In this document: in pieces, positions 1 through 53,296 of the stretch
Layout of the letters: each line of letters starts with the position of its first letter
Numbering within the stretch: the stretch's first letter is position 1
Assembly (NCBI GenBank): GCA_027493055.1
Contig: JAPUDO010000082.1
Location: forward strand, 4,573-57,868
Length of the DNA: 53,296 nt
Direction: 5' to 3'
DNA from: Niabella sp.
Lineage (GTDB): Bacteria > Bacteroidota > Bacteroidia > Chitinophagales > Chitinophagaceae
Notes under the pieces: model-generated
Told to the model about the DNA's origin: nothing
Seen by the model: the letters and a program-made list of their open reading frames with translations, nothing else
Database searches by the model: none
Translations under genes and position numbers: made by a program

Positions 1-1838
1 TCTTGTGGCACCTTGATAAATGCTTCGTAAACAATGATCCCTTTTTTGCCCGCACCCTCTGTTTCCTTTATAACCGGTGTTATTCCTGACGCTCCGGGCC
101 TGCTGTTTTTTATAGATGCTACATAAGGGAAGTTCCCGGCATAGAATTTCCACTTAAAGCCACTTTGTAATTTCTTATTTAAATTTATTGATGGTACAAA
201 AGCTGTATCGTATGGACGCTTTGCGTTTGCATCGGGCCGCCTGAACTGCAATATTTTGGCTTTCATTAGTGATTGCATTTTGCTGTAACCAGGCAGGGAT
301 GCCAGGTTTTTTGTTTGCTTCGGGTCGTCTGCTACGTTATAAATTTCAAAATCATCATCAGCCGATTGAATATTATACCTTACGCCGGCCAAATTATTAA
401 AGCGGATGAGCTGCATCTGGTTTCTTGTTCTTCCTCTTCGGTCCAACTCAAACTCTTTGAAATCGGGAGTTCTCCCTCCTTCAAAATATTCTACATATAC
501 CTGTGATTCCTCCTGCTTTCCATTACCGGTTAAGGAAGGCAATAAAGAAACCCCGTTCGTACGTACCGGTGCAGGAACCTTTGCTACATCAGCAAATGTG
601 GACAGCCAGTCGGACAACATGGAGGGCGCATCAATTACTTTTCCTGCTTCAATATGGCCAGGCCAGGCGGCAACAGTGGGCACACGAACACCTCCTTCCC
701 AGCAATCTCTTTTGATGCCATCAAATGGCCCGTAGCTTCCAAAAAATGTGGGAAGATTAGGGACATGGGGCTGAGGCAGGTATGACTCAATAGAAGATCC
801 GTTATCAGAAGTGAAAATCACGATCGTATTGTTATCTATACGCAGGTCTTTTAATAATTGCAATACATCACCAACTGCATCATCAATTCTTTTGACAGAC
901 GTGGCGTAGCGTTTGTAGGTATCGGGCCATGCAATTTCGGGGGTAGCAGCATTGTTATCATTGTCATAAGTTGCATGGGCGTATTCGGGATAAATATAAG
1001 AATCAACTATGCCTGATGCCGTATTGATCATTTGTCCCGGCTGGTTATTCCATTGAAGCCCACCTTTCAGCCCGCCTCCCGGGGGATAAGCTTGTGTAGG
1101 TAATTCTAAAACTGCATGAGGTGCATCGTAAGCCAGGAACATAAAAAATGGCTGAGTAGTATGCGCTTCCTTATGATTGATGATCCATTGCTTAGCTTTT
1201 GCGGTCCATAAATCGGTTGTATAACATTTATCTAAACCTTCGGTAACATTTTTATAATCTTCCCATACTTCTTTCCTGCCCCTGTATATACCTTCTACCG
1301 GGTAATGCTCATGTCCGTCAGCATGGCGCATGTAACCAAAATAATGATCGAAGCCTCTTTTCAGCGGATGTGCCGGCCAGTAGGGCGCTTCTTCCTTTTC
1401 TCCCTGCAGCCCCCATTTACCAATAGCCATAGTTGCATACCCTGATTGTTTCAGAACAGTAGCTATGGTGTGGTTGTTTTCAAGGGCCTTATCAAACTGG
1501 TTGTTTCTTATATGAGCATTGGCCTGGTTAACCCCCGTAAGTAACGATGCTCTTGAAGGAGCGCAAACAGGCGCATTGCTGTATTGCTGTGTAAAAATGG
1601 CCCCGGTATTTGCCAGCTGGTCAATATGAGGGGTAAGCTCAAACGGTTTTGAGCGATCGTTGGAGGCCCTTCTCTGGTTTTGAAAAAACACACCAATATC
1701 TCCATATCCAAGATCATCCGTAAGAATAAAAATAATATTGGGTTTTGAAGATGTTGTTTGTGCTAATACAGGCACCGTTAGCCCGCAGCAGGCACAAAAA
1801 AGATAAAACCATGAGAAGAAGGCTGCTTTAAAAATCAT
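1..1838 (-). CDS. Secreted sulfatase, partial at the left window edge
   Basis: This is a sulfatase of the formylglycine-dependent (S1-type) family, expected to hydrolyse sulfate esters, probably on a glycan. The reading frame is open from an ATG at 1838 to the left edge (about 612 codons), so the C-terminus is missing. The N-terminus is hydrophobic and ends near VLAQ, consistent with a signal peptide. An N-terminal NIIFILTDDLGYGD segment supplies metal-binding aspartates. The maturation motif CAPSR lies at about residues 92-96, with Cys92 as the residue converted to formylglycine. The start overlaps the stop of the upstream sulfatase by 4 nt (ATGA), which suggests translational coupling in the SusCD operon. 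The substrate cannot be read from the sequence. Confidence 0.9.
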   Translation of the reverse strand, partial: MIFKAAFFSWFYLFCACCGLTVPVLAQTTSSKPNIIFILTDDLGYGDIGVFFQNQRRASNDRSKPFELTPHIDQLANTGAIFTQQYSNAPVCAPSRASLLTGVNQANAHIRNNQFDKALENNHTIATVLKQSGYATMAIGKWGLQGEKEEAPYWPAHPLKRGFDHYFGYMRHADGHEHYPVEGIYRGRKEVWEDYKNVTEGLDKCYTTDLWTAKAKQWIINHKEAHTTQPFFMFLAYDAPHAVLELPTQAYPPGGGLKGGLQWNNQPGQMINTASGIVDSYIYPEYAHATYDNDNNAATPEIAWPDTYKRYATSVKRIDDAVGDVLQLLKDLRIDNNTIVIFTSDNGSSIESYLPQPHVPNLPTFFGSYGPFDGIKRDCWEGGVRVPTVAAWPGHIEAGKVIDAPSMLSDWLSTFADVAKVPAPVRTNGVSLLPSLTGNGKQEESQVYVEYFEGGRTPDFKEFELDRRGRTRNQMQLIRFNNLAGVRYNIQSADDDFEIYNVADDPKQTKNLASLPGYSKMQSLMKAKILQFRRPDANAKRPYDTAFVPSINLNKKLQSGFKWKFYAGNFPYVASIKNSRPGASGITPVIKETEGAGKKGIIVYEAFIKVPQ

Positions 1839-3346
1839 TGTGTAACTTTTTTTTGAATTTTAGGATCCACAAATTCCCAATCCCTTACATGAGGATGCTG
1901 ATGCTCTTTTTTTGCTATCTGCTTAAATCGTTTTATTAGCTCAGGGTTTGCGGCTGCTATATCCCTGGTTTCAGCCCTGTCAGTTTCAAGATCATATAAT
2001 TGCCAGGGTACATCGGGGTTCTTCTCTACACCGGTGCGTACACCTTTCCATTTTCCTATGCGTATGGCTACCTGTCCGCCCTTTTCGGGATATTCAAAAT
2101 ACAGGTACTCATGTTGCTTTTGCCCCTTACGGCCGGTTAGTTCCCGGAGTATGGATATGCCGTTTACTTCAACCGGTATTTTTTGCCTTAGCAGCTCGGC
2201 AAAAGTAGGCATCATATCGTATTGTACGGATAGCAGGTTGCTTTCTTTGCCCGCGGGAATCTGGCCGGGCCACCTTGCAATGAACGGCTCGCGAAAACCA
2301 CCTTCATAAATATCCATCTTTAATCCCCTTAATCCCTGCACGCTATTAAAAAAGCGGGCATCCACTCCGCCATTAAATGTAGCGCCATTGTCGCTGGAAA
2401 ACATAATGATGGTATTGGCGTCCAGCCCCAGCCTTTTAATTTCTTTCATAACAATACCCACCTGCTCATCAAGGCAACTGATCATGCCTGCGTAGGTGGA
2501 GAGCGGGTATTGGGATGGCGCGTACCCGTTTTGCCCGTAATAAGGTTTTTCAGCAAATACAGTTTTGTATGGATCAATATATTTTTGCGGAACCTGCAAC
2601 GATACATGGGGGAGTGTGTAAGGAAGGTATAAAAAGAAAGGTTTGTTTTTATTTTTATTGATAAATGCCAGCGCCTTCTCTGTCATTTTATCAATGGCGT
2701 AAGTTTTGCCCGTATATTTTTCAAAATCTGCATCTGTTGCTGTTGCGGGATTCAGGGGTATATGTACATTAATGTAGGGATTATGCAGCGTGTCCCATTT
2801 CCCGTTTTCCCATAAATGGGAGGGATAGTAATTATGCGCCTGTTTTTGATCAAGATATCCGTAAAAATAATCGAAACCCTGTTTTAACGGATCGCCGGTG
2901 GTTTGCGGCATTCCCAGGCCCCATTTGCCAATAGCTGCTGTTGCATATCCCGCGTTTTTAAAAAGATGGCCTAATGTAAAAGTGCCTTCTGGTAAAGGCA
3001 TTTGCCCGCCTTCGAGGCTATCGGGAAAACCGCCTAATTCATAATTTCCCCTGATATAAGAATGCCCCCCGTTTTTACCGGTAAGCAACATGCACCTTGC
3101 CGGTGCGCAAACAGGGGTACCTGAATAGTGCTGGGTAAACCGCATCCCTTCTTTTGCCAAACGATCTATGTTGGGTGTCTTTATCTTTTGCTGACCATAG
3201 CAGCCTAATTCACCATAACCCATATCGTCTGCATAAATATAAATGACGTTAGGGCGTTGTGCTGCTGATGTTTGTGCATTAACGGCAATAAAAAATGCTG
3301 ATAAGAGGCCAACAGACAGGAGCATCTTTTTTAAAAGCAAATTCAT
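1835..3346 (-). CDS. Secreted sulfatase (arylsulfatase-like)
   Basis: A full-length, 503-residue sulfatase with a signal peptide of about 24 residues (ending VNAQ). Metal ligands are visible at Asp40-Asp41 (YADDMGYG), and the formylglycine motif CAPAR starts at Cys80. A second metal/catalytic region, FSSDNGATFNGG, lies in the middle of the protein. It is expected to act in the periplasm or at the cell surface on sulfated sugars. The Cys-type motif means a separate maturase is needed, and none is in this window. It follows susD with a hairpin in the gap and overlaps the next sulfatase gene by 4 nt. Two sulfatases with different local sequence suggest two sulfate positions or linkages, which is inference. 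Confidence 0.93.
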   Translation of the reverse strand: MNLLLKKMLLSVGLLSAFFIAVNAQTSAAQRPNVIYIYADDMGYGELGCYGQQKIKTPNIDRLAKEGMRFTQHYSGTPVCAPARCMLLTGKNGGHSYIRGNYELGGFPDSLEGGQMPLPEGTFTLGHLFKNAGYATAAIGKWGLGMPQTTGDPLKQGFDYFYGYLDQKQAHNYYPSHLWENGKWDTLHNPYINVHIPLNPATATDADFEKYTGKTYAIDKMTEKALAFINKNKNKPFFLYLPYTLPHVSLQVPQKYIDPYKTVFAEKPYYGQNGYAPSQYPLSTYAGMISCLDEQVGIVMKEIKRLGLDANTIIMFSSDNGATFNGGVDARFFNSVQGLRGLKMDIYEGGFREPFIARWPGQIPAGKESNLLSVQYDMMPTFAELLRQKIPVEVNGISILRELTGRKGQKQHEYLYFEYPEKGGQVAIRIGKWKGVRTGVEKNPDVPWQLYDLETDRAETRDIAAANPELIKRFKQIAKKEHQHPHVRDWEFVDPKIQKKVTQ

Positions 3347-3360
3347 AATAATTATCAGGT

Positions 3361-3390
3361 AAGGGCATAAGCTTTCCTGCTCATGCCCTT
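3361..3390 (-). terminator. Hairpin in the susD-sulfatase gap
   Basis: Arms at 3361-3372 and 3379-3390 pair over 12 bp with one mismatch around a 6-nt loop. The hairpin lies just after the susD stop codon in the direction of transcription and is not followed by a clear T-run. It could be a partial terminator or an mRNA-processing element that sets susCD expression above the sulfatases. The structure is seen; the function is inferred. Confidence 0.5.
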
Positions 3391-3418
3391 TACTTTTATT
3401 GAAATAATGAAAATACCA

Positions 3419-5314
3419 TTACCATCCGGGATTTGGTTTTAACTCCGGATTTAAAGCTATCTCGTTGGTAGGTACCTGGTACAGGTAATATTTATCTAAC
3501 CAGCCTTTACTACTTTTAACAGGATCCCCATATAAAAATCTGTAGCCTTCGGTCATTCCTGTATTATCTGCATTGCCGGTGCTCATATTCAACAGTGTTC
3601 CGCTTATTTCTGTTTTAGGTATCCACATACCATAATCCTGCTTGTTGATATACCATGCCGCTTTTTTCCATCTTCTTACATCATCAAAACCGAATCCTTC
3701 TCCCATAAGCTCAACCATTCTTTCCCTTCTTATTTCCCATAGAACAGGATCAACTGTCTGATCTCTGGCAGGATCAAAACCGGCGTCAATAGCTGCTACT
3801 GTCATTGGCGCAACACCTGCACGGGTACGGAGTTTGTTTATAGTAGCATCGGCTATAGCCTGGTTAAAACCGCCCTGTTCCCACAAACATTCAGCATAGT
3901 TCAGTAATATTTCTTCGATCTTAAAGATAGGCTTGTCCGAAGTGTTTAATGATGCAAGGTTAGAGTTCAACTCCCACTGATCATAGTACTTCCAAACATA
4001 ATAGCCGGAACGGCAGGCAACAAACGCTTTTGTAGTAGCTGCTTTCCCATCTGTAAAATTTGGAATCCGGGGAACTAATGAAGCTGACCAGTTTTGAGCA
4101 GGCAGCCGTTTCATACCTGTTCCGGGATTGGAGCAACTGGCATTGGGCTTCATGATATCAATGTATTCTTTTTCTGCTGCATTAGCGCTATAGGACCAGG
4201 TAGGGTAGGTGCCGGGTGTAGCACTTACATTGTAGGGTGGAATTACTGTATGATATAACCTCGGATCCCTGTCGCGAAAGGTAGCATACATATTTTTATC
4301 ACCCGCATACATAGTATTTCCGGCGTTTTTGATTGGTAACCCGTTCCTGGTTAAATACATATCCACAGTATGTTGCGGCATTTCAACATTATGTGATGAA
4401 GTATGCTCTATATGAGATGTATTACAATAGAAATTAGTATTTGCAAAATACTCTTTATACAAAATCACTCCGGAAACATTGGCCAGGCTTTCTGTGGTCC
4501 ACATTTCTCCATAACCTGCTGCTGCCTGTCCGTCCGTTCCAGTATAAAGTGTAGGATATTGGTCCATTAATAATTTAGATGCTCTGGCACATTCAGTAAG
4601 ATAACCGGCATAATCTCCTACCTGGTGATATTTTCTCCAGCTAGCTTCTCTTAAGGTGAACCTGGATATTGCCGCCAGCACACAGTTCTTATTGATGGTA
4701 TTCTTACCATCAGTACTTGTAAAATCCCCGATATTTTGTTCAGCCCATTTTAATCTTGCAAGAATACTATCGGCCACAATAACTCTGCTTACTCTTGGAC
4801 CATAAGCTTCTTCGGAAGAACTACCAAGCGTTTTGTTTATCCAGGGCACATCGCCAAAGCGATTGACCAGCATCATATACCAGTAAGAATGGAAAAAATA
4901 TCCAACAGCTTTCCAGTGGTCTCTTTGCGCCTGGCTCAAATCACCATCATTAATGTGATCAAGCATAATATTTATTCTTCTTATATAGCCAAAGTCCCAG
5001 CCATTACCGGAAACAGCGTCTGCTACTGTTTGCCAGGCATAAGGATTTTGCTGGCTGGTACCTTTAAATGTAAGGTAATTGGCATAATAATCCCCGCGGT
5101 ATTGCGCATCCTGCGGATAGCCTCCAGTTACAGAAGTGAGTATAGTGCCGTCTGTAAACATACCATAACAGGGAAACATATACGACTTGAAGTTGTCATA
5201 ATTCTGAAAAGCGGTAGCTTCTGTAGGGGATGTTAAAGGATATTTATCTAAAAAATCTTTTTTGCAGGAAGCAAAAAGAAATAGCAGACTAAAAACTATT
5301 AATATTTTTTTCAT
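3419..5314 (-). CDS. SusD/RagB family nutrient-binding outer membrane lipoprotein
   Basis: A 631-residue SusD-like protein that should bind glycan at the cell surface and cap the SusC-type transporter encoded just upstream. The N-terminus has a lipoprotein signal with the lipid-anchored Cys at residue 17 (FASCKKDF), followed by the typical DKYPLTSPTEATAF start of SusD proteins. The C-terminal part has the family-typical segment with IRRERMVELMGEGFGFDDVRRW, which in this family is near the end of the TPR-like scaffold. It is long for the family but within range. Spacing to susC is about 57 nt with no obvious terminator, so the two are probably one transcript. The bound polysaccharide is unknown; the downstream sulfatases point to a sulfated one. 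Confidence 0.95.
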   Translation of the reverse strand: MKKILIVFSLLFLFASCKKDFLDKYPLTSPTEATAFQNYDNFKSYMFPCYGMFTDGTILTSVTGGYPQDAQYRGDYYANYLTFKGTSQQNPYAWQTVADAVSGNGWDFGYIRRINIMLDHINDGDLSQAQRDHWKAVGYFFHSYWYMMLVNRFGDVPWINKTLGSSSEEAYGPRVSRVIVADSILARLKWAEQNIGDFTSTDGKNTINKNCVLAAISRFTLREASWRKYHQVGDYAGYLTECARASKLLMDQYPTLYTGTDGQAAAGYGEMWTTESLANVSGVILYKEYFANTNFYCNTSHIEHTSSHNVEMPQHTVDMYLTRNGLPIKNAGNTMYAGDKNMYATFRDRDPRLYHTVIPPYNVSATPGTYPTWSYSANAAEKEYIDIMKPNASCSNPGTGMKRLPAQNWSASLVPRIPNFTDGKAATTKAFVACRSGYYVWKYYDQWELNSNLASLNTSDKPIFKIEEILLNYAECLWEQGGFNQAIADATINKLRTRAGVAPMTVAAIDAGFDPARDQTVDPVLWEIRRERMVELMGEGFGFDDVRRWKKAAWYINKQDYGMWIPKTEISGTLLNMSTGNADNTGMTEGYRFLYGDPVKSSKGWLDKYYLYQVPTNEIALNPELKPNPGW

Positions 5315-5371
5315 CTGTATATTTTTAATTTATTCTAAGTTGCCTAAAGGCATTATGTTAAACAATTATCA

Positions 5372-8300
5372 TTAAAGCGTGAGGTTCAACCCGAATGAAA
5401 CGGTACGGTAAAATGGATAAGACCAGGAGAGTGACTCAGGATCATATCCTTTAGGCAGGGATGTGAAAGTGGCCGGATTTTCTACTCCTGCAAAAAAACG
5501 CACTGCGGTAACACCAGCTTTGCGAAGCAACCGCTCAGGTAATGCATAAGAAAGGGTGATGTTTTTTATGCGTAAATATGCTGCGCTTTGAAGATATTTA
5601 TCAGAAGTTCTGGTATTTGAGCCTACATTACCCATCTGGTCGTATATCCTGAAATACTTTGCATCCGGATTGGCTGCAATCATATAATCGGGACTGGACG
5701 GATCCGTACTTTTGGGTCTCCAGTAGTCGGTCTGGTTATAATACAGAGGTTGAAATACTGCATCAGTAGCGCCGGAACCTGCAAACGGGAAAATAGACTG
5801 ACCAGATAACCAGTAATCTCTTTTGCCAATTCCCTGAAGGATCACATTCAGGTCAAACCCTTTATAGTTTACTCCCAAATTAGCGCCAAACTGGTATTTC
5901 GGAGTGGTATTCCCTATAATTATCCTGTCACCCGGATTTGTCAAAGTACTAACTCCGGCATCAACCTGGTTTACACTATTATCATCATCCATCAGGTTTT
6001 TATATTTAATATCACCGGGGCGCACATTCACTCCTTTAATAGAAGTAACGCCATCTTTCAGCTTCCATGTGTTCAGATCTGAAAAGTCAGCAACTGAATA
6101 ATACCCGTCAGCAATATAACCCCATATTTGGCCCATACGCTGGCCAACATACCAATCGCTTAATAAGCCGGAAGTGTTAGTCGTATATTTTGTTATCCAG
6201 GAACTAAGGCTATATAAATTAGCGCCTATACGATAGCCTACTTCGCCAGCCCTGTCGCTCCAGCTAACAGCCAGTTCAAATCCCTGGGTACGCATACTGG
6301 CAGTATTTTGCAATGGCGGAGCTGCACCAACCACAGCCGGTAATGGAGAACCTCCGGAAAGCATTTTCCTGGTATCCCGCTGGTACACATCAAACGTACC
6401 CCGTAACCGAGATCTGAATAAGGCAATGTCTAATCCTACATCTGCAGAAGTTACTGTTTCCCATGTAAAATTGTCGCTTACCAAAGCAGGAACGCCAATT
6501 ACGGTTACCCTGTCTGAATTAGAAGCCCATACATTTGATTTGGTAACAGCCATAGCGGGAGAGTAGGAGTAGGGATCTATATTCTGATTGCCTATAGTAC
6601 CGTAACTGGCACGCAGCTTCAGCTCATTTATTGTATTTCTTACCCCGTTCATAAACTTCTCTTTAGCAATTTGCCAGCCTACCGATGCAGAAGGGAAGAA
6701 GCCAAACCTGTGACTGGGCGGAAATTTTGAGGAACCGTCATAACGTCCGTTTAATTCTAATAAATACTTATCCCTGAAATTATAATTGAACCTGTAAAAA
6801 AGGCTTTGTATGGAATATTCACTATACTCATCATGATTGACTACAGTACCGGTAGCCCCATCAAAAGATGGTATAGATAGTAATGCCTGTCCTTCAGCCC
6901 TGTTGTTGATATACTCGTAATAACTGGCTTCCTGTGCCGCGCCACCCATCAGCTTAAAGTTATGATTACCCAATGTTTTAGTATAGGTAAGATAGGCGTT
7001 AAACGCATTATAATCTGTAAAGTAGCGCCTTTTTTCATAAAAATCAGTACTGGGAATTGTATTTGCTGATAACTGTATAGTGCTATAGGTCCATTTGTTT
7101 GAATAATAGGAATAGTTTATATCGTTTTTCGTGTATGTGTACTCAAATACTCCCTGTAAATCTTTAAAAGGTTTAAAAACAGACTTAAAATACATGCGGG
7201 AATTATTGGTAATAGTATTGTTCACCTGCGAATTAAGAATGATATTCCTGGGTGTGAATATGGGCACATCATTGTCCGAATTTAAGAGGAGCGAACCGGG
7301 CATGTCTCCTTCAGGATAGTAAGAGCCTAATCTCAGCGTATATAGGCCTCCTATTTCATCGGTTGGCATTTTTTTGGTAGCCTGCGAAAATTTAATATCA
7401 ACTTCCTGGGTAAACCATTTTGTTAAATCGGCCGATACAAATGATGTTGCAGAAAGACGCTTGTAAAAATCTTTATTAGTAATTAACGGGCCATTTTCTG
7501 AGTCATATCCCCCGGACATCCTGTACCTGACATTAGATGAGCCGCCCGAAACAGATACATTGTGCGATTGTAACAAACCCTTTGTTAAAAAATTGTCGTA
7601 TATATTTTTTTCGTTTAAATAATATACGCCACCCTGGGGATCTACATAAATTCCATCACCAATGGTGTTGAATTGTGAAGGGTTTTTTTGATAATCTCTT
7701 AAATATTCACGCCACTTAGACACACTTTGAGAGCTTGCCCAATACTTATCGTTAAAGCCGCCATCAATATATGCTGTCAGGTATTCATCCAGAGAGGCTT
7801 GTACGGGTGTTCCCAATGCTTTTTCGCTACCAAAATTATTATTATAATTAACCTGAAACCTGGTGTTGGATTTTGGCCGTTTTGTAGTAATAATAATAAC
7901 ACCTCCGGCTGCCCGCGCCCCATATATGGCGGCTGATGCGGCGTCTTTTAATACGGTTACTGTTTCTACATCTTCGGGGTTCAGCATTCCAATTTCGCCC
8001 GGCACGTTATCAATAAGAATTAGCGGGCTTCCTCCGTTAATAGAAAGCGGCCCACGAATATTCAGCGAGTTGCCGTTTTGGCCGGGAGTTGAGGTCCTTG
8101 TAATCTGCAAGCCCGGAATAGCCCCCTGTAAAGCGCTGGTAGTATTAATAACCGGCCTGTCTCCCAGCACATCGCTCATATTAATCTGAGATACGGATCC
8201 TGTAAGATTTTCTTTCTTTTGTGTACCATACCCTACCACCACCACTTCTTCCAGCTTATTCTCAATAGCGGTTAATACAATGTTGGAGTAATCATCAGAT

Positions 8301-8869
8301 TTTACTGAAATTTCACGGGGTATATATCCCACATTTGATATAACAAGTATAGCATTGTCATCCTTAACATTTATGGAAAAACTGCCATCCTGGGATGTAA
8401 CGCTACCATTGTTTGTTCCTTTTTCCACAACACTCACTCCTGATAATGCCTCACCTTTATCATTAAATATTTTTCCTTTCACAGGAATCGGCAGGCGCTC
8501 ATTTTCATAACCCACAATTACAACCAATCCCTGGTTTATCTTTTTATAAGAAAAAGATGTGGTTTGTAATAGCTGATCCATTACATGATCAATGGTTGCC
8601 CGTTGGGCAAACACATCCATTTTTTGCCGGTTCAGCGCAACGCTGTCGCTATAAAAAAAACGATAACTGTAATTGTTTTCAATAAATTTTAAAACCGTTA
8701 CAATAGATTCATTTTTAAAATCAAGATTAATTCTTTTTTGGGAGACGCCATTAATGGCAAGCGCCTGAAAAGTGGTAAAAAAAATAATGAAAAGTGAAAA
8801 CTTCATTATTAGCAAAAGTTTAAACAGGGCTGGTTGCCTGTAAATGGCAAGCCCATGCAATTTTTCCAT
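5372..8869 (-). CDS. SusC/RagA family TonB-dependent transporter with an STN domain
   Basis: A 1165-residue outer membrane transporter that should import oligosaccharides using TonB energy. In order: a signal segment, an STN (secretin/TonB short N-terminal) domain at about 46-118, a carboxypeptidase-regulatory-like domain at 129-205, a TonB-box-like stretch near 207-226, a plug at about 218-335, and a beta-barrel to the C-terminus. The STN domain is the part that usually talks to a FecR anti-sigma factor, and a fecR gene lies directly upstream, so signalling by surface contact is likely. An alternative start at Met22 (8806) would place the signal peptide at the very N-terminus. Extended N-termini are common in STN-bearing SusC proteins, so the longer form is kept. 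Confidence 0.95.
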   Translation of the reverse strand: MEKLHGLAIYRQPALFKLLLIMKFSLFIIFFTTFQALAINGVSQKRINLDFKNESIVTVLKFIENNYSYRFFYSDSVALNRQKMDVFAQRATIDHVMDQLLQTTSFSYKKINQGLVVIVGYENERLPIPVKGKIFNDKGEALSGVSVVEKGTNNGSVTSQDGSFSINVKDDNAILVISNVGYIPREISVKSDDYSNIVLTAIENKLEEVVVVGYGTQKKENLTGSVSQINMSDVLGDRPVINTTSALQGAIPGLQITRTSTPGQNGNSLNIRGPLSINGGSPLILIDNVPGEIGMLNPEDVETVTVLKDAASAAIYGARAAGGVIIITTKRPKSNTRFQVNYNNNFGSEKALGTPVQASLDEYLTAYIDGGFNDKYWASSQSVSKWREYLRDYQKNPSQFNTIGDGIYVDPQGGVYYLNEKNIYDNFLTKGLLQSHNVSVSGGSSNVRYRMSGGYDSENGPLITNKDFYKRLSATSFVSADLTKWFTQEVDIKFSQATKKMPTDEIGGLYTLRLGSYYPEGDMPGSLLLNSDNDVPIFTPRNIILNSQVNNTITNNSRMYFKSVFKPFKDLQGVFEYTYTKNDINYSYYSNKWTYSTIQLSANTIPSTDFYEKRRYFTDYNAFNAYLTYTKTLGNHNFKLMGGAAQEASYYEYINNRAEGQALLSIPSFDGATGTVVNHDEYSEYSIQSLFYRFNYNFRDKYLLELNGRYDGSSKFPPSHRFGFFPSASVGWQIAKEKFMNGVRNTINELKLRASYGTIGNQNIDPYSYSPAMAVTKSNVWASNSDRVTVIGVPALVSDNFTWETVTSADVGLDIALFRSRLRGTFDVYQRDTRKMLSGGSPLPAVVGAAPPLQNTASMRTQGFELAVSWSDRAGEVGYRIGANLYSLSSWITKYTTNTSGLLSDWYVGQRMGQIWGYIADGYYSVADFSDLNTWKLKDGVTSIKGVNVRPGDIKYKNLMDDDNSVNQVDAGVSTLTNPGDRIIIGNTTPKYQFGANLGVNYKGFDLNVILQGIGKRDYWLSGQSIFPFAGSGATDAVFQPLYYNQTDYWRPKSTDPSSPDYMIAANPDAKYFRIYDQMGNVGSNTRTSDKYLQSAAYLRIKNITLSYALPERLLRKAGVTAVRFFAGVENPATFTSLPKGYDPESLSWSYPFYRTVSFGLNLTL

Positions 8870-8934
8870 AATTTTGTTTTGGAGTTAAAAAATAATAGTT
8901 GTGATTGCAGAAAACAGTCTTTCTATTTTTTTCC

Positions 8935-8960
8935 AGTGGAAATGTTGCAGCATTTCCACT
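8935..8960 (-). terminator. Perfect 10-bp hairpin between fecR and susC
   Basis: Arms 8935-8944 and 8951-8960 are perfectly complementary around a 6-nt loop. The hairpin separates the sigma/fecR pair from susC on the minus strand. It lacks a T-run in that direction, although on the plus strand a T-rich stretch follows. It may limit read-through from the constitutive regulator genes into the inducible susCD genes, which is inference. Confidence 0.5.
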
Positions 8961-9011
8961 TTTTGTTTTAATCAGGTATCATAGCAATAATCAGTTTAAT
9001 GGTAAAAAAAT

Positions 9012-10052
9012 CTATTTATATAATGTTACATTGTTATTATTAATAGTGTAGCGAAGGTTAGAAGCCAGCCGGAAAGATTCTAATATTTCCTCCAGGCTTT
9101 CATTCTCTATCCTGGCGCTAAAGCGGCGTTGCAATAATGCAGGTGTATGCACCGTAATCTTTACATTATACCAGTTTTCTAACATCGGGATAATATCCTG
9201 TAACTTCTGCTGATCAAAACTGATATAGGGTTTTAACCATTGTGTTTCCAGGAAACCTGAGTCTACAGGATTGGGTTCTATTTTAACTAGCTCCATTTCC
9301 GAAATGCTTTTACCTGCATTATCTGTTACACGTACCGGCGTGGTGTCCAAATCATTTCTTATTACAATTTTTTCGTTCGGACTTAGAAAAAGCCTTTCAT
9401 TATTCTTTTTCTTTAACAATACTTCAATAGAACCACGCAGTAATGTAGCCTGGGTATTATGTTCTTTTGAGTAGGCCCGTACATTAAAAGCAGTTCCAAG
9501 CACTTTTATATCAATAGCTTTTGTATGAACAATAAAGGGATGATTTTTGTCTTTTACAACATCAAAATAAGCTTCACCATCCAGTTCAACTTCTCTGCCA
9601 TTATTCCCTAAGGAATAAGAGATTTTTGTGTCTGCATTCAACCAAACTTTAGTACCATCAGGAAGTACCATGTTTGATTTTGACATTTTGGAAGTTTTTA
9701 CAATATGCCTTGCCTGATTCGTTTCTTTGAATTGGTATAATGCATACGCCCCCGCTAAAAGCAGGATGGACGCTGCTATGGCAATAGCCCTCAGCCATTT
9801 TCTGTGATGTAATGTCAATACAGGCTTTTGGCTCATCCGCTGGTTTAACCGGTGAACTGAAGCCTCTATTTTTTCATTGGTGTTAAATGGTTCAAAAACA
9901 ATATCTGCATTAAATAATTCTTCAACTAATTGCCTGGCTGGCTCATTATTTGAATGTTCTTTCAATAATACAGCCAGCTCAGTCTGTTCAGCCATTGTAA
10001 TCGCTCCCTCTTCTTTCTTAATCAGCAAATGCAATAGTCTGTCAATATCCAT
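9012..10052 (-). CDS. FecR family anti-sigma factor
   Basis: A 346-residue inner membrane regulator that holds an ECF sigma factor inactive and releases it when a SusC-type transporter signals substrate. It has a cytoplasmic N-terminal part (1-87), one membrane segment at about 88-106 (WLRAIAIAASILLLAGAYAL), a periplasmic FecR domain at roughly 115-215, and a C-terminal DUF4974-like domain at about 272-343. The last resembles an STN fold and is typical of Bacteroidota. It lies 74 nt downstream of the sigma factor gene and upstream of the STN-bearing susC. The partner assignment rests on this order and on the STN domain. Confidence 0.95.
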   Translation of the reverse strand: MDIDRLLHLLIKKEEGAITMAEQTELAVLLKEHSNNEPARQLVEELFNADIVFEPFNTNEKIEASVHRLNQRMSQKPVLTLHHRKWLRAIAIAASILLLAGAYALYQFKETNQARHIVKTSKMSKSNMVLPDGTKVWLNADTKISYSLGNNGREVELDGEAYFDVVKDKNHPFIVHTKAIDIKVLGTAFNVRAYSKEHNTQATLLRGSIEVLLKKKNNERLFLSPNEKIVIRNDLDTTPVRVTDNAGKSISEMELVKIEPNPVDSGFLETQWLKPYISFDQQKLQDIIPMLENWYNVKITVHTPALLQRRFSARIENESLEEILESFRLASNLRYTINNNNVTLYK

Positions 10053-10126
10053 TACAGGTTTGTTTAAATAACACTATAAGTATATAACGCTGTCACAATA
10101 GTAAAACCCCTAAAACTGCTAAAAAG

Positions 10127-10705
10127 TTATTTTATTTTTTTCTGAGGCAGGCTGTCAGTGTATTCGGCGCAATATTTTTTCAGTATTGCTACCAGGCGTT
10201 TGTTAGCTATGGCCATTTGTGCCTCTACTGTTTTAACGGAGATGCCCAGCAGATCCGCCACCTCACTATATTTTAATTTTTCTTCCTTTACCAGCCTGAA
10301 TATTAAACGGCATTTAGAGGGCAGGGACTGGATGGCTTTATTAATGTCTTCTATATTTTGCTTTGAAATAAGGCCGCTTTCAGGTGTATGAAAGGTATAT
10401 AGATCATCTTCGTCAAAATCGTTATAATAGAACTTATTCTTTTTTCTCAGGAAACTAATGCTCGTATGCCTGGTAGCTACATAAATGTATTTATTTAACT
10501 GCTCAATAGCTTTCAGGGCATTCCTGTTTTCCCACAACTTAAGAAATACATCAAGAACAATTTCCTCTGCCGCCTGCCTGTCTTTTACAATTGAGCAGGC
10601 AAAAGAGATAAGGCCCGGAACGTAATGCCTGTACAACTCACTAAATGCGAGCTGATCATTATTATCAGATACCTGGCCTACCAGATATTTAATCTTTTCG
10701 TTCAC
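10127..10705 (-). CDS. ECF RNA polymerase sigma-70 factor
   Basis: A 192-residue extracytoplasmic-function sigma factor, Bacteroidota family 1 type. Region 2 lies at about 20-90 (FSELYRHYVPGLISFA through EIVLDVFLKLWENR). Region 4 lies at about 125-185, with the helix-turn-helix YSEVADLLGISVKTVEAQM. The start codon is GTG (10705-10703); no in-frame ATG fits better. It is the first gene of the sigma-fecR-susC-susD-sulfatase series and should direct transcription of susCD once released by FecR. A 10-bp palindrome, TTTCGCGAAA, touches its start codon. Confidence 0.95.
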   Translation of the reverse strand: MNEKIKYLVGQVSDNNDQLAFSELYRHYVPGLISFACSIVKDRQAAEEIVLDVFLKLWENRNALKAIEQLNKYIYVATRHTSISFLRKKNKFYYNDFDEDDLYTFHTPESGLISKQNIEDINKAIQSLPSKCRLIFRLVKEEKLKYSEVADLLGISVKTVEAQMAIANKRLVAILKKYCAEYTDSLPQKKIK

Positions 10706-10715
10706 TTTCGCGAAA
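10706..10715. promoter_or_regulatory. 10-bp palindrome abutting the sigma factor start
   Basis: The palindrome TTTCGCGAAA sits directly before the GTG start of the sigma factor gene, in the divergent gap shared with the Gfo/Idh gene. It could be an operator or part of the translation start region. The sequence is seen; no regulator is known. Confidence 0.25.
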
Positions 10716-10835
10716 ATGAAATTAAAAATAAGTAATTCACTAATAATCTATAGCCATTTAGCCTTTCAAAGATATCTACAAAAAACTTACAGATGAAAAA
10801 AGTATATTCGTACCTTATTAAAAGATAACAGTATT

Positions 10836-11990
10836 ATGAATTACAAACTAAGGGCCGGGATGATAGGTGGCGGCAAAGGTGCTTTTATAGGAGCTGTACA
10901 CCGTATGGCTTTAAATATGGACGGACTGGCTGAGCTGTGCTGCGGTGCTTTAAGCCAGGATCCGGAGAAAGCTAAAGCGTCAGGCAGAGATTTGTTTTTA
11001 CAGGACGACAGGGTTTATACTAGCTATGAAGAGATGATCCAAAAGGAAAGTGAGCTGCCCGAAGACAGGCGCATGCATTTTGTGATTATTGTAACGCCCA
11101 ACTTTGCACATTTTGGGCCGGCAATGATGGCTTTGGAACATGGTTTTCATGTAGTGATAGATAAACCTATGACGCTTACCCTGGAGGAAGCCAAAAAGCT
11201 GCAGCAAAAAGTAGAAGAGACCGGGCTTTTATTATGCCTTACACATACTTATGCTGGCTACCCTTTAGTAAAAGAAGCCAGGAAGATGGTAGCCGATGGC
11301 CTGTTAGGGGCAGTGAGGAAGATCTATGTTGAGTATCCGCAGGGCTGGCTGAGCACATTGAGCGAAAAAGAAGGTAACAAACAGGCAGCCTGGCGTACAG
11401 ATCCTGCAAGAAGCGGGAAAGCCGGCTGTATGGGCGATATTGGTACTCATGCGGCGCACCTGGCAGAGTATATTTCGGGGCAAAAAATTGTGAAGCTCTG
11501 TGCTGATCTGAACATTGTAGTGCCCGGAAGGTTGCTGGATGATGATGGCGCTATGTTGTTAAAGTTTGATAACGGCGCCAGTGGTGTGCTTATTGCTTCC
11601 CAGGTTGCTGCCGGTGAAGAAAATAATTTAAGGATAAGAATATATGGAGAAAGGGGCGGACTGGAGTGGGGCCAGCAGGAGCCTAATACTTTGATTGTAA
11701 AATGGCCCAATGCTCCGGCACAGGTATATCGTACAGGCAATGACTATCTCTCCGATGTTTCAAAGATAAACACGAGGACACCAGGCGGGCACCCCGAGGG
11801 CTACCTGGAAGCATTTGCTAATATCTATAAAAATTTCATATTGACATTAGCTGCAAAATTAGATGGTACCCAACCTGATCCGCTAATAGATTTTCCTACA
11901 GTATGTGATGGTGTACGGGGCATGGCGTTTATAGAAAATGCAGTAGCCTCTTCCCAAAGCAATCAGAAATGGCAGGATTTTGTTGTTTGA
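10836..11990 (+). CDS. Gfo/Idh/MocA family NAD(P)-dependent oxidoreductase
   Basis: A 384-residue sugar-type dehydrogenase. The N-terminal Rossmann fold starts with [17 protein letters not shown], where the glycine-rich turn binds the dinucleotide. The family's substrate-site lysine is in VIDKPMTL, and the C-terminal domain carries [13 protein letters not shown] with the conserved Asp and His. Family members oxidise or epimerise sugars, inositols and related polyols in the cytoplasm. It is divergent from the sigma factor gene and has no operon partner on its own strand before the phosphorylase gene 210 nt away. It could take part in metabolism of the glycan taken up by the neighbouring Sus system, but nothing in the sequence fixes the substrate. 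Confidence 0.9.
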
Positions 11991-12021
11991 ACAGATGGCT
12001 ATGCGTGAAGCAAAAAGCTCA

Positions 12022-12090
12022 AGGCGTAAGGTAAAAGGGTGAAAAGGTATAAGCCTTAAGCTTCCGGCTTTTCGCCTTACCCCTTAGCCT
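12022..12090. repeat. Imperfect inverted repeat between oxidoreductase and phosphorylase genes
   Basis: A stretch at about 12022-12047 and its imperfect reverse complement at about 12067-12090 can fold into a long stem with several mismatches, with a small extra stem (AAGCC/GGCTT) in the loop. No T-run follows. It may act as a terminator for the oxidoreductase gene or be a dispersed intergenic repeat. Confidence 0.4.
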
Positions 12091-12144
12091 CTCATTGTTA
12101 TTATGTATTTTCTACACATTATGTCCACAACGGGGGAATAAAAG

Positions 12145-12174
12145 TTTGAACATCAACCAAATTCACTTATTTTG
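12145..12174 (+). promoter_or_regulatory. Bacteroidota-type promoter for the phosphorylase-like gene
   Basis: TTTG at 12145-12148, then 19 nt, then TATTTTG at 12168-12174. This fits the -33/-7 layout of the Bacteroidota primary sigma factor, although the -7 box is one base shorter than TAnnTTTG. The predicted transcript start is about 20 nt before the ATG at 12201. Confidence 0.5.
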
Positions 12175-12200
12175 CCCGATTAAAACAAATTATCTTATTT

Positions 12201-13859
12201 ATGAGTTTTGAAAATTTTAAGGTTCCTTTCGAAATCGATACTAACTACAGCAAGAAAGTTGCTTACTTTTCAATGGAGTTTGCCATACATCAGCCTTTAA
12301 AAATATACAGCGGAGGCCTGGGCTTTTTATCGGGTTCTCATTTACGCAGTGCGTATGAACTGCGCCAGAATCTTATTGGTATCGGTATTTTATGGAAATA
12401 CGGATATTATGACCAGGAGCGTAACCAGGATCAGACTTTAGATGTAGCCTGGAATGAAAAGTTTTATAGTTTCCTGGAAGACACAGGAGTTAAATTCCAG
12501 ATAGATGTACATGATCATCCGGTGTGGGTAAAAGCCTGGTATCTGAATCCTGAAACATTTAAAACAGCACCTTTATTTTTATTAAGCACTGACCTGCCTG
12601 AGAATGATTACGTTTCTCAAACCATCACACATAAATTGTATGATAGCAATGTGGCCGCCAAAGTGGCCCAGTTTATTTTATTAGGTGTGGGTGGGGCTAA
12701 GCTGATAGATATTTTAAACTTTAATCCTGAACTATACCATCTTAACGAAGCGCATGGTTTATCTGCGGCTTTTTACCTGTATAAAAAATACAACAGGAAC
12801 CTGGAGGAGGTAAGAAAAAGATTAGTGTTTACTACCCATACCCCTGAAGAAGCAGGTAACGAAAAGCATGATATTTATCTGTGCCATAAAATGACTTATT
12901 TCTGTGGATTAAGCATTGATGAGGTGAAAAACCTTACAGGTGATCACAGCGATTCTTTCAACCACTCACTGGTAGCCTTACGTTTTGCAAGGCTGGCTAA
13001 TGGTGTGTCCCAGCTGCATGGAGAAGTATCCCGCGAGATGTGGAGCAAGTACCCTGGCATTTGCCCGATCATCTCAATTACTAATGCTCAGAACTGGAGC
13101 TATTGGGCCGATAAGCAGATGTATAAGTTTAAAGAGGTGGGAGATGATTATGGCTTTGACGATCGTAAAAAATGGCTGAAAAGACGGGCTTTTGAAATTG
13201 TGGCAGATCAGACAGGTAAACTGTTCAACCCCGATGTGTTTACAATGGTTTGGGCCAGAAGGTTTGCGGGTTATAAAAGGGCCGGGTTAATAGCTTCTGA
13301 CGAGATGCGCTTTTTTGAACTGATGAATAATCAGAAATACCCTGTACAGATCATTTGGGCAGGTAAGCCTTATCCCATGGATCACCCTGCAATCAGCGAA
13401 TTTAATGAGCTGGTGCATTTAAGCAAAAATTACAAGAATGTATCTGTTTTAATAGGGTATGAGCTGGGCCTTTCCAAACGCCTGAAACAGGCTGCGGATG
13501 TGTGGCTGAACAACCCCAGGGTGCCAAGAGAAGCTTCGGGTACCAGTGGTATGACTGCTGCCATGAACGGTGCTGTGAATTTCTCTACAGATGACGGATG
13601 GATCCCTGAATTTATCAATCATGGTCATAATGGCTTCGTGATCCCTAAGGCCGATTATGCAAACATGTCTGTGTATGATCAGGATAAATACGATCTGGAT
13701 AAATTATATGAAATACTTACCCGGGAAATACTGCCGCTTTATTACGGCGATTATAAAACATGGCGCCAGATTATGAAAAACGGTATGCAGGATGTGCGCT
13801 TCCAGTTTGACAGCAACCGTATGGCGCATGAATATTATGAGAAGCTGTATAAGGGATAG
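12201..13859 (+). CDS. Short alpha-glucan phosphorylase-like protein without the PLP lysine
   Basis: A 552-residue protein of the short alpha-glucan phosphorylase family (GT35-like), whose members release glucose 1-phosphate from alpha-1,4-glucans. Typical features are the N-terminal VAYFSMEFAIHQPLKIYSGGLGFLSG, a central MVWARRFAGYKRAGL, and the C-terminal EASGTSGMTAAMNGAVNF. In active phosphorylases the last motif reads GTSGMKAALNG or similar, and the Lys carries the PLP cofactor. Here residue 452 is Thr (codon ACT, 13554-13556). The rest of the motif is intact and the frame is open, so this looks like a family variant and not decay. It may be a non-PLP glycosyltransferase or an inactive glucan-binding protein. 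It has its own promoter and ends 5 nt from the convergent methyltransferase gene. Confidence 0.8.
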   Translation: MSFENFKVPFEIDTNYSKKVAYFSMEFAIHQPLKIYSGGLGFLSGSHLRSAYELRQNLIGIGILWKYGYYDQERNQDQTLDVAWNEKFYSFLEDTGVKFQIDVHDHPVWVKAWYLNPETFKTAPLFLLSTDLPENDYVSQTITHKLYDSNVAAKVAQFILLGVGGAKLIDILNFNPELYHLNEAHGLSAAFYLYKKYNRNLEEVRKRLVFTTHTPEEAGNEKHDIYLCHKMTYFCGLSIDEVKNLTGDHSDSFNHSLVALRFARLANGVSQLHGEVSREMWSKYPGICPIISITNAQNWSYWADKQMYKFKEVGDDYGFDDRKKWLKRRAFEIVADQTGKLFNPDVFTMVWARRFAGYKRAGLIASDEMRFFELMNNQKYPVQIIWAGKPYPMDHPAISEFNELVHLSKNYKNVSVLIGYELGLSKRLKQAADVWLNNPRVPREASGTSGMTAAMNGAVNFSTDDGWIPEFINHGHNGFVIPKADYANMSVYDQDKYDLDKLYEILTREILPLYYGDYKTWRQIMKNGMQDVRFQFDSNRMAHEYYEKLYKG

Positions 13860-13864
13860 AAAAA

Positions 13865-14596
13865 TTATAGTTTTTTAAAGTACGCATGAGAGACCTGGTT
13901 GCCGTACAAAGAAACAATCACTTCCGGCTTATCTTTAAAAAAATCATCGCACGCTAATTTGACCCCGGGGTTACAATCTGCTCCGGGGTCATTTGTTAAT
14001 GGATTAACATAGTCCATTAATACGCATACAGAGCCTTTAGTCATTTTATCATAGATATTTTCAAGGCAGAAAAGAACAATTTCCTTATGCTGAAATTTAT
14101 CGCCTCCAAATCCGCAATCAATATGGGCAAAGGCAATTTTATCAGGTAGCTGGCCTGGTAATGTTTCACTGAACAGTCCCTTATGTATGACAGGTACCTT
14201 TAACTCCTGTTCCCTGAAATTTTCTATTAGAATTTCTTCAATATTTTTATCGCTGTAACTGAACTTTTTTTCAAAGCTATCATACAGGTGCAGTATTTTA
14301 CCGGAGTGGTTAAAGTCAAGTATTTTTTGAAAGAGTATGGCACATTGTCCTGTAAAGCAACCAAATTCAGTAATTTCCCCTTCTACATTATTTTCAATAA
14401 CAGCACTCAGGATATGAAAAAAATTAATTCGCTGTTCTATAGTGTTCATATCCCTGAATAAATCTATATCCCTTTTTATTTTGTAATTATATCCAAGTTT
14501 TTTGATCAATTTGTTAGTAACCTTGATTACTTTAGGTACCTGATCTTTTTCATTCACTCTTTGAGTAATAAAAAGATTGTTGATGTTTTTTTTCAT
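13865..14596 (-). CDS. TylF/MycF-like class I SAM-dependent methyltransferase
   Basis: A 243-residue protein resembling the macrocin O-methyltransferase (TylF) family, which methylates sugar hydroxyls in natural products and surface glycans. The SAM-binding motif is GEITEFGCFTGQCAILF, followed by LHLYDSFE. The later HIDCGFGGDKFQHKEIV and VLMDYVNP segments match the family's DxD-type metal-site regions, although the usual DDY is MDY here. It is convergent with the phosphorylase-like gene and divergent from the GT61 gene. Its place beside a glycosyltransferase and an NRPS-PKS pair makes a tailoring role possible, but a role in polysaccharide modification fits equally well. Confidence 0.7.
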   Translation of the reverse strand: MKKNINNLFITQRVNEKDQVPKVIKVTNKLIKKLGYNYKIKRDIDLFRDMNTIEQRINFFHILSAVIENNVEGEITEFGCFTGQCAILFQKILDFNHSGKILHLYDSFEKKFSYSDKNIEEILIENFREQELKVPVIHKGLFSETLPGQLPDKIAFAHIDCGFGGDKFQHKEIVLFCLENIYDKMTKGSVCVLMDYVNPLTNDPGADCNPGVKLACDDFFKDKPEVIVSLYGNQVSHAYFKKL

Positions 14597-14771
14597 CTAT
14601 TAAGACTATTGGTTTTGAGGAATGGTTTATATCAAGCGTGCGGCTGGTTTATTAAATTGGAAACTTACAAAAAGCGTACTATCGAAATTAATATTTTCTT
14701 ACAATATTATATATTTTATATTTAGAATAGTAATTTTATCTACTGCTAACTAGGATTTTTTTGTATATTCC

Positions 14772-14779
14772 TACTTTTG
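14772..14779 (+). promoter_or_regulatory. -7 promoter element (TACTTTTG) before the GT61 gene
   Basis: TACTTTTG matches the TAnnTTTG element exactly and lies 55 nt before the GT61 start. No clear -33 TTTG is visible 19-21 nt upstream, so confidence is moderate. The rest of the 238-nt divergent gap is AT-rich with no other structure seen. Confidence 0.4.
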
Positions 14780-14834
14780 TTATATTTATTATAGTACAGA
14801 TTCTGGCCGTACGCATTTTGCGTATTTATATGTA

Positions 14835-16025
14835 ATGAGCACAATTAAAAACATAATTAAAATAATAAAAAGAATAACAGGAGTTAACTCCATCAGCCAT
14901 ACCTATTGGCGTGCTAAAGGTTTTTTATTATTAACTGTCGATGAAACAGTGCAAACCCTTAAATCTTATTGTATAAAAGTAGTACCGGAGTCATCTGTTG
15001 ACCTGCCGGATATACAGGATGAAAATAATCCTAGGAACAAGATCTATAAGGCGTATACATTTACCTCAGGTGAAGTGTATGTATGGCAGCTTGAGTTTAA
15101 AGATGGGTTTATTTCAAAGCATGGCTCTGTTATAGTTAATAAAAAAGTATTTTGCACAGACTGGGATCACCGGGGTTTTGAGCATGAATTCTGGAAGAAA
15201 GATAAAAGATTGCCAAAACATGTCAAAACGGTCATCCCTTTATTAAGTCATCATCAGGATATGCAGGTATTCTACTCACTGACAGGTTATTATGATTTTG
15301 TCCTGTTAGTTGCGGCAAAGCTAAGCAGAATTAAAGACGCAGTAGGAGATGATAATATTCAGGATATGTACATTACTTACCATTCATTTGGCGGAAGGTA
15401 TGAAAGGGAATACATGGAATTATTAGGTTTTAACCCAGATAATTACGTCGACAGCCGCACTTATAACTTCTTGGCCGAAAAAGTGATTTTTGGAAATACC
15501 GGAACCTGGAAACCTAACGTAAATGAGATACTGTCACTTAAAAGAAATATTGAGTCACGGTTAAATATTTCAGATGACACACCGTCTGCCGGTAACAGGA
15601 TATATATCAGCAGAAAAGGCAGGAGAAAAATTGAAAATGAAGACGAATTGATCGAACTTTTAAAAAGATTTGGTTTTATTATCATTGAGGATAGAGAAAG
15701 AAGCGTTGTGGAACAAATCAATATTTATAGAAATGCTTCTTTTATAATAGGTCCGCATGGTGCTTCATTTGCTAATATTATCTGGTGCAGGCCAGGTACT
15801 TTTTTATACGAGCTTTTTCCCAAAAGCTGGACCCCCGATTATTTTCTTTATATGGCTAAAGTTAATAATATGCAGTATGCTGCATATTGGGATGACACTC
15901 ATAAGGATATTAGTAACGATTTATTTGAGGCGTTACACCAGAATATTTACGTATCAATCCCTAAATTACAATCCAGTTTGGAAAGTCTACTAGGAAAGTG
16001 CCCGCCGTTGCAGGTATTGGAGTAA
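14835..16025 (+). CDS. GT61-family (DUF563) glycosyltransferase
   Basis: A 396-residue glycosyltransferase of the GT61 type. The C-terminal half has the family signature: a ISRKGRRKIENEDEL segment, then VVEQINIYRNASFIIGPHGASFANIIWCRPG, where the GPHGA loop is typical of the donor-binding region. There is no signal peptide, so it should act in the cytoplasm. It lies alone between the TylF-like methyltransferase (divergent) and the NRPS-PKS genes (278 nt downstream, with their own promoter). It may glycosylate the assembly-line product or contribute to the polysaccharide made further downstream; neither can be decided here. Confidence 0.8.
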   Translation: MSTIKNIIKIIKRITGVNSISHTYWRAKGFLLLTVDETVQTLKSYCIKVVPESSVDLPDIQDENNPRNKIYKAYTFTSGEVYVWQLEFKDGFISKHGSVIVNKKVFCTDWDHRGFEHEFWKKDKRLPKHVKTVIPLLSHHQDMQVFYSLTGYYDFVLLVAAKLSRIKDAVGDDNIQDMYITYHSFGGRYEREYMELLGFNPDNYVDSRTYNFLAEKVIFGNTGTWKPNVNEILSLKRNIESRLNISDDTPSAGNRIYISRKGRRKIENEDELIELLKRFGFIIIEDRERSVVEQINIYRNASFIIGPHGASFANIIWCRPGTFLYELFPKSWTPDYFLYMAKVNNMQYAAYWDDTHKDISNDLFEALHQNIYVSIPKLQSSLESLLGKCPPLQVLE

Positions 16026-16174
16026 AACCAATCTCCTGTTCTGTTTTCATTTCTTTGAAACCGCGTATCCCAAAGTCTGTTAAATAATGCAGCTGTTTGG
16101 CACGAAGCTATGAGGGACTTTTGAATGGGTTTTAAAATAAAGTCTTTAAAACAGTAACATAAATAGGTTAAAAA

Positions 16175-16205
16175 GTTGTAATTATGCTTATTTATAATAC
16201 TTTTG
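16175..16205 (+). promoter_or_regulatory. Promoter of the NRPS-PKS operon
   Basis: TTG at 16176-16178 is followed by 19 nt and then TACTTTTG at 16198-16205, a full -7 match. The 5' leader would be about 90 nt before the ATG at 16304. No riboswitch-like structure was recognised in the leader or in the rest of the 278-nt gap. Confidence 0.6.
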
Positions 16206-16303
16206 TAAAGATTTGATTGTCACTCAATCGCCCCCTCTGCATCCATAGGTATTCGTGATAGTTTGACAGCTATGTCTAATCGTTTATTTTTTTAATTGAT
16301 GAT

Positions 16304-19300
16304 ATGAGTAATTGGCGGCTACCAGAATATGAAACAGTGACCGGTTATATATATGATGCTGCCAGGGTATTCCCTCAAAATATAGCTGTATCATTTAATA
16401 ATGTTTCCATTACCTATCGGGAGCTGAACAGGCGATCTAACCAGCTCGCGGATTATTTATTGCAGAAGGGCTTAAAACCCGGGCAGTCAGTAGCGCTTGT
16501 TCTTGAGCGAAGTCCGGAAATTATCATTGCACTTTTGGCAATATTAAAATGCGGTGCCTGTTATGTGCCTATGGATCCTAATTATCCCAGGGACCGTGTT
16601 ATATTTATGGCAGAGGATGCGGCTGCACAGTTTTATATTACAAATCAAAAATTTTCCGGGAGGTTTGCCGGCTCAGTTGCAAATGAAATACTATTAGATA
16701 CAATATTAACTGATCTGGAAAAATGTTCGGAGGCCGATTTACCTCTGCAAAATAATCCTGAAGCTATTGCTTATATTTTATACACGTCTGGTTCAACGGG
16801 TAAGCCAAAGGGGGCAATGGTTTCCCATGGTAACCTTATCCATTTCTTAAAGGGCATGCAGGAAGTATTTAATATTACTGCCCAGGATAAGTTCTTAAGC
16901 GTTTCAAGTATTTCGTTCGATGCTTCCTGTTTTGATAATTATTTATCACTTATTCATGGCGCCGAATTAGTACTTGCCGATAATGAAACTGCGAAATCGG
17001 GTGATTTATTATTAAAGCTTATTGCTGATAAAAAAGCCAGCATTATGCTGGCAACTCCTGTTACCTATAAATTGATGCTGAATGCGGGTTGGGAAGATAA
17101 AATTGATGCTACGGTACTATCGGCAGGAGAACCATTGCCGGCTACATTAGCCCGGGATTTAATTCCAAGGTGCAAATCTCTTTATAATGTATATGGGCCA
17201 ACTGAAACAACTGTTATTTGTATACTTACTCAAATAACAGATCATAATAAAATAACTATAGGCAAACCTATAGAAGGTACCCCTGTTTATTTTTTAGATG
17301 AAAACCTCAACCCTGTTGATGCCAAAGCTGTAGGTGAAATTTACATCGGTGGCGCCGGTGTTTCAAAAGGGTATTTAAACCGGCCAGAGCTAACCAGCGA
17401 AAGATTTGTTAAGGATCCATTCAGTACTGTTGACAATGCTGTGATGTATAAGAGTGGTGATCTTGGTAAACTTGAACCTGATGGTAATATTTCCTATCAT
17501 GGAAGAGTGGATAATCAGGTGAAGATTCGTGGTTTCAGAATTGAGCTGGGAGAAATTGAGCATCAGTTGTCATTGCAAACAGCAGTGAAGGAGGCTGTAG
17601 TTATTCCAAAAGAAAATATGGCAGGTGAGTTGTTTTTATCTGCATATGTTACATTAAAACACCAGATTGACAGAAAAGCCCATCCGATGTTAATAAAAGG
17701 GTGGCGCACAGGCTTACACACATCTTTGCCTGAATTTATGGTGCCGGAGCATTTTACCATCATGGAAGCCTTGCCTATAAGCCCCAATGGAAAAATTGAT
17801 AAAAGCTCATTGCCTTACCCTTCAAAAGACCGTCCCGAATTATTAAATATTTTTGAAGCTCCACGATCTGACATTGAAAAGAACATTGCCGGGGTATGGA
17901 GTGAGCTTCTTGAAATAAGTCCGGTAGGAACAGAAGATAATTTTTTTGAGCTGGGAGGGAATTCTTTGCTTGCGCAAAAAACAATATCATCGTTGAAGGA
18001 AAAATTTCATTATGATATTCCAATAACAAAATTATACCAATATCCCACCATTGCAGGGTTACAGCGCATATTAAAAGGCAGTCAACCCAAAAAGGTAAAG
18101 CATCGGTCAGAATTAAAGCATAAGGGCAAAGAAGATATTGCTATCATTGGCATGTCTGGCCGTTTCCCTGGCGCTGATACTATAGAAGAATATTGGGAGG
18201 TCTTAAAAAATGCAAAAGAAACTATTACTTTTTTTGCAGAAAATGAGATAGATCCATCAATACCATCTTCTGTAAAGGACGACAGCGCTTATGTAAAGGC
18301 ACGGGGTATTTTAAAGAATATAGGAGAGTTTGATGCAGATCTGTTTGGTATCACTCCAAAGCTGGCAGAGCTTATGGATCCGCAACAGCGTGTATTTCTG
18401 GAGGTTGCCAGGGATCTGCTGGAAAAAACAGGAAAATTAAAACAAAACAAAGACGAAGTAACTGGTGTATTTGCGGGATGCAATACAAATACATATTTCT
18501 ACAATAATGTATTGCATTATAAAGATAAAATGGAGAACCAGGGTTATTACCAGACGTTGTCTGTTACTGAAAAAGATTATCTGGCAACACGCACAGCCTA
18601 CCATTTAAACTTAAAAGGGCCTGCCGTAAGTGTCAATTCAGCATGCTCCACTTCGTTATTAGCTGTGGCGCAGGCGGTAGAAAGTTTGCGCCGGGGCCAG
18701 TGTGACGCTGCCATTGCAGGTGGCGTTGCGATTCATGTGCCTGTGAATAGTGGTCATATTTACCAGGAAGGCTCAATGTTGAGTGCAGATGGGCACAGCA
18801 GGCCATTTGATGCCAATGCGAAAGGAACAGTGTTCAGTGATGGAGCCGGTGCGGTATTGCTCAGGCGCCTTGGTGACGCCGAGGCAGATGGCGATACCAT
18901 TTATGCAGTTATTAAAGGAGTTGGTATAAATAATGATGGAGGAGAAAAAGGGAGTTTTACATCGCCAAGCACCAACGGGCAGTTTGCTGCTATAACTATG
19001 GCTATGGATGATGCGGGCGTTAAACCCTCCGAAATCTCATATATAGAGACACATGGTACCGCTACCCCTTTGGGCGATCCTATAGAAATTGAAGGACTGC
19101 GAATGGCATTTGGTAACCCGGAGGGTAAACATTATTGTGCAATTGGCTCGGTCAAAAGTAATATCGGTCATCTCACACATGCGGCAGGTGCAGCGGGATT
19201 AATTAAAACCACTCTGTCGCTGTATTACCAACAATTAGTACCGTCTATAAATTATACTGCTCCTAATCCTGCAATTGATTTTGAAAACAGTCCATTTTTT

Positions 19301-22300
19301 GTGAATACACAATTACGCAATTGGGATGTGCCTGTTAAAAGAATTGCTGGTGTAAGCTCGTTCGGTGTTGGAGGTACCAATGTTCATATCATAGTGGAAG
19401 AATATCCAAAATCTCCCCAAACAAGTACCAGGGATAGCTTTCCACAAATTATCACATGGTCTGCCAGAAGCGAAAACAGCTCCGCGGCCTATGCAGGCAA
19501 GCTTGCAGAATATATTAAAAATAATAAACATCAGCATTTAGCAGATATTGCTTATACTCTACAACATACAAAACAATCTTTTCCTGTAAGGACAGCTTTA
19601 GTTGCCCGGGATACCGATGATCTTTTGCAGCAGCTTTCAAGCCCTTCCAGAATTTCTTTGCATTCATATATCTTAAAAGAAAGAAATAAGCAACTTGTTT
19701 TTGTTTTTCCAGGCCAGGGATCCCAATATGTAAATATGGGTAGGGAGTTATATGATAAAGAACACGTTTATAAAGAAGCTATTGATGAATGTGCCAAAAT
19801 TTTAAACAAAGAATTAGGTGAAGATATAAGGGAAGTGATCTTTACCAGTGAATCTGATGAAGCAGCAGAAAAGCTTAAAAATACTTTTTATACCCAACCT
19901 GCGATTTTTATAACATCTTATGCCCTGGCAAAACTATATTTAAGTTTAGGCCTTGTGCCAGACGCTCTGATCGGGCATAGTGTTGGAGAATTTGTTGCTG
20001 CGCACCTGGCCGGTATTTTCTCTTTACCTGATGTTCTTAAAGTGGTAGCGGCAAGAGCAAGACTTATTAGTGAATTGCCCGGTGGCGCAATGCTTTCTGT
20101 GCGTGCCGGAAAGGATATTGTATTGTCTCTGTTACCTGATTCTTTATCGCTTGCGGCTAATAATGCTCCCAATCTTTGTGTAGTAGCAGGAGACATCAGC
20201 GATGTAGAACATTTTTCTGAATTATTAGCTCAAAAGAATATACCCAATAAACCCCTTCGTACGAGCCATGCTTTCCATTCCTATATGATGAATGCAATGG
20301 TCCAGCCTTTAGAAAAAATTGTTTCGTTATTAAAGCTGGGGATACCTAAAATACCTGTTCTTTCAACGGTTACAGGTAATTGGTTAAAAGACGGTGAGGC
20401 TACGGATCCGGCTTACTGGGCAAAGCATGCACGAAAGACAGTTAATTTCTCTGATGCTATTAATGCTATGGCAGCTGATTTAAACCCTGTTTATCTGGAA
20501 TGTGGCCCTGGAATTACGGCAACTACGCTAATAAAACAGCATAATGGCAAAATTGCTGAAAAAGCATTCAGCTCGATTGATGTGGCTTCCAAAAACCATG
20601 AGGAAATAGCCGTAAAAGAAACGCTAGGCAGGTTATGGACACATGGTATTGAAATAAACTGGTCATTACTCTATAAAGATAATGTTAAGAGCTTGCTTCA
20701 TGATATACCTACTTATGTTTATGACAGAAAGAAACATTGGCTGGATCCTCTAGATACACCATTTGGAATAAATAAAAAAAATAACACTGCAGAGGTCTCA
20801 GAATTTGTAAAAACTGAAATGAAAACGGACATACCCATGAGGAAAGATAAATTAATAATACAGCTAAAAAATATTTTGGAAGAAGCTTCCGGTATTGATA
20901 TTGCAGGTGCTAACCCCCATGCCAACTTCGTAGAGTTGGGACTGGATTCTCTTTTATTAACCCAAATTGCCGCCAGCTTTAAGAAGGAGTTTAAATTTCC
21001 AGTTACTTTCCGCCAATTAAGTGAAGAGTTGGATACATTGGACAAACTGGCTGCTTATCTGGATGCCAATCTGCCTGGTGAGACAGAAAACGTACAACCA
21101 TCTTTACAAACACAGAATACACCCATTAATAATACCCCCATGCCTAATGGAATGGATATGGGGAATACTACTGCCATAGGATTGATATCGCAACAGATTA
21201 GTTTATTGTCGCAACAAATAATGATGTTGCAGTCGGGCACGGGTTTGCAGCCAACTGCAAGTGCTGCCTCATCAGCAACGGCCCCTTCACCTGAAACCAG
21301 GCAGAACAATACTGCAGGGGCTGATATTACTGCCGAAGAGCAGGCAGAGCTGAAAAAGCCTTTTGGAGCTATTGCAAGGATAGAGAAAAAAAGTAATAAC
21401 ATTAACGAAGAACAGGTAGCGTATTTGAATGAACTTATATCAAAATATAATGCTAAAACAGCAGGCAGTAAGAACTATACACAGAAATACCGGGGGCAAA
21501 TGGCTGACCCGCGAGTAGTATCAGGATTTAAGCCCCTTACTAAAGAGATGATATATTCTATTGTAATGAATAAATCCAAAGGATGTTATTTATGGGATAT
21601 AGACGGCAACAAGTATATAGATGCGCTGAACGGATTTGGTTCTAATTTTTTAGGTTACCAGGCGGATGTATTAAAGAATGCACTGATAGAACAGGCTGAG
21701 AAAGGATATGAAGTGGGGCCCCAGCATGAATTGGCAGGACCGGTTTGCTCGTTGGTGTGTGAACTTACCGGCAGCGACAGGGCTGCTTTATGCAATACCG
21801 GGTCAGAGGCCATACTTGGAGCAATGCGTATAGCACGTACCGTTACAAATAGAGATCTGATTGTGGCATTTAGCGGATCGTATCACGGTATTATTGATGA
21901 GGTACTGGTAAGGGGAACTAAAAAACTTAAAACATTTCCTGCAGCATCGGGGATTTTAAGCAGTAACGTACAAAATATGCTAATATTGGATTATGGAACG
22001 GATGAGACGTTGGAAGTTATAAAAGAAAGAAGTAATGATATTGCAGGTATTTTAGTAGAAACAGTACAAAGTCGCAGGCCGGAATTTCAGCCGGTTGAAT
22101 TTTTAAAGAAGCTTAGAAAACTAACTGAAGAAAGATCAATAGCGCTCATTTTTGATGAAGTAATCACTGGTTTCAGATGTCATCCGGGTGGAGTACAGGC
22201 CCTTTTTGGTATAAAGGCGGACCTGGCAACGTATGGAAAAGTAGTGGGCGGCGGACTTTCTATAGGTATTATAGCGGGCAAAAAACAATATATGGATGCT

Positions 22301-22918
22301 TTGGATGGTGGTCCGTGGGAATATGGAAATAATTCTGTGCCAGAGGTAGGCGTTACGTATTTTGCCGGTACTTTTGTAAGGCACCCTCTTGCATTAGCCA
22401 CAGCTTATGCATCTCTGAACTTTATCAAAGAACAGGGTCCGGAACTTCAAACAGGATTAAATAGGGCAACTGCAGATATGGTTAAGCGGCTGAATGATAT
22501 CTGTACAAAATATCAAACCCCATTATATGTGGCTTCTTTCAGTTCTTTGTGGAAAGTAAAGCCAAAAGAGGAGTACCCTTACCAGGAGCTGCTGTTTACA
22601 TTAATGCGTTTAAAAGGGATACATATATGGGATGGATTTCCCTGTTTTCTTACAGCAGCACATACTGCAGAAGATATTAACAGTATCGTAAATACTTTTG
22701 AAGAAAGCATTGCGGAGCTCTGCAATACAGGATTTATTCCGCAGGCAGAAAATGTAATAGCTTCACAAAACGGATCAGGTATAAAGATTATTGACAATTC
22801 AACACCGCCGGTTGCCGGGGCAAGGCTTGGAAAAGATAAAAATGGAAATCCTGCGTGGTTTGTACCGGATGAAAATACCCCGGGTAAATATTTACAAATT
22901 TCTTTGGACGATAAATAA
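16304..22918 (+). CDS. Hybrid NRPS-PKS with aminotransferase: A-PCP-KS-AT-ACP-AMT
   Basis: A 2204-residue megasynthase. Adenylation domain about 10-505 (TSGSTGKPKG at 161-170); pocket residues read by eye against PheA are D206 A207 F210 L249 L272 A274 V296 V304 I305 K497, suggesting a hydrophobic alpha-amino acid. PCP Ser554. Ketosynthase about 608-1035 with Cys781, His917 and His956 all present. Acyltransferase about 1130-1430 with Ser1226 (GHSVGE) and HAFH at 1322-1325, a malonyl-CoA signature. ACP Ser1549. Class III aminotransferase about 1700-2140 with PLP Lys1979 (TYGKVVGGG). No ketoreductase is present, so the aminotransferase should convert the beta-keto group to a beta-amine, as in the MycA/ItuA family. 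The tail (GNPAWFVPDENTPGKY) is the linker normally found before a condensation domain, which starts the next protein 3 nt on. PCP and ACP need a phosphopantetheinyl transferase from elsewhere. Confidence 0.93.
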   Translation: MSNWRLPEYETVTGYIYDAARVFPQNIAVSFNNVSITYRELNRRSNQLADYLLQKGLKPGQSVALVLERSPEIIIALLAILKCGACYVPMDPNYPRDRVIFMAEDAAAQFYITNQKFSGRFAGSVANEILLDTILTDLEKCSEADLPLQNNPEAIAYILYTSGSTGKPKGAMVSHGNLIHFLKGMQEVFNITAQDKFLSVSSISFDASCFDNYLSLIHGAELVLADNETAKSGDLLLKLIADKKASIMLATPVTYKLMLNAGWEDKIDATVLSAGEPLPATLARDLIPRCKSLYNVYGPTETTVICILTQITDHNKITIGKPIEGTPVYFLDENLNPVDAKAVGEIYIGGAGVSKGYLNRPELTSERFVKDPFSTVDNAVMYKSGDLGKLEPDGNISYHGRVDNQVKIRGFRIELGEIEHQLSLQTAVKEAVVIPKENMAGELFLSAYVTLKHQIDRKAHPMLIKGWRTGLHTSLPEFMVPEHFTIMEALPISPNGKIDKSSLPYPSKDRPELLNIFEAPRSDIEKNIAGVWSELLEISPVGTEDNFFELGGNSLLAQKTISSLKEKFHYDIPITKLYQYPTIAGLQRILKGSQPKKVKHRSELKHKGKEDIAIIGMSGRFPGADTIEEYWEVLKNAKETITFFAENEIDPSIPSSVKDDSAYVKARGILKNIGEFDADLFGITPKLAELMDPQQRVFLEVARDLLEKTGKLKQNKDEVTGVFAGCNTNTYFYNNVLHYKDKMENQGYYQTLSVTEKDYLATRTAYHLNLKGPAVSVNSACSTSLLAVAQAVESLRRGQCDAAIAGGVAIHVPVNSGHIYQEGSMLSADGHSRPFDANAKGTVFSDGAGAVLLRRLGDAEADGDTIYAVIKGVGINNDGGEKGSFTSPSTNGQFAAITMAMDDAGVKPSEISYIETHGTATPLGDPIEIEGLRMAFGNPEGKHYCAIGSVKSNIGHLTHAAGAAGLIKTTLSLYYQQLVPSINYTAPNPAIDFENSPFFVNTQLRNWDVPVKRIAGVSSFGVGGTNVHIIVEEYPKSPQTSTRDSFPQIITWSARSENSSAAYAGKLAEYIKNNKHQHLADIAYTLQHTKQSFPVRTALVARDTDDLLQQLSSPSRISLHSYILKERNKQLVFVFPGQGSQYVNMGRELYDKEHVYKEAIDECAKILNKELGEDIREVIFTSESDEAAEKLKNTFYTQPAIFITSYALAKLYLSLGLVPDALIGHSVGEFVAAHLAGIFSLPDVLKVVAARARLISELPGGAMLSVRAGKDIVLSLLPDSLSLAANNAPNLCVVAGDISDVEHFSELLAQKNIPNKPLRTSHAFHSYMMNAMVQPLEKIVSLLKLGIPKIPVLSTVTGNWLKDGEATDPAYWAKHARKTVNFSDAINAMAADLNPVYLECGPGITATTLIKQHNGKIAEKAFSSIDVASKNHEEIAVKETLGRLWTHGIEINWSLLYKDNVKSLLHDIPTYVYDRKKHWLDPLDTPFGINKKNNTAEVSEFVKTEMKTDIPMRKDKLIIQLKNILEEASGIDIAGANPHANFVELGLDSLLLTQIAASFKKEFKFPVTFRQLSEELDTLDKLAAYLDANLPGETENVQPSLQTQNTPINNTPMPNGMDMGNTTAIGLISQQISLLSQQIMMLQSGTGLQPTASAASSATAPSPETRQNNTAGADITAEEQAELKKPFGAIARIEKKSNNINEEQVAYLNELISKYNAKTAGSKNYTQKYRGQMADPRVVSGFKPLTKEMIYSIVMNKSKGCYLWDIDGNKYIDALNGFGSNFLGYQADVLKNALIEQAEKGYEVGPQHELAGPVCSLVCELTGSDRAALCNTGSEAILGAMRIARTVTNRDLIVAFSGSYHGIIDEVLVRGTKKLKTFPAASGILSSNVQNMLILDYGTDETLEVIKERSNDIAGILVETVQSRRPEFQPVEFLKKLRKLTEERSIALIFDEVITGFRCHPGGVQALFGIKADLATYGKVVGGGLSIGIIAGKKQYMDALDGGPWEYGNNSVPEVGVTYFAGTFVRHPLALATAYASLNFIKEQGPELQTGLNRATADMVKRLNDICTKYQTPLYVASFSSLWKVKPKEEYPYQELLFTLMRLKGIHIWDGFPCFLTAAHTAEDINSIVNTFEESIAELCNTGFIPQAENVIASQNGSGIKIIDNSTPPVAGARLGKDKNGNPAWFVPDENTPGKYLQISLDDK

Positions 22919-22921
22919 ACG

Positions 22922-25900
22922 ATGACTGCAGACAATAAGAACAATACGGTAGTAGATTTTGATCCGTTTTCAGGGGATACCATTGAAAAAATTGTTCCGG
23001 CAACGGAACCTCAGAAAGAGATTTTTGCTTCCTGTATTATAGGTGGTAAAGATGCAAATCTGGCTTATAACGAATCCTTATCCTTATTTTTTACAGGAAA
23101 GCTTAACAAGGATGCCCTGCGTAAATCTGTTGCCGAATTAGCATGCCGCCATGAATCTTTAAGAGCCACATTTACCGGGGATGGCTCTAAAATGATCATT
23201 TATGAATCAAGAGCCCTGCAGCTAAATTACCAGGATTTAGAAGCATTAGATACATCAGCTCAGCAACATATATTAGAAAAATATCACAATGACGATACAC
23301 GCCTGGCGTTTGACTTATTTAACGGGCCTCTTATCAGAGCAGTCCTTTTCCGTCTTAATGCCGGAGAACATGTGCTAACGCTTACTGCTCATCATATTAT
23401 TTGTGACGGATGGTCGTTTGGGATTTTGCTGGAAGATTTATCAAAGCTTTATAATGCGCGCTGTTCGGGCCTGTTGTCTCCTGCAAAACCACTGCTGTTC
23501 AGCGACTATATTATACGCTCTCTTCAATATGAACAATCTGAAGAATACCAGGATACACTAAACTATTGGAAAAAAGAATATGAAGGGCAGATACCGGTTT
23601 TTGAAATTCCTCCTGACTTTCCAAGACCTGCTTTAAGAACATATAAAAGCCGCAGAGATGATTTTATACTTGCTGCTGATATTGCCGCATCGGTAAAGAA
23701 GACAGGTGCCAGGTATGGTTGCAGTTTTGTTACTACACTAATGTCTGTATTTGAACTGCTCTTATATAAATATACAGGCAACTCAGATATTGTAATAGGT
23801 TTACCAACGGCGGGGCAGGGAGCTGCTGAAATGTATGATCTGATAGGGCATTGTGTTAATTTTTTACCGCTCAGAAGTAATCCTGATCCTAACCTGACAT
23901 TTGCAGAATACCTGAAAAAACGAAAGTCAAAAACGTTAAAGGATTATGAAAACCAGCAATTCACCTTAGGTACGCTTTTAAAAGAGCTTAAGATAGAAAG
24001 AGACCCTTCGCGCATTCCCCTATCCCCTGTATCTTTTAATATTGATATTGGGATGAACATGCAGGTAAGGTTTGAAGGCATAACGTACAAAATTGTTTAT
24101 AACAAAAGAATAGCCGAAACTTTTGAACTCTTTTTAAATATTACAGATTGCGAGGAAGGCTACGAGTTTCAATGGTCTTATAATACACAGTTATATAAAC
24201 CTTCCACTATAAAGGGGTTGATGGACAAGTATAGCTGTCTTCTTCAGCAAATAGGAGAAAATGCAGAACAAAGGATAGGTGATCTACAGCTTGAAGATAA
24301 GAGTGTATTAGCCGCTTATTGGGAAAACTGGAACAACCAGGCTAAGAAGGACTTATGGAAGGGTACCCTACTGGATAAAATAAATCACTCCTGTATAGTG
24401 CATGCCAATAAAGCTGCCTTGCATTTTAAAGGTGAGGTTGTAAGCTACAGGGAATTAAATGAGCGGTCCAACCAAATGGCGCACTATCTTCTTGCGGCGG
24501 GAGTATCTGCAGGTTCAGTTGTAGGCATAGCTATGGAAAGAAGTGCCGATCTGGTAATATCTATATTAGGAATATTGAAAGCCGGTGGTACATTTGTGCC
24601 GCTTGACCCGCAGTATGCGCCAGAGCGCATTGAATATATGCTGGAAAACTCGGGCGCAGCGTTTTTGCTGACTTCATCGCAGTTTGCCGGGAAATTGCGA
24701 ACCGGGGCCCGGGAAATAAATGTGCAATCATTATATACAGAATTGCAGTCTTATCCGGTAAACCTGCCGGACATTTCCCTTACGCGGGAATCGCTGGTAT
24801 ATATTCTTTATACTTCCGGCTCTACGGGTAAACCCAAAGGAGTAATGATCGCTAACCAGTCACTGGTTAATTACATTAGCTGGGCGGTTGACTATTATCT
24901 TAAAGGAGTGCCGGGCGTGTTCCCGCTTTATACTTCCATTTCATTCGATTTAACCATTACCTCCATTTTTTCACCCCTGGTATCAGGAAGTCTGCTTAAA
25001 ATATATGATGAAGAGGAGCCTGTTGCTCTGCTCGAAAAGATATTTACAGATGACCAGGTTAATGTGATCAAGCTCACACCTTCCCATTTGAAGCTGGTAA
25101 AAGATAGCAATTCTATTCTTCAAAACCTGCCGGGACAGCACCTCACATTAATTGTAGGAGGTGAAGAACTGGAAACTGCATTAGCGAAAGATGTTTACGA
25201 TTTATGCAAGGGTCATGTAACTATATGTAATGAATATGGTCCTACGGAAGCTACGGTAGGATGTATGATCCACGATTTTAATCCTTCAGAGGTACAGCCG
25301 GCAGTATCCATAGGAGTACCTATTGCAAATGCCCGTATTTATTTGTTAGATGAGGCGTTGCACCTGGTACCCAAAGGTATCACAGGTGAAATATATATAG
25401 GTGGTGTTTGCCTGGCAAAGGGGTATTATGGGAATGAATTACTCACCCGTGAACGCTTCCTGGATGATCCGTTTGTACCTGGCGAAAAAATGTATAGAAC
25501 CGGCGATAATGCCATCATGCAGGATAATGACCTTTTATTATTTAAAGGACGTATTGATGACCAGGTAAAACTACGGGGGTATCGCATAGAGCTGGGAGAA
25601 ATAAACTATCATCTGTCTGCTATTGAGGGGATAAAAAATGCCATCACTATTGTAAAAGAAGATAGCCCGGGCAATGGTTACCTGGTATCTTATATCGTAC
25701 TTCAGGAAGGTGCAACTGCTACAGATCAGGTAAAGGAGAAATGGCGCGAAGCGCTGCACAGTAAATTGCCGGATTATATGATCCCTTCCATTTTTATTAT
25801 ACTGGAGGCACTGCCGTTAACGGCAAATGGAAAGGTTGATCACAGGAAATTACCAGTTCCCGAAATAGAGCAGCAAAAATATATTGCTCCACAAACAGAG

Positions 25901-26929
25901 GAGGAGGTTCTATTGGCGCGGATATGGTCAGAAATATTTAACAGGGAGCAGATAGGAGTGCATGATGACTTCTTTAACTTAGGGGGGCATTCAATCATAG
26001 CCATCAAAGCAATGGCAAAAATTGAAGAAGTTACCGGTATAAGATTGCCAATTGCCACGTTATTTGAAGCACCTACCATTAAAGGCCTTGCTAAAAGGAT
26101 AGCCGGAAAAACAGAATCACCTATTAGCCGGGTTTTGATCCCCATAAAAGAAAGCGGTACCAGGTTTCCTATTTATTTAATTCATGGTGGCGCATTTAAT
26201 ATCCTTTTATACAAACAGTTAGCGCCTTTCTTTAGTGAAGATCAGCCTTTGTATGGTATTCAGGCCTTAGGGCTTGACGGGGATCTTACTCATTTAGATA
26301 GTATAGAAAGTATTGCGGCCCGTTATCTTACAGAAGTATTGGAGCAAAATCCGAAGGGCCCTTATATACTTATGGGCTATTCTTATGGTGGTCTTGTAGC
26401 TTATGAAATGGCCAGGCAGCTAACAGCAATGGGAAAAGAAATTAAGATGTTGGGGATATTGGATACAAATGTCAGTGACCGTACTGTTTCCAATGCTGTA
26501 ATATCCAGGTTGTTTTTTAAAATAAAGCACCAGCTAAAGAAAGCTGTATTTATAAGCACTAACCTCTTTAAGCACCCTAAAGATGTAATAAAATACCAGT
26601 GGTTGCTTTTCAACAGGCGATTTAATAAAAGCTATAAGGAAGAAGGGGAGGAACAGATTTATGATTATAACAGTAAAGTAATAGATGCGTATGATAAAGC
26701 GTATATTACTTATGAAATAAAGCCCTCTGATTTGAGCGTACATGTGTTCCGGGTTAAGGAGCGGGTATATTTTATTGATGATTTTACTTACCTGGGATGG
26801 AAAAAATATGCTAAAGGCGGGGTAGCCGTTCATGATATAGGAGGAGATCACAAAACATTTTTATTGCCGCCCAATAACAAGATATTGACAAAAAAAATAC
26901 AGGCTGTGGTAAATGGATTGAAGGCATAA
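22922..26929 (+). CDS. NRPS termination protein: C-A-PCP-TE
   Basis: A 1335-residue second half of the assembly line. Condensation domain about 20-450 with HHIICDG at 157-163. Adenylation domain about 480-975 (TSGSTGKPKG at 631-640). Its pocket, read by eye, is D676 L677 T680 K717 I744 G746 E771 V779 G780 K971, close to the published Asn code. PCP Ser1024 (LGGHS). Type I thioesterase about 1070-1335 with Ser1154 (GYSYGG), Asp1181 and His1310 as the likely triad. It should join the upstream beta-amino intermediate to Asn and release the product by hydrolysis or ring closure. It starts 3 nt after the first protein's stop codon, so the two are co-transcribed. No transporter, resistance gene or MbtH-like gene follows. 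Confidence 0.93.
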   Translation: MTADNKNNTVVDFDPFSGDTIEKIVPATEPQKEIFASCIIGGKDANLAYNESLSLFFTGKLNKDALRKSVAELACRHESLRATFTGDGSKMIIYESRALQLNYQDLEALDTSAQQHILEKYHNDDTRLAFDLFNGPLIRAVLFRLNAGEHVLTLTAHHIICDGWSFGILLEDLSKLYNARCSGLLSPAKPLLFSDYIIRSLQYEQSEEYQDTLNYWKKEYEGQIPVFEIPPDFPRPALRTYKSRRDDFILAADIAASVKKTGARYGCSFVTTLMSVFELLLYKYTGNSDIVIGLPTAGQGAAEMYDLIGHCVNFLPLRSNPDPNLTFAEYLKKRKSKTLKDYENQQFTLGTLLKELKIERDPSRIPLSPVSFNIDIGMNMQVRFEGITYKIVYNKRIAETFELFLNITDCEEGYEFQWSYNTQLYKPSTIKGLMDKYSCLLQQIGENAEQRIGDLQLEDKSVLAAYWENWNNQAKKDLWKGTLLDKINHSCIVHANKAALHFKGEVVSYRELNERSNQMAHYLLAAGVSAGSVVGIAMERSADLVISILGILKAGGTFVPLDPQYAPERIEYMLENSGAAFLLTSSQFAGKLRTGAREINVQSLYTELQSYPVNLPDISLTRESLVYILYTSGSTGKPKGVMIANQSLVNYISWAVDYYLKGVPGVFPLYTSISFDLTITSIFSPLVSGSLLKIYDEEEPVALLEKIFTDDQVNVIKLTPSHLKLVKDSNSILQNLPGQHLTLIVGGEELETALAKDVYDLCKGHVTICNEYGPTEATVGCMIHDFNPSEVQPAVSIGVPIANARIYLLDEALHLVPKGITGEIYIGGVCLAKGYYGNELLTRERFLDDPFVPGEKMYRTGDNAIMQDNDLLLFKGRIDDQVKLRGYRIELGEINYHLSAIEGIKNAITIVKEDSPGNGYLVSYIVLQEGATATDQVKEKWREALHSKLPDYMIPSIFIILEALPLTANGKVDHRKLPVPEIEQQKYIAPQTEEEVLLARIWSEIFNREQIGVHDDFFNLGGHSIIAIKAMAKIEEVTGIRLPIATLFEAPTIKGLAKRIAGKTESPISRVLIPIKESGTRFPIYLIHGGAFNILLYKQLAPFFSEDQPLYGIQALGLDGDLTHLDSIESIAARYLTEVLEQNPKGPYILMGYSYGGLVAYEMARQLTAMGKEIKMLGILDTNVSDRTVSNAVISRLFFKIKHQLKKAVFISTNLFKHPKDVIKYQWLLFNRRFNKSYKEEGEEQIYDYNSKVIDAYDKAYITYEIKPSDLSVHVFRVKERVYFIDDFTYLGWKKYAKGGVAVHDIGGDHKTFLLPPNNKILTKKIQAVVNGLKA

Positions 26930-27064
26930 ATTTCCTGGTAATAGTTTTAATCCTGTAATTTGTACATTTCATGGAGAGAGAGAGGATATTCATCTAAATA
27001 TTTAGCTATTTTATGATATTATACCTAATTTTACCAACTTAGAAAGTCTAACAAACTGTATTTT

Positions 27065-27460
27065 ATGAAGAAAACAATTCTGATAGTGGATGATGAGCCT
27101 ACAATACTTAAGCTGTTGGAATTTGTTTTATCTAAAGATTATGAAGTTATTTTAAAAACTAATGGTTATGAAGCTATTCAGTGGCTCGAAGGAAGCAATA
27201 AACCAGATCTGATCATCCTTGATATCAATATGCCCTATTTTAATGGCCCTGAATTTCTTAAATCTATAAAAATCAGTGGTTTATTTTCTAATATTCCAGT
27301 TATTGTATTAACAGGGGATAGTGATACCAAAAAGATCAGGCAGGAATTAAGCTTTCCTGTAAATGAAATCATCCATAAACCTTTTAATCCTACCAAATTG
27401 AAAGATGCAGTCAAATATTTACTTACCGAAAACGCAAAATTTACCACATCTGAAAACTAA
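27065..27460 (+). CDS. Stand-alone response regulator (CheY-like receiver)
   Basis: A 131-residue single receiver domain with no output domain. The acidic pair Asp9-Asp10, the phosphorylation site Asp53 (LIILDINMP), Thr83 and Lys105 (HKPFNP) are all present, so it should be phosphorylatable. It lies 135 nt after the NRPS gene and its end overlaps the next frame by 56 nt. The next gene encodes a sugar transferase that carries its own receiver-like domain, which suggests that phosphorylation controls the first step of polysaccharide synthesis. No histidine kinase is in the window. No clear promoter was seen in the 135-nt gap. Confidence 0.93.
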   Translation: MKKTILIVDDEPTILKLLEFVLSKDYEVILKTNGYEAIQWLEGSNKPDLIILDINMPYFNGPEFLKSIKISGLFSNIPVIVLTGDSDTKKIRQELSFPVNEIIHKPFNPTKLKDAVKYLLTENAKFTTSEN

Positions 27461-28523
27461 TGGCTTCAGTAGCACCATTGGTATAGCCTATATCGGGAAC
27501 GATTTTTTTGATGAAGTTGTTGCTGACGCTGCGCTGCTTGCTGATTACTGGTTGAAACGGTTTAATGATTTAGCCGGTTTCCAGGATTATCTTTCAACAG
27601 CTTCCATCAGCGATATCCCTTATGTGCTCCTGGTTGAAGCGCACAGTGAAAGCAGGGTATTCCAGGAGGTTATGGCAATAAGAGAAAGAGCCATTACTTC
27701 GGGCATTATCATTATTTTGCTGACATCAATAAATAAAACTGAGCTGCAGCAAAAAGCATTGGAGGCAAAGGCAAATGATATATACTTCAGGCCATTTAAT
27801 TCCTATCTTATCTTTGAACGGATCAATTTCCTGATAAAATTTAAATTGCTCAGGCCCAACGAAGATCAGGATAAATTTTCAACCCAGATCCTGGAGTATA
27901 AAATTCCTTTGGCAAAACGCCTTTTTGATATTATGGTCTCTTCGCTGGTATTAGTACTGTTATTGCCGTTTTTTATTTTAATTGCGATAATTATAAAGTT
28001 AGAAAGCAAGGGGCCTGTAATATATAAAAGTAAACGGGCTGGTACGGGATATAAGATCTTCGATTTTTACAAGTTTCGTTCAATGGTAAACGATGCTGAT
28101 AAAAAGCTGGAAAAGTTAAGTAAAACCAGTAATCAATATGCAGGCAGCGAAACGCCTGCTGCATTTGTTAAAATACAAAATGACCCCCGTATTACACGGT
28201 TTGGAAATTTTCTCAGGAAAACAAGTATTGATGAATTGCCTCAGTTTTTTAATGTGCTGAAAGGAGATATGTCCATAGTAGGTAACAGGCCATTACCTCT
28301 TTATGAAGCAGAATTATTAACATCAGACCAGTTTGCAATGCGGTTTTTAGGTCCGGCTGGAATAACAGGGTTATGGCAAATAACCAAGCGTGGGTTAGCC
28401 AACATGTCGGATGACGAGAGAAAAGAGCTGGATAATACCTATGCCAAAAGCAGCTCATTTTTGATGGATTGTAAGATCATGTTAAAAACAATACCAGCAA
28501 TGTTGCAAAAAGAAAAAGTTTAA
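27405..28523 (+). CDS. Initiating sugar transferase with an N-terminal pseudo-receiver domain
   Basis: A 372-residue fusion. Residues about 25-145 have the alpha/beta pattern of a receiver domain, but the phospho-acceptor position in PYVLLVEAH is Glu/Ala and the conserved Lys is Arg129 (YFRPFN). It therefore looks unable to be phosphorylated. Residues 168-372 are a bacterial sugar transferase (WcaJ/ExoY type): a membrane helix at 175-197, then KSKRAGTGYKIFDFYKFRSM, DPRITRFGNFLRKTSIDELPQ and GDMSIVGNRPLP. This part should move a sugar 1-phosphate to undecaprenyl phosphate, starting repeat-unit synthesis. The assumed ATG lies inside the response regulator gene; the true start may be slightly downstream. 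Confidence 0.88.
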   Translation: MQSNIYLPKTQNLPHLKTNGFSSTIGIAYIGNDFFDEVVADAALLADYWLKRFNDLAGFQDYLSTASISDIPYVLLVEAHSESRVFQEVMAIRERAITSGIIIILLTSINKTELQQKALEAKANDIYFRPFNSYLIFERINFLIKFKLLRPNEDQDKFSTQILEYKIPLAKRLFDIMVSSLVLVLLLPFFILIAIIIKLESKGPVIYKSKRAGTGYKIFDFYKFRSMVNDADKKLEKLSKTSNQYAGSETPAAFVKIQNDPRITRFGNFLRKTSIDELPQFFNVLKGDMSIVGNRPLPLYEAELLTSDQFAMRFLGPAGITGLWQITKRGLANMSDDERKELDNTYAKSSSFLMDCKIMLKTIPAMLQKEKV

Positions 28524-28533
28524 ATACACAAGG

Positions 28534-29232
28534 ATGAAAATAAAATTCTTATTGTTTTTTATTGTAAATTTTATGTCGGTTATGGCTTTTAGCCAGGAGT
28601 CCATTATACAGGATATAAATGAGCCGCTGCTGCAGAAATACATCAATCTTGCAACAATTAATTATCCGCTAAAAAAAGTATCCGATGCCACGCTCGAAAA
28701 ATCAAAGGCGCATGTTTCTATCGCATCTTTAAGCGTGCTGGACATTTTTAATGCGGGTTATTTTTATAGTCCGCAGAAAAATCAAGGGCTGATATACGCT
28801 CCTGGAGGATCAGGAGCAAATAATAGTATTGTAATGCAGGGTTTCCAGTTTGGCGCTAATGTCAATTTGGGAAATTTGCTTTCAAAGCCTGGTATTATAA
28901 AAGCTGCGAAGGCTGATTATAAAATAGCCCGCGCTCAAAGCGAAGATTATAACAGGATATTAGCTAACAATGTAAAGCTGGCCTATTATGATTATCTTGC
29001 TGCCAAAAAGCAGCTCGAATTATCAATTCTTGCTGCCAAGGACTTAAAGAGCATCCTGGCTAATGCACAGGCGCAGTTTCAAAATGGCACTGTTACAATA
29101 GACGTATATACAGCTGCCAAGAGTGCTTCAATATCAGCAGATGCAGGAACGCTAACTGCTGAAGTTGCTTATTTAAAAGCAAAAAATAATCTTGAAGACC
29201 TGATAGGCGAAAAGCTTGAGAAAGTTAGATAA
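28534..29232 (+). CDS. Half-length TolC-like outer membrane protein
   Basis: A 232-residue secreted protein (signal peptide ending AFSQ) related to the outer membrane efflux (TolC) family but about half the usual length. It appears to hold a single repeat: a short beta-region at about 75-115 (YSPQKNQG to GFQFGANVN), flanked by long helices. The C-terminal helix ends with AAKSASISADAGTLTAEVAYLKAKNNLEDLIG, the family's typical end. It lies between the initiating transferase and the Wzz-like gene, where a Wza-type export lipoprotein would usually be. It may form the outer membrane channel for the polysaccharide as a larger oligomer. Confidence 0.75.
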   Translation: MKIKFLLFFIVNFMSVMAFSQESIIQDINEPLLQKYINLATINYPLKKVSDATLEKSKAHVSIASLSVLDIFNAGYFYSPQKNQGLIYAPGGSGANNSIVMQGFQFGANVNLGNLLSKPGIIKAAKADYKIARAQSEDYNRILANNVKLAYYDYLAAKKQLELSILAAKDLKSILANAQAQFQNGTVTIDVYTAAKSASISADAGTLTAEVAYLKAKNNLEDLIGEKLEKVR

Positions 29233-29257
29233 CCTCCTGAAATTTTATTAAGAAAAG

Positions 29258-31441
29258 ATGAACCTGAATCTAAACCTGAGAGAGTTTTTAAAATACCTGT
29301 TGCGCTTTAAGTGGTTGCTTATTGTAATACCTGTATTATTTGCAGTAGTAACCTACTTTTTGGCAAAAAAGCTCCCCAAAACTTATCGGTCGTCGGCGCT
29401 TATATCAACAGGTATTACCGGTCAGTTTCAGCAAAGCGCATTAAATACAGGAAACCAGCTTGATTATTTCAAATTGAGCCAGCAGTTTGGCAACTTAATG
29501 GAGATGATGAAGTCTAAACGCAGTATTACTGCACTGGCATATAAACTGATATTGCATGACCTGAAGGATCCCGATCAGGCTTTTAAAGAACCTTCAGATC
29601 TAATAAAAAAGCTATCTTCACAGGATAAAGAGCTGGTTATAAAAGAGTATGAAAAACGGTTGGCAAACGGTACCTTGATATCTACTGCTGACAATGGCAA
29701 TCGCATTAAACTATATGACATACTTAATTATGCCGGGTATAGTGAAAACGCAATTTCAGAAAACCTAAGTATTGCAAGAAATGGGGAAAGTGATTTTATT
29801 AAAGTAGAGTTCATATCATCTAATCCTGATCTTTCAACCTATGTAGTAAATACTTTTTCAAGAGATTTTATTGCTTATTATACCAATCTTTCGATAGCAG
29901 GACAAAGCGAATCGCTTGCTATTTTAGATAGCTTATTGCGCGCGAAGCAGATAGATATGGAAAGAAAGAATGCATCAGCACAGGGAGCAATAACCGCTTC
30001 TGCAGCGGCTGCAGCCGGTGCTACTAATTCTCAGCGACAGTCTGATATGGCTTATTCCAGGGTGGCAGAAGCGGAGTCTCAGCGGCAGGTTTATCTAAGG
30101 CAGATCAGTTCTATAAAGGGCGCTATTGAAGATATTGATGCAAAATTGAAAGGGCAGGGAGGATATGTAACCCAGAATGAATCTACTAATAATACGGCTA
30201 TTGTAGATCTTGATAACCAGTTAAGGATAGCTAACCAAAAATATATTAACAATAATTTCAGGCCGCAGGACAAAGCCTCCATTGATTCATTGCAGCGTAT
30301 AAAAGAAAGGCTGGTAGCCCGTTCCTATAATACCGGCAGTTTAAATCCCACTGTTGTAAGACAGGAACTGCTAAACCAGCGCCTGAAATACGAAGGAGAC
30401 CTGGCAGCGGCACAAAGCGCCCTGACTACGATAGAAAGACAATTGTCTACAATGCCTAAAGGATCGGGTGGAGCAAGTGCAGCCCCAGGCCCTGCTCAAA
30501 ACATTATACGGGAAGCAGAAATCGCTTCGGCTGATTACCAGGCCGTTCAAAACCAATATAATCAGGCAAAACTGATGTCGCAAACTGCAAGCCATCTGGC
30601 TTTGGCAGAGCCGGGCTTGCCCGGTCCCCCGGAGAAATCCAAAAATATGCTATATGTTGCTTTTTCCGGTATATCTGGCCTGCTGGTTTGCATGATGTCC
30701 CTGTTCGTAGCTTTTGCCTTCAACACAACAATAAATGACCCGGGAAGACTGGAGGTTGTTACACGGCAAAAAGTGGTTGGCGCCCTCAATTTTATCGGCG
30801 AAGCTGATAAAGACCTGCGAAATATATGGAAAGACGATGGGGATGTGAAAGACTATAGTATTTATAAGGATCTGCTGCGATCACTGCGGTTCGAGATCAA
30901 CCAGCATTTGTCGGGAGATAATAATGTATTGGGCATTACGAGCTTATCCCAGGGGGAAGGCAAAACCTTCCTGGCAGGAAGCCTGAGCTATGCTTTTGCC
31001 ATGATGGGTAAAAATGTATTATTGATTTGTGAAAAGAACGATAATATACTGGACCTGGTGACGAATAAAAAAAATATGGAAGGAATGTCTGCACAAAAAT
31101 TTGAATCCTTCCTGGTTAAAAAGCAAATACAGGTAGAAGACCGCATTACCATATTAAACCGGGCCACAAACAGCAGCAATTCCCTGCTGGAGCTGCGGGA
31201 TGCCCAAAGCCTGATAGCCGGTTTTGAAGTATTAAAAAATACTTTTGATATAGTGATTATTGATATAGAAAGCGGACAGGACATGTATAATGTAAAAGAG
31301 TGGATGATGTTTTGTGATAAAAGCATTGCCGTATTTGAAGCTGGAAAGAAAATTGCAGAAAACGAGGAAGTATTTATTAAATTCCTTGCTGAACAAAGAG
31401 GCTTTTTAGGATGGGTTCTTAATAAAGTAAAAGTTGCTTAA
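29258..31441 (+). CDS. Wzz/BY-kinase-like polysaccharide co-polymerase with damaged kinase motifs
   Basis: A 727-residue inner membrane protein. N-terminal Wzz part with membrane segments at about 15-36 and 462-490, and a long periplasmic coiled-coil region between them. The cytoplasmic C-terminal part resembles a bacterial tyrosine kinase or ParA-like ATPase. Walker A is present (SQGEGKT, Lys569), but the A' motif (normally a hhhDxDxR type) reads VLLICEKND, Walker B is IIDIES, and the C-terminus has no tyrosine cluster. It is therefore likely to bind but perhaps not hydrolyse ATP or autophosphorylate. It should set chain length and couple polymerisation to export. It is in the same run of genes as the TolC-like and Wzy-like genes. 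Confidence 0.85.
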   Translation: MNLNLNLREFLKYLLRFKWLLIVIPVLFAVVTYFLAKKLPKTYRSSALISTGITGQFQQSALNTGNQLDYFKLSQQFGNLMEMMKSKRSITALAYKLILHDLKDPDQAFKEPSDLIKKLSSQDKELVIKEYEKRLANGTLISTADNGNRIKLYDILNYAGYSENAISENLSIARNGESDFIKVEFISSNPDLSTYVVNTFSRDFIAYYTNLSIAGQSESLAILDSLLRAKQIDMERKNASAQGAITASAAAAAGATNSQRQSDMAYSRVAEAESQRQVYLRQISSIKGAIEDIDAKLKGQGGYVTQNESTNNTAIVDLDNQLRIANQKYINNNFRPQDKASIDSLQRIKERLVARSYNTGSLNPTVVRQELLNQRLKYEGDLAAAQSALTTIERQLSTMPKGSGGASAAPGPAQNIIREAEIASADYQAVQNQYNQAKLMSQTASHLALAEPGLPGPPEKSKNMLYVAFSGISGLLVCMMSLFVAFAFNTTINDPGRLEVVTRQKVVGALNFIGEADKDLRNIWKDDGDVKDYSIYKDLLRSLRFEINQHLSGDNNVLGITSLSQGEGKTFLAGSLSYAFAMMGKNVLLICEKNDNILDLVTNKKNMEGMSAQKFESFLVKKQIQVEDRITILNRATNSSNSLLELRDAQSLIAGFEVLKNTFDIVIIDIESGQDMYNVKEWMMFCDKSIAVFEAGKKIAENEEVFIKFLAEQRGFLGWVLNKVKVA

Positions 31442-31446
31442 GCAGG

Positions 31447-32877
31447 GTGGGGCATCTTATAAAAGATACAATTGCTAAAAAGAACATCTACCTGATAGGG
31501 GCCGCACTATTAGTTACATTAGCCTGTATTATTTTGGCAGCTGTTACGCAGAATTTTGTTTTGCCCCTGGTTCCGGTAGTACTGCTCTCTGTTGTCATTT
31601 TTATTATATTTTTATTTCGTGAGCCGTTCCTCGGCCTGATGGCCACAACAGGATATTGTTTTTTTCTTCATTTTTTGTCAAGAGAAATAGGGGGAGGCAT
31701 TTCTTATGGATTAGGCATAGAATTTTTGTTATTACTTACATGGCTGAGCATATGGTACAACGCGAATAGATTTGATTTTTCGAATTTGAACAATTGCCTG
31801 TTCTGGCTAACATTCTCCTGGTTTTTGCTGAGCGTTGCCGAAGTTGCCAACCCTGCAGGGGCAAATATTACAGGATGGATACTGGAATTGAGAAGCTCGG
31901 CATTATACCCATTTCTTATCGCTCCGCTGGGAATGCTCTTGCTCACAACCCCCAGGCGGCTGAATATTTTTCTTAAGACCATTATTTTATTCTCGTTGAT
32001 AGCAGCATTGGTGGGAGTAAAGCAAAAGTATATCGGGCTGTCCCAGGGCGACCAGCTATTTCTGCAGGATAATCCAACACATGTGCTGTGGGGGCAGATC
32101 AGGTATTTCTCTATTTTTAGCAATGCAGGACAATTTGGTCCTTCGCAGGGCCAATTTTCCATGATCGCGTTCGTATTATCCTTTTCTGTAAAAAAATGGT
32201 GGAAAAAAATAGTTCTCCTGGTATTGTCGGGACTGTTCTTTTACGGGATGATGATTTCAGGCACCAGGGGTGCCATGTTTGCAGTAGCAGGGGCTGCGGT
32301 TGCGGCTATGTTTTTAACAAAGCGCTTCAAGGTTTTTATATTCGGGTTGATAGCAATCGGGCTTTTTTATGGTTTTTTGAAATACACGAGCATCGGCAGC
32401 GGCAACTATGCTATCGTGAGGCTGAGGAGTTCTGTGGATCCAAATGATGCATCTTTGAACGTACGTTTTATAAATCAGAAAAAGCTTGCTGAATACATGA
32501 AGTCAAAGCCTTTTGGCGGCGGCCTGGGTGTAATTGGGTCTTTCGGACACAAATATAATCCAGACAAATATTTGTCCACTATTGAGCCTGATAGTTATTG
32601 GGTAAAATTGTGGGCAATGTATGGAATTGTTGGTTTTACGTTTTGGTTTTGCATAATGATGTTCCTGTTTGGAAAGTGCACGGGCATTATATGGAGGATA
32701 AAGAAGCCTTCTTTAAAAGTAAAGCTGATCGCTTTGCTGTCCGGCAATGCAGGGATATTTTTGTGCAGCTATGGAAATGAGGTGATGAATGATATGCCAT
32801 CATTAATTATCTTTTATCTTTCTTTTGGAGTAATTTTGATTGCACCGAAATTGGACAAGCAGTTAAGCAATAAATAA
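31447..32877 (+). CDS. Wzy/O-antigen ligase-like polysaccharide polymerase
   Basis: A 476-residue multi-pass membrane protein with about ten or more hydrophobic segments and a long periplasmic loop in the second half. It resembles the O-antigen ligase/polymerase family (Wzy_C region, with GTRGAMFAVAGAAVAAMF and the loop ...RFINQKKLAEYMKSKPFGGGLG). It should polymerise lipid-linked repeat units in the periplasm. The start codon is GTG (31447), only 5 nt after the preceding stop; no nearby in-frame ATG was seen. Polymerase and ligase functions are hard to tell apart by sequence, and the context (Wzx, Wzz, initiating transferase) favours a polymerase. Confidence 0.85.
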   Translation: MGHLIKDTIAKKNIYLIGAALLVTLACIILAAVTQNFVLPLVPVVLLSVVIFIIFLFREPFLGLMATTGYCFFLHFLSREIGGGISYGLGIEFLLLLTWLSIWYNANRFDFSNLNNCLFWLTFSWFLLSVAEVANPAGANITGWILELRSSALYPFLIAPLGMLLLTTPRRLNIFLKTIILFSLIAALVGVKQKYIGLSQGDQLFLQDNPTHVLWGQIRYFSIFSNAGQFGPSQGQFSMIAFVLSFSVKKWWKKIVLLVLSGLFFYGMMISGTRGAMFAVAGAAVAAMFLTKRFKVFIFGLIAIGLFYGFLKYTSIGSGNYAIVRLRSSVDPNDASLNVRFINQKKLAEYMKSKPFGGGLGVIGSFGHKYNPDKYLSTIEPDSYWVKLWAMYGIVGFTFWFCIMMFLFGKCTGIIWRIKKPSLKVKLIALLSGNAGIFLCSYGNEVMNDMPSLIIFYLSFGVILIAPKLDKQLSNK

Positions 32878-32888
32878 AAAAAATCAGC

Positions 32889-32990
32889 ATGCCTTTTATT
32901 ATTTTTTTGATACCCGGGATATTATGTTTTGTTTGGGGTGTTTTGAGCGAGCGCAAAAGGAAGATAGAAACAGGGCAAAGACTATTATAA
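32889..32990 (+). CDS. 33-residue single-pass membrane peptide
   Basis: A small open reading frame of 33 codons lies in the gap between the polymerase and the acyltransferase genes. It starts MPFIIFLIPGILCFVWGVLS, a likely membrane helix, and ends with the basic segment ERKRKIETGQRLL. It begins 11 nt after the polymerase stop and ends 6 nt before the acyltransferase start, so the spacing fits a real operon gene. Translation is not proven. A role as a small partner of the polysaccharide machinery would be inference. Confidence 0.5.
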   Translation: MPFIIFLIPGILCFVWGVLSERKRKIETGQRLL

Positions 32991-32996
32991 AAAATT

Positions 32997-33638
32997 ATGG
33001 ACTTAAAGTCAAAAATAAAGTCCAGTACTCTTCTGAAAAAGATTGCGCTGTGGCTTCTTTCTCCAAAGAATGATCCCCGTCCGCGATACTGGATAAGATA
33101 TTTTGTAAACCCTTTTGTGCATAAAAGGGGCCGGCACGCACGTGTGAGACGAACGGCCAGGATGGATTTGTTTCCCTTTAATAAGTTTTTTTTGGGCAGC
33201 AGATCTATTATAGAAGCCTACGCGGTGGTCAATAATGGCGTAGGTGATGTGACCATTGGGCAAAATACAATAATTGGTATAGGGTGTGTGCTCATAGGTC
33301 CCGTAACCATGGGCGATAACGTAATGCTGGCACAGCATATTGTGATATCGGGGCTGAACCACGGTTATGAGGATGTGTTAATACCCCCAAAATCTCAGCC
33401 TGTGACCAAAAAACAGATATGTATAGAGGATGATGTGTGGATTGGTGCGAATGCAGTTATCACGGCAGGAGTGACTATTGGTAAACACGCTGTTGTAGGA
33501 GCGGGGAGCGTAGTGACCAAAGATGTGCCCGCCTTTAGCGTTGTGGTCGGCAATCCTGCCAGGGTAATAAAGGAATTTGATACAACAGACAAAAACTGGA
33601 AGTCAGTGAAAAAGGGTGCAGCTCTTTCACCTCAATAA
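32997..33638 (+). CDS. Hexapeptide-repeat (left-handed beta-helix) acyltransferase
   Basis: A 213-residue acyltransferase with isoleucine-rich hexapeptide repeats ([23 protein letters not shown]... and [32 protein letters not shown]). It ends with the common cap VVGNPARVI. The catalytic His is probably in SGLNHGYED. It resembles WcaF/WbbJ-type O-acetyltransferases that decorate polysaccharide sugars using acetyl-CoA. It lies in the exopolysaccharide gene run, 6 nt after the small membrane peptide and 13 nt before a glycosyltransferase. The acceptor sugar is unknown. Confidence 0.88.
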
Positions 33639-33651
33639 AGCAATATAAGAT

Positions 33652-34839
33652 ATGTGGTGGTTTTTATTACAAATAATTATTGGTATTTCTTTTTGGGTTC
33701 CCCCATTGTTTTTTTTGGTGGGCAAGTGCCGGAAGAAAAGGAAAATTTCCGTGGAGGGTAAGTCCGTTCCTTCTTTGGATTATGCCATAATCGTTACAGC
33801 ATATCAGCAGGTTGACCTAATAGAAGAGGTAGTGCAATCTATCCTTAATATCAATTATGAGCGCTATATAATTTATGTTGTAGCAGACAATTGTGATATA
33901 TCTCAACTACACATAAATAATGAAAGGGTAAGGATTCTAAGGCCGGAAAAAGTGTTGGCAAGCAATATCCGCTCGCATTTTTATGCAATTGACAGGTTTG
34001 AAAGAAATCATGATATTGTCACCATAATTGATAGCGATAATTTGATTGACAAAGAATACTTGAACCAGTTGAATGCTTATTTCGCAGCGGGTTACAAAGC
34101 GGTACAAGGGGTAAGGAAAGCCAAAAATCTCAATACGGTTTATGCCTGTCTTGATGAGGCTGGTGATATTTACTATCGTTACATAGACAGAAAACTTCCT
34201 TTCGATGCAGGTTCTTCTGCCTCGCTTGCAGGTTCAGGTATGGCATTTACAGTTGATATATATAAGAAATGTCTTGGTGAAATGTTAATTGAGGGGGCGG
34301 GGTTTGACAAAGTTTTGCAATATGAATTATTGAGGAGGAAAGAGCATATTGCTTTTGCAGAGCAGGTTATTGTTTATGATGGAAAGACAGCAAAATCTGA
34401 CCAGCTTGTAAAGCAACGCGCCCGTTGGATCAATACTTGGTTCAGGTTCTGGATGCTTGGTTTGAAGATGATGTTCCGTTCTATAGTGAGATTTGATTGG
34501 AATCAGTTTGCCTTTTCCCTGATGCTCATGCGGCCTCCGTTGTTTTTAATGTTGCTGATAACCGGGTTGGTGTGCCTGATAAATATTTTCGTGTCTCCAT
34601 GGTTCCTTGTATATTGGGGTGTTACCCTTTTGGTTTTTTTTATTTTTTTCTTTGGAGCATTGCATTATTTCCGAGCAGACAAAAGAATTTACAAAAGTAT
34701 AACGTATGCTCCGAGGTTTATATTTTATCAGCTTTTGGCTTTTGTAAAGGCAAAGAGGGCAAACCAGTTATCCGTGGCTACTGAGCATGATTCTGGTTCA
34801 GCCCATTATGAAATTGAAGAACTAAGAAAAAATAAATGA
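33652..34839 (+). CDS. Membrane-bound GT2 glycosyltransferase (processive type)
   Basis: A 395-residue family 2 glycosyltransferase with one N-terminal membrane segment and several C-terminal ones. Catalytic motifs are visible: the N-terminal IIVTAYQQ, the metal-binding IIDSDN, a GFDKVLQYELLRR segment and QRARW (the QxxRW motif of processive enzymes). It should add sugars at the inner membrane from a nucleotide-sugar donor. It overlaps the next gene by 4 nt (ATGA). Motifs alone do not separate a chain-forming enzyme from a single-addition enzyme. Confidence 0.88.
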   Translation: MWWFLLQIIIGISFWVPPLFFLVGKCRKKRKISVEGKSVPSLDYAIIVTAYQQVDLIEEVVQSILNINYERYIIYVVADNCDISQLHINNERVRILRPEKVLASNIRSHFYAIDRFERNHDIVTIIDSDNLIDKEYLNQLNAYFAAGYKAVQGVRKAKNLNTVYACLDEAGDIYYRYIDRKLPFDAGSSASLAGSGMAFTVDIYKKCLGEMLIEGAGFDKVLQYELLRRKEHIAFAEQVIVYDGKTAKSDQLVKQRARWINTWFRFWMLGLKMMFRSIVRFDWNQFAFSLMLMRPPLFLMLLITGLVCLINIFVSPWFLVYWGVTLLVFFIFFFGALHYFRADKRIYKSITYAPRFIFYQLLAFVKAKRANQLSVATEHDSGSAHYEIEELRKNK

Positions 34840-35948
34840 GCAAGATAAAAGTATTACAAGCCATAAGGCAAGGCAGCATAGGAGGGGGAGAAAGTCATGT
34901 GCTGGATCTTGTAGCCGGATTGGACAAAAACCGTTTTGATCCCGTTGTCCTGTCGTTCACACCTGGGCCTATGGTTGATAGTTTGAGGGAGCAGGGTATT
35001 AAAACTTATGTTATAGAAACACAAAAGCCATTTAATGTATTTGTTTGGTCTAAGGTAAAACAACTCATGATTAGTGAAGGTATTCAATTGTTACATGCAC
35101 ATGGAACAAGGGCTTGTTCAAACACTTTTCATTCCGCCAAAAAACTTCATATTCCGATTATCTATACCGTTCATGGTTGGTCCTTTCACAATGACCAAAG
35201 CCCTTTTGTAAAGCGGATTAGAATTAAGAGTGAGGAATATCTGGTAAAACAGTCTTCGCAAACGGTTTGTGTATCTGACAGCAATTATAAAGAAGGGGAT
35301 AATTTATTTGGTATTTCCCGAAAGGCTATCGTGATTAAAAACGGAATTAATCAGGTCAGATTCAATCCTGACAATAGATTTTCAGATATAAGAAAAGAAC
35401 TGGGCATAGGAGAAGATGTCATCCTTGTAGGTTTCATTGCAAGGGTCACTGTGCAAAAAAATCCTCTTGGTTTGATAGAGGCCATGGCCAAAATTCCACC
35501 AACGTATAACATAAAATTGTTAATGGTGGGCGATGGGGATCTTAAAGGACAAGCTGTAAAACTCACTTCGGATTTAGGATTACAGGACCGGGTGATCTTT
35601 CAGCCATTTAGAAAAGATGTTCCGGATGTATTAAACGCGATTGATATTTATTGCCTGCCTTCTTTATGGGAGGGGTTGTCTATTGCCCTGCTCGAAGCGA
35701 TGGCCATGCGCAAGGCAATTGTGGCAACGCCTGTGGATGGGACAAAAGAAGTGCTTGTTGACAAGCATAATGGGCTTTTAGTACCGGTGAAGGATTCTCA
35801 GGGTTTAGCAGATGCTTTTATGTTGCTGGCAAGTGATGTTTTCCTTAGGGAAACTATTGCCCGGAGAGCTTCTGAAACTATTGCAGAACATTTTAATACC
35901 CGTGGCATGGTTTCAAAGATTGAGCAATTGTATGATGCAGTCATATAG
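34836..35948 (+). CDS. GT4-family glycosyltransferase
   Basis: A 370-residue retaining glycosyltransferase of the GT-B fold. The acceptor-side loop is IRQGSIGGGESHVLDLV, the inter-domain region is VGFIARVTVQKNPLGLIEAM, and the donor-side E-x7-E motif is LPSLWEGLSIALLEAMAM. It starts inside the stop of the previous gene (ATGA overlap), so the two are likely co-translated. It is a soluble cytoplasmic enzyme for repeat-unit assembly. The sugar is unknown. Confidence 0.9.
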   Translation: MSKIKVLQAIRQGSIGGGESHVLDLVAGLDKNRFDPVVLSFTPGPMVDSLREQGIKTYVIETQKPFNVFVWSKVKQLMISEGIQLLHAHGTRACSNTFHSAKKLHIPIIYTVHGWSFHNDQSPFVKRIRIKSEEYLVKQSSQTVCVSDSNYKEGDNLFGISRKAIVIKNGINQVRFNPDNRFSDIRKELGIGEDVILVGFIARVTVQKNPLGLIEAMAKIPPTYNIKLLMVGDGDLKGQAVKLTSDLGLQDRVIFQPFRKDVPDVLNAIDIYCLPSLWEGLSIALLEAMAMRKAIVATPVDGTKEVLVDKHNGLLVPVKDSQGLADAFMLLASDVFLRETIARRASETIAEHFNTRGMVSKIEQLYDAVI

Positions 35949-36110
35949 GAGCTTCAGCTATTAAAAATTTTCTGGTTTTGGGACAATTGAAATCAACTAA
36001 TCAAAATATTTACAACAAAAGCAAGAAAATAATAAATATTGAGAAAAAAGATATAAATCAAACTATTTAAATACAATTAACAGGATAATTTTTTAAAGTG
36101 TTTCAGCGCA

Positions 36111-36980
36111 TTGCAGGGCAACAGCCTTTATCGGAATCTGTTTCATTTTATCATCCTTTTTAAAGCCTTTTTTATGCGACCAGCTTCAATACCGAGATAT
36201 ATCTCAAGATTCTTAAAAGACGAGTTTTGGTTTGTTGAGAATATCCCGGCCATAAAGGAAAAAATAAATACGCTGGAATCCCAGGAGGGGCCGTTCGTGT
36301 CTGTTGTTGTTCCGGCTTATAATGAGGAAAAAAGTATATTGAGGACAATCGCTTCTATTGCTGACACACAAACCACCAAGCGGGTAGAGATAATTGTGGT
36401 GGACAATAATTCAAAAGATAAAACCAGGGAGTACGTTATAAAAAGCGGTGCGAAATATTTTTTTGAACCTGATCCCGGAGTTGATAAGGCCAGGAATAAA
36501 GGGCTTGCAAATGCTTCCGGAACCTATGTGTTAAATGCGGATGCGGATACTATTTATTCCCCTTATTGGGTTGACCTGATGATAGATCCACTTATTAAAG
36601 ATAAGGGTATTGCCTGTACACACGGCAAGTTTTCTTTTATACCGGACGCCGGCCATAATCGCGCTAAGTTGTATATGTATGAGTTGATTGGCGATGTATT
36701 TAAAAGAATCAACGGGGGCATGAAAGATAAAGCAATGTATGTTTATGGTTGTTCTTCAGCATACAGGCGTGAGCAGGGACTGGCGGTTGACGGTTATAAC
36801 CATCCGCCGGGCTACAACGAAGACGGGTATCTGGGGCTAAAACTACGAAAGGAATATGGAAGATTAAAGCAGATATCAAAGGGCAAATCAATTGCGTGGA
36901 CATCGAACCGGAAATTTGTTAATGATAAAACGCTTTTAGGCAGGATGTTTATTAAACTCAAATATTTTTTAAAGGGGTAA
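36111..36980 (+). CDS. GT2-family glycosyltransferase
   Basis: A family 2 glycosyltransferase with FVSVVVPAYNEEKSILRTI at the start of the catalytic domain, the nucleotide-binding IIVVDNNSKDKT and the metal-binding NADADTIY. The listed start is a TTG; the first ATG in frame is at 36174 (Met22, MRPASIPRYISRF), which would give 268 residues. The extra 21 residues look like coding sequence, so the longer form is kept with reservation. It lies 162 nt after the GT4 gene, in an AT-rich gap with no promoter recognised, and 9 nt before the next glycosyltransferase. Confidence 0.85.
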   Translation: MQGNSLYRNLFHFIILFKAFFMRPASIPRYISRFLKDEFWFVENIPAIKEKINTLESQEGPFVSVVVPAYNEEKSILRTIASIADTQTTKRVEIIVVDNNSKDKTREYVIKSGAKYFFEPDPGVDKARNKGLANASGTYVLNADADTIYSPYWVDLMIDPLIKDKGIACTHGKFSFIPDAGHNRAKLYMYELIGDVFKRINGGMKDKAMYVYGCSSAYRREQGLAVDGYNHPPGYNEDGYLGLKLRKEYGRLKQISKGKSIAWTSNRKFVNDKTLLGRMFIKLKYFLKG

Positions 36981-36989
36981 TTAAGGCAA

Positions 36990-38204
36990 ATGGCTATTTT
37001 AAAAGGAAAAGATATAATCATAGTCGGGCAACAGTCCTGGGATACCGAGATTGGTAGTAATTGTAAGGATATTGCCCTGGAGTTCAGTAAATATAACCGT
37101 GTGCTTTACGTAAATTCGGCATTGGACCGTATAACAAAGCAAAGACGAGGTTCCGATCCTAAGATACAAAAAAGGATACGCGTTATCAAAGGAGAAGAGT
37201 CCGGATTAATAAAAATTGCCGAAAATCTTTATAATTTATATCCAGACCAACTGACTGAATCTATTAATTGGATACCTTTCACTACAGTTTTTGATTGGTT
37301 CAATAAGTTGAATAATAAGAAGTTTGCTGATTCCATTTTAAAGGCTGTGGAAAGTTTGGGTTTTAAGGATTATCTGCTTTTTAATGATAACGACATGTTC
37401 CGCTCTTATTATCTGAAAGAATACCTCCGCCCGGTTCTTTCGGCATATTACTCAAGGGACAATATGGTGGGGGTGGATTACTGGAAAAGACATGGTTTAA
37501 AGTTAGAGCCCGCGCTGATAGCTAAAAGTGATTTATGTGTCGCAAATTCTGAATACCTGAGTAGTTATTGTAAACAGTATAACCACAATTCTTTTTATGT
37601 TGGTCAGGGATGTGATTTTACTTTCTTTAAGAACGGATATTTAAATCCACCGGAAGATATTAAGGGTATAGCAAAACCTATTATTGGCTATGTTGGTGCC
37701 CTGCTCACTTCAAGGTTAAACCTTTCCCTTTTAGAGGAAATGGCCAGGAATAATCCGGGCTGGAATATTGTATTGGTAGGTCCTGAAGACAATGACTTCC
37801 AAAATAGTTCTTTGCATAGTCTTCAAAATGTGCATTTTTTGGGAAGCAAACAGGCGAATATGTTACCCGCCTATATAAACAGTTTTGATGTTTGTATTAA
37901 TCCCCAGGTTGTCAATCCGATAACTATCGGGAATTATCCAAGAAAAGTGGATGAGTATCTGGCGCTGGGTAAGCCTACGGTTGTAACAAATACACAAACA
38001 ATGTCGAGTTTCAGGGATTATGTGTACCTGGCCAATGACAATCAGGACTATGAGGCAGGCATTAAATCATTGCTTAATGATAATGATGAGGAATTAAGAG
38101 CTAAAAGAAAAGCGTTTGCACTGTCGCATACCTGGGAAAATAGTGTGGCCATGATTTATGACGCTTTCTTAGAGGTAGCCGCGCAAAAGGGGCTGAAGCT
38201 TTAG
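36990..38204 (+). CDS. GT-B glycosyltransferase (GT1/GT4-like)
   Basis: A 404-residue glycosyltransferase. It starts with KDIIIVGQQSWDTEIGSNCKDIALEF and has a central IIGYVGALLTSRLNLSLLEEMARNNPGW. The donor-site region is DVCINPQVVNPITIGNYPRKVDEYLALGKPTV, typical of GT-B enzymes that act in exopolysaccharide or teichuronic acid synthesis. It is the last plus-strand gene of the locus and ends 28 nt from a convergent glycosyltransferase gene. The sugar cannot be predicted. Confidence 0.82.
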   Translation: MAILKGKDIIIVGQQSWDTEIGSNCKDIALEFSKYNRVLYVNSALDRITKQRRGSDPKIQKRIRVIKGEESGLIKIAENLYNLYPDQLTESINWIPFTTVFDWFNKLNNKKFADSILKAVESLGFKDYLLFNDNDMFRSYYLKEYLRPVLSAYYSRDNMVGVDYWKRHGLKLEPALIAKSDLCVANSEYLSSYCKQYNHNSFYVGQGCDFTFFKNGYLNPPEDIKGIAKPIIGYVGALLTSRLNLSLLEEMARNNPGWNIVLVGPEDNDFQNSSLHSLQNVHFLGSKQANMLPAYINSFDVCINPQVVNPITIGNYPRKVDEYLALGKPTVVTNTQTMSSFRDYVYLANDNQDYEAGIKSLLNDNDEELRAKRKAFALSHTWENSVAMIYDAFLEVAAQKGLKL

Positions 38205-38232
38205 GCATCTTTTCTTTGCATTTCCGGCCGCT

Positions 38233-39408
38233 TTATTTATGAGAACGTTGGTTTTTATGCTCCGATAGTACTTCCTCAAACAGCTCTTCCCATTGATGCC
38301 CTATGTTTTCCATAGAAAAGCGCTGTACGTTGTGCTTGGCGTTTTTTCCCATTTCTTTACGCATTTCCTCGTTTTCGATCATAGTACATATTTTTTCAAA
38401 CAAATGATTTTCGTTCCCGTTCTCTACCAAAAAACCATCTACACCGTCATTGATAATGTCTTTGGGGCCGCAAGGGCAGGTGTAAGAAACAACAGGTATC
38501 CCACATGACATGGCCTCTGTTATCACCATAGCAAAACCTTCACTTTCAGAAGTCAGTACGCAGCAAGAGCTTTCAGTATATTTGCTTAATATGTCATTTG
38601 TGGGACGTTCAAGAAAGCAATTATTTTCAATACCGTGTTCGCTGATTAATGTTTGAAGGGAACCCCTTAACATTCCTTCTCCATATACTCGTAGTGTCCA
38701 TTCCGGGTGCCTTTTTACAACTTTTGCCCAGCAGTTTATTAAACTGTCAAATCTTTTTTCAGAGAATAAAGCCCCTACGGCTATAAACTCTTTTAAGGTG
38801 CAGGTAGAAGAGGCCACGGGAATAAATGGTAGCGGATTACCGATTACGGCAACATTATCCAGCTCATACCAATTGTTTTTATCCTCTTCTGTTAGTACGA
38901 TAAATTTCCGGAGTTGTTTTAAAGAGTTAACAAGGTGTTTCATCCATAATTTTGAAATGCCTTTTTGCAGAAATTCAGGCATGAAAGAAGCTTTGAAATT
39001 TCTATAAGCTGGTCTGCAGAAATGAAACTCACCTAATTTAACGCTACCATCATTTATTTTTGAAATAAAATCTATATCTCTTCTTAACATTGATATAGTA
39101 ATGTCGGGCTTTATCTCGTTCAACGTTGCGGATAGTTGGGCTTTATATTTTTTTTGTTTCTGAAAATAACCTATTGATCTTTTAAACAAAGAGGAGTGGT
39201 ACAGGTCGTCATAATTGATATCAAGATTTATAACAGAAATGTCAGGGTGTAATTCAAAAAACGGTTTCTTTTCCCTGCCGTCTGTAACAATGATTGTTAT
39301 TTCGTAGTTACCTAAAGACGCAAGATAGTTAGCCTTAATCGTAATCACTTTTTCCATTCCTCTGGAGTTATATAGGCTGGGAATACAATAAACAATCTTA
39401 CGTTTCAT
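38233..39408 (-). CDS. GT4-family glycosyltransferase
   Basis: A 391-residue GT-B glycosyltransferase. The N-terminal RGMEKVITIKANYLASLG loop and the C-terminal TSESEGFAMVITEAMSCGIPVVSYTCPCGPKDIIND segment match the GT4 acceptor and donor sites, including E-x7-E. It is transcribed with the flippase gene 45 nt upstream. It completes a set of five glycosyltransferases in the main gene run, not counting the initiating enzyme or the GT14 gene further on. Confidence 0.9.
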   Translation of the reverse strand: MKRKIVYCIPSLYNSRGMEKVITIKANYLASLGNYEITIIVTDGREKKPFFELHPDISVINLDINYDDLYHSSLFKRSIGYFQKQKKYKAQLSATLNEIKPDITISMLRRDIDFISKINDGSVKLGEFHFCRPAYRNFKASFMPEFLQKGISKLWMKHLVNSLKQLRKFIVLTEEDKNNWYELDNVAVIGNPLPFIPVASSTCTLKEFIAVGALFSEKRFDSLINCWAKVVKRHPEWTLRVYGEGMLRGSLQTLISEHGIENNCFLERPTNDILSKYTESSCCVLTSESEGFAMVITEAMSCGIPVVSYTCPCGPKDIINDGVDGFLVENGNENHLFEKICTMIENEEMRKEMGKNAKHNVQRFSMENIGHQWEELFEEVLSEHKNQRSHK

Positions 39409-39453
39409 ATCAAGTGAGTTAATATCAGGAATAGTTTAATAAAATTGATGGGG

Positions 39454-40785
39454 TTAGTTGCTACGCTTTTTTTTGATATACAGGTTTATAAACTCGCCAT
39501 AAAAATGAACGGCATAAATCCAGGGGTTGACAACGTTAATCTTAAACAGTTTATACAGCACAATCTGGTTCAAAATTACACTGATAATACTTGATATTAA
39601 AGTGGCATAAGCAGCTCCTATTACCCCAAAGGATTTGATGAAGAAATAATTTAATATAATAAGTATGCCTACATTGATAATCATTAATACAAAATTATAC
39701 TTTACTTTTCCGGCAGAGGCCAGCACGGTGCCAGCCTGCCTGCCATAAGGATAAAGGATACAGGTCAGCAAAGTTATCTTCAACAAGGGTAATGCGTCAT
39801 CATACTTGTGTCCGGCCATAACAAACAGCAGATAATCCGAGAAAAAAAACAGAAGTATGACACAAGGCGTTAAAATACCCAGGATGACTCCAACAGACCT
39901 TTCGTATAAATATTTTACAGCGCCAACGCCGTCGCGCTCCATGCGCAGGGCACTTTGCGGAAAAACAATACTGGCCATGGCTGTTATGGGAATATCGGCA
40001 AATCCTGTTATTCTAACGGCCACGTTAAAAGAACCGCTTGCTGCTTTTGACAGCATGGAGCCTAACATCATCTGGTCAATAGAACCGCTGATAACGGAAG
40101 TGAGTCCTATACCGAAAGTGTATTTTCCAAAATTGAATATTTTTTTTACCCAGCTCATGTCAACCCGGTAAGTGAATTTGATGTATTTTTTGTTTAGAAA
40201 ATACGCCACAAGCGTTGCGATAGCTACCGTAACGGTTTGTGCGATGGCCAGCGCCGTTAAAGTTAATTCGTGATGTGTAATATAGCAATAACCAATAAAC
40301 AGGAAGAACAGCAGCTGCCGCGTAAGGAAAGAATAAAAATTGCCCCGGAAACTAAGGTTTGATTGCTCTGCATAATTTAGCTGAGCCAATACTCCGCTGA
40401 TAAAAAACATGATAATGGAGATGTATAGCATGTGGACAAGCTCGGTGGACTTCCACAGGCTGACAAAAAGATTGCTGCATAGCAACAGCAAAATGCAGAG
40501 TATGATCGTTAAGACTATATTTATTACAAAAGAGGCAGTTGTGATCCTGCGTTTGTCGGCCCGGTTTGCAGACGACAGGTATTTTATGGTTGCTTCCTGG
40601 GTGAACCCATTTTTTGAAAGCTCTACAATGTTGACAATGCTTAAAAAAATAACCCAGATACCATAATCTTCTTTTGAGAAAACTCTTACGAGTAATATAA
40701 AGCTCAGCATTCCCAATAACTGTCCACTAAAATTTTGGATAACATTGATTAATCCGTTTTTTATCCAATAATTTTTATGTGTCAT
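39454..40785 (-). CDS. Wzx-like polysaccharide flippase
   Basis: A 443-residue integral membrane protein with about twelve hydrophobic segments, starting TKNYWIKNGLINVIQNFSGQLLGMLSFILLVRVFSKEDYG, the typical opening of the polysaccharide-transport (MATE-like) flippases. It should move undecaprenyl-linked repeat units across the inner membrane for the Wzy polymerase. It is on the minus strand with the GT4 gene after it. A TACTTTTG element lies about 130 nt upstream of its start. Confidence 0.9.
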   Translation of the reverse strand: MTHKNYWIKNGLINVIQNFSGQLLGMLSFILLVRVFSKEDYGIWVIFLSIVNIVELSKNGFTQEATIKYLSSANRADKRRITTASFVINIVLTIILCILLLLCSNLFVSLWKSTELVHMLYISIIMFFISGVLAQLNYAEQSNLSFRGNFYSFLTRQLLFFLFIGYCYITHHELTLTALAIAQTVTVAIATLVAYFLNKKYIKFTYRVDMSWVKKIFNFGKYTFGIGLTSVISGSIDQMMLGSMLSKAASGSFNVAVRITGFADIPITAMASIVFPQSALRMERDGVGAVKYLYERSVGVILGILTPCVILLFFFSDYLLFVMAGHKYDDALPLLKITLLTCILYPYGRQAGTVLASAGKVKYNFVLMIINVGILIILNYFFIKSFGVIGAAYATLISSIISVILNQIVLYKLFKINVVNPWIYAVHFYGEFINLYIKKKRSN

Positions 40786-40913
40786 AGTGTTCAGATTTTA
40801 AGCATTGTCATGTTTTGGGGTAGCACCCTCGCCGCTATCTTTGGGTAAGCAGCTTTCGGGGTCATGTGTATGTCTTTAGGTATTAAATATTTGATATAGT
40901 ATTTTAAAGTGGT

Positions 40914-40921
40914 CAAAAGTA
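40914..40921 (-). promoter_or_regulatory. -7 promoter element (TACTTTTG) before the flippase gene
   Basis: On the minus strand these bases read TACTTTTG, an exact TAnnTTTG match. No good -33 element is visible at the usual distance. The leader would be about 120 nt. Confidence 0.35.
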
Positions 40922-41052
40922 GGAAAAGTTATAATGGTTTGTGTTAATTTTTTCGGGAGACAGGGGTGCGGTGTAGCAAAATTGGTTTATGACTTTTTGT
41001 TTTGACCTTGTACTTTAAAGTATACCTGTATTCTGAGTATAATATAATGCCA

Positions 41053-41100
41053 GACAGGTGCCGGTATCTGTCATGTTCAGACAAACTCCCGGCACCTGTC
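41053..41100 (-). terminator. 12-bp perfect hairpin after the first beta-helix lipoprotein gene
   Basis: Arms 41053-41064 (GACAGGTGCCGG) and 41089-41100 are perfectly complementary around a 24-nt loop. It lies 38 nt past the lipoprotein stop codon in the direction of transcription, followed by an AT-rich stretch without a clear T-run. It is a likely transcript end or stabilising structure. Confidence 0.6.
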
Positions 41101-41137
41101 CGCAGGAACTTTTATCTTCCTGTTGCAACTATGGTTT

Positions 41138-42946
41138 TTATTGAGCGCCTATCCCGCTGATTTTTGAGGCGAAATTATTTAAATCGGATACGGCATCAGT
41201 ATATTTAGCCTTATAGGTATTATTCTGGTTTTTCGTAATAGTCACGTCCGAATTATTATTTATTAGTAACTCATCATTGTTTTCAAAATACAGGTTATTG
41301 TATATTTCCAATGTGCCCCATGTATTGTACAAATCCAGCACCCGCCCTGGGAAAGAGGCCTTTTCCGTATTCATTTTTCCTACCGTATTGTTGTATACTT
41401 TGGCATTGGCTGGTTTGAACACGGATGATTGCCGCATACCCTGGGTAACCTGTAGCTCAAATGCACTATATTTCCTGCTGTTGTAAATCTTGTTATTGAA
41501 TATCTCAACCGTAGCTTCTTTATCAAGACTGTATATCCATGCCCTCAGGGCGTTTCCCTGATGGTTTTTGACAGTATTGTTATAAAACTTTCCGCTTCCC
41601 CTAAGCATAAAAATACTATTATGATTGTTGTTCTGCATGTTAACATTGCTCACAAAATTGTCGTGGATATTGTAGCCCTCGCTGCTGCCTAAAAACACCA
41701 CGGTGCTGATTTCCGGGGAGTTGATGCAGGTGATGCCGGCTATTTCTATGCCCTTGACAAGGCCGGTAAAGTTTGAAGCGTTTATTTCCCCTTCTATCCA
41801 GATGAGCGGCCCAACATTATCAGCATCAAGATTGAGGAAAGCGAGATTGGCGGAATAGGATTCCGGAGAACCGTTATAAACACGGTTTTTGCTGCCGTTT
41901 ACGTAGTTAATCACATAATCGTCTACATTTTTGAAAAGCATATTTTGGAGGGTAAAATTATTAAGACTGCCTTCTAAAGCAACAGCCCTGTATGAGCTGT
42001 TGGTGAAAGCAAACCCCCGTTCGTTTCCTGAATTACCAGCGCCTGAAACCGTAACATTATTAACGTTGGATATCCTTAATAAATTACCTCCGTTTAAGGC
42101 TATTAATCCGTCATTAATTATTGTTACTCTTGTGCCTTGAGGTACAGCAATGTTCCTGATAGTAATGCTGTTATAGGCTCCTCCTTTTATTTTTACGAGA
42201 TCGCCATTTTGAAACGTGCTTTTAGTACCGTTAATTACGAGATTATTCCCATCAATGATTAAATCACCCGACCCTGAGCCCATATTGATGATTCTTGAAA
42301 ATGTGGGAGGAGTGGGAGGGATTGAGGGGGTCCCGTTTCCATTGTTATTTCCTCCTGGGTCAGTAGGAATAACAGGGCCTACAGGGGTGGCATTAGCAAT
42401 GGAATCAGCAATCCTGATAGAATCTGCTATTCGGGCATCTCTTACTCTTTGGATGGAATCCACACGCCAAATAGAATCTGATACCCGGATAGCATCATTT
42501 GCTCTTTTAATGGAATCTGCAATTCTGATAGAATCTGCAATTTTGATAGAGTCGGCAATTTTGATAGAGTCGGCAATTTTGATAGAATCAGCTACTCTGA
42601 TAGAATCTGCAATTTTGATAGAATCAGCTATTCTGATAGAATCGGTTATTCTGAGAGAGTCTGCTGTTTTGAGAGAGTCTGCTGTTTTAATGGAATCAGC
42701 TATTCTGATAGAATCATTAATTCTTATTGAATCAGCTATTCTTGTGGAGTCATCTAAGTTTTTTATTGAATCCTTGATTTTTATTGAATCAGTACCGGTA
42801 GGACCTTTGGGAGGGTTTTCTGTTTGAACGGGTGAATAGGCCGCTGAAGATTTTTTACAACTATATAAAGTAACACAAACAACAGAGAAAACTAAAAACG
42901 GAAGCAGGTATAGCCTGTGTACACGCAACAACAATAATAAAGACAT
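41138..42946 (-). CDS. Lipoprotein with DSIxIA repeats and a parallel beta-helix domain
   Basis: A 602-residue lipoprotein; the lipobox ends at Cys30 (TLYSCKKSS). Residues 53-185 are about 22 copies of a hexapeptide with consensus DSI[RK]IA, likely an extended stalk. Residues about 215-600 are rich in Asn and beta-branched residues in a right-handed beta-helix pattern (NNVTVSGAGNSGNERGFAFTNS, NGSKNRVYNGS, GKFYNNTVKNHQGNALR), as in polysaccharide lyases, epimerases and surface-binding proteins. No catalytic residues could be assigned. Its C-terminal part is nearly identical to that of the gene at 46743-48131. The stalk-plus-helix layout suggests a surface protein acting on or binding a polysaccharide. 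Confidence 0.8.
   Translation of the reverse strand: MSLLLLLRVHRLYLLPFLVFSVVCVTLYSCKKSSAAYSPVQTENPPKGPTGTDSIKIKDSIKNLDDSTRIADSIRINDSIRIADSIKTADSLKTADSLRITDSIRIADSIKIADSIRVADSIKIADSIKIADSIKIADSIRIADSIKRANDAIRVSDSIWRVDSIQRVRDARIADSIRIADSIANATPVGPVIPTDPGGNNNGNGTPSIPPTPPTFSRIINMGSGSGDLIIDGNNLVINGTKSTFQNGDLVKIKGGAYNSITIRNIAVPQGTRVTIINDGLIALNGGNLLRISNVNNVTVSGAGNSGNERGFAFTNSSYRAVALEGSLNNFTLQNMLFKNVDDYVINYVNGSKNRVYNGSPESYSANLAFLNLDADNVGPLIWIEGEINASNFTGLVKGIEIAGITCINSPEISTVVFLGSSEGYNIHDNFVSNVNMQNNNHNSIFMLRGSGKFYNNTVKNHQGNALRAWIYSLDKEATVEIFNNKIYNSRKYSAFELQVTQGMRQSSVFKPANAKVYNNTVGKMNTEKASFPGRVLDLYNTWGTLEIYNNLYFENNDELLINNNSDVTITKNQNNTYKAKYTDAVSDLNNFASKISGIGAQ
41310..42037. repeat. 728-bp tract identical to 46915-47642
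   Basis: By direct comparison these 728 bases appear identical to 46915-47642. Mismatches bound it on both sides (41309 versus 46914, 42038 versus 47643), and clear divergence lies beyond. It covers the core of the beta-helix domain of the two paralogous lipoproteins. It fits recent gene conversion or a very recent duplication. Confidence 0.9.
42392..42790 (-). repeat. Tandem 18-bp repeats encoding DSIxIA hexapeptides
   Basis: About 22 imperfect copies of an 18-bp unit encode residues 53-185 of the lipoprotein. Some adjacent copies are nearly identical, so slippage could change the copy number. The paralog has only about four copies. Confidence 0.85.
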
Positions 42947-43259
42947 TTAATACATGTTAAGATTTAAATTAAAATTGTTTTTAATTTTTCTTAGGTTTAG
43001 AGTCTGGTTTCTTAGGGTATGACTTAAAATTTAAACGATTTTTAAGCAAATATAATGCCAAAGTTTAAAAAAATAGTCTTTTTTTACTTTTAGCAATATT
43101 TTTTTTATATGTATAAAACGAGGGCTGTACTGCAGTCCCAAAACTCAATAGCTACAAAATGAGCTTTTTGCCAGGAATGCACGCTTTAATACAACATTTT
43201 TTCAACTAATTTTAAGTTTAGAGCACAAAAAACTGGTTTTGCGCGCAAAGATAGGACAC
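42947..43259. other. 313-nt AT-rich gap between lipoprotein and GT14 genes
   Basis: No gene is recognised. On the minus strand a TATATTTG element (43054-43047) could serve the lipoprotein gene, with a leader of about 95 nt. The rest is AT-rich with long A and T runs and no hairpin seen. Confidence 0.5.
43047..43054 (-). promoter_or_regulatory. -7 promoter element (TATATTTG) for the first beta-helix lipoprotein
   Basis: The minus strand reads TATATTTG, an exact TAnnTTTG match, about 100 nt before the lipoprotein start. The -33 position falls in a T-rich tract, so only the -7 box is supported. Confidence 0.4.
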
Positions 43260-44165
43260 TTATTGATTAGTTTCGGTTGAAAAAGATGAGATTTTATGAT
43301 TTAAAAGCCTGGTATCAATCAGGTCAAGGATTTGACTGTCTTGGTCTGCATCAAATTTACGTGCGAAAAAATCATTCGATTGTGCCAGTGCATCAAAATC
43401 AGCAGTTTTTAATATTTTGGGGTGTGCGTTTCCTTCAGACCAGTCGATGTACCGGAAATTGTTGTTTTCAGTATTGGAAGCAAAATGCGAGTTCATGATC
43501 AAAGTAGGAAAGAGAATTTCATCTATTCCCCAGGTAAATTTAATATAACGCTTGAGCCGGGCGTTTTTTTGTATGGTCCGAGCTATAAAATAGGCACACT
43601 CCGCATCCAGTATCCACCAGGTAGAGCAGTTGCCTCCGTAAAATTTGCTGAATATTGGATGATGACGGGGAGGCAAAAGCCAGTTCAGAAAACCCTGGAG
43701 CAGGTATCTTCCTTTAAAATTAAAATCTGTAAAATGATAACGGTTTAAACGGGCACGGCTATCTTCCATCCATTTTTTTCCCTCATCCTGTTCTGTAGCA
43801 TAAGAAATAAAATTTTTCTTTTTATGAGCATTAAGATAGTCTACCAGTTCCTGCATGGGCTTAATAGGGTAATCCTGTGCACTGATGAGGTTGATGAAAT
43901 CGTATGAAGTACCGGATGATTTTATTTCTTCAATGGCACGTACTATGGCCATTATTATGCTACGGCCTCCCCAAAGCACTTTAATTCTGTTTTTGATAAA
44001 AAAAATATTCGGAATATCATTTAGCTGTCTCCGAAACGGGGTTTCATCTGTCTTTTTATCAATACATAAAAATATATGGCAGGAAGGATGGGTGATGGCC
44101 TGGGCCAGCCTTTTTAGTTGTTCAGGATTTTTATGGGCCAAAATAAGATGACAAATTTGCATCAT
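43260..44165 (-). CDS. GT14-like (core-2/I-branching) beta-1,6-N-acetylglucosaminyltransferase
   Basis: A 301-residue glycosyltransferase resembling the GT14 family. It has ICHLILAHKNPEQLKRLAQAI at the start, SYDFINLISAQDYPIKP (the family's strongest motif), and GGNCSTWWILDAECAYFI with FTWGIDEILFPTLI near the acceptor site. Bacterial members are thought to add branching or side-chain sugars to surface polysaccharides. It has no signal peptide. It lies upstream of the beta-helix lipoprotein on the same strand but is separated by 313 nt. It may branch the polysaccharide made by the locus to its left. Confidence 0.85.
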   Translation of the reverse strand: MMQICHLILAHKNPEQLKRLAQAITHPSCHIFLCIDKKTDETPFRRQLNDIPNIFFIKNRIKVLWGGRSIIMAIVRAIEEIKSSGTSYDFINLISAQDYPIKPMQELVDYLNAHKKKNFISYATEQDEGKKWMEDSRARLNRYHFTDFNFKGRYLLQGFLNWLLPPRHHPIFSKFYGGNCSTWWILDAECAYFIARTIQKNARLKRYIKFTWGIDEILFPTLIMNSHFASNTENNNFRYIDWSEGNAHPKILKTADFDALAQSNDFFARKFDADQDSQILDLIDTRLLNHKISSFSTETNQ

Positions 44166-44462
44166 GCAGTTGTTTAAACTTTAAAAATAGCTAAAAGCCC
44201 CCAAAATCAGATTTTATAGGCTCATAAACGAAGGTAAGATAAGAGAACGGATTTTATTCTATTTGGGATGAAGATAGAATTTGTAAGAGTTGTTATTTTA
44301 CACTATTTTCGGCCATATTTGGAAAACGCTTTTATCATCGGGTTAATGAGAGAAAAATGTTTCATCCAGCATTGAGAGTAATAGCTGTTTTATGAGTTTT
44401 AAAGTTGGGGCGGGAACGCTTCCGGATTATATTATATAGTACACCCTGTATATTTTTCAAAA
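44166..44462. other. 297-nt divergent gap between GT14 and dehydrogenase genes
   Basis: No gene is recognised. A CATATTTG stretch with a TTG 21 nt upstream could be a weak promoter for the plus-strand dehydrogenase operon, but the first base of the element does not match. No hairpin or repeat is seen. Confidence 0.35.
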
Positions 44463-45041
44463 GTGAAAAGAAAAAGCGCTATAAAACGCATATTGGGAAT
44501 AGGCTTTGTAGCAGCAGGTGCAGCATCGGTCTATAAGGTTGGGAGTTGGTACAAAACTCCGGTTCTCAAAGGACTGGACCTGCAAAAAGACCTGATTGCA
44601 GATGTAGCTGAATTGATCATACCAAAAACCGATACTCCTGGGGCGAAAGATGCTCACACAGAAGAATATATTATTCACGCAGTTGCTTTCATAATTCCCT
44701 ATTATGAAGCTAATACCTTTATTGAAGGGATTGAGCAGTTGGCACAGGCCTCCTTTAAAAAGTATCAACAGCCATTTTCTAAATGCAGCAATGAACAGCA
44801 AATGGAATTGCTGTTAAAAATGAAGCAAGGGGGATTCTATTCAAAATGGCCCTTGTTGTCTAAAGTGAAACGTAAACTGCTGGGGCGTTCTTTTTTTGAG
44901 ATCGTAAAAGATCTTACGGTAACCGGGTATTGTACTTCGGAAGCCGGGGCTACAAAAGGGCTGGCGTATATTGATATTCCGGGACATTTTAATCCATGCA
45001 TTCCCCTGGAAAAAGGGCAGCGGTGCTGGGCAACAAAATAG
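44463..45041 (+). CDS. Gluconate 2-dehydrogenase subunit 3 family protein
   Basis: A 192-residue small subunit of an FAD-dependent membrane sugar dehydrogenase. The N-terminus (KRKSAIKRILGIGFVAAGAASVY) looks like an export signal of the Tat type but has KR in place of the twin arginine. The body matches the family, with LIADVAELIIPKTDTPGAKDAHTEEYI near its start. The partner catalytic subunit follows directly. The start is GTG (44463). Family members help the FAD subunit reach the periplasm, and no cytochrome c subunit is present here, so the electron acceptor is unknown. Confidence 0.85.
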   Translation: MKRKSAIKRILGIGFVAAGAASVYKVGSWYKTPVLKGLDLQKDLIADVAELIIPKTDTPGAKDAHTEEYIIHAVAFIIPYYEANTFIEGIEQLAQASFKKYQQPFSKCSNEQQMELLLKMKQGGFYSKWPLLSKVKRKLLGRSFFEIVKDLTVTGYCTSEAGATKGLAYIDIPGHFNPCIPLEKGQRCWATK

Positions 45042-45045
45042 CTTT

Positions 45046-46713
45046 ATGTATTATGATGCAATTGTTATAGGCTCCGGAATCAGCGGAGGATGGGCTGCAA
45101 AAGAGCTTTGTGAAAAAGGGCTAAAGACCCTGTTGCTGGAACGCGGCAGGGATGTACAACATATTACCGACTATCGTACGGCTTTATTAAAACCGTGGGA
45201 GTTCCCGAACCGGCTGCAAAATACCCATGCAGATGCTGAAGAAAATCCCATACAACAAAGGTTTTATGATGAAAGCTGCAAAGAGTTTTTTGTTAAAGAT
45301 AAAGAGCATCCATACATTCAGGAAAAACCGTTCTTATGGGTTCAGGGAAATCAGGTAGGCGGTAGATCCCTGGTTTGGGGCCGGCAGTGTTACCGGTGGA
45401 GCGATTTAGATTTTGAAGCAAACCTGAAGGACGGTATTGGTGTGGACTGGCCGGTACGATACAGTGATATGGCTCCTTGGTATGATTATGTAGAGCAATT
45501 TATAGGTGTTAGCGGAAATAAGGAAAACCTGCCGCAATTACCGGATGGGATTTTTCAGGATCCTATGGAATTGAATTGTATAGAAGCGCATCTTAAGGAG
45601 TCCATTATAAAGAATTATGACCAAAGAGTGCTTACAATTGCACGGGTAGCTAATTTAACCCGGCCAATTGGAAACAGGTTTGCCTGCCAGAACCGGAATC
45701 TTTGTCATCGGGGCTGCCCCTTTGGAGCCTATTTCAGCAGCAATAGCTCCACCATTCCTGCTGCATTAAATACAGGAAACCTGACGCTAAGACCTTTTTC
45801 TACCGTTACCGAAATCATTTTTGATAATGATACGCAGAAGGCAAAAGGTGTAAGGATTATTGATACTATTACTTTGCAGCCTGTTGAATTTTTTGCGAAA
45901 GTAATTTTTTTAAATGCTTCCACAATAGCCTCTGCTGCTATTTTATTAAATTCAAAATCAGCCCGGTTTCCCAATGGTATGGGAAATGACAGCGGTGAAC
46001 TGGGACACAATTTAATGGATCATCACTCTACTGCGGGTGCAATAGGCGTTCATGAAGGGTTTGGTGATTTTTATTATAAAGGACGGAGGCCCTGCGGCTT
46101 CCTGATTCCCCGGTACAGGAACCTTAAAAATAGTGAAGGCCTGGATTTTAAAAGAGGGTATAATATACAGGGAGATGGAGAGCGCAGAGAGTGGGTGGGA
46201 AATGCAGGGGAGTCCGCATCTGATTTTGGAGCTTCATTTAAAGAACAACTGGTTAAACCCGGGCCCTGGACAGTGTGGATGGCCGGGTGGGGAGAATGTC
46301 TTCCTTACCATGAAAATAAAATAAGCCTGGGTGATCAAAAAAACAAATGGGGAATGCCTGTTGTTAAAATCGATTTTGAGTTTAAGGAAAATGAACAACG
46401 TATGATGAAGGATATCCAGGACACCAGCGCTGATATGCTACGTTCCGCCGGTTTTCAGAATGTGGAATCCTTTAATTACCACAGGCCAGGAGGAAGTGCA
46501 GTGCATGAAATGGGCACGGCTCGGATGGGGCATGACCCACGCACTTCAGTGCTGAATAAGTTTAACCAGGTACATGCCGTAAAGAACCTGTTTATTACTG
46601 ACGGAAGCTGTATGACTTCATCTGCCTGCCAAAACCCTTCTTTAACTTATATGGCCTTAACGGCCAGGGCCTGCCATTATGCTTTTGAACAATTGAAGAA
46701 AAAAGAAATTTAA
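45046..46713 (+). CDS. GMC-family FAD-dependent sugar dehydrogenase subunit
   Basis: A 555-residue flavoprotein of the glucose-methanol-choline family. The FAD-binding motif YDAIVIGSGISGGWAAKEL is right at the N-terminus; further on are QGNQVGGRSLVWGRQCYRW, a Cys-rich segment (CQNRNLCHRGCPFG) and the C-terminal GSAVHEMGTARMGHDP with the catalytic His. I chose the ATG at 45046, 4 nt after the small subunit's stop, because an upstream ATG at 44971 would overlap that gene by 71 nt and add residues that do not resemble the family. The pair probably oxidises sugar hydroxyls in the periplasm. Related enzymes make 3-keto sugars. Confidence 0.88.
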   Translation: MYYDAIVIGSGISGGWAAKELCEKGLKTLLLERGRDVQHITDYRTALLKPWEFPNRLQNTHADAEENPIQQRFYDESCKEFFVKDKEHPYIQEKPFLWVQGNQVGGRSLVWGRQCYRWSDLDFEANLKDGIGVDWPVRYSDMAPWYDYVEQFIGVSGNKENLPQLPDGIFQDPMELNCIEAHLKESIIKNYDQRVLTIARVANLTRPIGNRFACQNRNLCHRGCPFGAYFSSNSSTIPAALNTGNLTLRPFSTVTEIIFDNDTQKAKGVRIIDTITLQPVEFFAKVIFLNASTIASAAILLNSKSARFPNGMGNDSGELGHNLMDHHSTAGAIGVHEGFGDFYYKGRRPCGFLIPRYRNLKNSEGLDFKRGYNIQGDGERREWVGNAGESASDFGASFKEQLVKPGPWTVWMAGWGECLPYHENKISLGDQKNKWGMPVVKIDFEFKENEQRMMKDIQDTSADMLRSAGFQNVESFNYHRPGGSAVHEMGTARMGHDPRTSVLNKFNQVHAVKNLFITDGSCMTSSACQNPSLTYMALTARACHYAFEQLKKKEI

Positions 46714-46742
46714 GATTATCTCTCCTGTTACAACTACGGTTT

Positions 46743-48131
46743 TTATTGAGCGCCTATCCCGCTGATTTTTGAGATAAAATTATTTAAATCGGATACAGCA
46801 TCGGTATATTTAACCTTATAGGTATTATTCTGGTCTTTTGTAATAGCCACATCCGAATTATTATTTATTAGTAACTCGTCATTATTTTCAAAATACAGGT
46901 TATTGTATATTTCTAATGTGCCCCATGTATTGTACAAATCCAGCACCCGCCCTGGGAAAGAGGCCTTTTCCGTATTCATTTTTCCTACCGTATTGTTGTA
47001 TACTTTGGCATTGGCTGGTTTGAACACGGATGATTGCCGCATACCCTGGGTAACCTGTAGCTCAAATGCACTATATTTCCTGCTGTTGTAAATCTTGTTA
47101 TTGAATATCTCAACCGTAGCTTCTTTATCAAGACTGTATATCCATGCCCTCAGGGCGTTTCCCTGATGGTTTTTGACAGTATTGTTATAAAACTTTCCGC
47201 TTCCCCTAAGCATAAAAATACTATTATGATTGTTGTTCTGCATGTTAACATTGCTCACAAAATTGTCGTGGATATTGTAGCCCTCGCTGCTGCCTAAAAA
47301 CACCACGGTGCTGATTTCCGGGGAGTTGATGCAGGTGATGCCGGCTATTTCTATGCCCTTGACAAGGCCGGTAAAGTTTGAAGCGTTTATTTCCCCTTCT
47401 ATCCAGATGAGCGGCCCAACATTATCAGCATCAAGATTGAGGAAAGCGAGATTGGCGGAATAGGATTCCGGAGAACCGTTATAAACACGGTTTTTGCTGC
47501 CGTTTACGTAGTTAATCACATAATCGTCTACATTTTTGAAAAGCATATTTTGGAGGGTAAAATTATTAAGACTGCCTTCTAAAGCAACAGCCCTGTATGA
47601 GCTGTTGGTGAAAGCAAACCCCCGTTCGTTTCCTGAATTACCCGCGCCTGAAACTGTAACATTGTTCAAGTCAGAAAGATACAAATGTTTGTTTCCGTCA
47701 AATTGAATCAGTCCGTCATTCATAAAAATTACCCGCTCTCCATCTGCCGGTACTGAAACGTTTTTTATAGTGATACTGGAGTAAGAGCCACCTTTTATCT
47801 TAATGATGTCCCCGTTGGTAAGGACCCGCTTTATTCCATTAACTATAAAGTTATTCCCATCAATGGTTAAATCGCCCGAACCTGTGCCTACTTTGATAGT
47901 TTTGTGAGCAATAGCAGCAAGGGAATCGGCGATTCTTGTTGAATCAGCAATGCGGATGGAATCTTTAATTTTTGAAGAGTCAACTTTACTGATAATGGGT
48001 GGTTTGGAAATATTTGATTCCCGGCTTGATGATTTTTTACAACTACACATAAGGGTAGAAGTTGCTATAATAAGCAGCAGCGGAATATAAGATAATTCCC
48101 TATAGCGATTAATGAAATTGAATATGTACAT
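46743..48131 (-). CDS. Lipoprotein with a parallel beta-helix domain, paralog of the 41-kb gene
   Basis: A 462-residue lipoprotein; the lipobox is at Cys29-Cys31 (STLMCSCKKSSS). It has only about four DSIxIA-type units (residues 51-77) and then the same beta-helix domain as the gene at 41138-42946. Over most of the helix the two proteins are identical; the N-terminal helix rungs (residues about 80-160) have diverged. The differing rungs could set different ligand specificity on a shared core. It is convergent with the GMC gene, which ends 29 nt away. Confidence 0.8.
   Translation of the reverse strand: MYIFNFINRYRELSYIPLLLIIATSTLMCSCKKSSSRESNISKPPIISKVDSSKIKDSIRIADSTRIADSLAAIAHKTIKVGTGSGDLTIDGNNFIVNGIKRVLTNGDIIKIKGGSYSSITIKNVSVPADGERVIFMNDGLIQFDGNKHLYLSDLNNVTVSGAGNSGNERGFAFTNSSYRAVALEGSLNNFTLQNMLFKNVDDYVINYVNGSKNRVYNGSPESYSANLAFLNLDADNVGPLIWIEGEINASNFTGLVKGIEIAGITCINSPEISTVVFLGSSEGYNIHDNFVSNVNMQNNNHNSIFMLRGSGKFYNNTVKNHQGNALRAWIYSLDKEATVEIFNNKIYNSRKYSAFELQVTQGMRQSSVFKPANAKVYNNTVGKMNTEKASFPGRVLDLYNTWGTLEIYNNLYFENNDELLINNNSDVAITKDQNNTYKVKYTDAVSDLNNFISKISGIGAQ
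46915..47642. repeat. 728-bp tract identical to 41310-42037
   Basis: The second member of the identical pair described at 41310-42037, in the same orientation and about 5.6 kb away. Recombination between the two would delete the GT14 and dehydrogenase genes between them. Confidence 0.9.
47901..47981 (-). repeat. Short DSIxIA-type repeat in the second lipoprotein
   Basis: About four hexapeptide-type units (DSSKIK, DSIRIA, DSTRIA, DSLAAIA) at residues 51-77, compared with about 22 in the paralog. This is the same repeat family at low copy number. Confidence 0.7.
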
Positions 48132-48225
48132 CAGATATAATTAAAAACGGAAGGTTAAGAATTTTTAGGATAACCTGTCTCCTATAGTGTTTAAGCTGTG
48201 TTTATCAGAAAGTGCCTGCCTTATG

Positions 48226-48257
48226 CAAAAGTAAAATTAATCTATATGATCTGCCAA
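48226..48257 (-). promoter_or_regulatory. Promoter for the second beta-helix lipoprotein
   Basis: On the minus strand TACTTTTG (48233-48226) is preceded by TTG (48257-48255) with 21 nt between. The -33 part lies inside the end of the GH-like gene. The leader to the start at 48131 would be about 90 nt. Confidence 0.45.
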
Positions 48258-49823
48258 TACAAAAACAGGTTTTTCAGACACATCTATAAACACTTTTTGT
48301 TTATCTATAGCCACAGGCATGGTGTCGCCGTTTGATTTTCCACGAACTAATACTCTTAGAGACGCATTTTTAGCCTTTTCTGAAAGTTGCAAAGGGAATT
48401 GAGACACTTTATAGTCTTTACTCGTTTTTGCCCAAAGCACATAAGCCCCCTTGGAGGAATGGGTATCTTTAAACTTGTAAATGAGTATATCAGGATCAGC
48501 GGATGTTTCCCACCCTATATATCGCATATTAGTAAGCGTATTTTTCAAAGTAGCTACATAGTACCAGGATTTTTTAGGGGTGAAATCCCCTTTTGGGCCC
48601 ATCAGACCTGAGGAGGAGAACCAGGTTTTGTCATGAGGGTTCCCATCTCTTGACACAAACGTTTGGGCCCGGTCAACGCCTGCGGCAGCGAATGCCATAT
48701 AAGCCCTGATAAGCCAGATACCCTGCACTTCTTCAGTATCCATTGAACCAATAGCAGGCGGGCTAAGAACAGATTCGGGATTAGTATCCCATCCAAATTC
48801 AGAGACCCATACTTCTTTTCCGGGAAGATGCTCATTCCGATACCGGACTATGGGAGCCAGCTTTTCTCTAAACCCTGCATCTTCAGGGCTGATAGCAGGG
48901 CCGCCGCCCTGCCAGCTGCTGCCATCTTTAAAAGCATAAATATGAAAGTTTAAAACATCAACGGCAAACTTTTTATCGTTCCGGTTTTGCTCAAACCAGG
49001 TCTTCATTTTTTTAATATAATTTAAATTAAGGCTGGCTAACCCACCCATTACGAGTTTTATGGAGGGGGCAGCATTTTTAACACCATATTTTTTGCCGAA
49101 TTTTTTCATGGTGTTACAATGCCCGTCATAGTCAGCGCTGGCCATTGCCGCATACTCTTCCGGAGAAAATTCGGAATCCGGCCCATTCCAGTCCATATCC
49201 TGCTCGTTCCAGTCTTCAACATATTTTATCAGACCCAATCCTGAAACCCTGCTTTGATTGGGTGCCAGCAATAAAGTGCTATCGGGTACTTTGGAATTAC
49301 CATACCTGGCAGCAAACTGGTACATGAAGGAGGATTTGGCATAATAAGAATGAGGATCTGAAGTATTGAAGCCCGGATAGTCTGTTGGTTTTTTGTTGTT
49401 TTTAAAATCGCTGTTAGGCTGCAACCAGCTTACACTTCCCTGTACACAAGGGGCAACCATTATATTGGCTCTTTTAAGGTTAGCGTAATATTCGTCAAAA
49501 CTCCAGCCGGGATAGCTGGGTGCAAATTGTATCTGGTTTTGAGGAAACCCTTTATAGGCCGGATCCCAGTTACCTTCATCCCAGCCCCAGTTGTGATATT
49601 CCCTGATAAAGCCTACTGCTGCTAATTTGTCTACAGGGTCGTCAATGAAGCCGTTGGCCCCAATAAAATGCTCCATTGTAATGGTATCTGTCGGATCTGG
49701 AATTGTTCCTAATATTTCATGTTCACTGTTCTCAGAATCCGGTGTACTTCCTTTTGTTTTACCACAGGAGATCAGCAAGAAGAAAGCTGAAATGAGGAAA
49801 AAGTGTTGCATGGTGCTGTTCAT
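48237..49823 (-). CDS. GH-A clan-like glycoside hydrolase lipoprotein
   Basis: A 528-residue lipoprotein with lipid-anchored Cys20 (FLLISCGKTKG). The body looks like a TIM-barrel glycoside hydrolase of clan GH-A: an Asn-Glu pair at 206-207 (YVEDWNEQD) is the likely acid/base and Glu342 (VWVSEFGWDT) the likely nucleophile. A C-terminal beta-domain follows after about residue 430. The family number cannot be assigned by eye. It is expected at the cell surface or in the periplasm, trimming a polysaccharide. It lies 59 nt after prmC on the same strand and upstream of the second beta-helix gene. Confidence 0.75.
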   Translation of the reverse strand: MNSTMQHFFLISAFFLLISCGKTKGSTPDSENSEHEILGTIPDPTDTITMEHFIGANGFIDDPVDKLAAVGFIREYHNWGWDEGNWDPAYKGFPQNQIQFAPSYPGWSFDEYYANLKRANIMVAPCVQGSVSWLQPNSDFKNNKKPTDYPGFNTSDPHSYYAKSSFMYQFAARYGNSKVPDSTLLLAPNQSRVSGLGLIKYVEDWNEQDMDWNGPDSEFSPEEYAAMASADYDGHCNTMKKFGKKYGVKNAAPSIKLVMGGLASLNLNYIKKMKTWFEQNRNDKKFAVDVLNFHIYAFKDGSSWQGGGPAISPEDAGFREKLAPIVRYRNEHLPGKEVWVSEFGWDTNPESVLSPPAIGSMDTEEVQGIWLIRAYMAFAAAGVDRAQTFVSRDGNPHDKTWFSSSGLMGPKGDFTPKKSWYYVATLKNTLTNMRYIGWETSADPDILIYKFKDTHSSKGAYVLWAKTSKDYKVSQFPLQLSEKAKNASLRVLVRGKSNGDTMPVAIDKQKVFIDVSEKPVFVLADHID

Positions 49824-49882
49824 GCTTTTAAGGGTTTTAGAAAAAATGAAAATTATCTGCTAAGGTATAGAATAACTATGAC

Positions 49883-50731
49883 TTATAAACGTCCTGCTTT
49901 TATCATCCGGTCTTTTCCCTGCATATCTTTTTTTAATACAGGGCAATACCCCAATCTTTCAAAAAGTGCAGCCGTCTCTTTACCCAGTCCCTCATAAATT
50001 TCTACATAGATTTTTCCGTTGGGAAGTAAAACAGACTTACACGCTGCTGCAATAGCTTCGTAAAAAATAAGGGGCTGACGGTCTTTCACAAACAGTGCCT
50101 CATGTGGCTCATATTTAAGCACATTCCCATGCATAGAAGATTGAGCTGAATGGGGAATGTAAGGCGGGTTGCTGACCAATATATCTGCTTTGGGAAGCTG
50201 TGCCCAGCTGTTGCTGTCTAAAAAATCCAGCTGCATAAAATGAATATCGGTTTTATGCTTACGTGCATTTTTGCCTGCCACATCCAGTGCATTTTTGCTG
50301 ATATCGCAGGAAAATATTTGTGCTGATGCCAGTTTTCTCTTTAAAACAACAGGAATGCAGCCGCTTCCGGTTCCTATATCCAGTATGGTGATGGCATCAT
50401 TGTTTTTGTGATCCTTTATGATCCAGTCCACTAATTCTTCTGTCTCCGGGCGAGGGATCAGCACATTCCTGTCCACATAAAAAGGAATATCATAAAACCA
50501 GGCTTCATTTAAGATGTATTGTACCGGCTCCAGCTTTTGCAAACGTTCCTGTATTTCGTTCAGCATTTTTATAAAACATCCGTCGGGGGTGAATTTTGCA
50601 GTTTTGTTATTTTTAAGGTCAATGCCTGTCAGGTTTTCGATAACCAGGTTAAATATATTTTCTGCTTCCCGGGGCTCATAAATGTTTTGTAACGATGCTA
50701 TAAAGCTTTGCTGCAATGCTGATAATGACAT
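49883..50731 (-). CDS. prmC: PrmC, release factor glutamine methyltransferase
   Basis: A 282-residue SAM-dependent methyltransferase that methylates the GGQ glutamine of peptide chain release factors. The SAM motif is ILDIGTGSGCIPVVL and the substrate-glutamine motif NPPY is in ILVSNPPYIPHS; the N-terminal helical domain is also present. Length is typical. The start has a TAAGTTTG element 4 nt before the ATG, suggesting a leaderless or very short-leader transcript. It is divergent from DUF559 and ribD. Confidence 0.95.
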   Translation of the reverse strand: MSLSALQQSFIASLQNIYEPREAENIFNLVIENLTGIDLKNNKTAKFTPDGCFIKMLNEIQERLQKLEPVQYILNEAWFYDIPFYVDRNVLIPRPETEELVDWIIKDHKNNDAITILDIGTGSGCIPVVLKRKLASAQIFSCDISKNALDVAGKNARKHKTDIHFMQLDFLDSNSWAQLPKADILVSNPPYIPHSAQSSMHGNVLKYEPHEALFVKDRQPLIFYEAIAAACKSVLLPNGKIYVEIYEGLGKETAALFERLGYCPVLKKDMQGKDRMIKAGRL

Positions 50732-50735
50732 ACAG

Positions 50736-50743
50736 CAAACTTA
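50736..50743 (-). promoter_or_regulatory. -7 element 4 nt before the prmC start
   Basis: The minus strand reads TAAGTTTG, then CTGT, then the prmC ATG. The spacing would put the transcript start at or very near the start codon, as in leaderless mRNAs. No -33 element was confirmed. Confidence 0.4.
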
Positions 50744-50783
50744 ATTCATCTGTATGTTTTTGGAGCTATTTTGTGAAAACTTA

Positions 50784-51161
50784 CTATAGAAAAACAGCAA
50801 TCTTTGCCAATACTTTTTCTGTTTTATTCACAGCTTCTGCATTCCAAAACCTCAGAACAGTTATGTTGTATTCATTTAACAGGCGGGTTCTTGCTTCATC
50901 GTGTTCTTTTGCTTCTCCGTCTTTATGAAAATGTCCATCCAGTTCAATGACTAGCTTGCATTCATGGCAATAAAAGTCTGCTATATAATCAGCCAGAGGA
51001 TATTGTCTCCTGAACTTCCTTCCCTTTAACTGGCGGTTACGTAGTAAAGACCATAGTTTTTTTTCTGCTTCTGTTTGAGAACGTCGTAGCTTTTTCGCAT
51101 ATTCGTGGGCTTGGCTTTTGCTGCCGAGGTGAAGCTGAATGGAGTGTTTATTTAAACTCAT
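50784..51161 (-). CDS. DUF559 endonuclease-like protein
   Basis: A 125-residue protein of the DUF559 family, related to very-short-patch-repair type nucleases. It carries AKKLRRSQTEAEKKLWSLLRNRQLKGRKFRRQYPLADYIADFYC and KLVIELDGHFHKDGEAKEHDEART, whose acidic residues fit a PD-(D/E)xK-like site. I chose Met at 51161. The longer frame from 51200 would place a TATATTTG promoter box (51186-51179, minus strand) inside the gene, and that box gives a sensible 17-nt leader to 51161. It lies between prmC and ribD, beside tandem hairpins. Its cellular role is unknown. Confidence 0.85.
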   Translation of the reverse strand: MSLNKHSIQLHLGSKSQAHEYAKKLRRSQTEAEKKLWSLLRNRQLKGRKFRRQYPLADYIADFYCHECKLVIELDGHFHKDGEAKEHDEARTRLLNEYNITVLRFWNAEAVNKTEKVLAKIAVFL

Positions 51162-51178
51162 AGGTTGGTGAAAAAAAA

Positions 51179-51186
51179 CAAATATA
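51179..51186 (-). promoter_or_regulatory. -7 element (TATATTTG) of the DUF559 gene
   Basis: An exact TAnnTTTG match on the minus strand, 17 nt before the chosen start at 51161. It is the main reason to prefer the shorter start. No -33 box was seen. Confidence 0.45.
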
Positions 51187-51222
51187 CCCATCTTCTTCAA
51201 TCTTTCATACCGTATTTTTATT

Positions 51223-51327
51223 ACCTCACCCTATTGAGACTCAAACAATTTGGAGTCTCTGAAGGCCCTCTCCTCGAGGAGAGAGTGGCAGGGGTTCTGA
51301 AGTTCGGATACTTTGTTGGGTTGAGGT
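51223..51327. repeat. Nested inverted repeats beside the DUF559 gene
   Basis: Three inverted repeats lie close together: 51236-51242 with 51253-51259 (GAGACTC/GAGTCTC), the perfect 16-bp palindrome CTCTCCTCGAGGAGAG at 51268-51283, and outer arms 51223-51231 with about 51318-51327 (ACCTCACCC, one bulge). The layout resembles dispersed REP-like elements, which in my recollection often sit near DUF559 genes in Bacteroidota. Confidence 0.6.
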
Positions 51328-51421
51328 GGTTTGTGATGTGATAGAGGAATTTCGACTAAAAAAATATGCCTACACACTATGATTTGTCGGAATGGTCTCC
51401 GAATCCTTTCGGGGAGCGACC

Positions 51422-51435
51422 TTTTACCGGTAAAA
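51422..51435. repeat. 14-bp perfect palindrome
   Basis: TTTTACCGGTAAAA is perfectly self-complementary and lies 55 nt before ribD. It could be an operator or part of the repeat element next to it. Confidence 0.35.
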
Positions 51436-51477
51436 ATCTTATACACCCATCTAGTCAAATAGCAACTCCGTTTCATT

Positions 51478-51485
51478 TACATTTG
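51478..51485 (+). promoter_or_regulatory. -7 element 5 nt before the ribD start
   Basis: TACATTTG is followed by CAAAA and the ribD ATG. As with prmC, a leaderless or near-leaderless mRNA is suggested. No -33 TTTG is visible at the standard distance. No FMN riboswitch-like sequence is seen. Confidence 0.45.
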
Positions 51486-51490
51486 CAAAA

Positions 51491-52561
51491 ATGCAAGAGC
51501 TGGTCCACGAAGTGTATATGCGGCGTTGCCTGCAATTAGCGGCATTGGCTGCCGGAAATGTAGCGCCTAACCCCATGGTAGGCGCCGTTTTAGTATTTGA
51601 CGGCAGCATCATAGGGGAGGGATGGCACCGGAATTATGGAGGGCCTCATGCTGAAGTGCATTGCATAGCAGAAGCACTTCAGAATCATCCCGAGAAAATA
51701 GGCCGATCCACTTTGTATGTATCATTAGAGCCCTGTGCGCATTATGGGAAAACGCCTCCCTGTACAGATCTGATCATTCAGCATAAGATTCCTAAAGTAG
51801 TGATTGGCTGCAGGGACAGCTTTGAAAAAGTGGATGGCAAGGGAATTGCCCAATTGCGTAAGGCCGGGATAGAAGTGGTAACCGGTGTTCTGGAGCATGA
51901 AGCTATTGAACTGAACAGGGCTTTTTTTACCTTTCATGAGCAAAAGCGCCCTTATATTATTTTAAAATGGGCGCAGACCACCGATGGTTTTATTGCGGGC
52001 ACAGGTGAAGAAAGATTGTTGATCAGTAATGATTATTCCAATCGTTTGGTACATAAATGGCGTACCCATACTGCGGCCATCATGGTGGGCGCCAATACAG
52101 CCATCAAGGATGATCCTTTGCTGGATAACAGGAACTGGATGGGCCCGGCTCCCCAAAAGGTGCTTTTTGATCCGCATTTAAAAGTGCCCGCGCATTTAAG
52201 ATTATTTAACGGTAAGGATGTAGTATTTGTCATAAATACCATTAAAGATGCGGTGGCGCAGAATATCCTGTATATCAAAGCAGCTAAGCCTGATCTCATA
52301 AAAGATACTTTACACCAGTTGTACCAGCTCAATATTCAAAGTGTATTGGTGGAAGGAGGGAGACGGCTGCTTCAATCTTTTATAGATGCCGGTATATGGG
52401 ATGAAGCTTATGTTATTACTAATAAAAGCTTGCTGGCGAATAGCGGACTACCAGCGCCTTTGCTTACCGGTCAGCATAAATTAAAAGAAGAAAGATTGCT
52501 GAACGACGAGATCGCTTATTTCAAAAACGGGAAAAACAATAAGATTTATGCAGCTGCCTGA
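51491..52561 (+). CDS. ribD: RibD, riboflavin biosynthesis deaminase/reductase
   Basis: A 356-residue bifunctional enzyme of riboflavin synthesis. The N-terminal deaminase domain has zinc ligands His53 and Cys82/Cys91 and catalytic Glu55 (HAEVHC, PCAHYGKTPPCTD). The C-terminal reductase domain starts near RPYIILKWAQTTDGFIA. It converts the GTP cyclohydrolase II product to 5-amino-6-ribitylamino-uracil phosphate in two steps. It overlaps yigZ by 14 nt. The start is preceded by a TACATTTG box. Confidence 0.95.
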   Translation: MQELVHEVYMRRCLQLAALAAGNVAPNPMVGAVLVFDGSIIGEGWHRNYGGPHAEVHCIAEALQNHPEKIGRSTLYVSLEPCAHYGKTPPCTDLIIQHKIPKVVIGCRDSFEKVDGKGIAQLRKAGIEVVTGVLEHEAIELNRAFFTFHEQKRPYIILKWAQTTDGFIAGTGEERLLISNDYSNRLVHKWRTHTAAIMVGANTAIKDDPLLDNRNWMGPAPQKVLFDPHLKVPAHLRLFNGKDVVFVINTIKDAVAQNILYIKAAKPDLIKDTLHQLYQLNIQSVLVEGGRRLLQSFIDAGIWDEAYVITNKSLLANSGLPAPLLTGQHKLKEERLLNDEIAYFKNGKNNKIYAAA

Positions 52562-53156
52562 TTATTTTAATACCATAGAAACTACAGGTTCTGCAGAGTT
52601 TAAGGACAGGGGCAGCCGCTTTATTGCTGTTGCAGCTCCTGTTAAAACAATTGCCGATTGCAAGCAAAAGCTGGCGGATATAAAAAAAGAATATCCTAAA
52701 GCAAGCCATTACTGCTTTGCCTACAGGTTGGGACTGGACAATAATCAGTTCCGTGTCAGCGATGACGGAGAACCTTCGGGATCTGCCGGCCGGCCTATCC
52801 TGGGCCAAATGGACAGCAGGGGTGTTACGGACATACTGATAGTAATAGTGCGCTATTTTGGAGGTACCCTGCTTGGAGTGCCAGGCTTAATCAATGCGTA
52901 CAAATCTGCCGCTGCAATGGTGTTGCAGGTAACACCTTTAGTGCGCAGGCCGGTGCTGGTACACTATCACCTGCAGTTCGACTATACCAAAATGAACGAA
53001 ATCATGACTGCTGTCAAGCAGTTTGACTGCGAGGTGCTGAAGCAGGAACTTCAGCTGTTTTGCGTAATGGATATTGCCATTCCCCGGTATCGCCTTAATG
53101 AAACGCTTATGAAGCTGAATGATATCAGGGACCTTTCTATAGAAGCTATAAAGTAA
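52548..53156 (+). CDS. yigZ: YigZ/IMPACT family protein
   Basis: A 202-residue protein of the UPF0029/IMPACT family. The N-terminal domain has EFKDRGSRFIAVAAPVKTIADC and the conserved SDDGEPSGSAGRPILGQM with VRYFGGTLLGVPGLI; a C-terminal DUF1949-like domain follows. The family has been linked to regulation of protein synthesis, but the bacterial role is not settled. It is translationally coupled to ribD by a 14-nt overlap. After it, 140 nt to the window edge show no gene. Confidence 0.9.
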   Translation: MQLPDYFNTIETTGSAEFKDRGSRFIAVAAPVKTIADCKQKLADIKKEYPKASHYCFAYRLGLDNNQFRVSDDGEPSGSAGRPILGQMDSRGVTDILIVIVRYFGGTLLGVPGLINAYKSAAAMVLQVTPLVRRPVLVHYHLQFDYTKMNEIMTAVKQFDCEVLKQELQLFCVMDIAIPRYRLNETLMKLNDIRDLSIEAIK

Positions 53157-53296
53157 TAGTTTGCGGGGGTAAATATTAATCGTAGGTTGTCGTATTGTGA
53201 ACTAATGGCGAATCAAATGCTATTCATCCACCCTGAAGTTCAACCTGAATTATGCATTAGTCTATTACTAATTGCTTTAAAGTTTTAACTTAGAAG

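Follow-up and report, generated by a model that had tools for sequence, protein, structure and literature searches.

A hybrid peptide–polyketide synthetase pair at the head of an exopolysaccharide locus in Niabella: domain layout, predicted product, and linkage to polysaccharide genes

What would a two-protein hybrid of non-ribosomal peptide synthetase (NRPS) and polyketide synthase (PKS) make in a Niabella sp., and what is it doing beside a set of polysaccharide genes? The questions arise from a 53,296-nucleotide stretch of contig JAPUDO010000082.1 (the window), in which two co-directional open reading frames, separated by 3 bp, lie exactly where an earlier note on this DNA had placed them (Table 1). 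The domain order given there, A-PCP-KS-AT-ACP-AMT followed by C-A-PCP-TE with the key motifs intact, is upheld by Pfam matches (threshold for both proteins E<=0.001) and by motif location. Synthetase 1 matches AMP-binding, two PP-binding stretches, ketoacyl-synt N and C, Acyl_transf_1, and Aminotran_3, and carries the motifs GGNS 551 (PCP1), ACST 780, HGT 917, and NIGH 953 (KS), GHSVG 1224 and HAFH 1322 (AT), GLDS 1546 (ACP), and DEVI 1951 and YGK 1977 (AMT). Synthetase 2 matches Condensation (the single match to this family genome-wide), AMP-binding, PP-binding, and Thioesterase, with HHIICDG 157 (C), GGHS 1021 (PCP), and GYSYG 1152, the candidate Asp ILDT 1179, and GDH 1308 (TE). These domain and motif matches are too strong to be due to chance. 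The conserved C-terminal tail of synthetase 1 is likely a docking element.

Table 1. Features of the synthetase pair and the adjoining polysaccharide genes, by position in the window
Feature	Position	Strand	Evidence
Glycosyltransferase family 61, upstream of pair; same place in G423 and G431	14835..16025	+	Pfam
Synthetase 1, A-PCP-KS-AT-ACP-AMT, 2204 aa	16304..22918	+	ORF, Pfam, motifs
A1 adenylation domain, pocket DAFLLAVVIK	16355..17812	+	Pfam; pocket by motif spacing
Ketosynthase	18131..19423	+	Pfam; Cys/His/His motifs
Acyltransferase with HAFH, malonyl-type	19691..20563	+	Pfam; motif
Acyl carrier protein	20861..21061	+	Pfam; GLDS motif
PLP aminotransferase (AMT) domain, MycA type	21401..22783	+	Pfam Aminotran_3; 6kfm match; alignment of 18 relatives
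Conserved C-terminal tail behind AMT, retained in AMT-less sisters	22805..22906	+	Alignment
Synthetase 2, C-A-PCP-TE, 1335 aa	22922..26929	+	ORF, Pfam, motifs
A2 adenylation domain, pocket DLTKIGEVGK (Asp/Asn type)	24398..25852	+	Pfam; motif spacing
Thioesterase	26168..26926	+	Pfam; motifs
Response-regulator receiver protein, opens polysaccharide operon	27065..27460	+	Pfam
Bacterial sugar transferase (priming enzyme)	27405..28523	+	Pfam; orthologues
Outer-membrane efflux-type (OEP) protein	28534..29232	+	Pfam
Wzc-type chain-length/BcsQ ATPase protein	29258..31441	+	Pfam
O-antigen ligase/Wzy-type polymerase	31447..32877	+	Pfam
Hexapeptide transferase and four glycosyltransferases	32997..38204	+	Pfam
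Glycosyltransferase and Wzx-type flippase	38233..40785	-	Pfam

At the same threshold, neither synthetase has a Pfam match to the ketoreductase (KR), dehydratase, or enoylreductase families, which bears out the claimed absence of a ketoreductase, and the proposed malonyl extender is supported by the HAFH motif of the acyltransferase, which we take to mark the malonyl type. The pocket residues of both adenylation domains were derived by motif spacing rather than from a structure. A1, at the N terminus, is an amino-acid type domain with an Asp235-type residue, and an open-licence literature search found no paper with its ten-residue code. The addition of asparagine by the second module stands in part: the A2 pocket is of Asp/Asn type, and the choice of Asn over Asp is prediction only, DLTKIGEVGK being placed, in the part of PMC12283262 available to us, within the Asp/Asn codes, which are said there to be hard to distinguish. 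Domain order, missing ketoreductase, malonyl-type acyltransferase, Asp/Asn-type A2, and MycA-like aminotransferase lead to a predicted beta,gamma-(3,4-)diaminoacyl-Asn unit, and the vicinal 3,4-diamine joined to Asn that had been proposed is thus supported as a prediction.

The aminotransferase domain aligns over its full length with the mycosubtilin synthase MycA chain 6kfm (E 2e-103), the YGK segment included, and its PLP lysine column is invariant across 18/18 aligned rows. As in MycA (6kfm, 6kfr, and 6kfu), this Aminotran_3 domain directly follows a PKS ACP; the PLP lysine segment and a module free of KR, both features of the MycA-type class, are found as well. The substrate of MycA is a fatty acyl chain, whereas the chain in the window would start from an amino acid, synthetase 1 beginning with an amino-acid type A domain. 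Because of this N-terminal domain, the synthetase is not of the mycosubtilin type, and in the aminotransferase tree the window domain lies far from the Paenibacillus KS-first rows. The domain itself is nonetheless predicted to work like that of MycA, for which beta-amination with Gln as donor is described in the available part of PMC3870968.

An aminoacyl starter ahead of a MycA-type aminotransferase had been considered unusual, a reading that was dropped: an A domain comes first in 54/57 loci with an AMT identity of ~54% or more, among the matches listed (window and L103/G022 duplicate included; G329, G053, G141, and G308 excluded), and is therefore the rule among the relatives compared, besides being already published. 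Table 2 of Milano 2013 (PMC3870968) gives Pedobacter heparinus C6XWU5 as A-CP-KS-AT-CP-PLP1 in an nrps-t1pks cluster, with PLP1 an Aminotran_3 of the GSA type and Nrp-Mal-Gly-Pk as the predicted product. Compared by this tabulated layout, the domain order of the first protein is the same as in synthetase 1; the second residue, however, is predicted to be Gly, as against Asn in the window, and the part of the paper available to us gives no product and no polysaccharide context. The layout is a known, widespread type. The statement that its exact form has no described product holds to the extent that an open-licence literature search found no characterised product for A-PCP-KS-AT-ACP-AMT, but the first-protein layout itself has been in print since 2013. 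What is a new lead is the steady tie of the synthetase pair to polysaccharide genes; the same kind of search found no non-ribosomal peptide within a polysaccharide locus.

The pair stands at the head of a Wzx/Wzy-type exopolysaccharide locus, a context absent from the earlier note. Sugar transferase, flippase, polymerase, Wzc-type protein, and glycosyltransferases all occur together, and the same-strand order runs from the pair through response regulator, sugar transferase, OEP, and Wzc to Wzy; the gap between the pair and the response regulator is 135 bp, with no terminator-like site seen in it. Among the window proteins scanned there was no Pfam match to a Poly_export (Wza) outer-membrane protein, its place being taken by one of OEP type, and the Pfam matches of the window include no dedicated peptide exporter. 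A candidate promoter for synthetase 1 itself, a TTG-N-TANNTTTG site at 16175-16205, was rejected because it matches chance expectation (1 found against 1.31 expected).

Conservation of this order could be followed within the genus, where 9/17 genomes possess the synthetase (a KS-AT match in 8 and a fragmented copy in G420) and 8/17 possess an orthologue of the sugar transferase. In 8/8 genomes having that orthologue, the pair lies just upstream of it on the same strand, with <=1 gene between pair and response regulator, while the ninth synthetase is on a contig of 4.6 kb; co-occurrence of synthetase and sugar transferase gives a Fisher P of 3.7e-4, with relatedness ignored. The intervening gene in G423 and G426 is UDP-sugar dehydrogenase-like (judged by eye in G423); it follows synthetase 2 and precedes the response regulator. 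In the window, a phosphorylase gene adjoins the synthetase/polysaccharide unit, whereas in G423 and G426 the unit is found away from that gene, and thus the synthetase and polysaccharide parts stay together at other sites. Among genus synthetases (n=10), the AMT is kept in 6 and absent in 4, so whatever function the product has can be served without beta-amination; A domains have also been exchanged, and with the loss of the AMT this would make the exact product strain-specific.

Beyond the genus, Pedobacter sp. PLR, MC2016-15, and PAMC26386 and P. westerhofensis (L093, L095, L117, and L096) have the same pair and orthologous polysaccharide genes in one locus, albeit with the pair placed at the far end, in the other orientation, and with a second A domain that is Gly-like or of DVQ type; the second protein of L093 appears, from its length, to hold a methyltransferase-sized insertion. 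G080 shows the same far-end placement of the pair in a single locus with orthologues of these polysaccharide genes. Because of shared ancestry, the genus and Pedobacter counts are not independent. In G114, an extra A-PCP-TE protein is encoded amid the glycosyltransferase genes. A sugar transferase lies <50 kb away in 19/60 loci as against 4.5 expected, among the matches listed, the loci from the named-genome scan being a sample. This count leaves out five weaker class matches (G280:C10, G290:C1:585282, G142, G033, and G352), the duplicate L103 (= G022 contig), the non-family loci L139 to L172, and loci below ~54% identity (L113 to L116, L118 to L136, and L138); contigs without a matched identity were scored as unlinked, distances were entered manually, and the L097 contig was inferred from its size. 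A universal linkage was dropped as an explanation: in two large groups of Bacteroidota that share this synthetase, 0/15 and 0/6 (0/21) have a sugar transferase nearby, Winogradskyella L100 and both cyanobacteria have none nearby, and in Burkholderiales relatives 2/7 are linked. Conversely, of 29 genomes of the class that carry GT4b, a marker of the polysaccharide, at E<=1e-90, 22 lack both an AMT and a KS-AT match, and thus the polysaccharide is not dependent on the peptide. At class level, the overlap between GT4b and synthetase is only weakly enriched (P 0.014; 0.036 minus the window's own genome), the two lying on different contigs in 4/7 overlapping genomes.

How might the pair work? A1 would load an amino acid, KS, AT, and ACP would add one malonyl unit, and the AMT would turn the ACP-bound beta-keto group into an amine, yielding a beta,gamma-diaminoacyl chain; C-A2 would then append Asn (or Asp) before release by the TE. 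The sequence itself shows the domains, motifs, pockets, and the conserved gene order; we infer each of these catalytic steps, as well as the amine donor, the starter's identity, and any peptide–sugar link. Since the pair so regularly accompanies polysaccharide genes, the peptide may be a decoration of the polysaccharide or be carried along with it, and in the reading that we prefer, unproven and in our judgement evenly poised, the two-protein hybrid NRPS-PKS would be part of the exopolysaccharide locus, its short cationic peptide acting with the polysaccharide, most likely either by being moved onto a repeat-unit sugar or by export alongside it. More tentatively, and with some doubt, strain-variable amine-bearing short peptides may be built into or attached to the exopolysaccharide, with A-domain exchange and an optional AMT varying the surface chemistry.

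Co-location by itself never shows joint function, and it is a sizeable possibility that the product is an ordinary stand-alone secreted dipeptide (serving as a signal, a chelator, or a protease inhibitor), encoded only by chance next to a polysaccharide locus, such loci being common variable regions. Accessory genes do gather in variable loci, and the relatives without a nearby sugar transferase described above fit such an origin, as do those of Spirosoma linguale and the Variovorax RA8 plasmid, where no polysaccharide genes are annotated in the stretches read. Chance, however, sits less easily with linkage in 8/8 genomes of the genus, at more than a single site on the chromosome, and with further linked cases among Pedobacter-type, Spirosoma-type, Lysobacterales, and Burkholderiales loci. 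The same two plasmid relatives (Spirosoma linguale pSLIN02 and Variovorax RA8 plasmid 3) have copper-handling genes nearby, as would suit a chelator of copper or another metal with the vicinal diamine as ligand; copper genes are nevertheless common plasmid cargo, they are found near relatives on these two plasmids only, and the window's Pfam matches include no copper family, which makes this role very improbable.

Another reading concerns the product rather than its partner. General chemistry favours gamma-lactam formation from gamma-amino thioesters, and synthetase 1 has, by Pfam in the window, no capping condensation domain ahead of A1, leaving the gamma-amine free; on the ACP this amine could attack its own thioester, so that the true product or main shunt would be a gamma-lactam (of 4-aminopyrrolidinone type, or of tetramate type in AMT-less sisters) instead of the linear diaminoacyl-Asn. 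A complete C-A-PCP-TE partner is, however, retained beside synthetase 1 in most relatives read, and we consider this outcome rather unlikely.

Even if the peptide is not attached to the polysaccharide, the genus offers natural pairings of the same synthetase with and without the AMT, so that what beta-amination contributes could be tested directly in a system of just two proteins for which no characterised product was found. If it is attached, the locus would join assembly-line peptides and surface polysaccharides, fields that have been treated apart, and would represent a non-ribosomal route to varying cell-surface charge.

Both open reading frames of the synthetase pair lie exactly where an earlier note had placed them, and Pfam matches bear out its domain order, with motifs intact and no reductive domain found in either protein. 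Among solved structures, the aminotransferase domain (AMT) best matches mycosubtilin synthase MycA (6kfm, E 2e-103), with glutamate-1-semialdehyde aminomutases ranking well behind. By motif spacing, the pocket of A1, the adenylation domain of synthetase 1, is DAFLLAVVIK, a code without a match in the open-licence papers searched; that of A2, in synthetase 2, is DLTKIGEVGK, which is discussed among Asp/Asn codes in the available text of PMC12283262. The proposed chemistry, yielding a 3,4-diamino acid linked to Asn, is plausible.

Coordinates of the synthetase pair and associated features (window positions unless a locus is named)
Feature	Location	Strand	Content	Basis
Synthetase 1	16304-22918		A-PCP-KS-AT-ACP-AMT	ORF call, Pfam
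Synthetase 2	22922-26929		C-A-PCP-TE	ORF call, Pfam
Polysaccharide or sulfated-glycan uptake unit	1835-10705	-	sulfatase, SusD, SusC-type receptor, FecR, sigma factor, adjoining	
Two mutually related proteins	41138-42946; 46743-48131	-	no Pfam match	
UDP-sugar dehydrogenase-type gene, G423	L200:17550-18872		between synthetase 2 and response regulator; starts 28 bp after synthetase 2	
UDP-sugar dehydrogenase-type gene, G426	L214:11245-12573		between synthetase 2 and response regulator	Pfam (this copy only)
Membrane protein, G427	L211:9195-11387		same position; 730 aa, apparent alpha/beta hydrolase part	
Extra A-PCP-TE protein, G114	L041:8965-11652		895 aa, Gly-like pocket; among glycosyltransferase genes of the polysaccharide operon	
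Second protein, G080	L034:13506-18716		methyltransferase domain between A and PCP	

The layout, which the same note had considered unusual, is not: A-first is the usual arrangement among relatives, and the same first-protein layout has been in print since 2013, when Milano et al. tabulated it for Pedobacter heparinus, Nrp-Mal-Gly-Pk being the predicted product (PMC3870968). At E<=1e-70, 38 of the 395 genomes in the class contain a match to the AMT query; matches listed for named genomes include Pedobacter, Mucilaginibacter, Spirosoma, Winogradskyella, Lysobacter, Xenophilus, Ideonella, Nostoc, and others. Of the 57 loci compared, all at least about 54% identical in the AMT (the window included; L103 and G022 being one contig), 50 are A-first by motif typing, four further loci have a readable N-terminal A pocket, two (L109, L112) are KS-first, and one is truncated by a contig end. 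The A2 pocket in relatives is frequently DILQ...WK, a Gly-like code, or alternatively DLTKIGEVGK (e.g., G222). The A1 pocket is highly variable, including Thr-type DFWNIGMVHK, DVQ types, and others. The available text of PMC12283262 links DVQ types to Pro via Val236 and Gln239.

Against sister genome G423, the window shows 38% identity in A1, 66% in KS, 58% in AT, 70% in AMT, and 73% in A2; against G431, the values are 38% in A1, 32% in A2, 68% in KS, and 65% in TE. A1 of G423 and G431 share 69% identity, and DAFRLAVVIK, a pocket of the window A1 type, is found in later A domains of G424 and G431. This identity pattern and the relocated pocket indicate that the synthetase frame is conserved while its substrate-selecting parts are exchanged.

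Within the genus, 6 of 17 genomes carry an AMT-bearing synthetase and eight a KS-AT match; with the fragmented copy in G420, nine therefore possess a synthetase, although the G420, G424, and G427 assemblies are incomplete or frame-broken and of limited informativeness. AMT is kept in six of the ten synthetases of these nine genomes, being absent from G422 (L216), G426 (L214; its first protein also lacks an A domain), G429 (L219), and the second line of G431. Of the AMT query, the AMT-less sisters retain only the C-terminal tail downstream of the domain (residues 454-502 of 505), and so represent a natural deletion of one catalytic domain.

Co-directional with the window pair and 3′ of it, Pfam identifies a response regulator, sugar transferase, OEP-type protein, Wzc/BcsQ protein, Wzy-type polymerase, hexapeptide transferase, and glycosyltransferases, followed on the opposite strand by a Wzx-type flippase. 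Synthetase 2 is separated from the next gene by 135 bp, in which no terminator-like site was found. The pair holds the genome's sole Condensation match, and the three phosphopantetheinyl-transferase family matches are all on other contigs. The longer of the two proteins without Pfam match carries a low-complexity DSIxxADSIK-like repeat, and relatives recur in Pedobacter-type loci.

The markers of this polysaccharide locus, glycosyltransferase GT4b and the sugar transferase, each occur in the same 8 of 17 genus genomes. In all eight, the window included, the pair shares its strand with the response regulator and sugar transferase and lies just upstream of them, with one additional gene in between in G423, G426, and G427; the ninth genome with a synthetase, G429, has its copy on a 4.6-kb contig. 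For the association of synthetase and polysaccharide markers, Fisher P is 3.7e-4, relatedness ignored. Beyond the genus, orthologues of the window polysaccharide genes form one locus in Pedobacter L093, L095, L096, and L117 and also in G080, with the pair at the opposite end (sugar transferase 52-56% identity, Wzy 48-53%, hexapeptide transferase 60-62%, glycosyltransferase GT2a 53-56%, GT4b 56-60%, GMC oxidoreductase 68-70%); the flippase is only 20-23% alike. G175 resembles these loci but gave no sugar transferase match, G114 has the pair and a less similar polysaccharide operon, and in Variovorax paradoxus CP063167 export, autokinase, and sugar transferase genes follow downstream of the pair. 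On pSLIN02 and Variovorax RA8 plasmid 3 (L031, L032), copper-handling genes lie close to the relatives.

A sugar transferase lies within 25 kb in 13 of 60 loci (2.2 expected) and within 50 kb in 19 (4.5 expected). By group, with labels partly assigned by us, linkage within 50 kb is seen in Sphingobacteriaceae-type (6/13), Spirosoma-type (4/6), Lysobacterales (4/5), and Burkholderiales (2/7) loci, and in none of g21 (0/15), f24 (0/6), or cyanobacteria (0/2). The window's AMT clade (nine rows; 98/87) includes at least seven linked loci. Against a link, 22 of 29 class genomes with GT4b have no synthetase, and the overlap of the two at class level is weak; P values are too small, because loci share ancestry. 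The putative polysaccharide connection, absent from the earlier note, is the part worth following.
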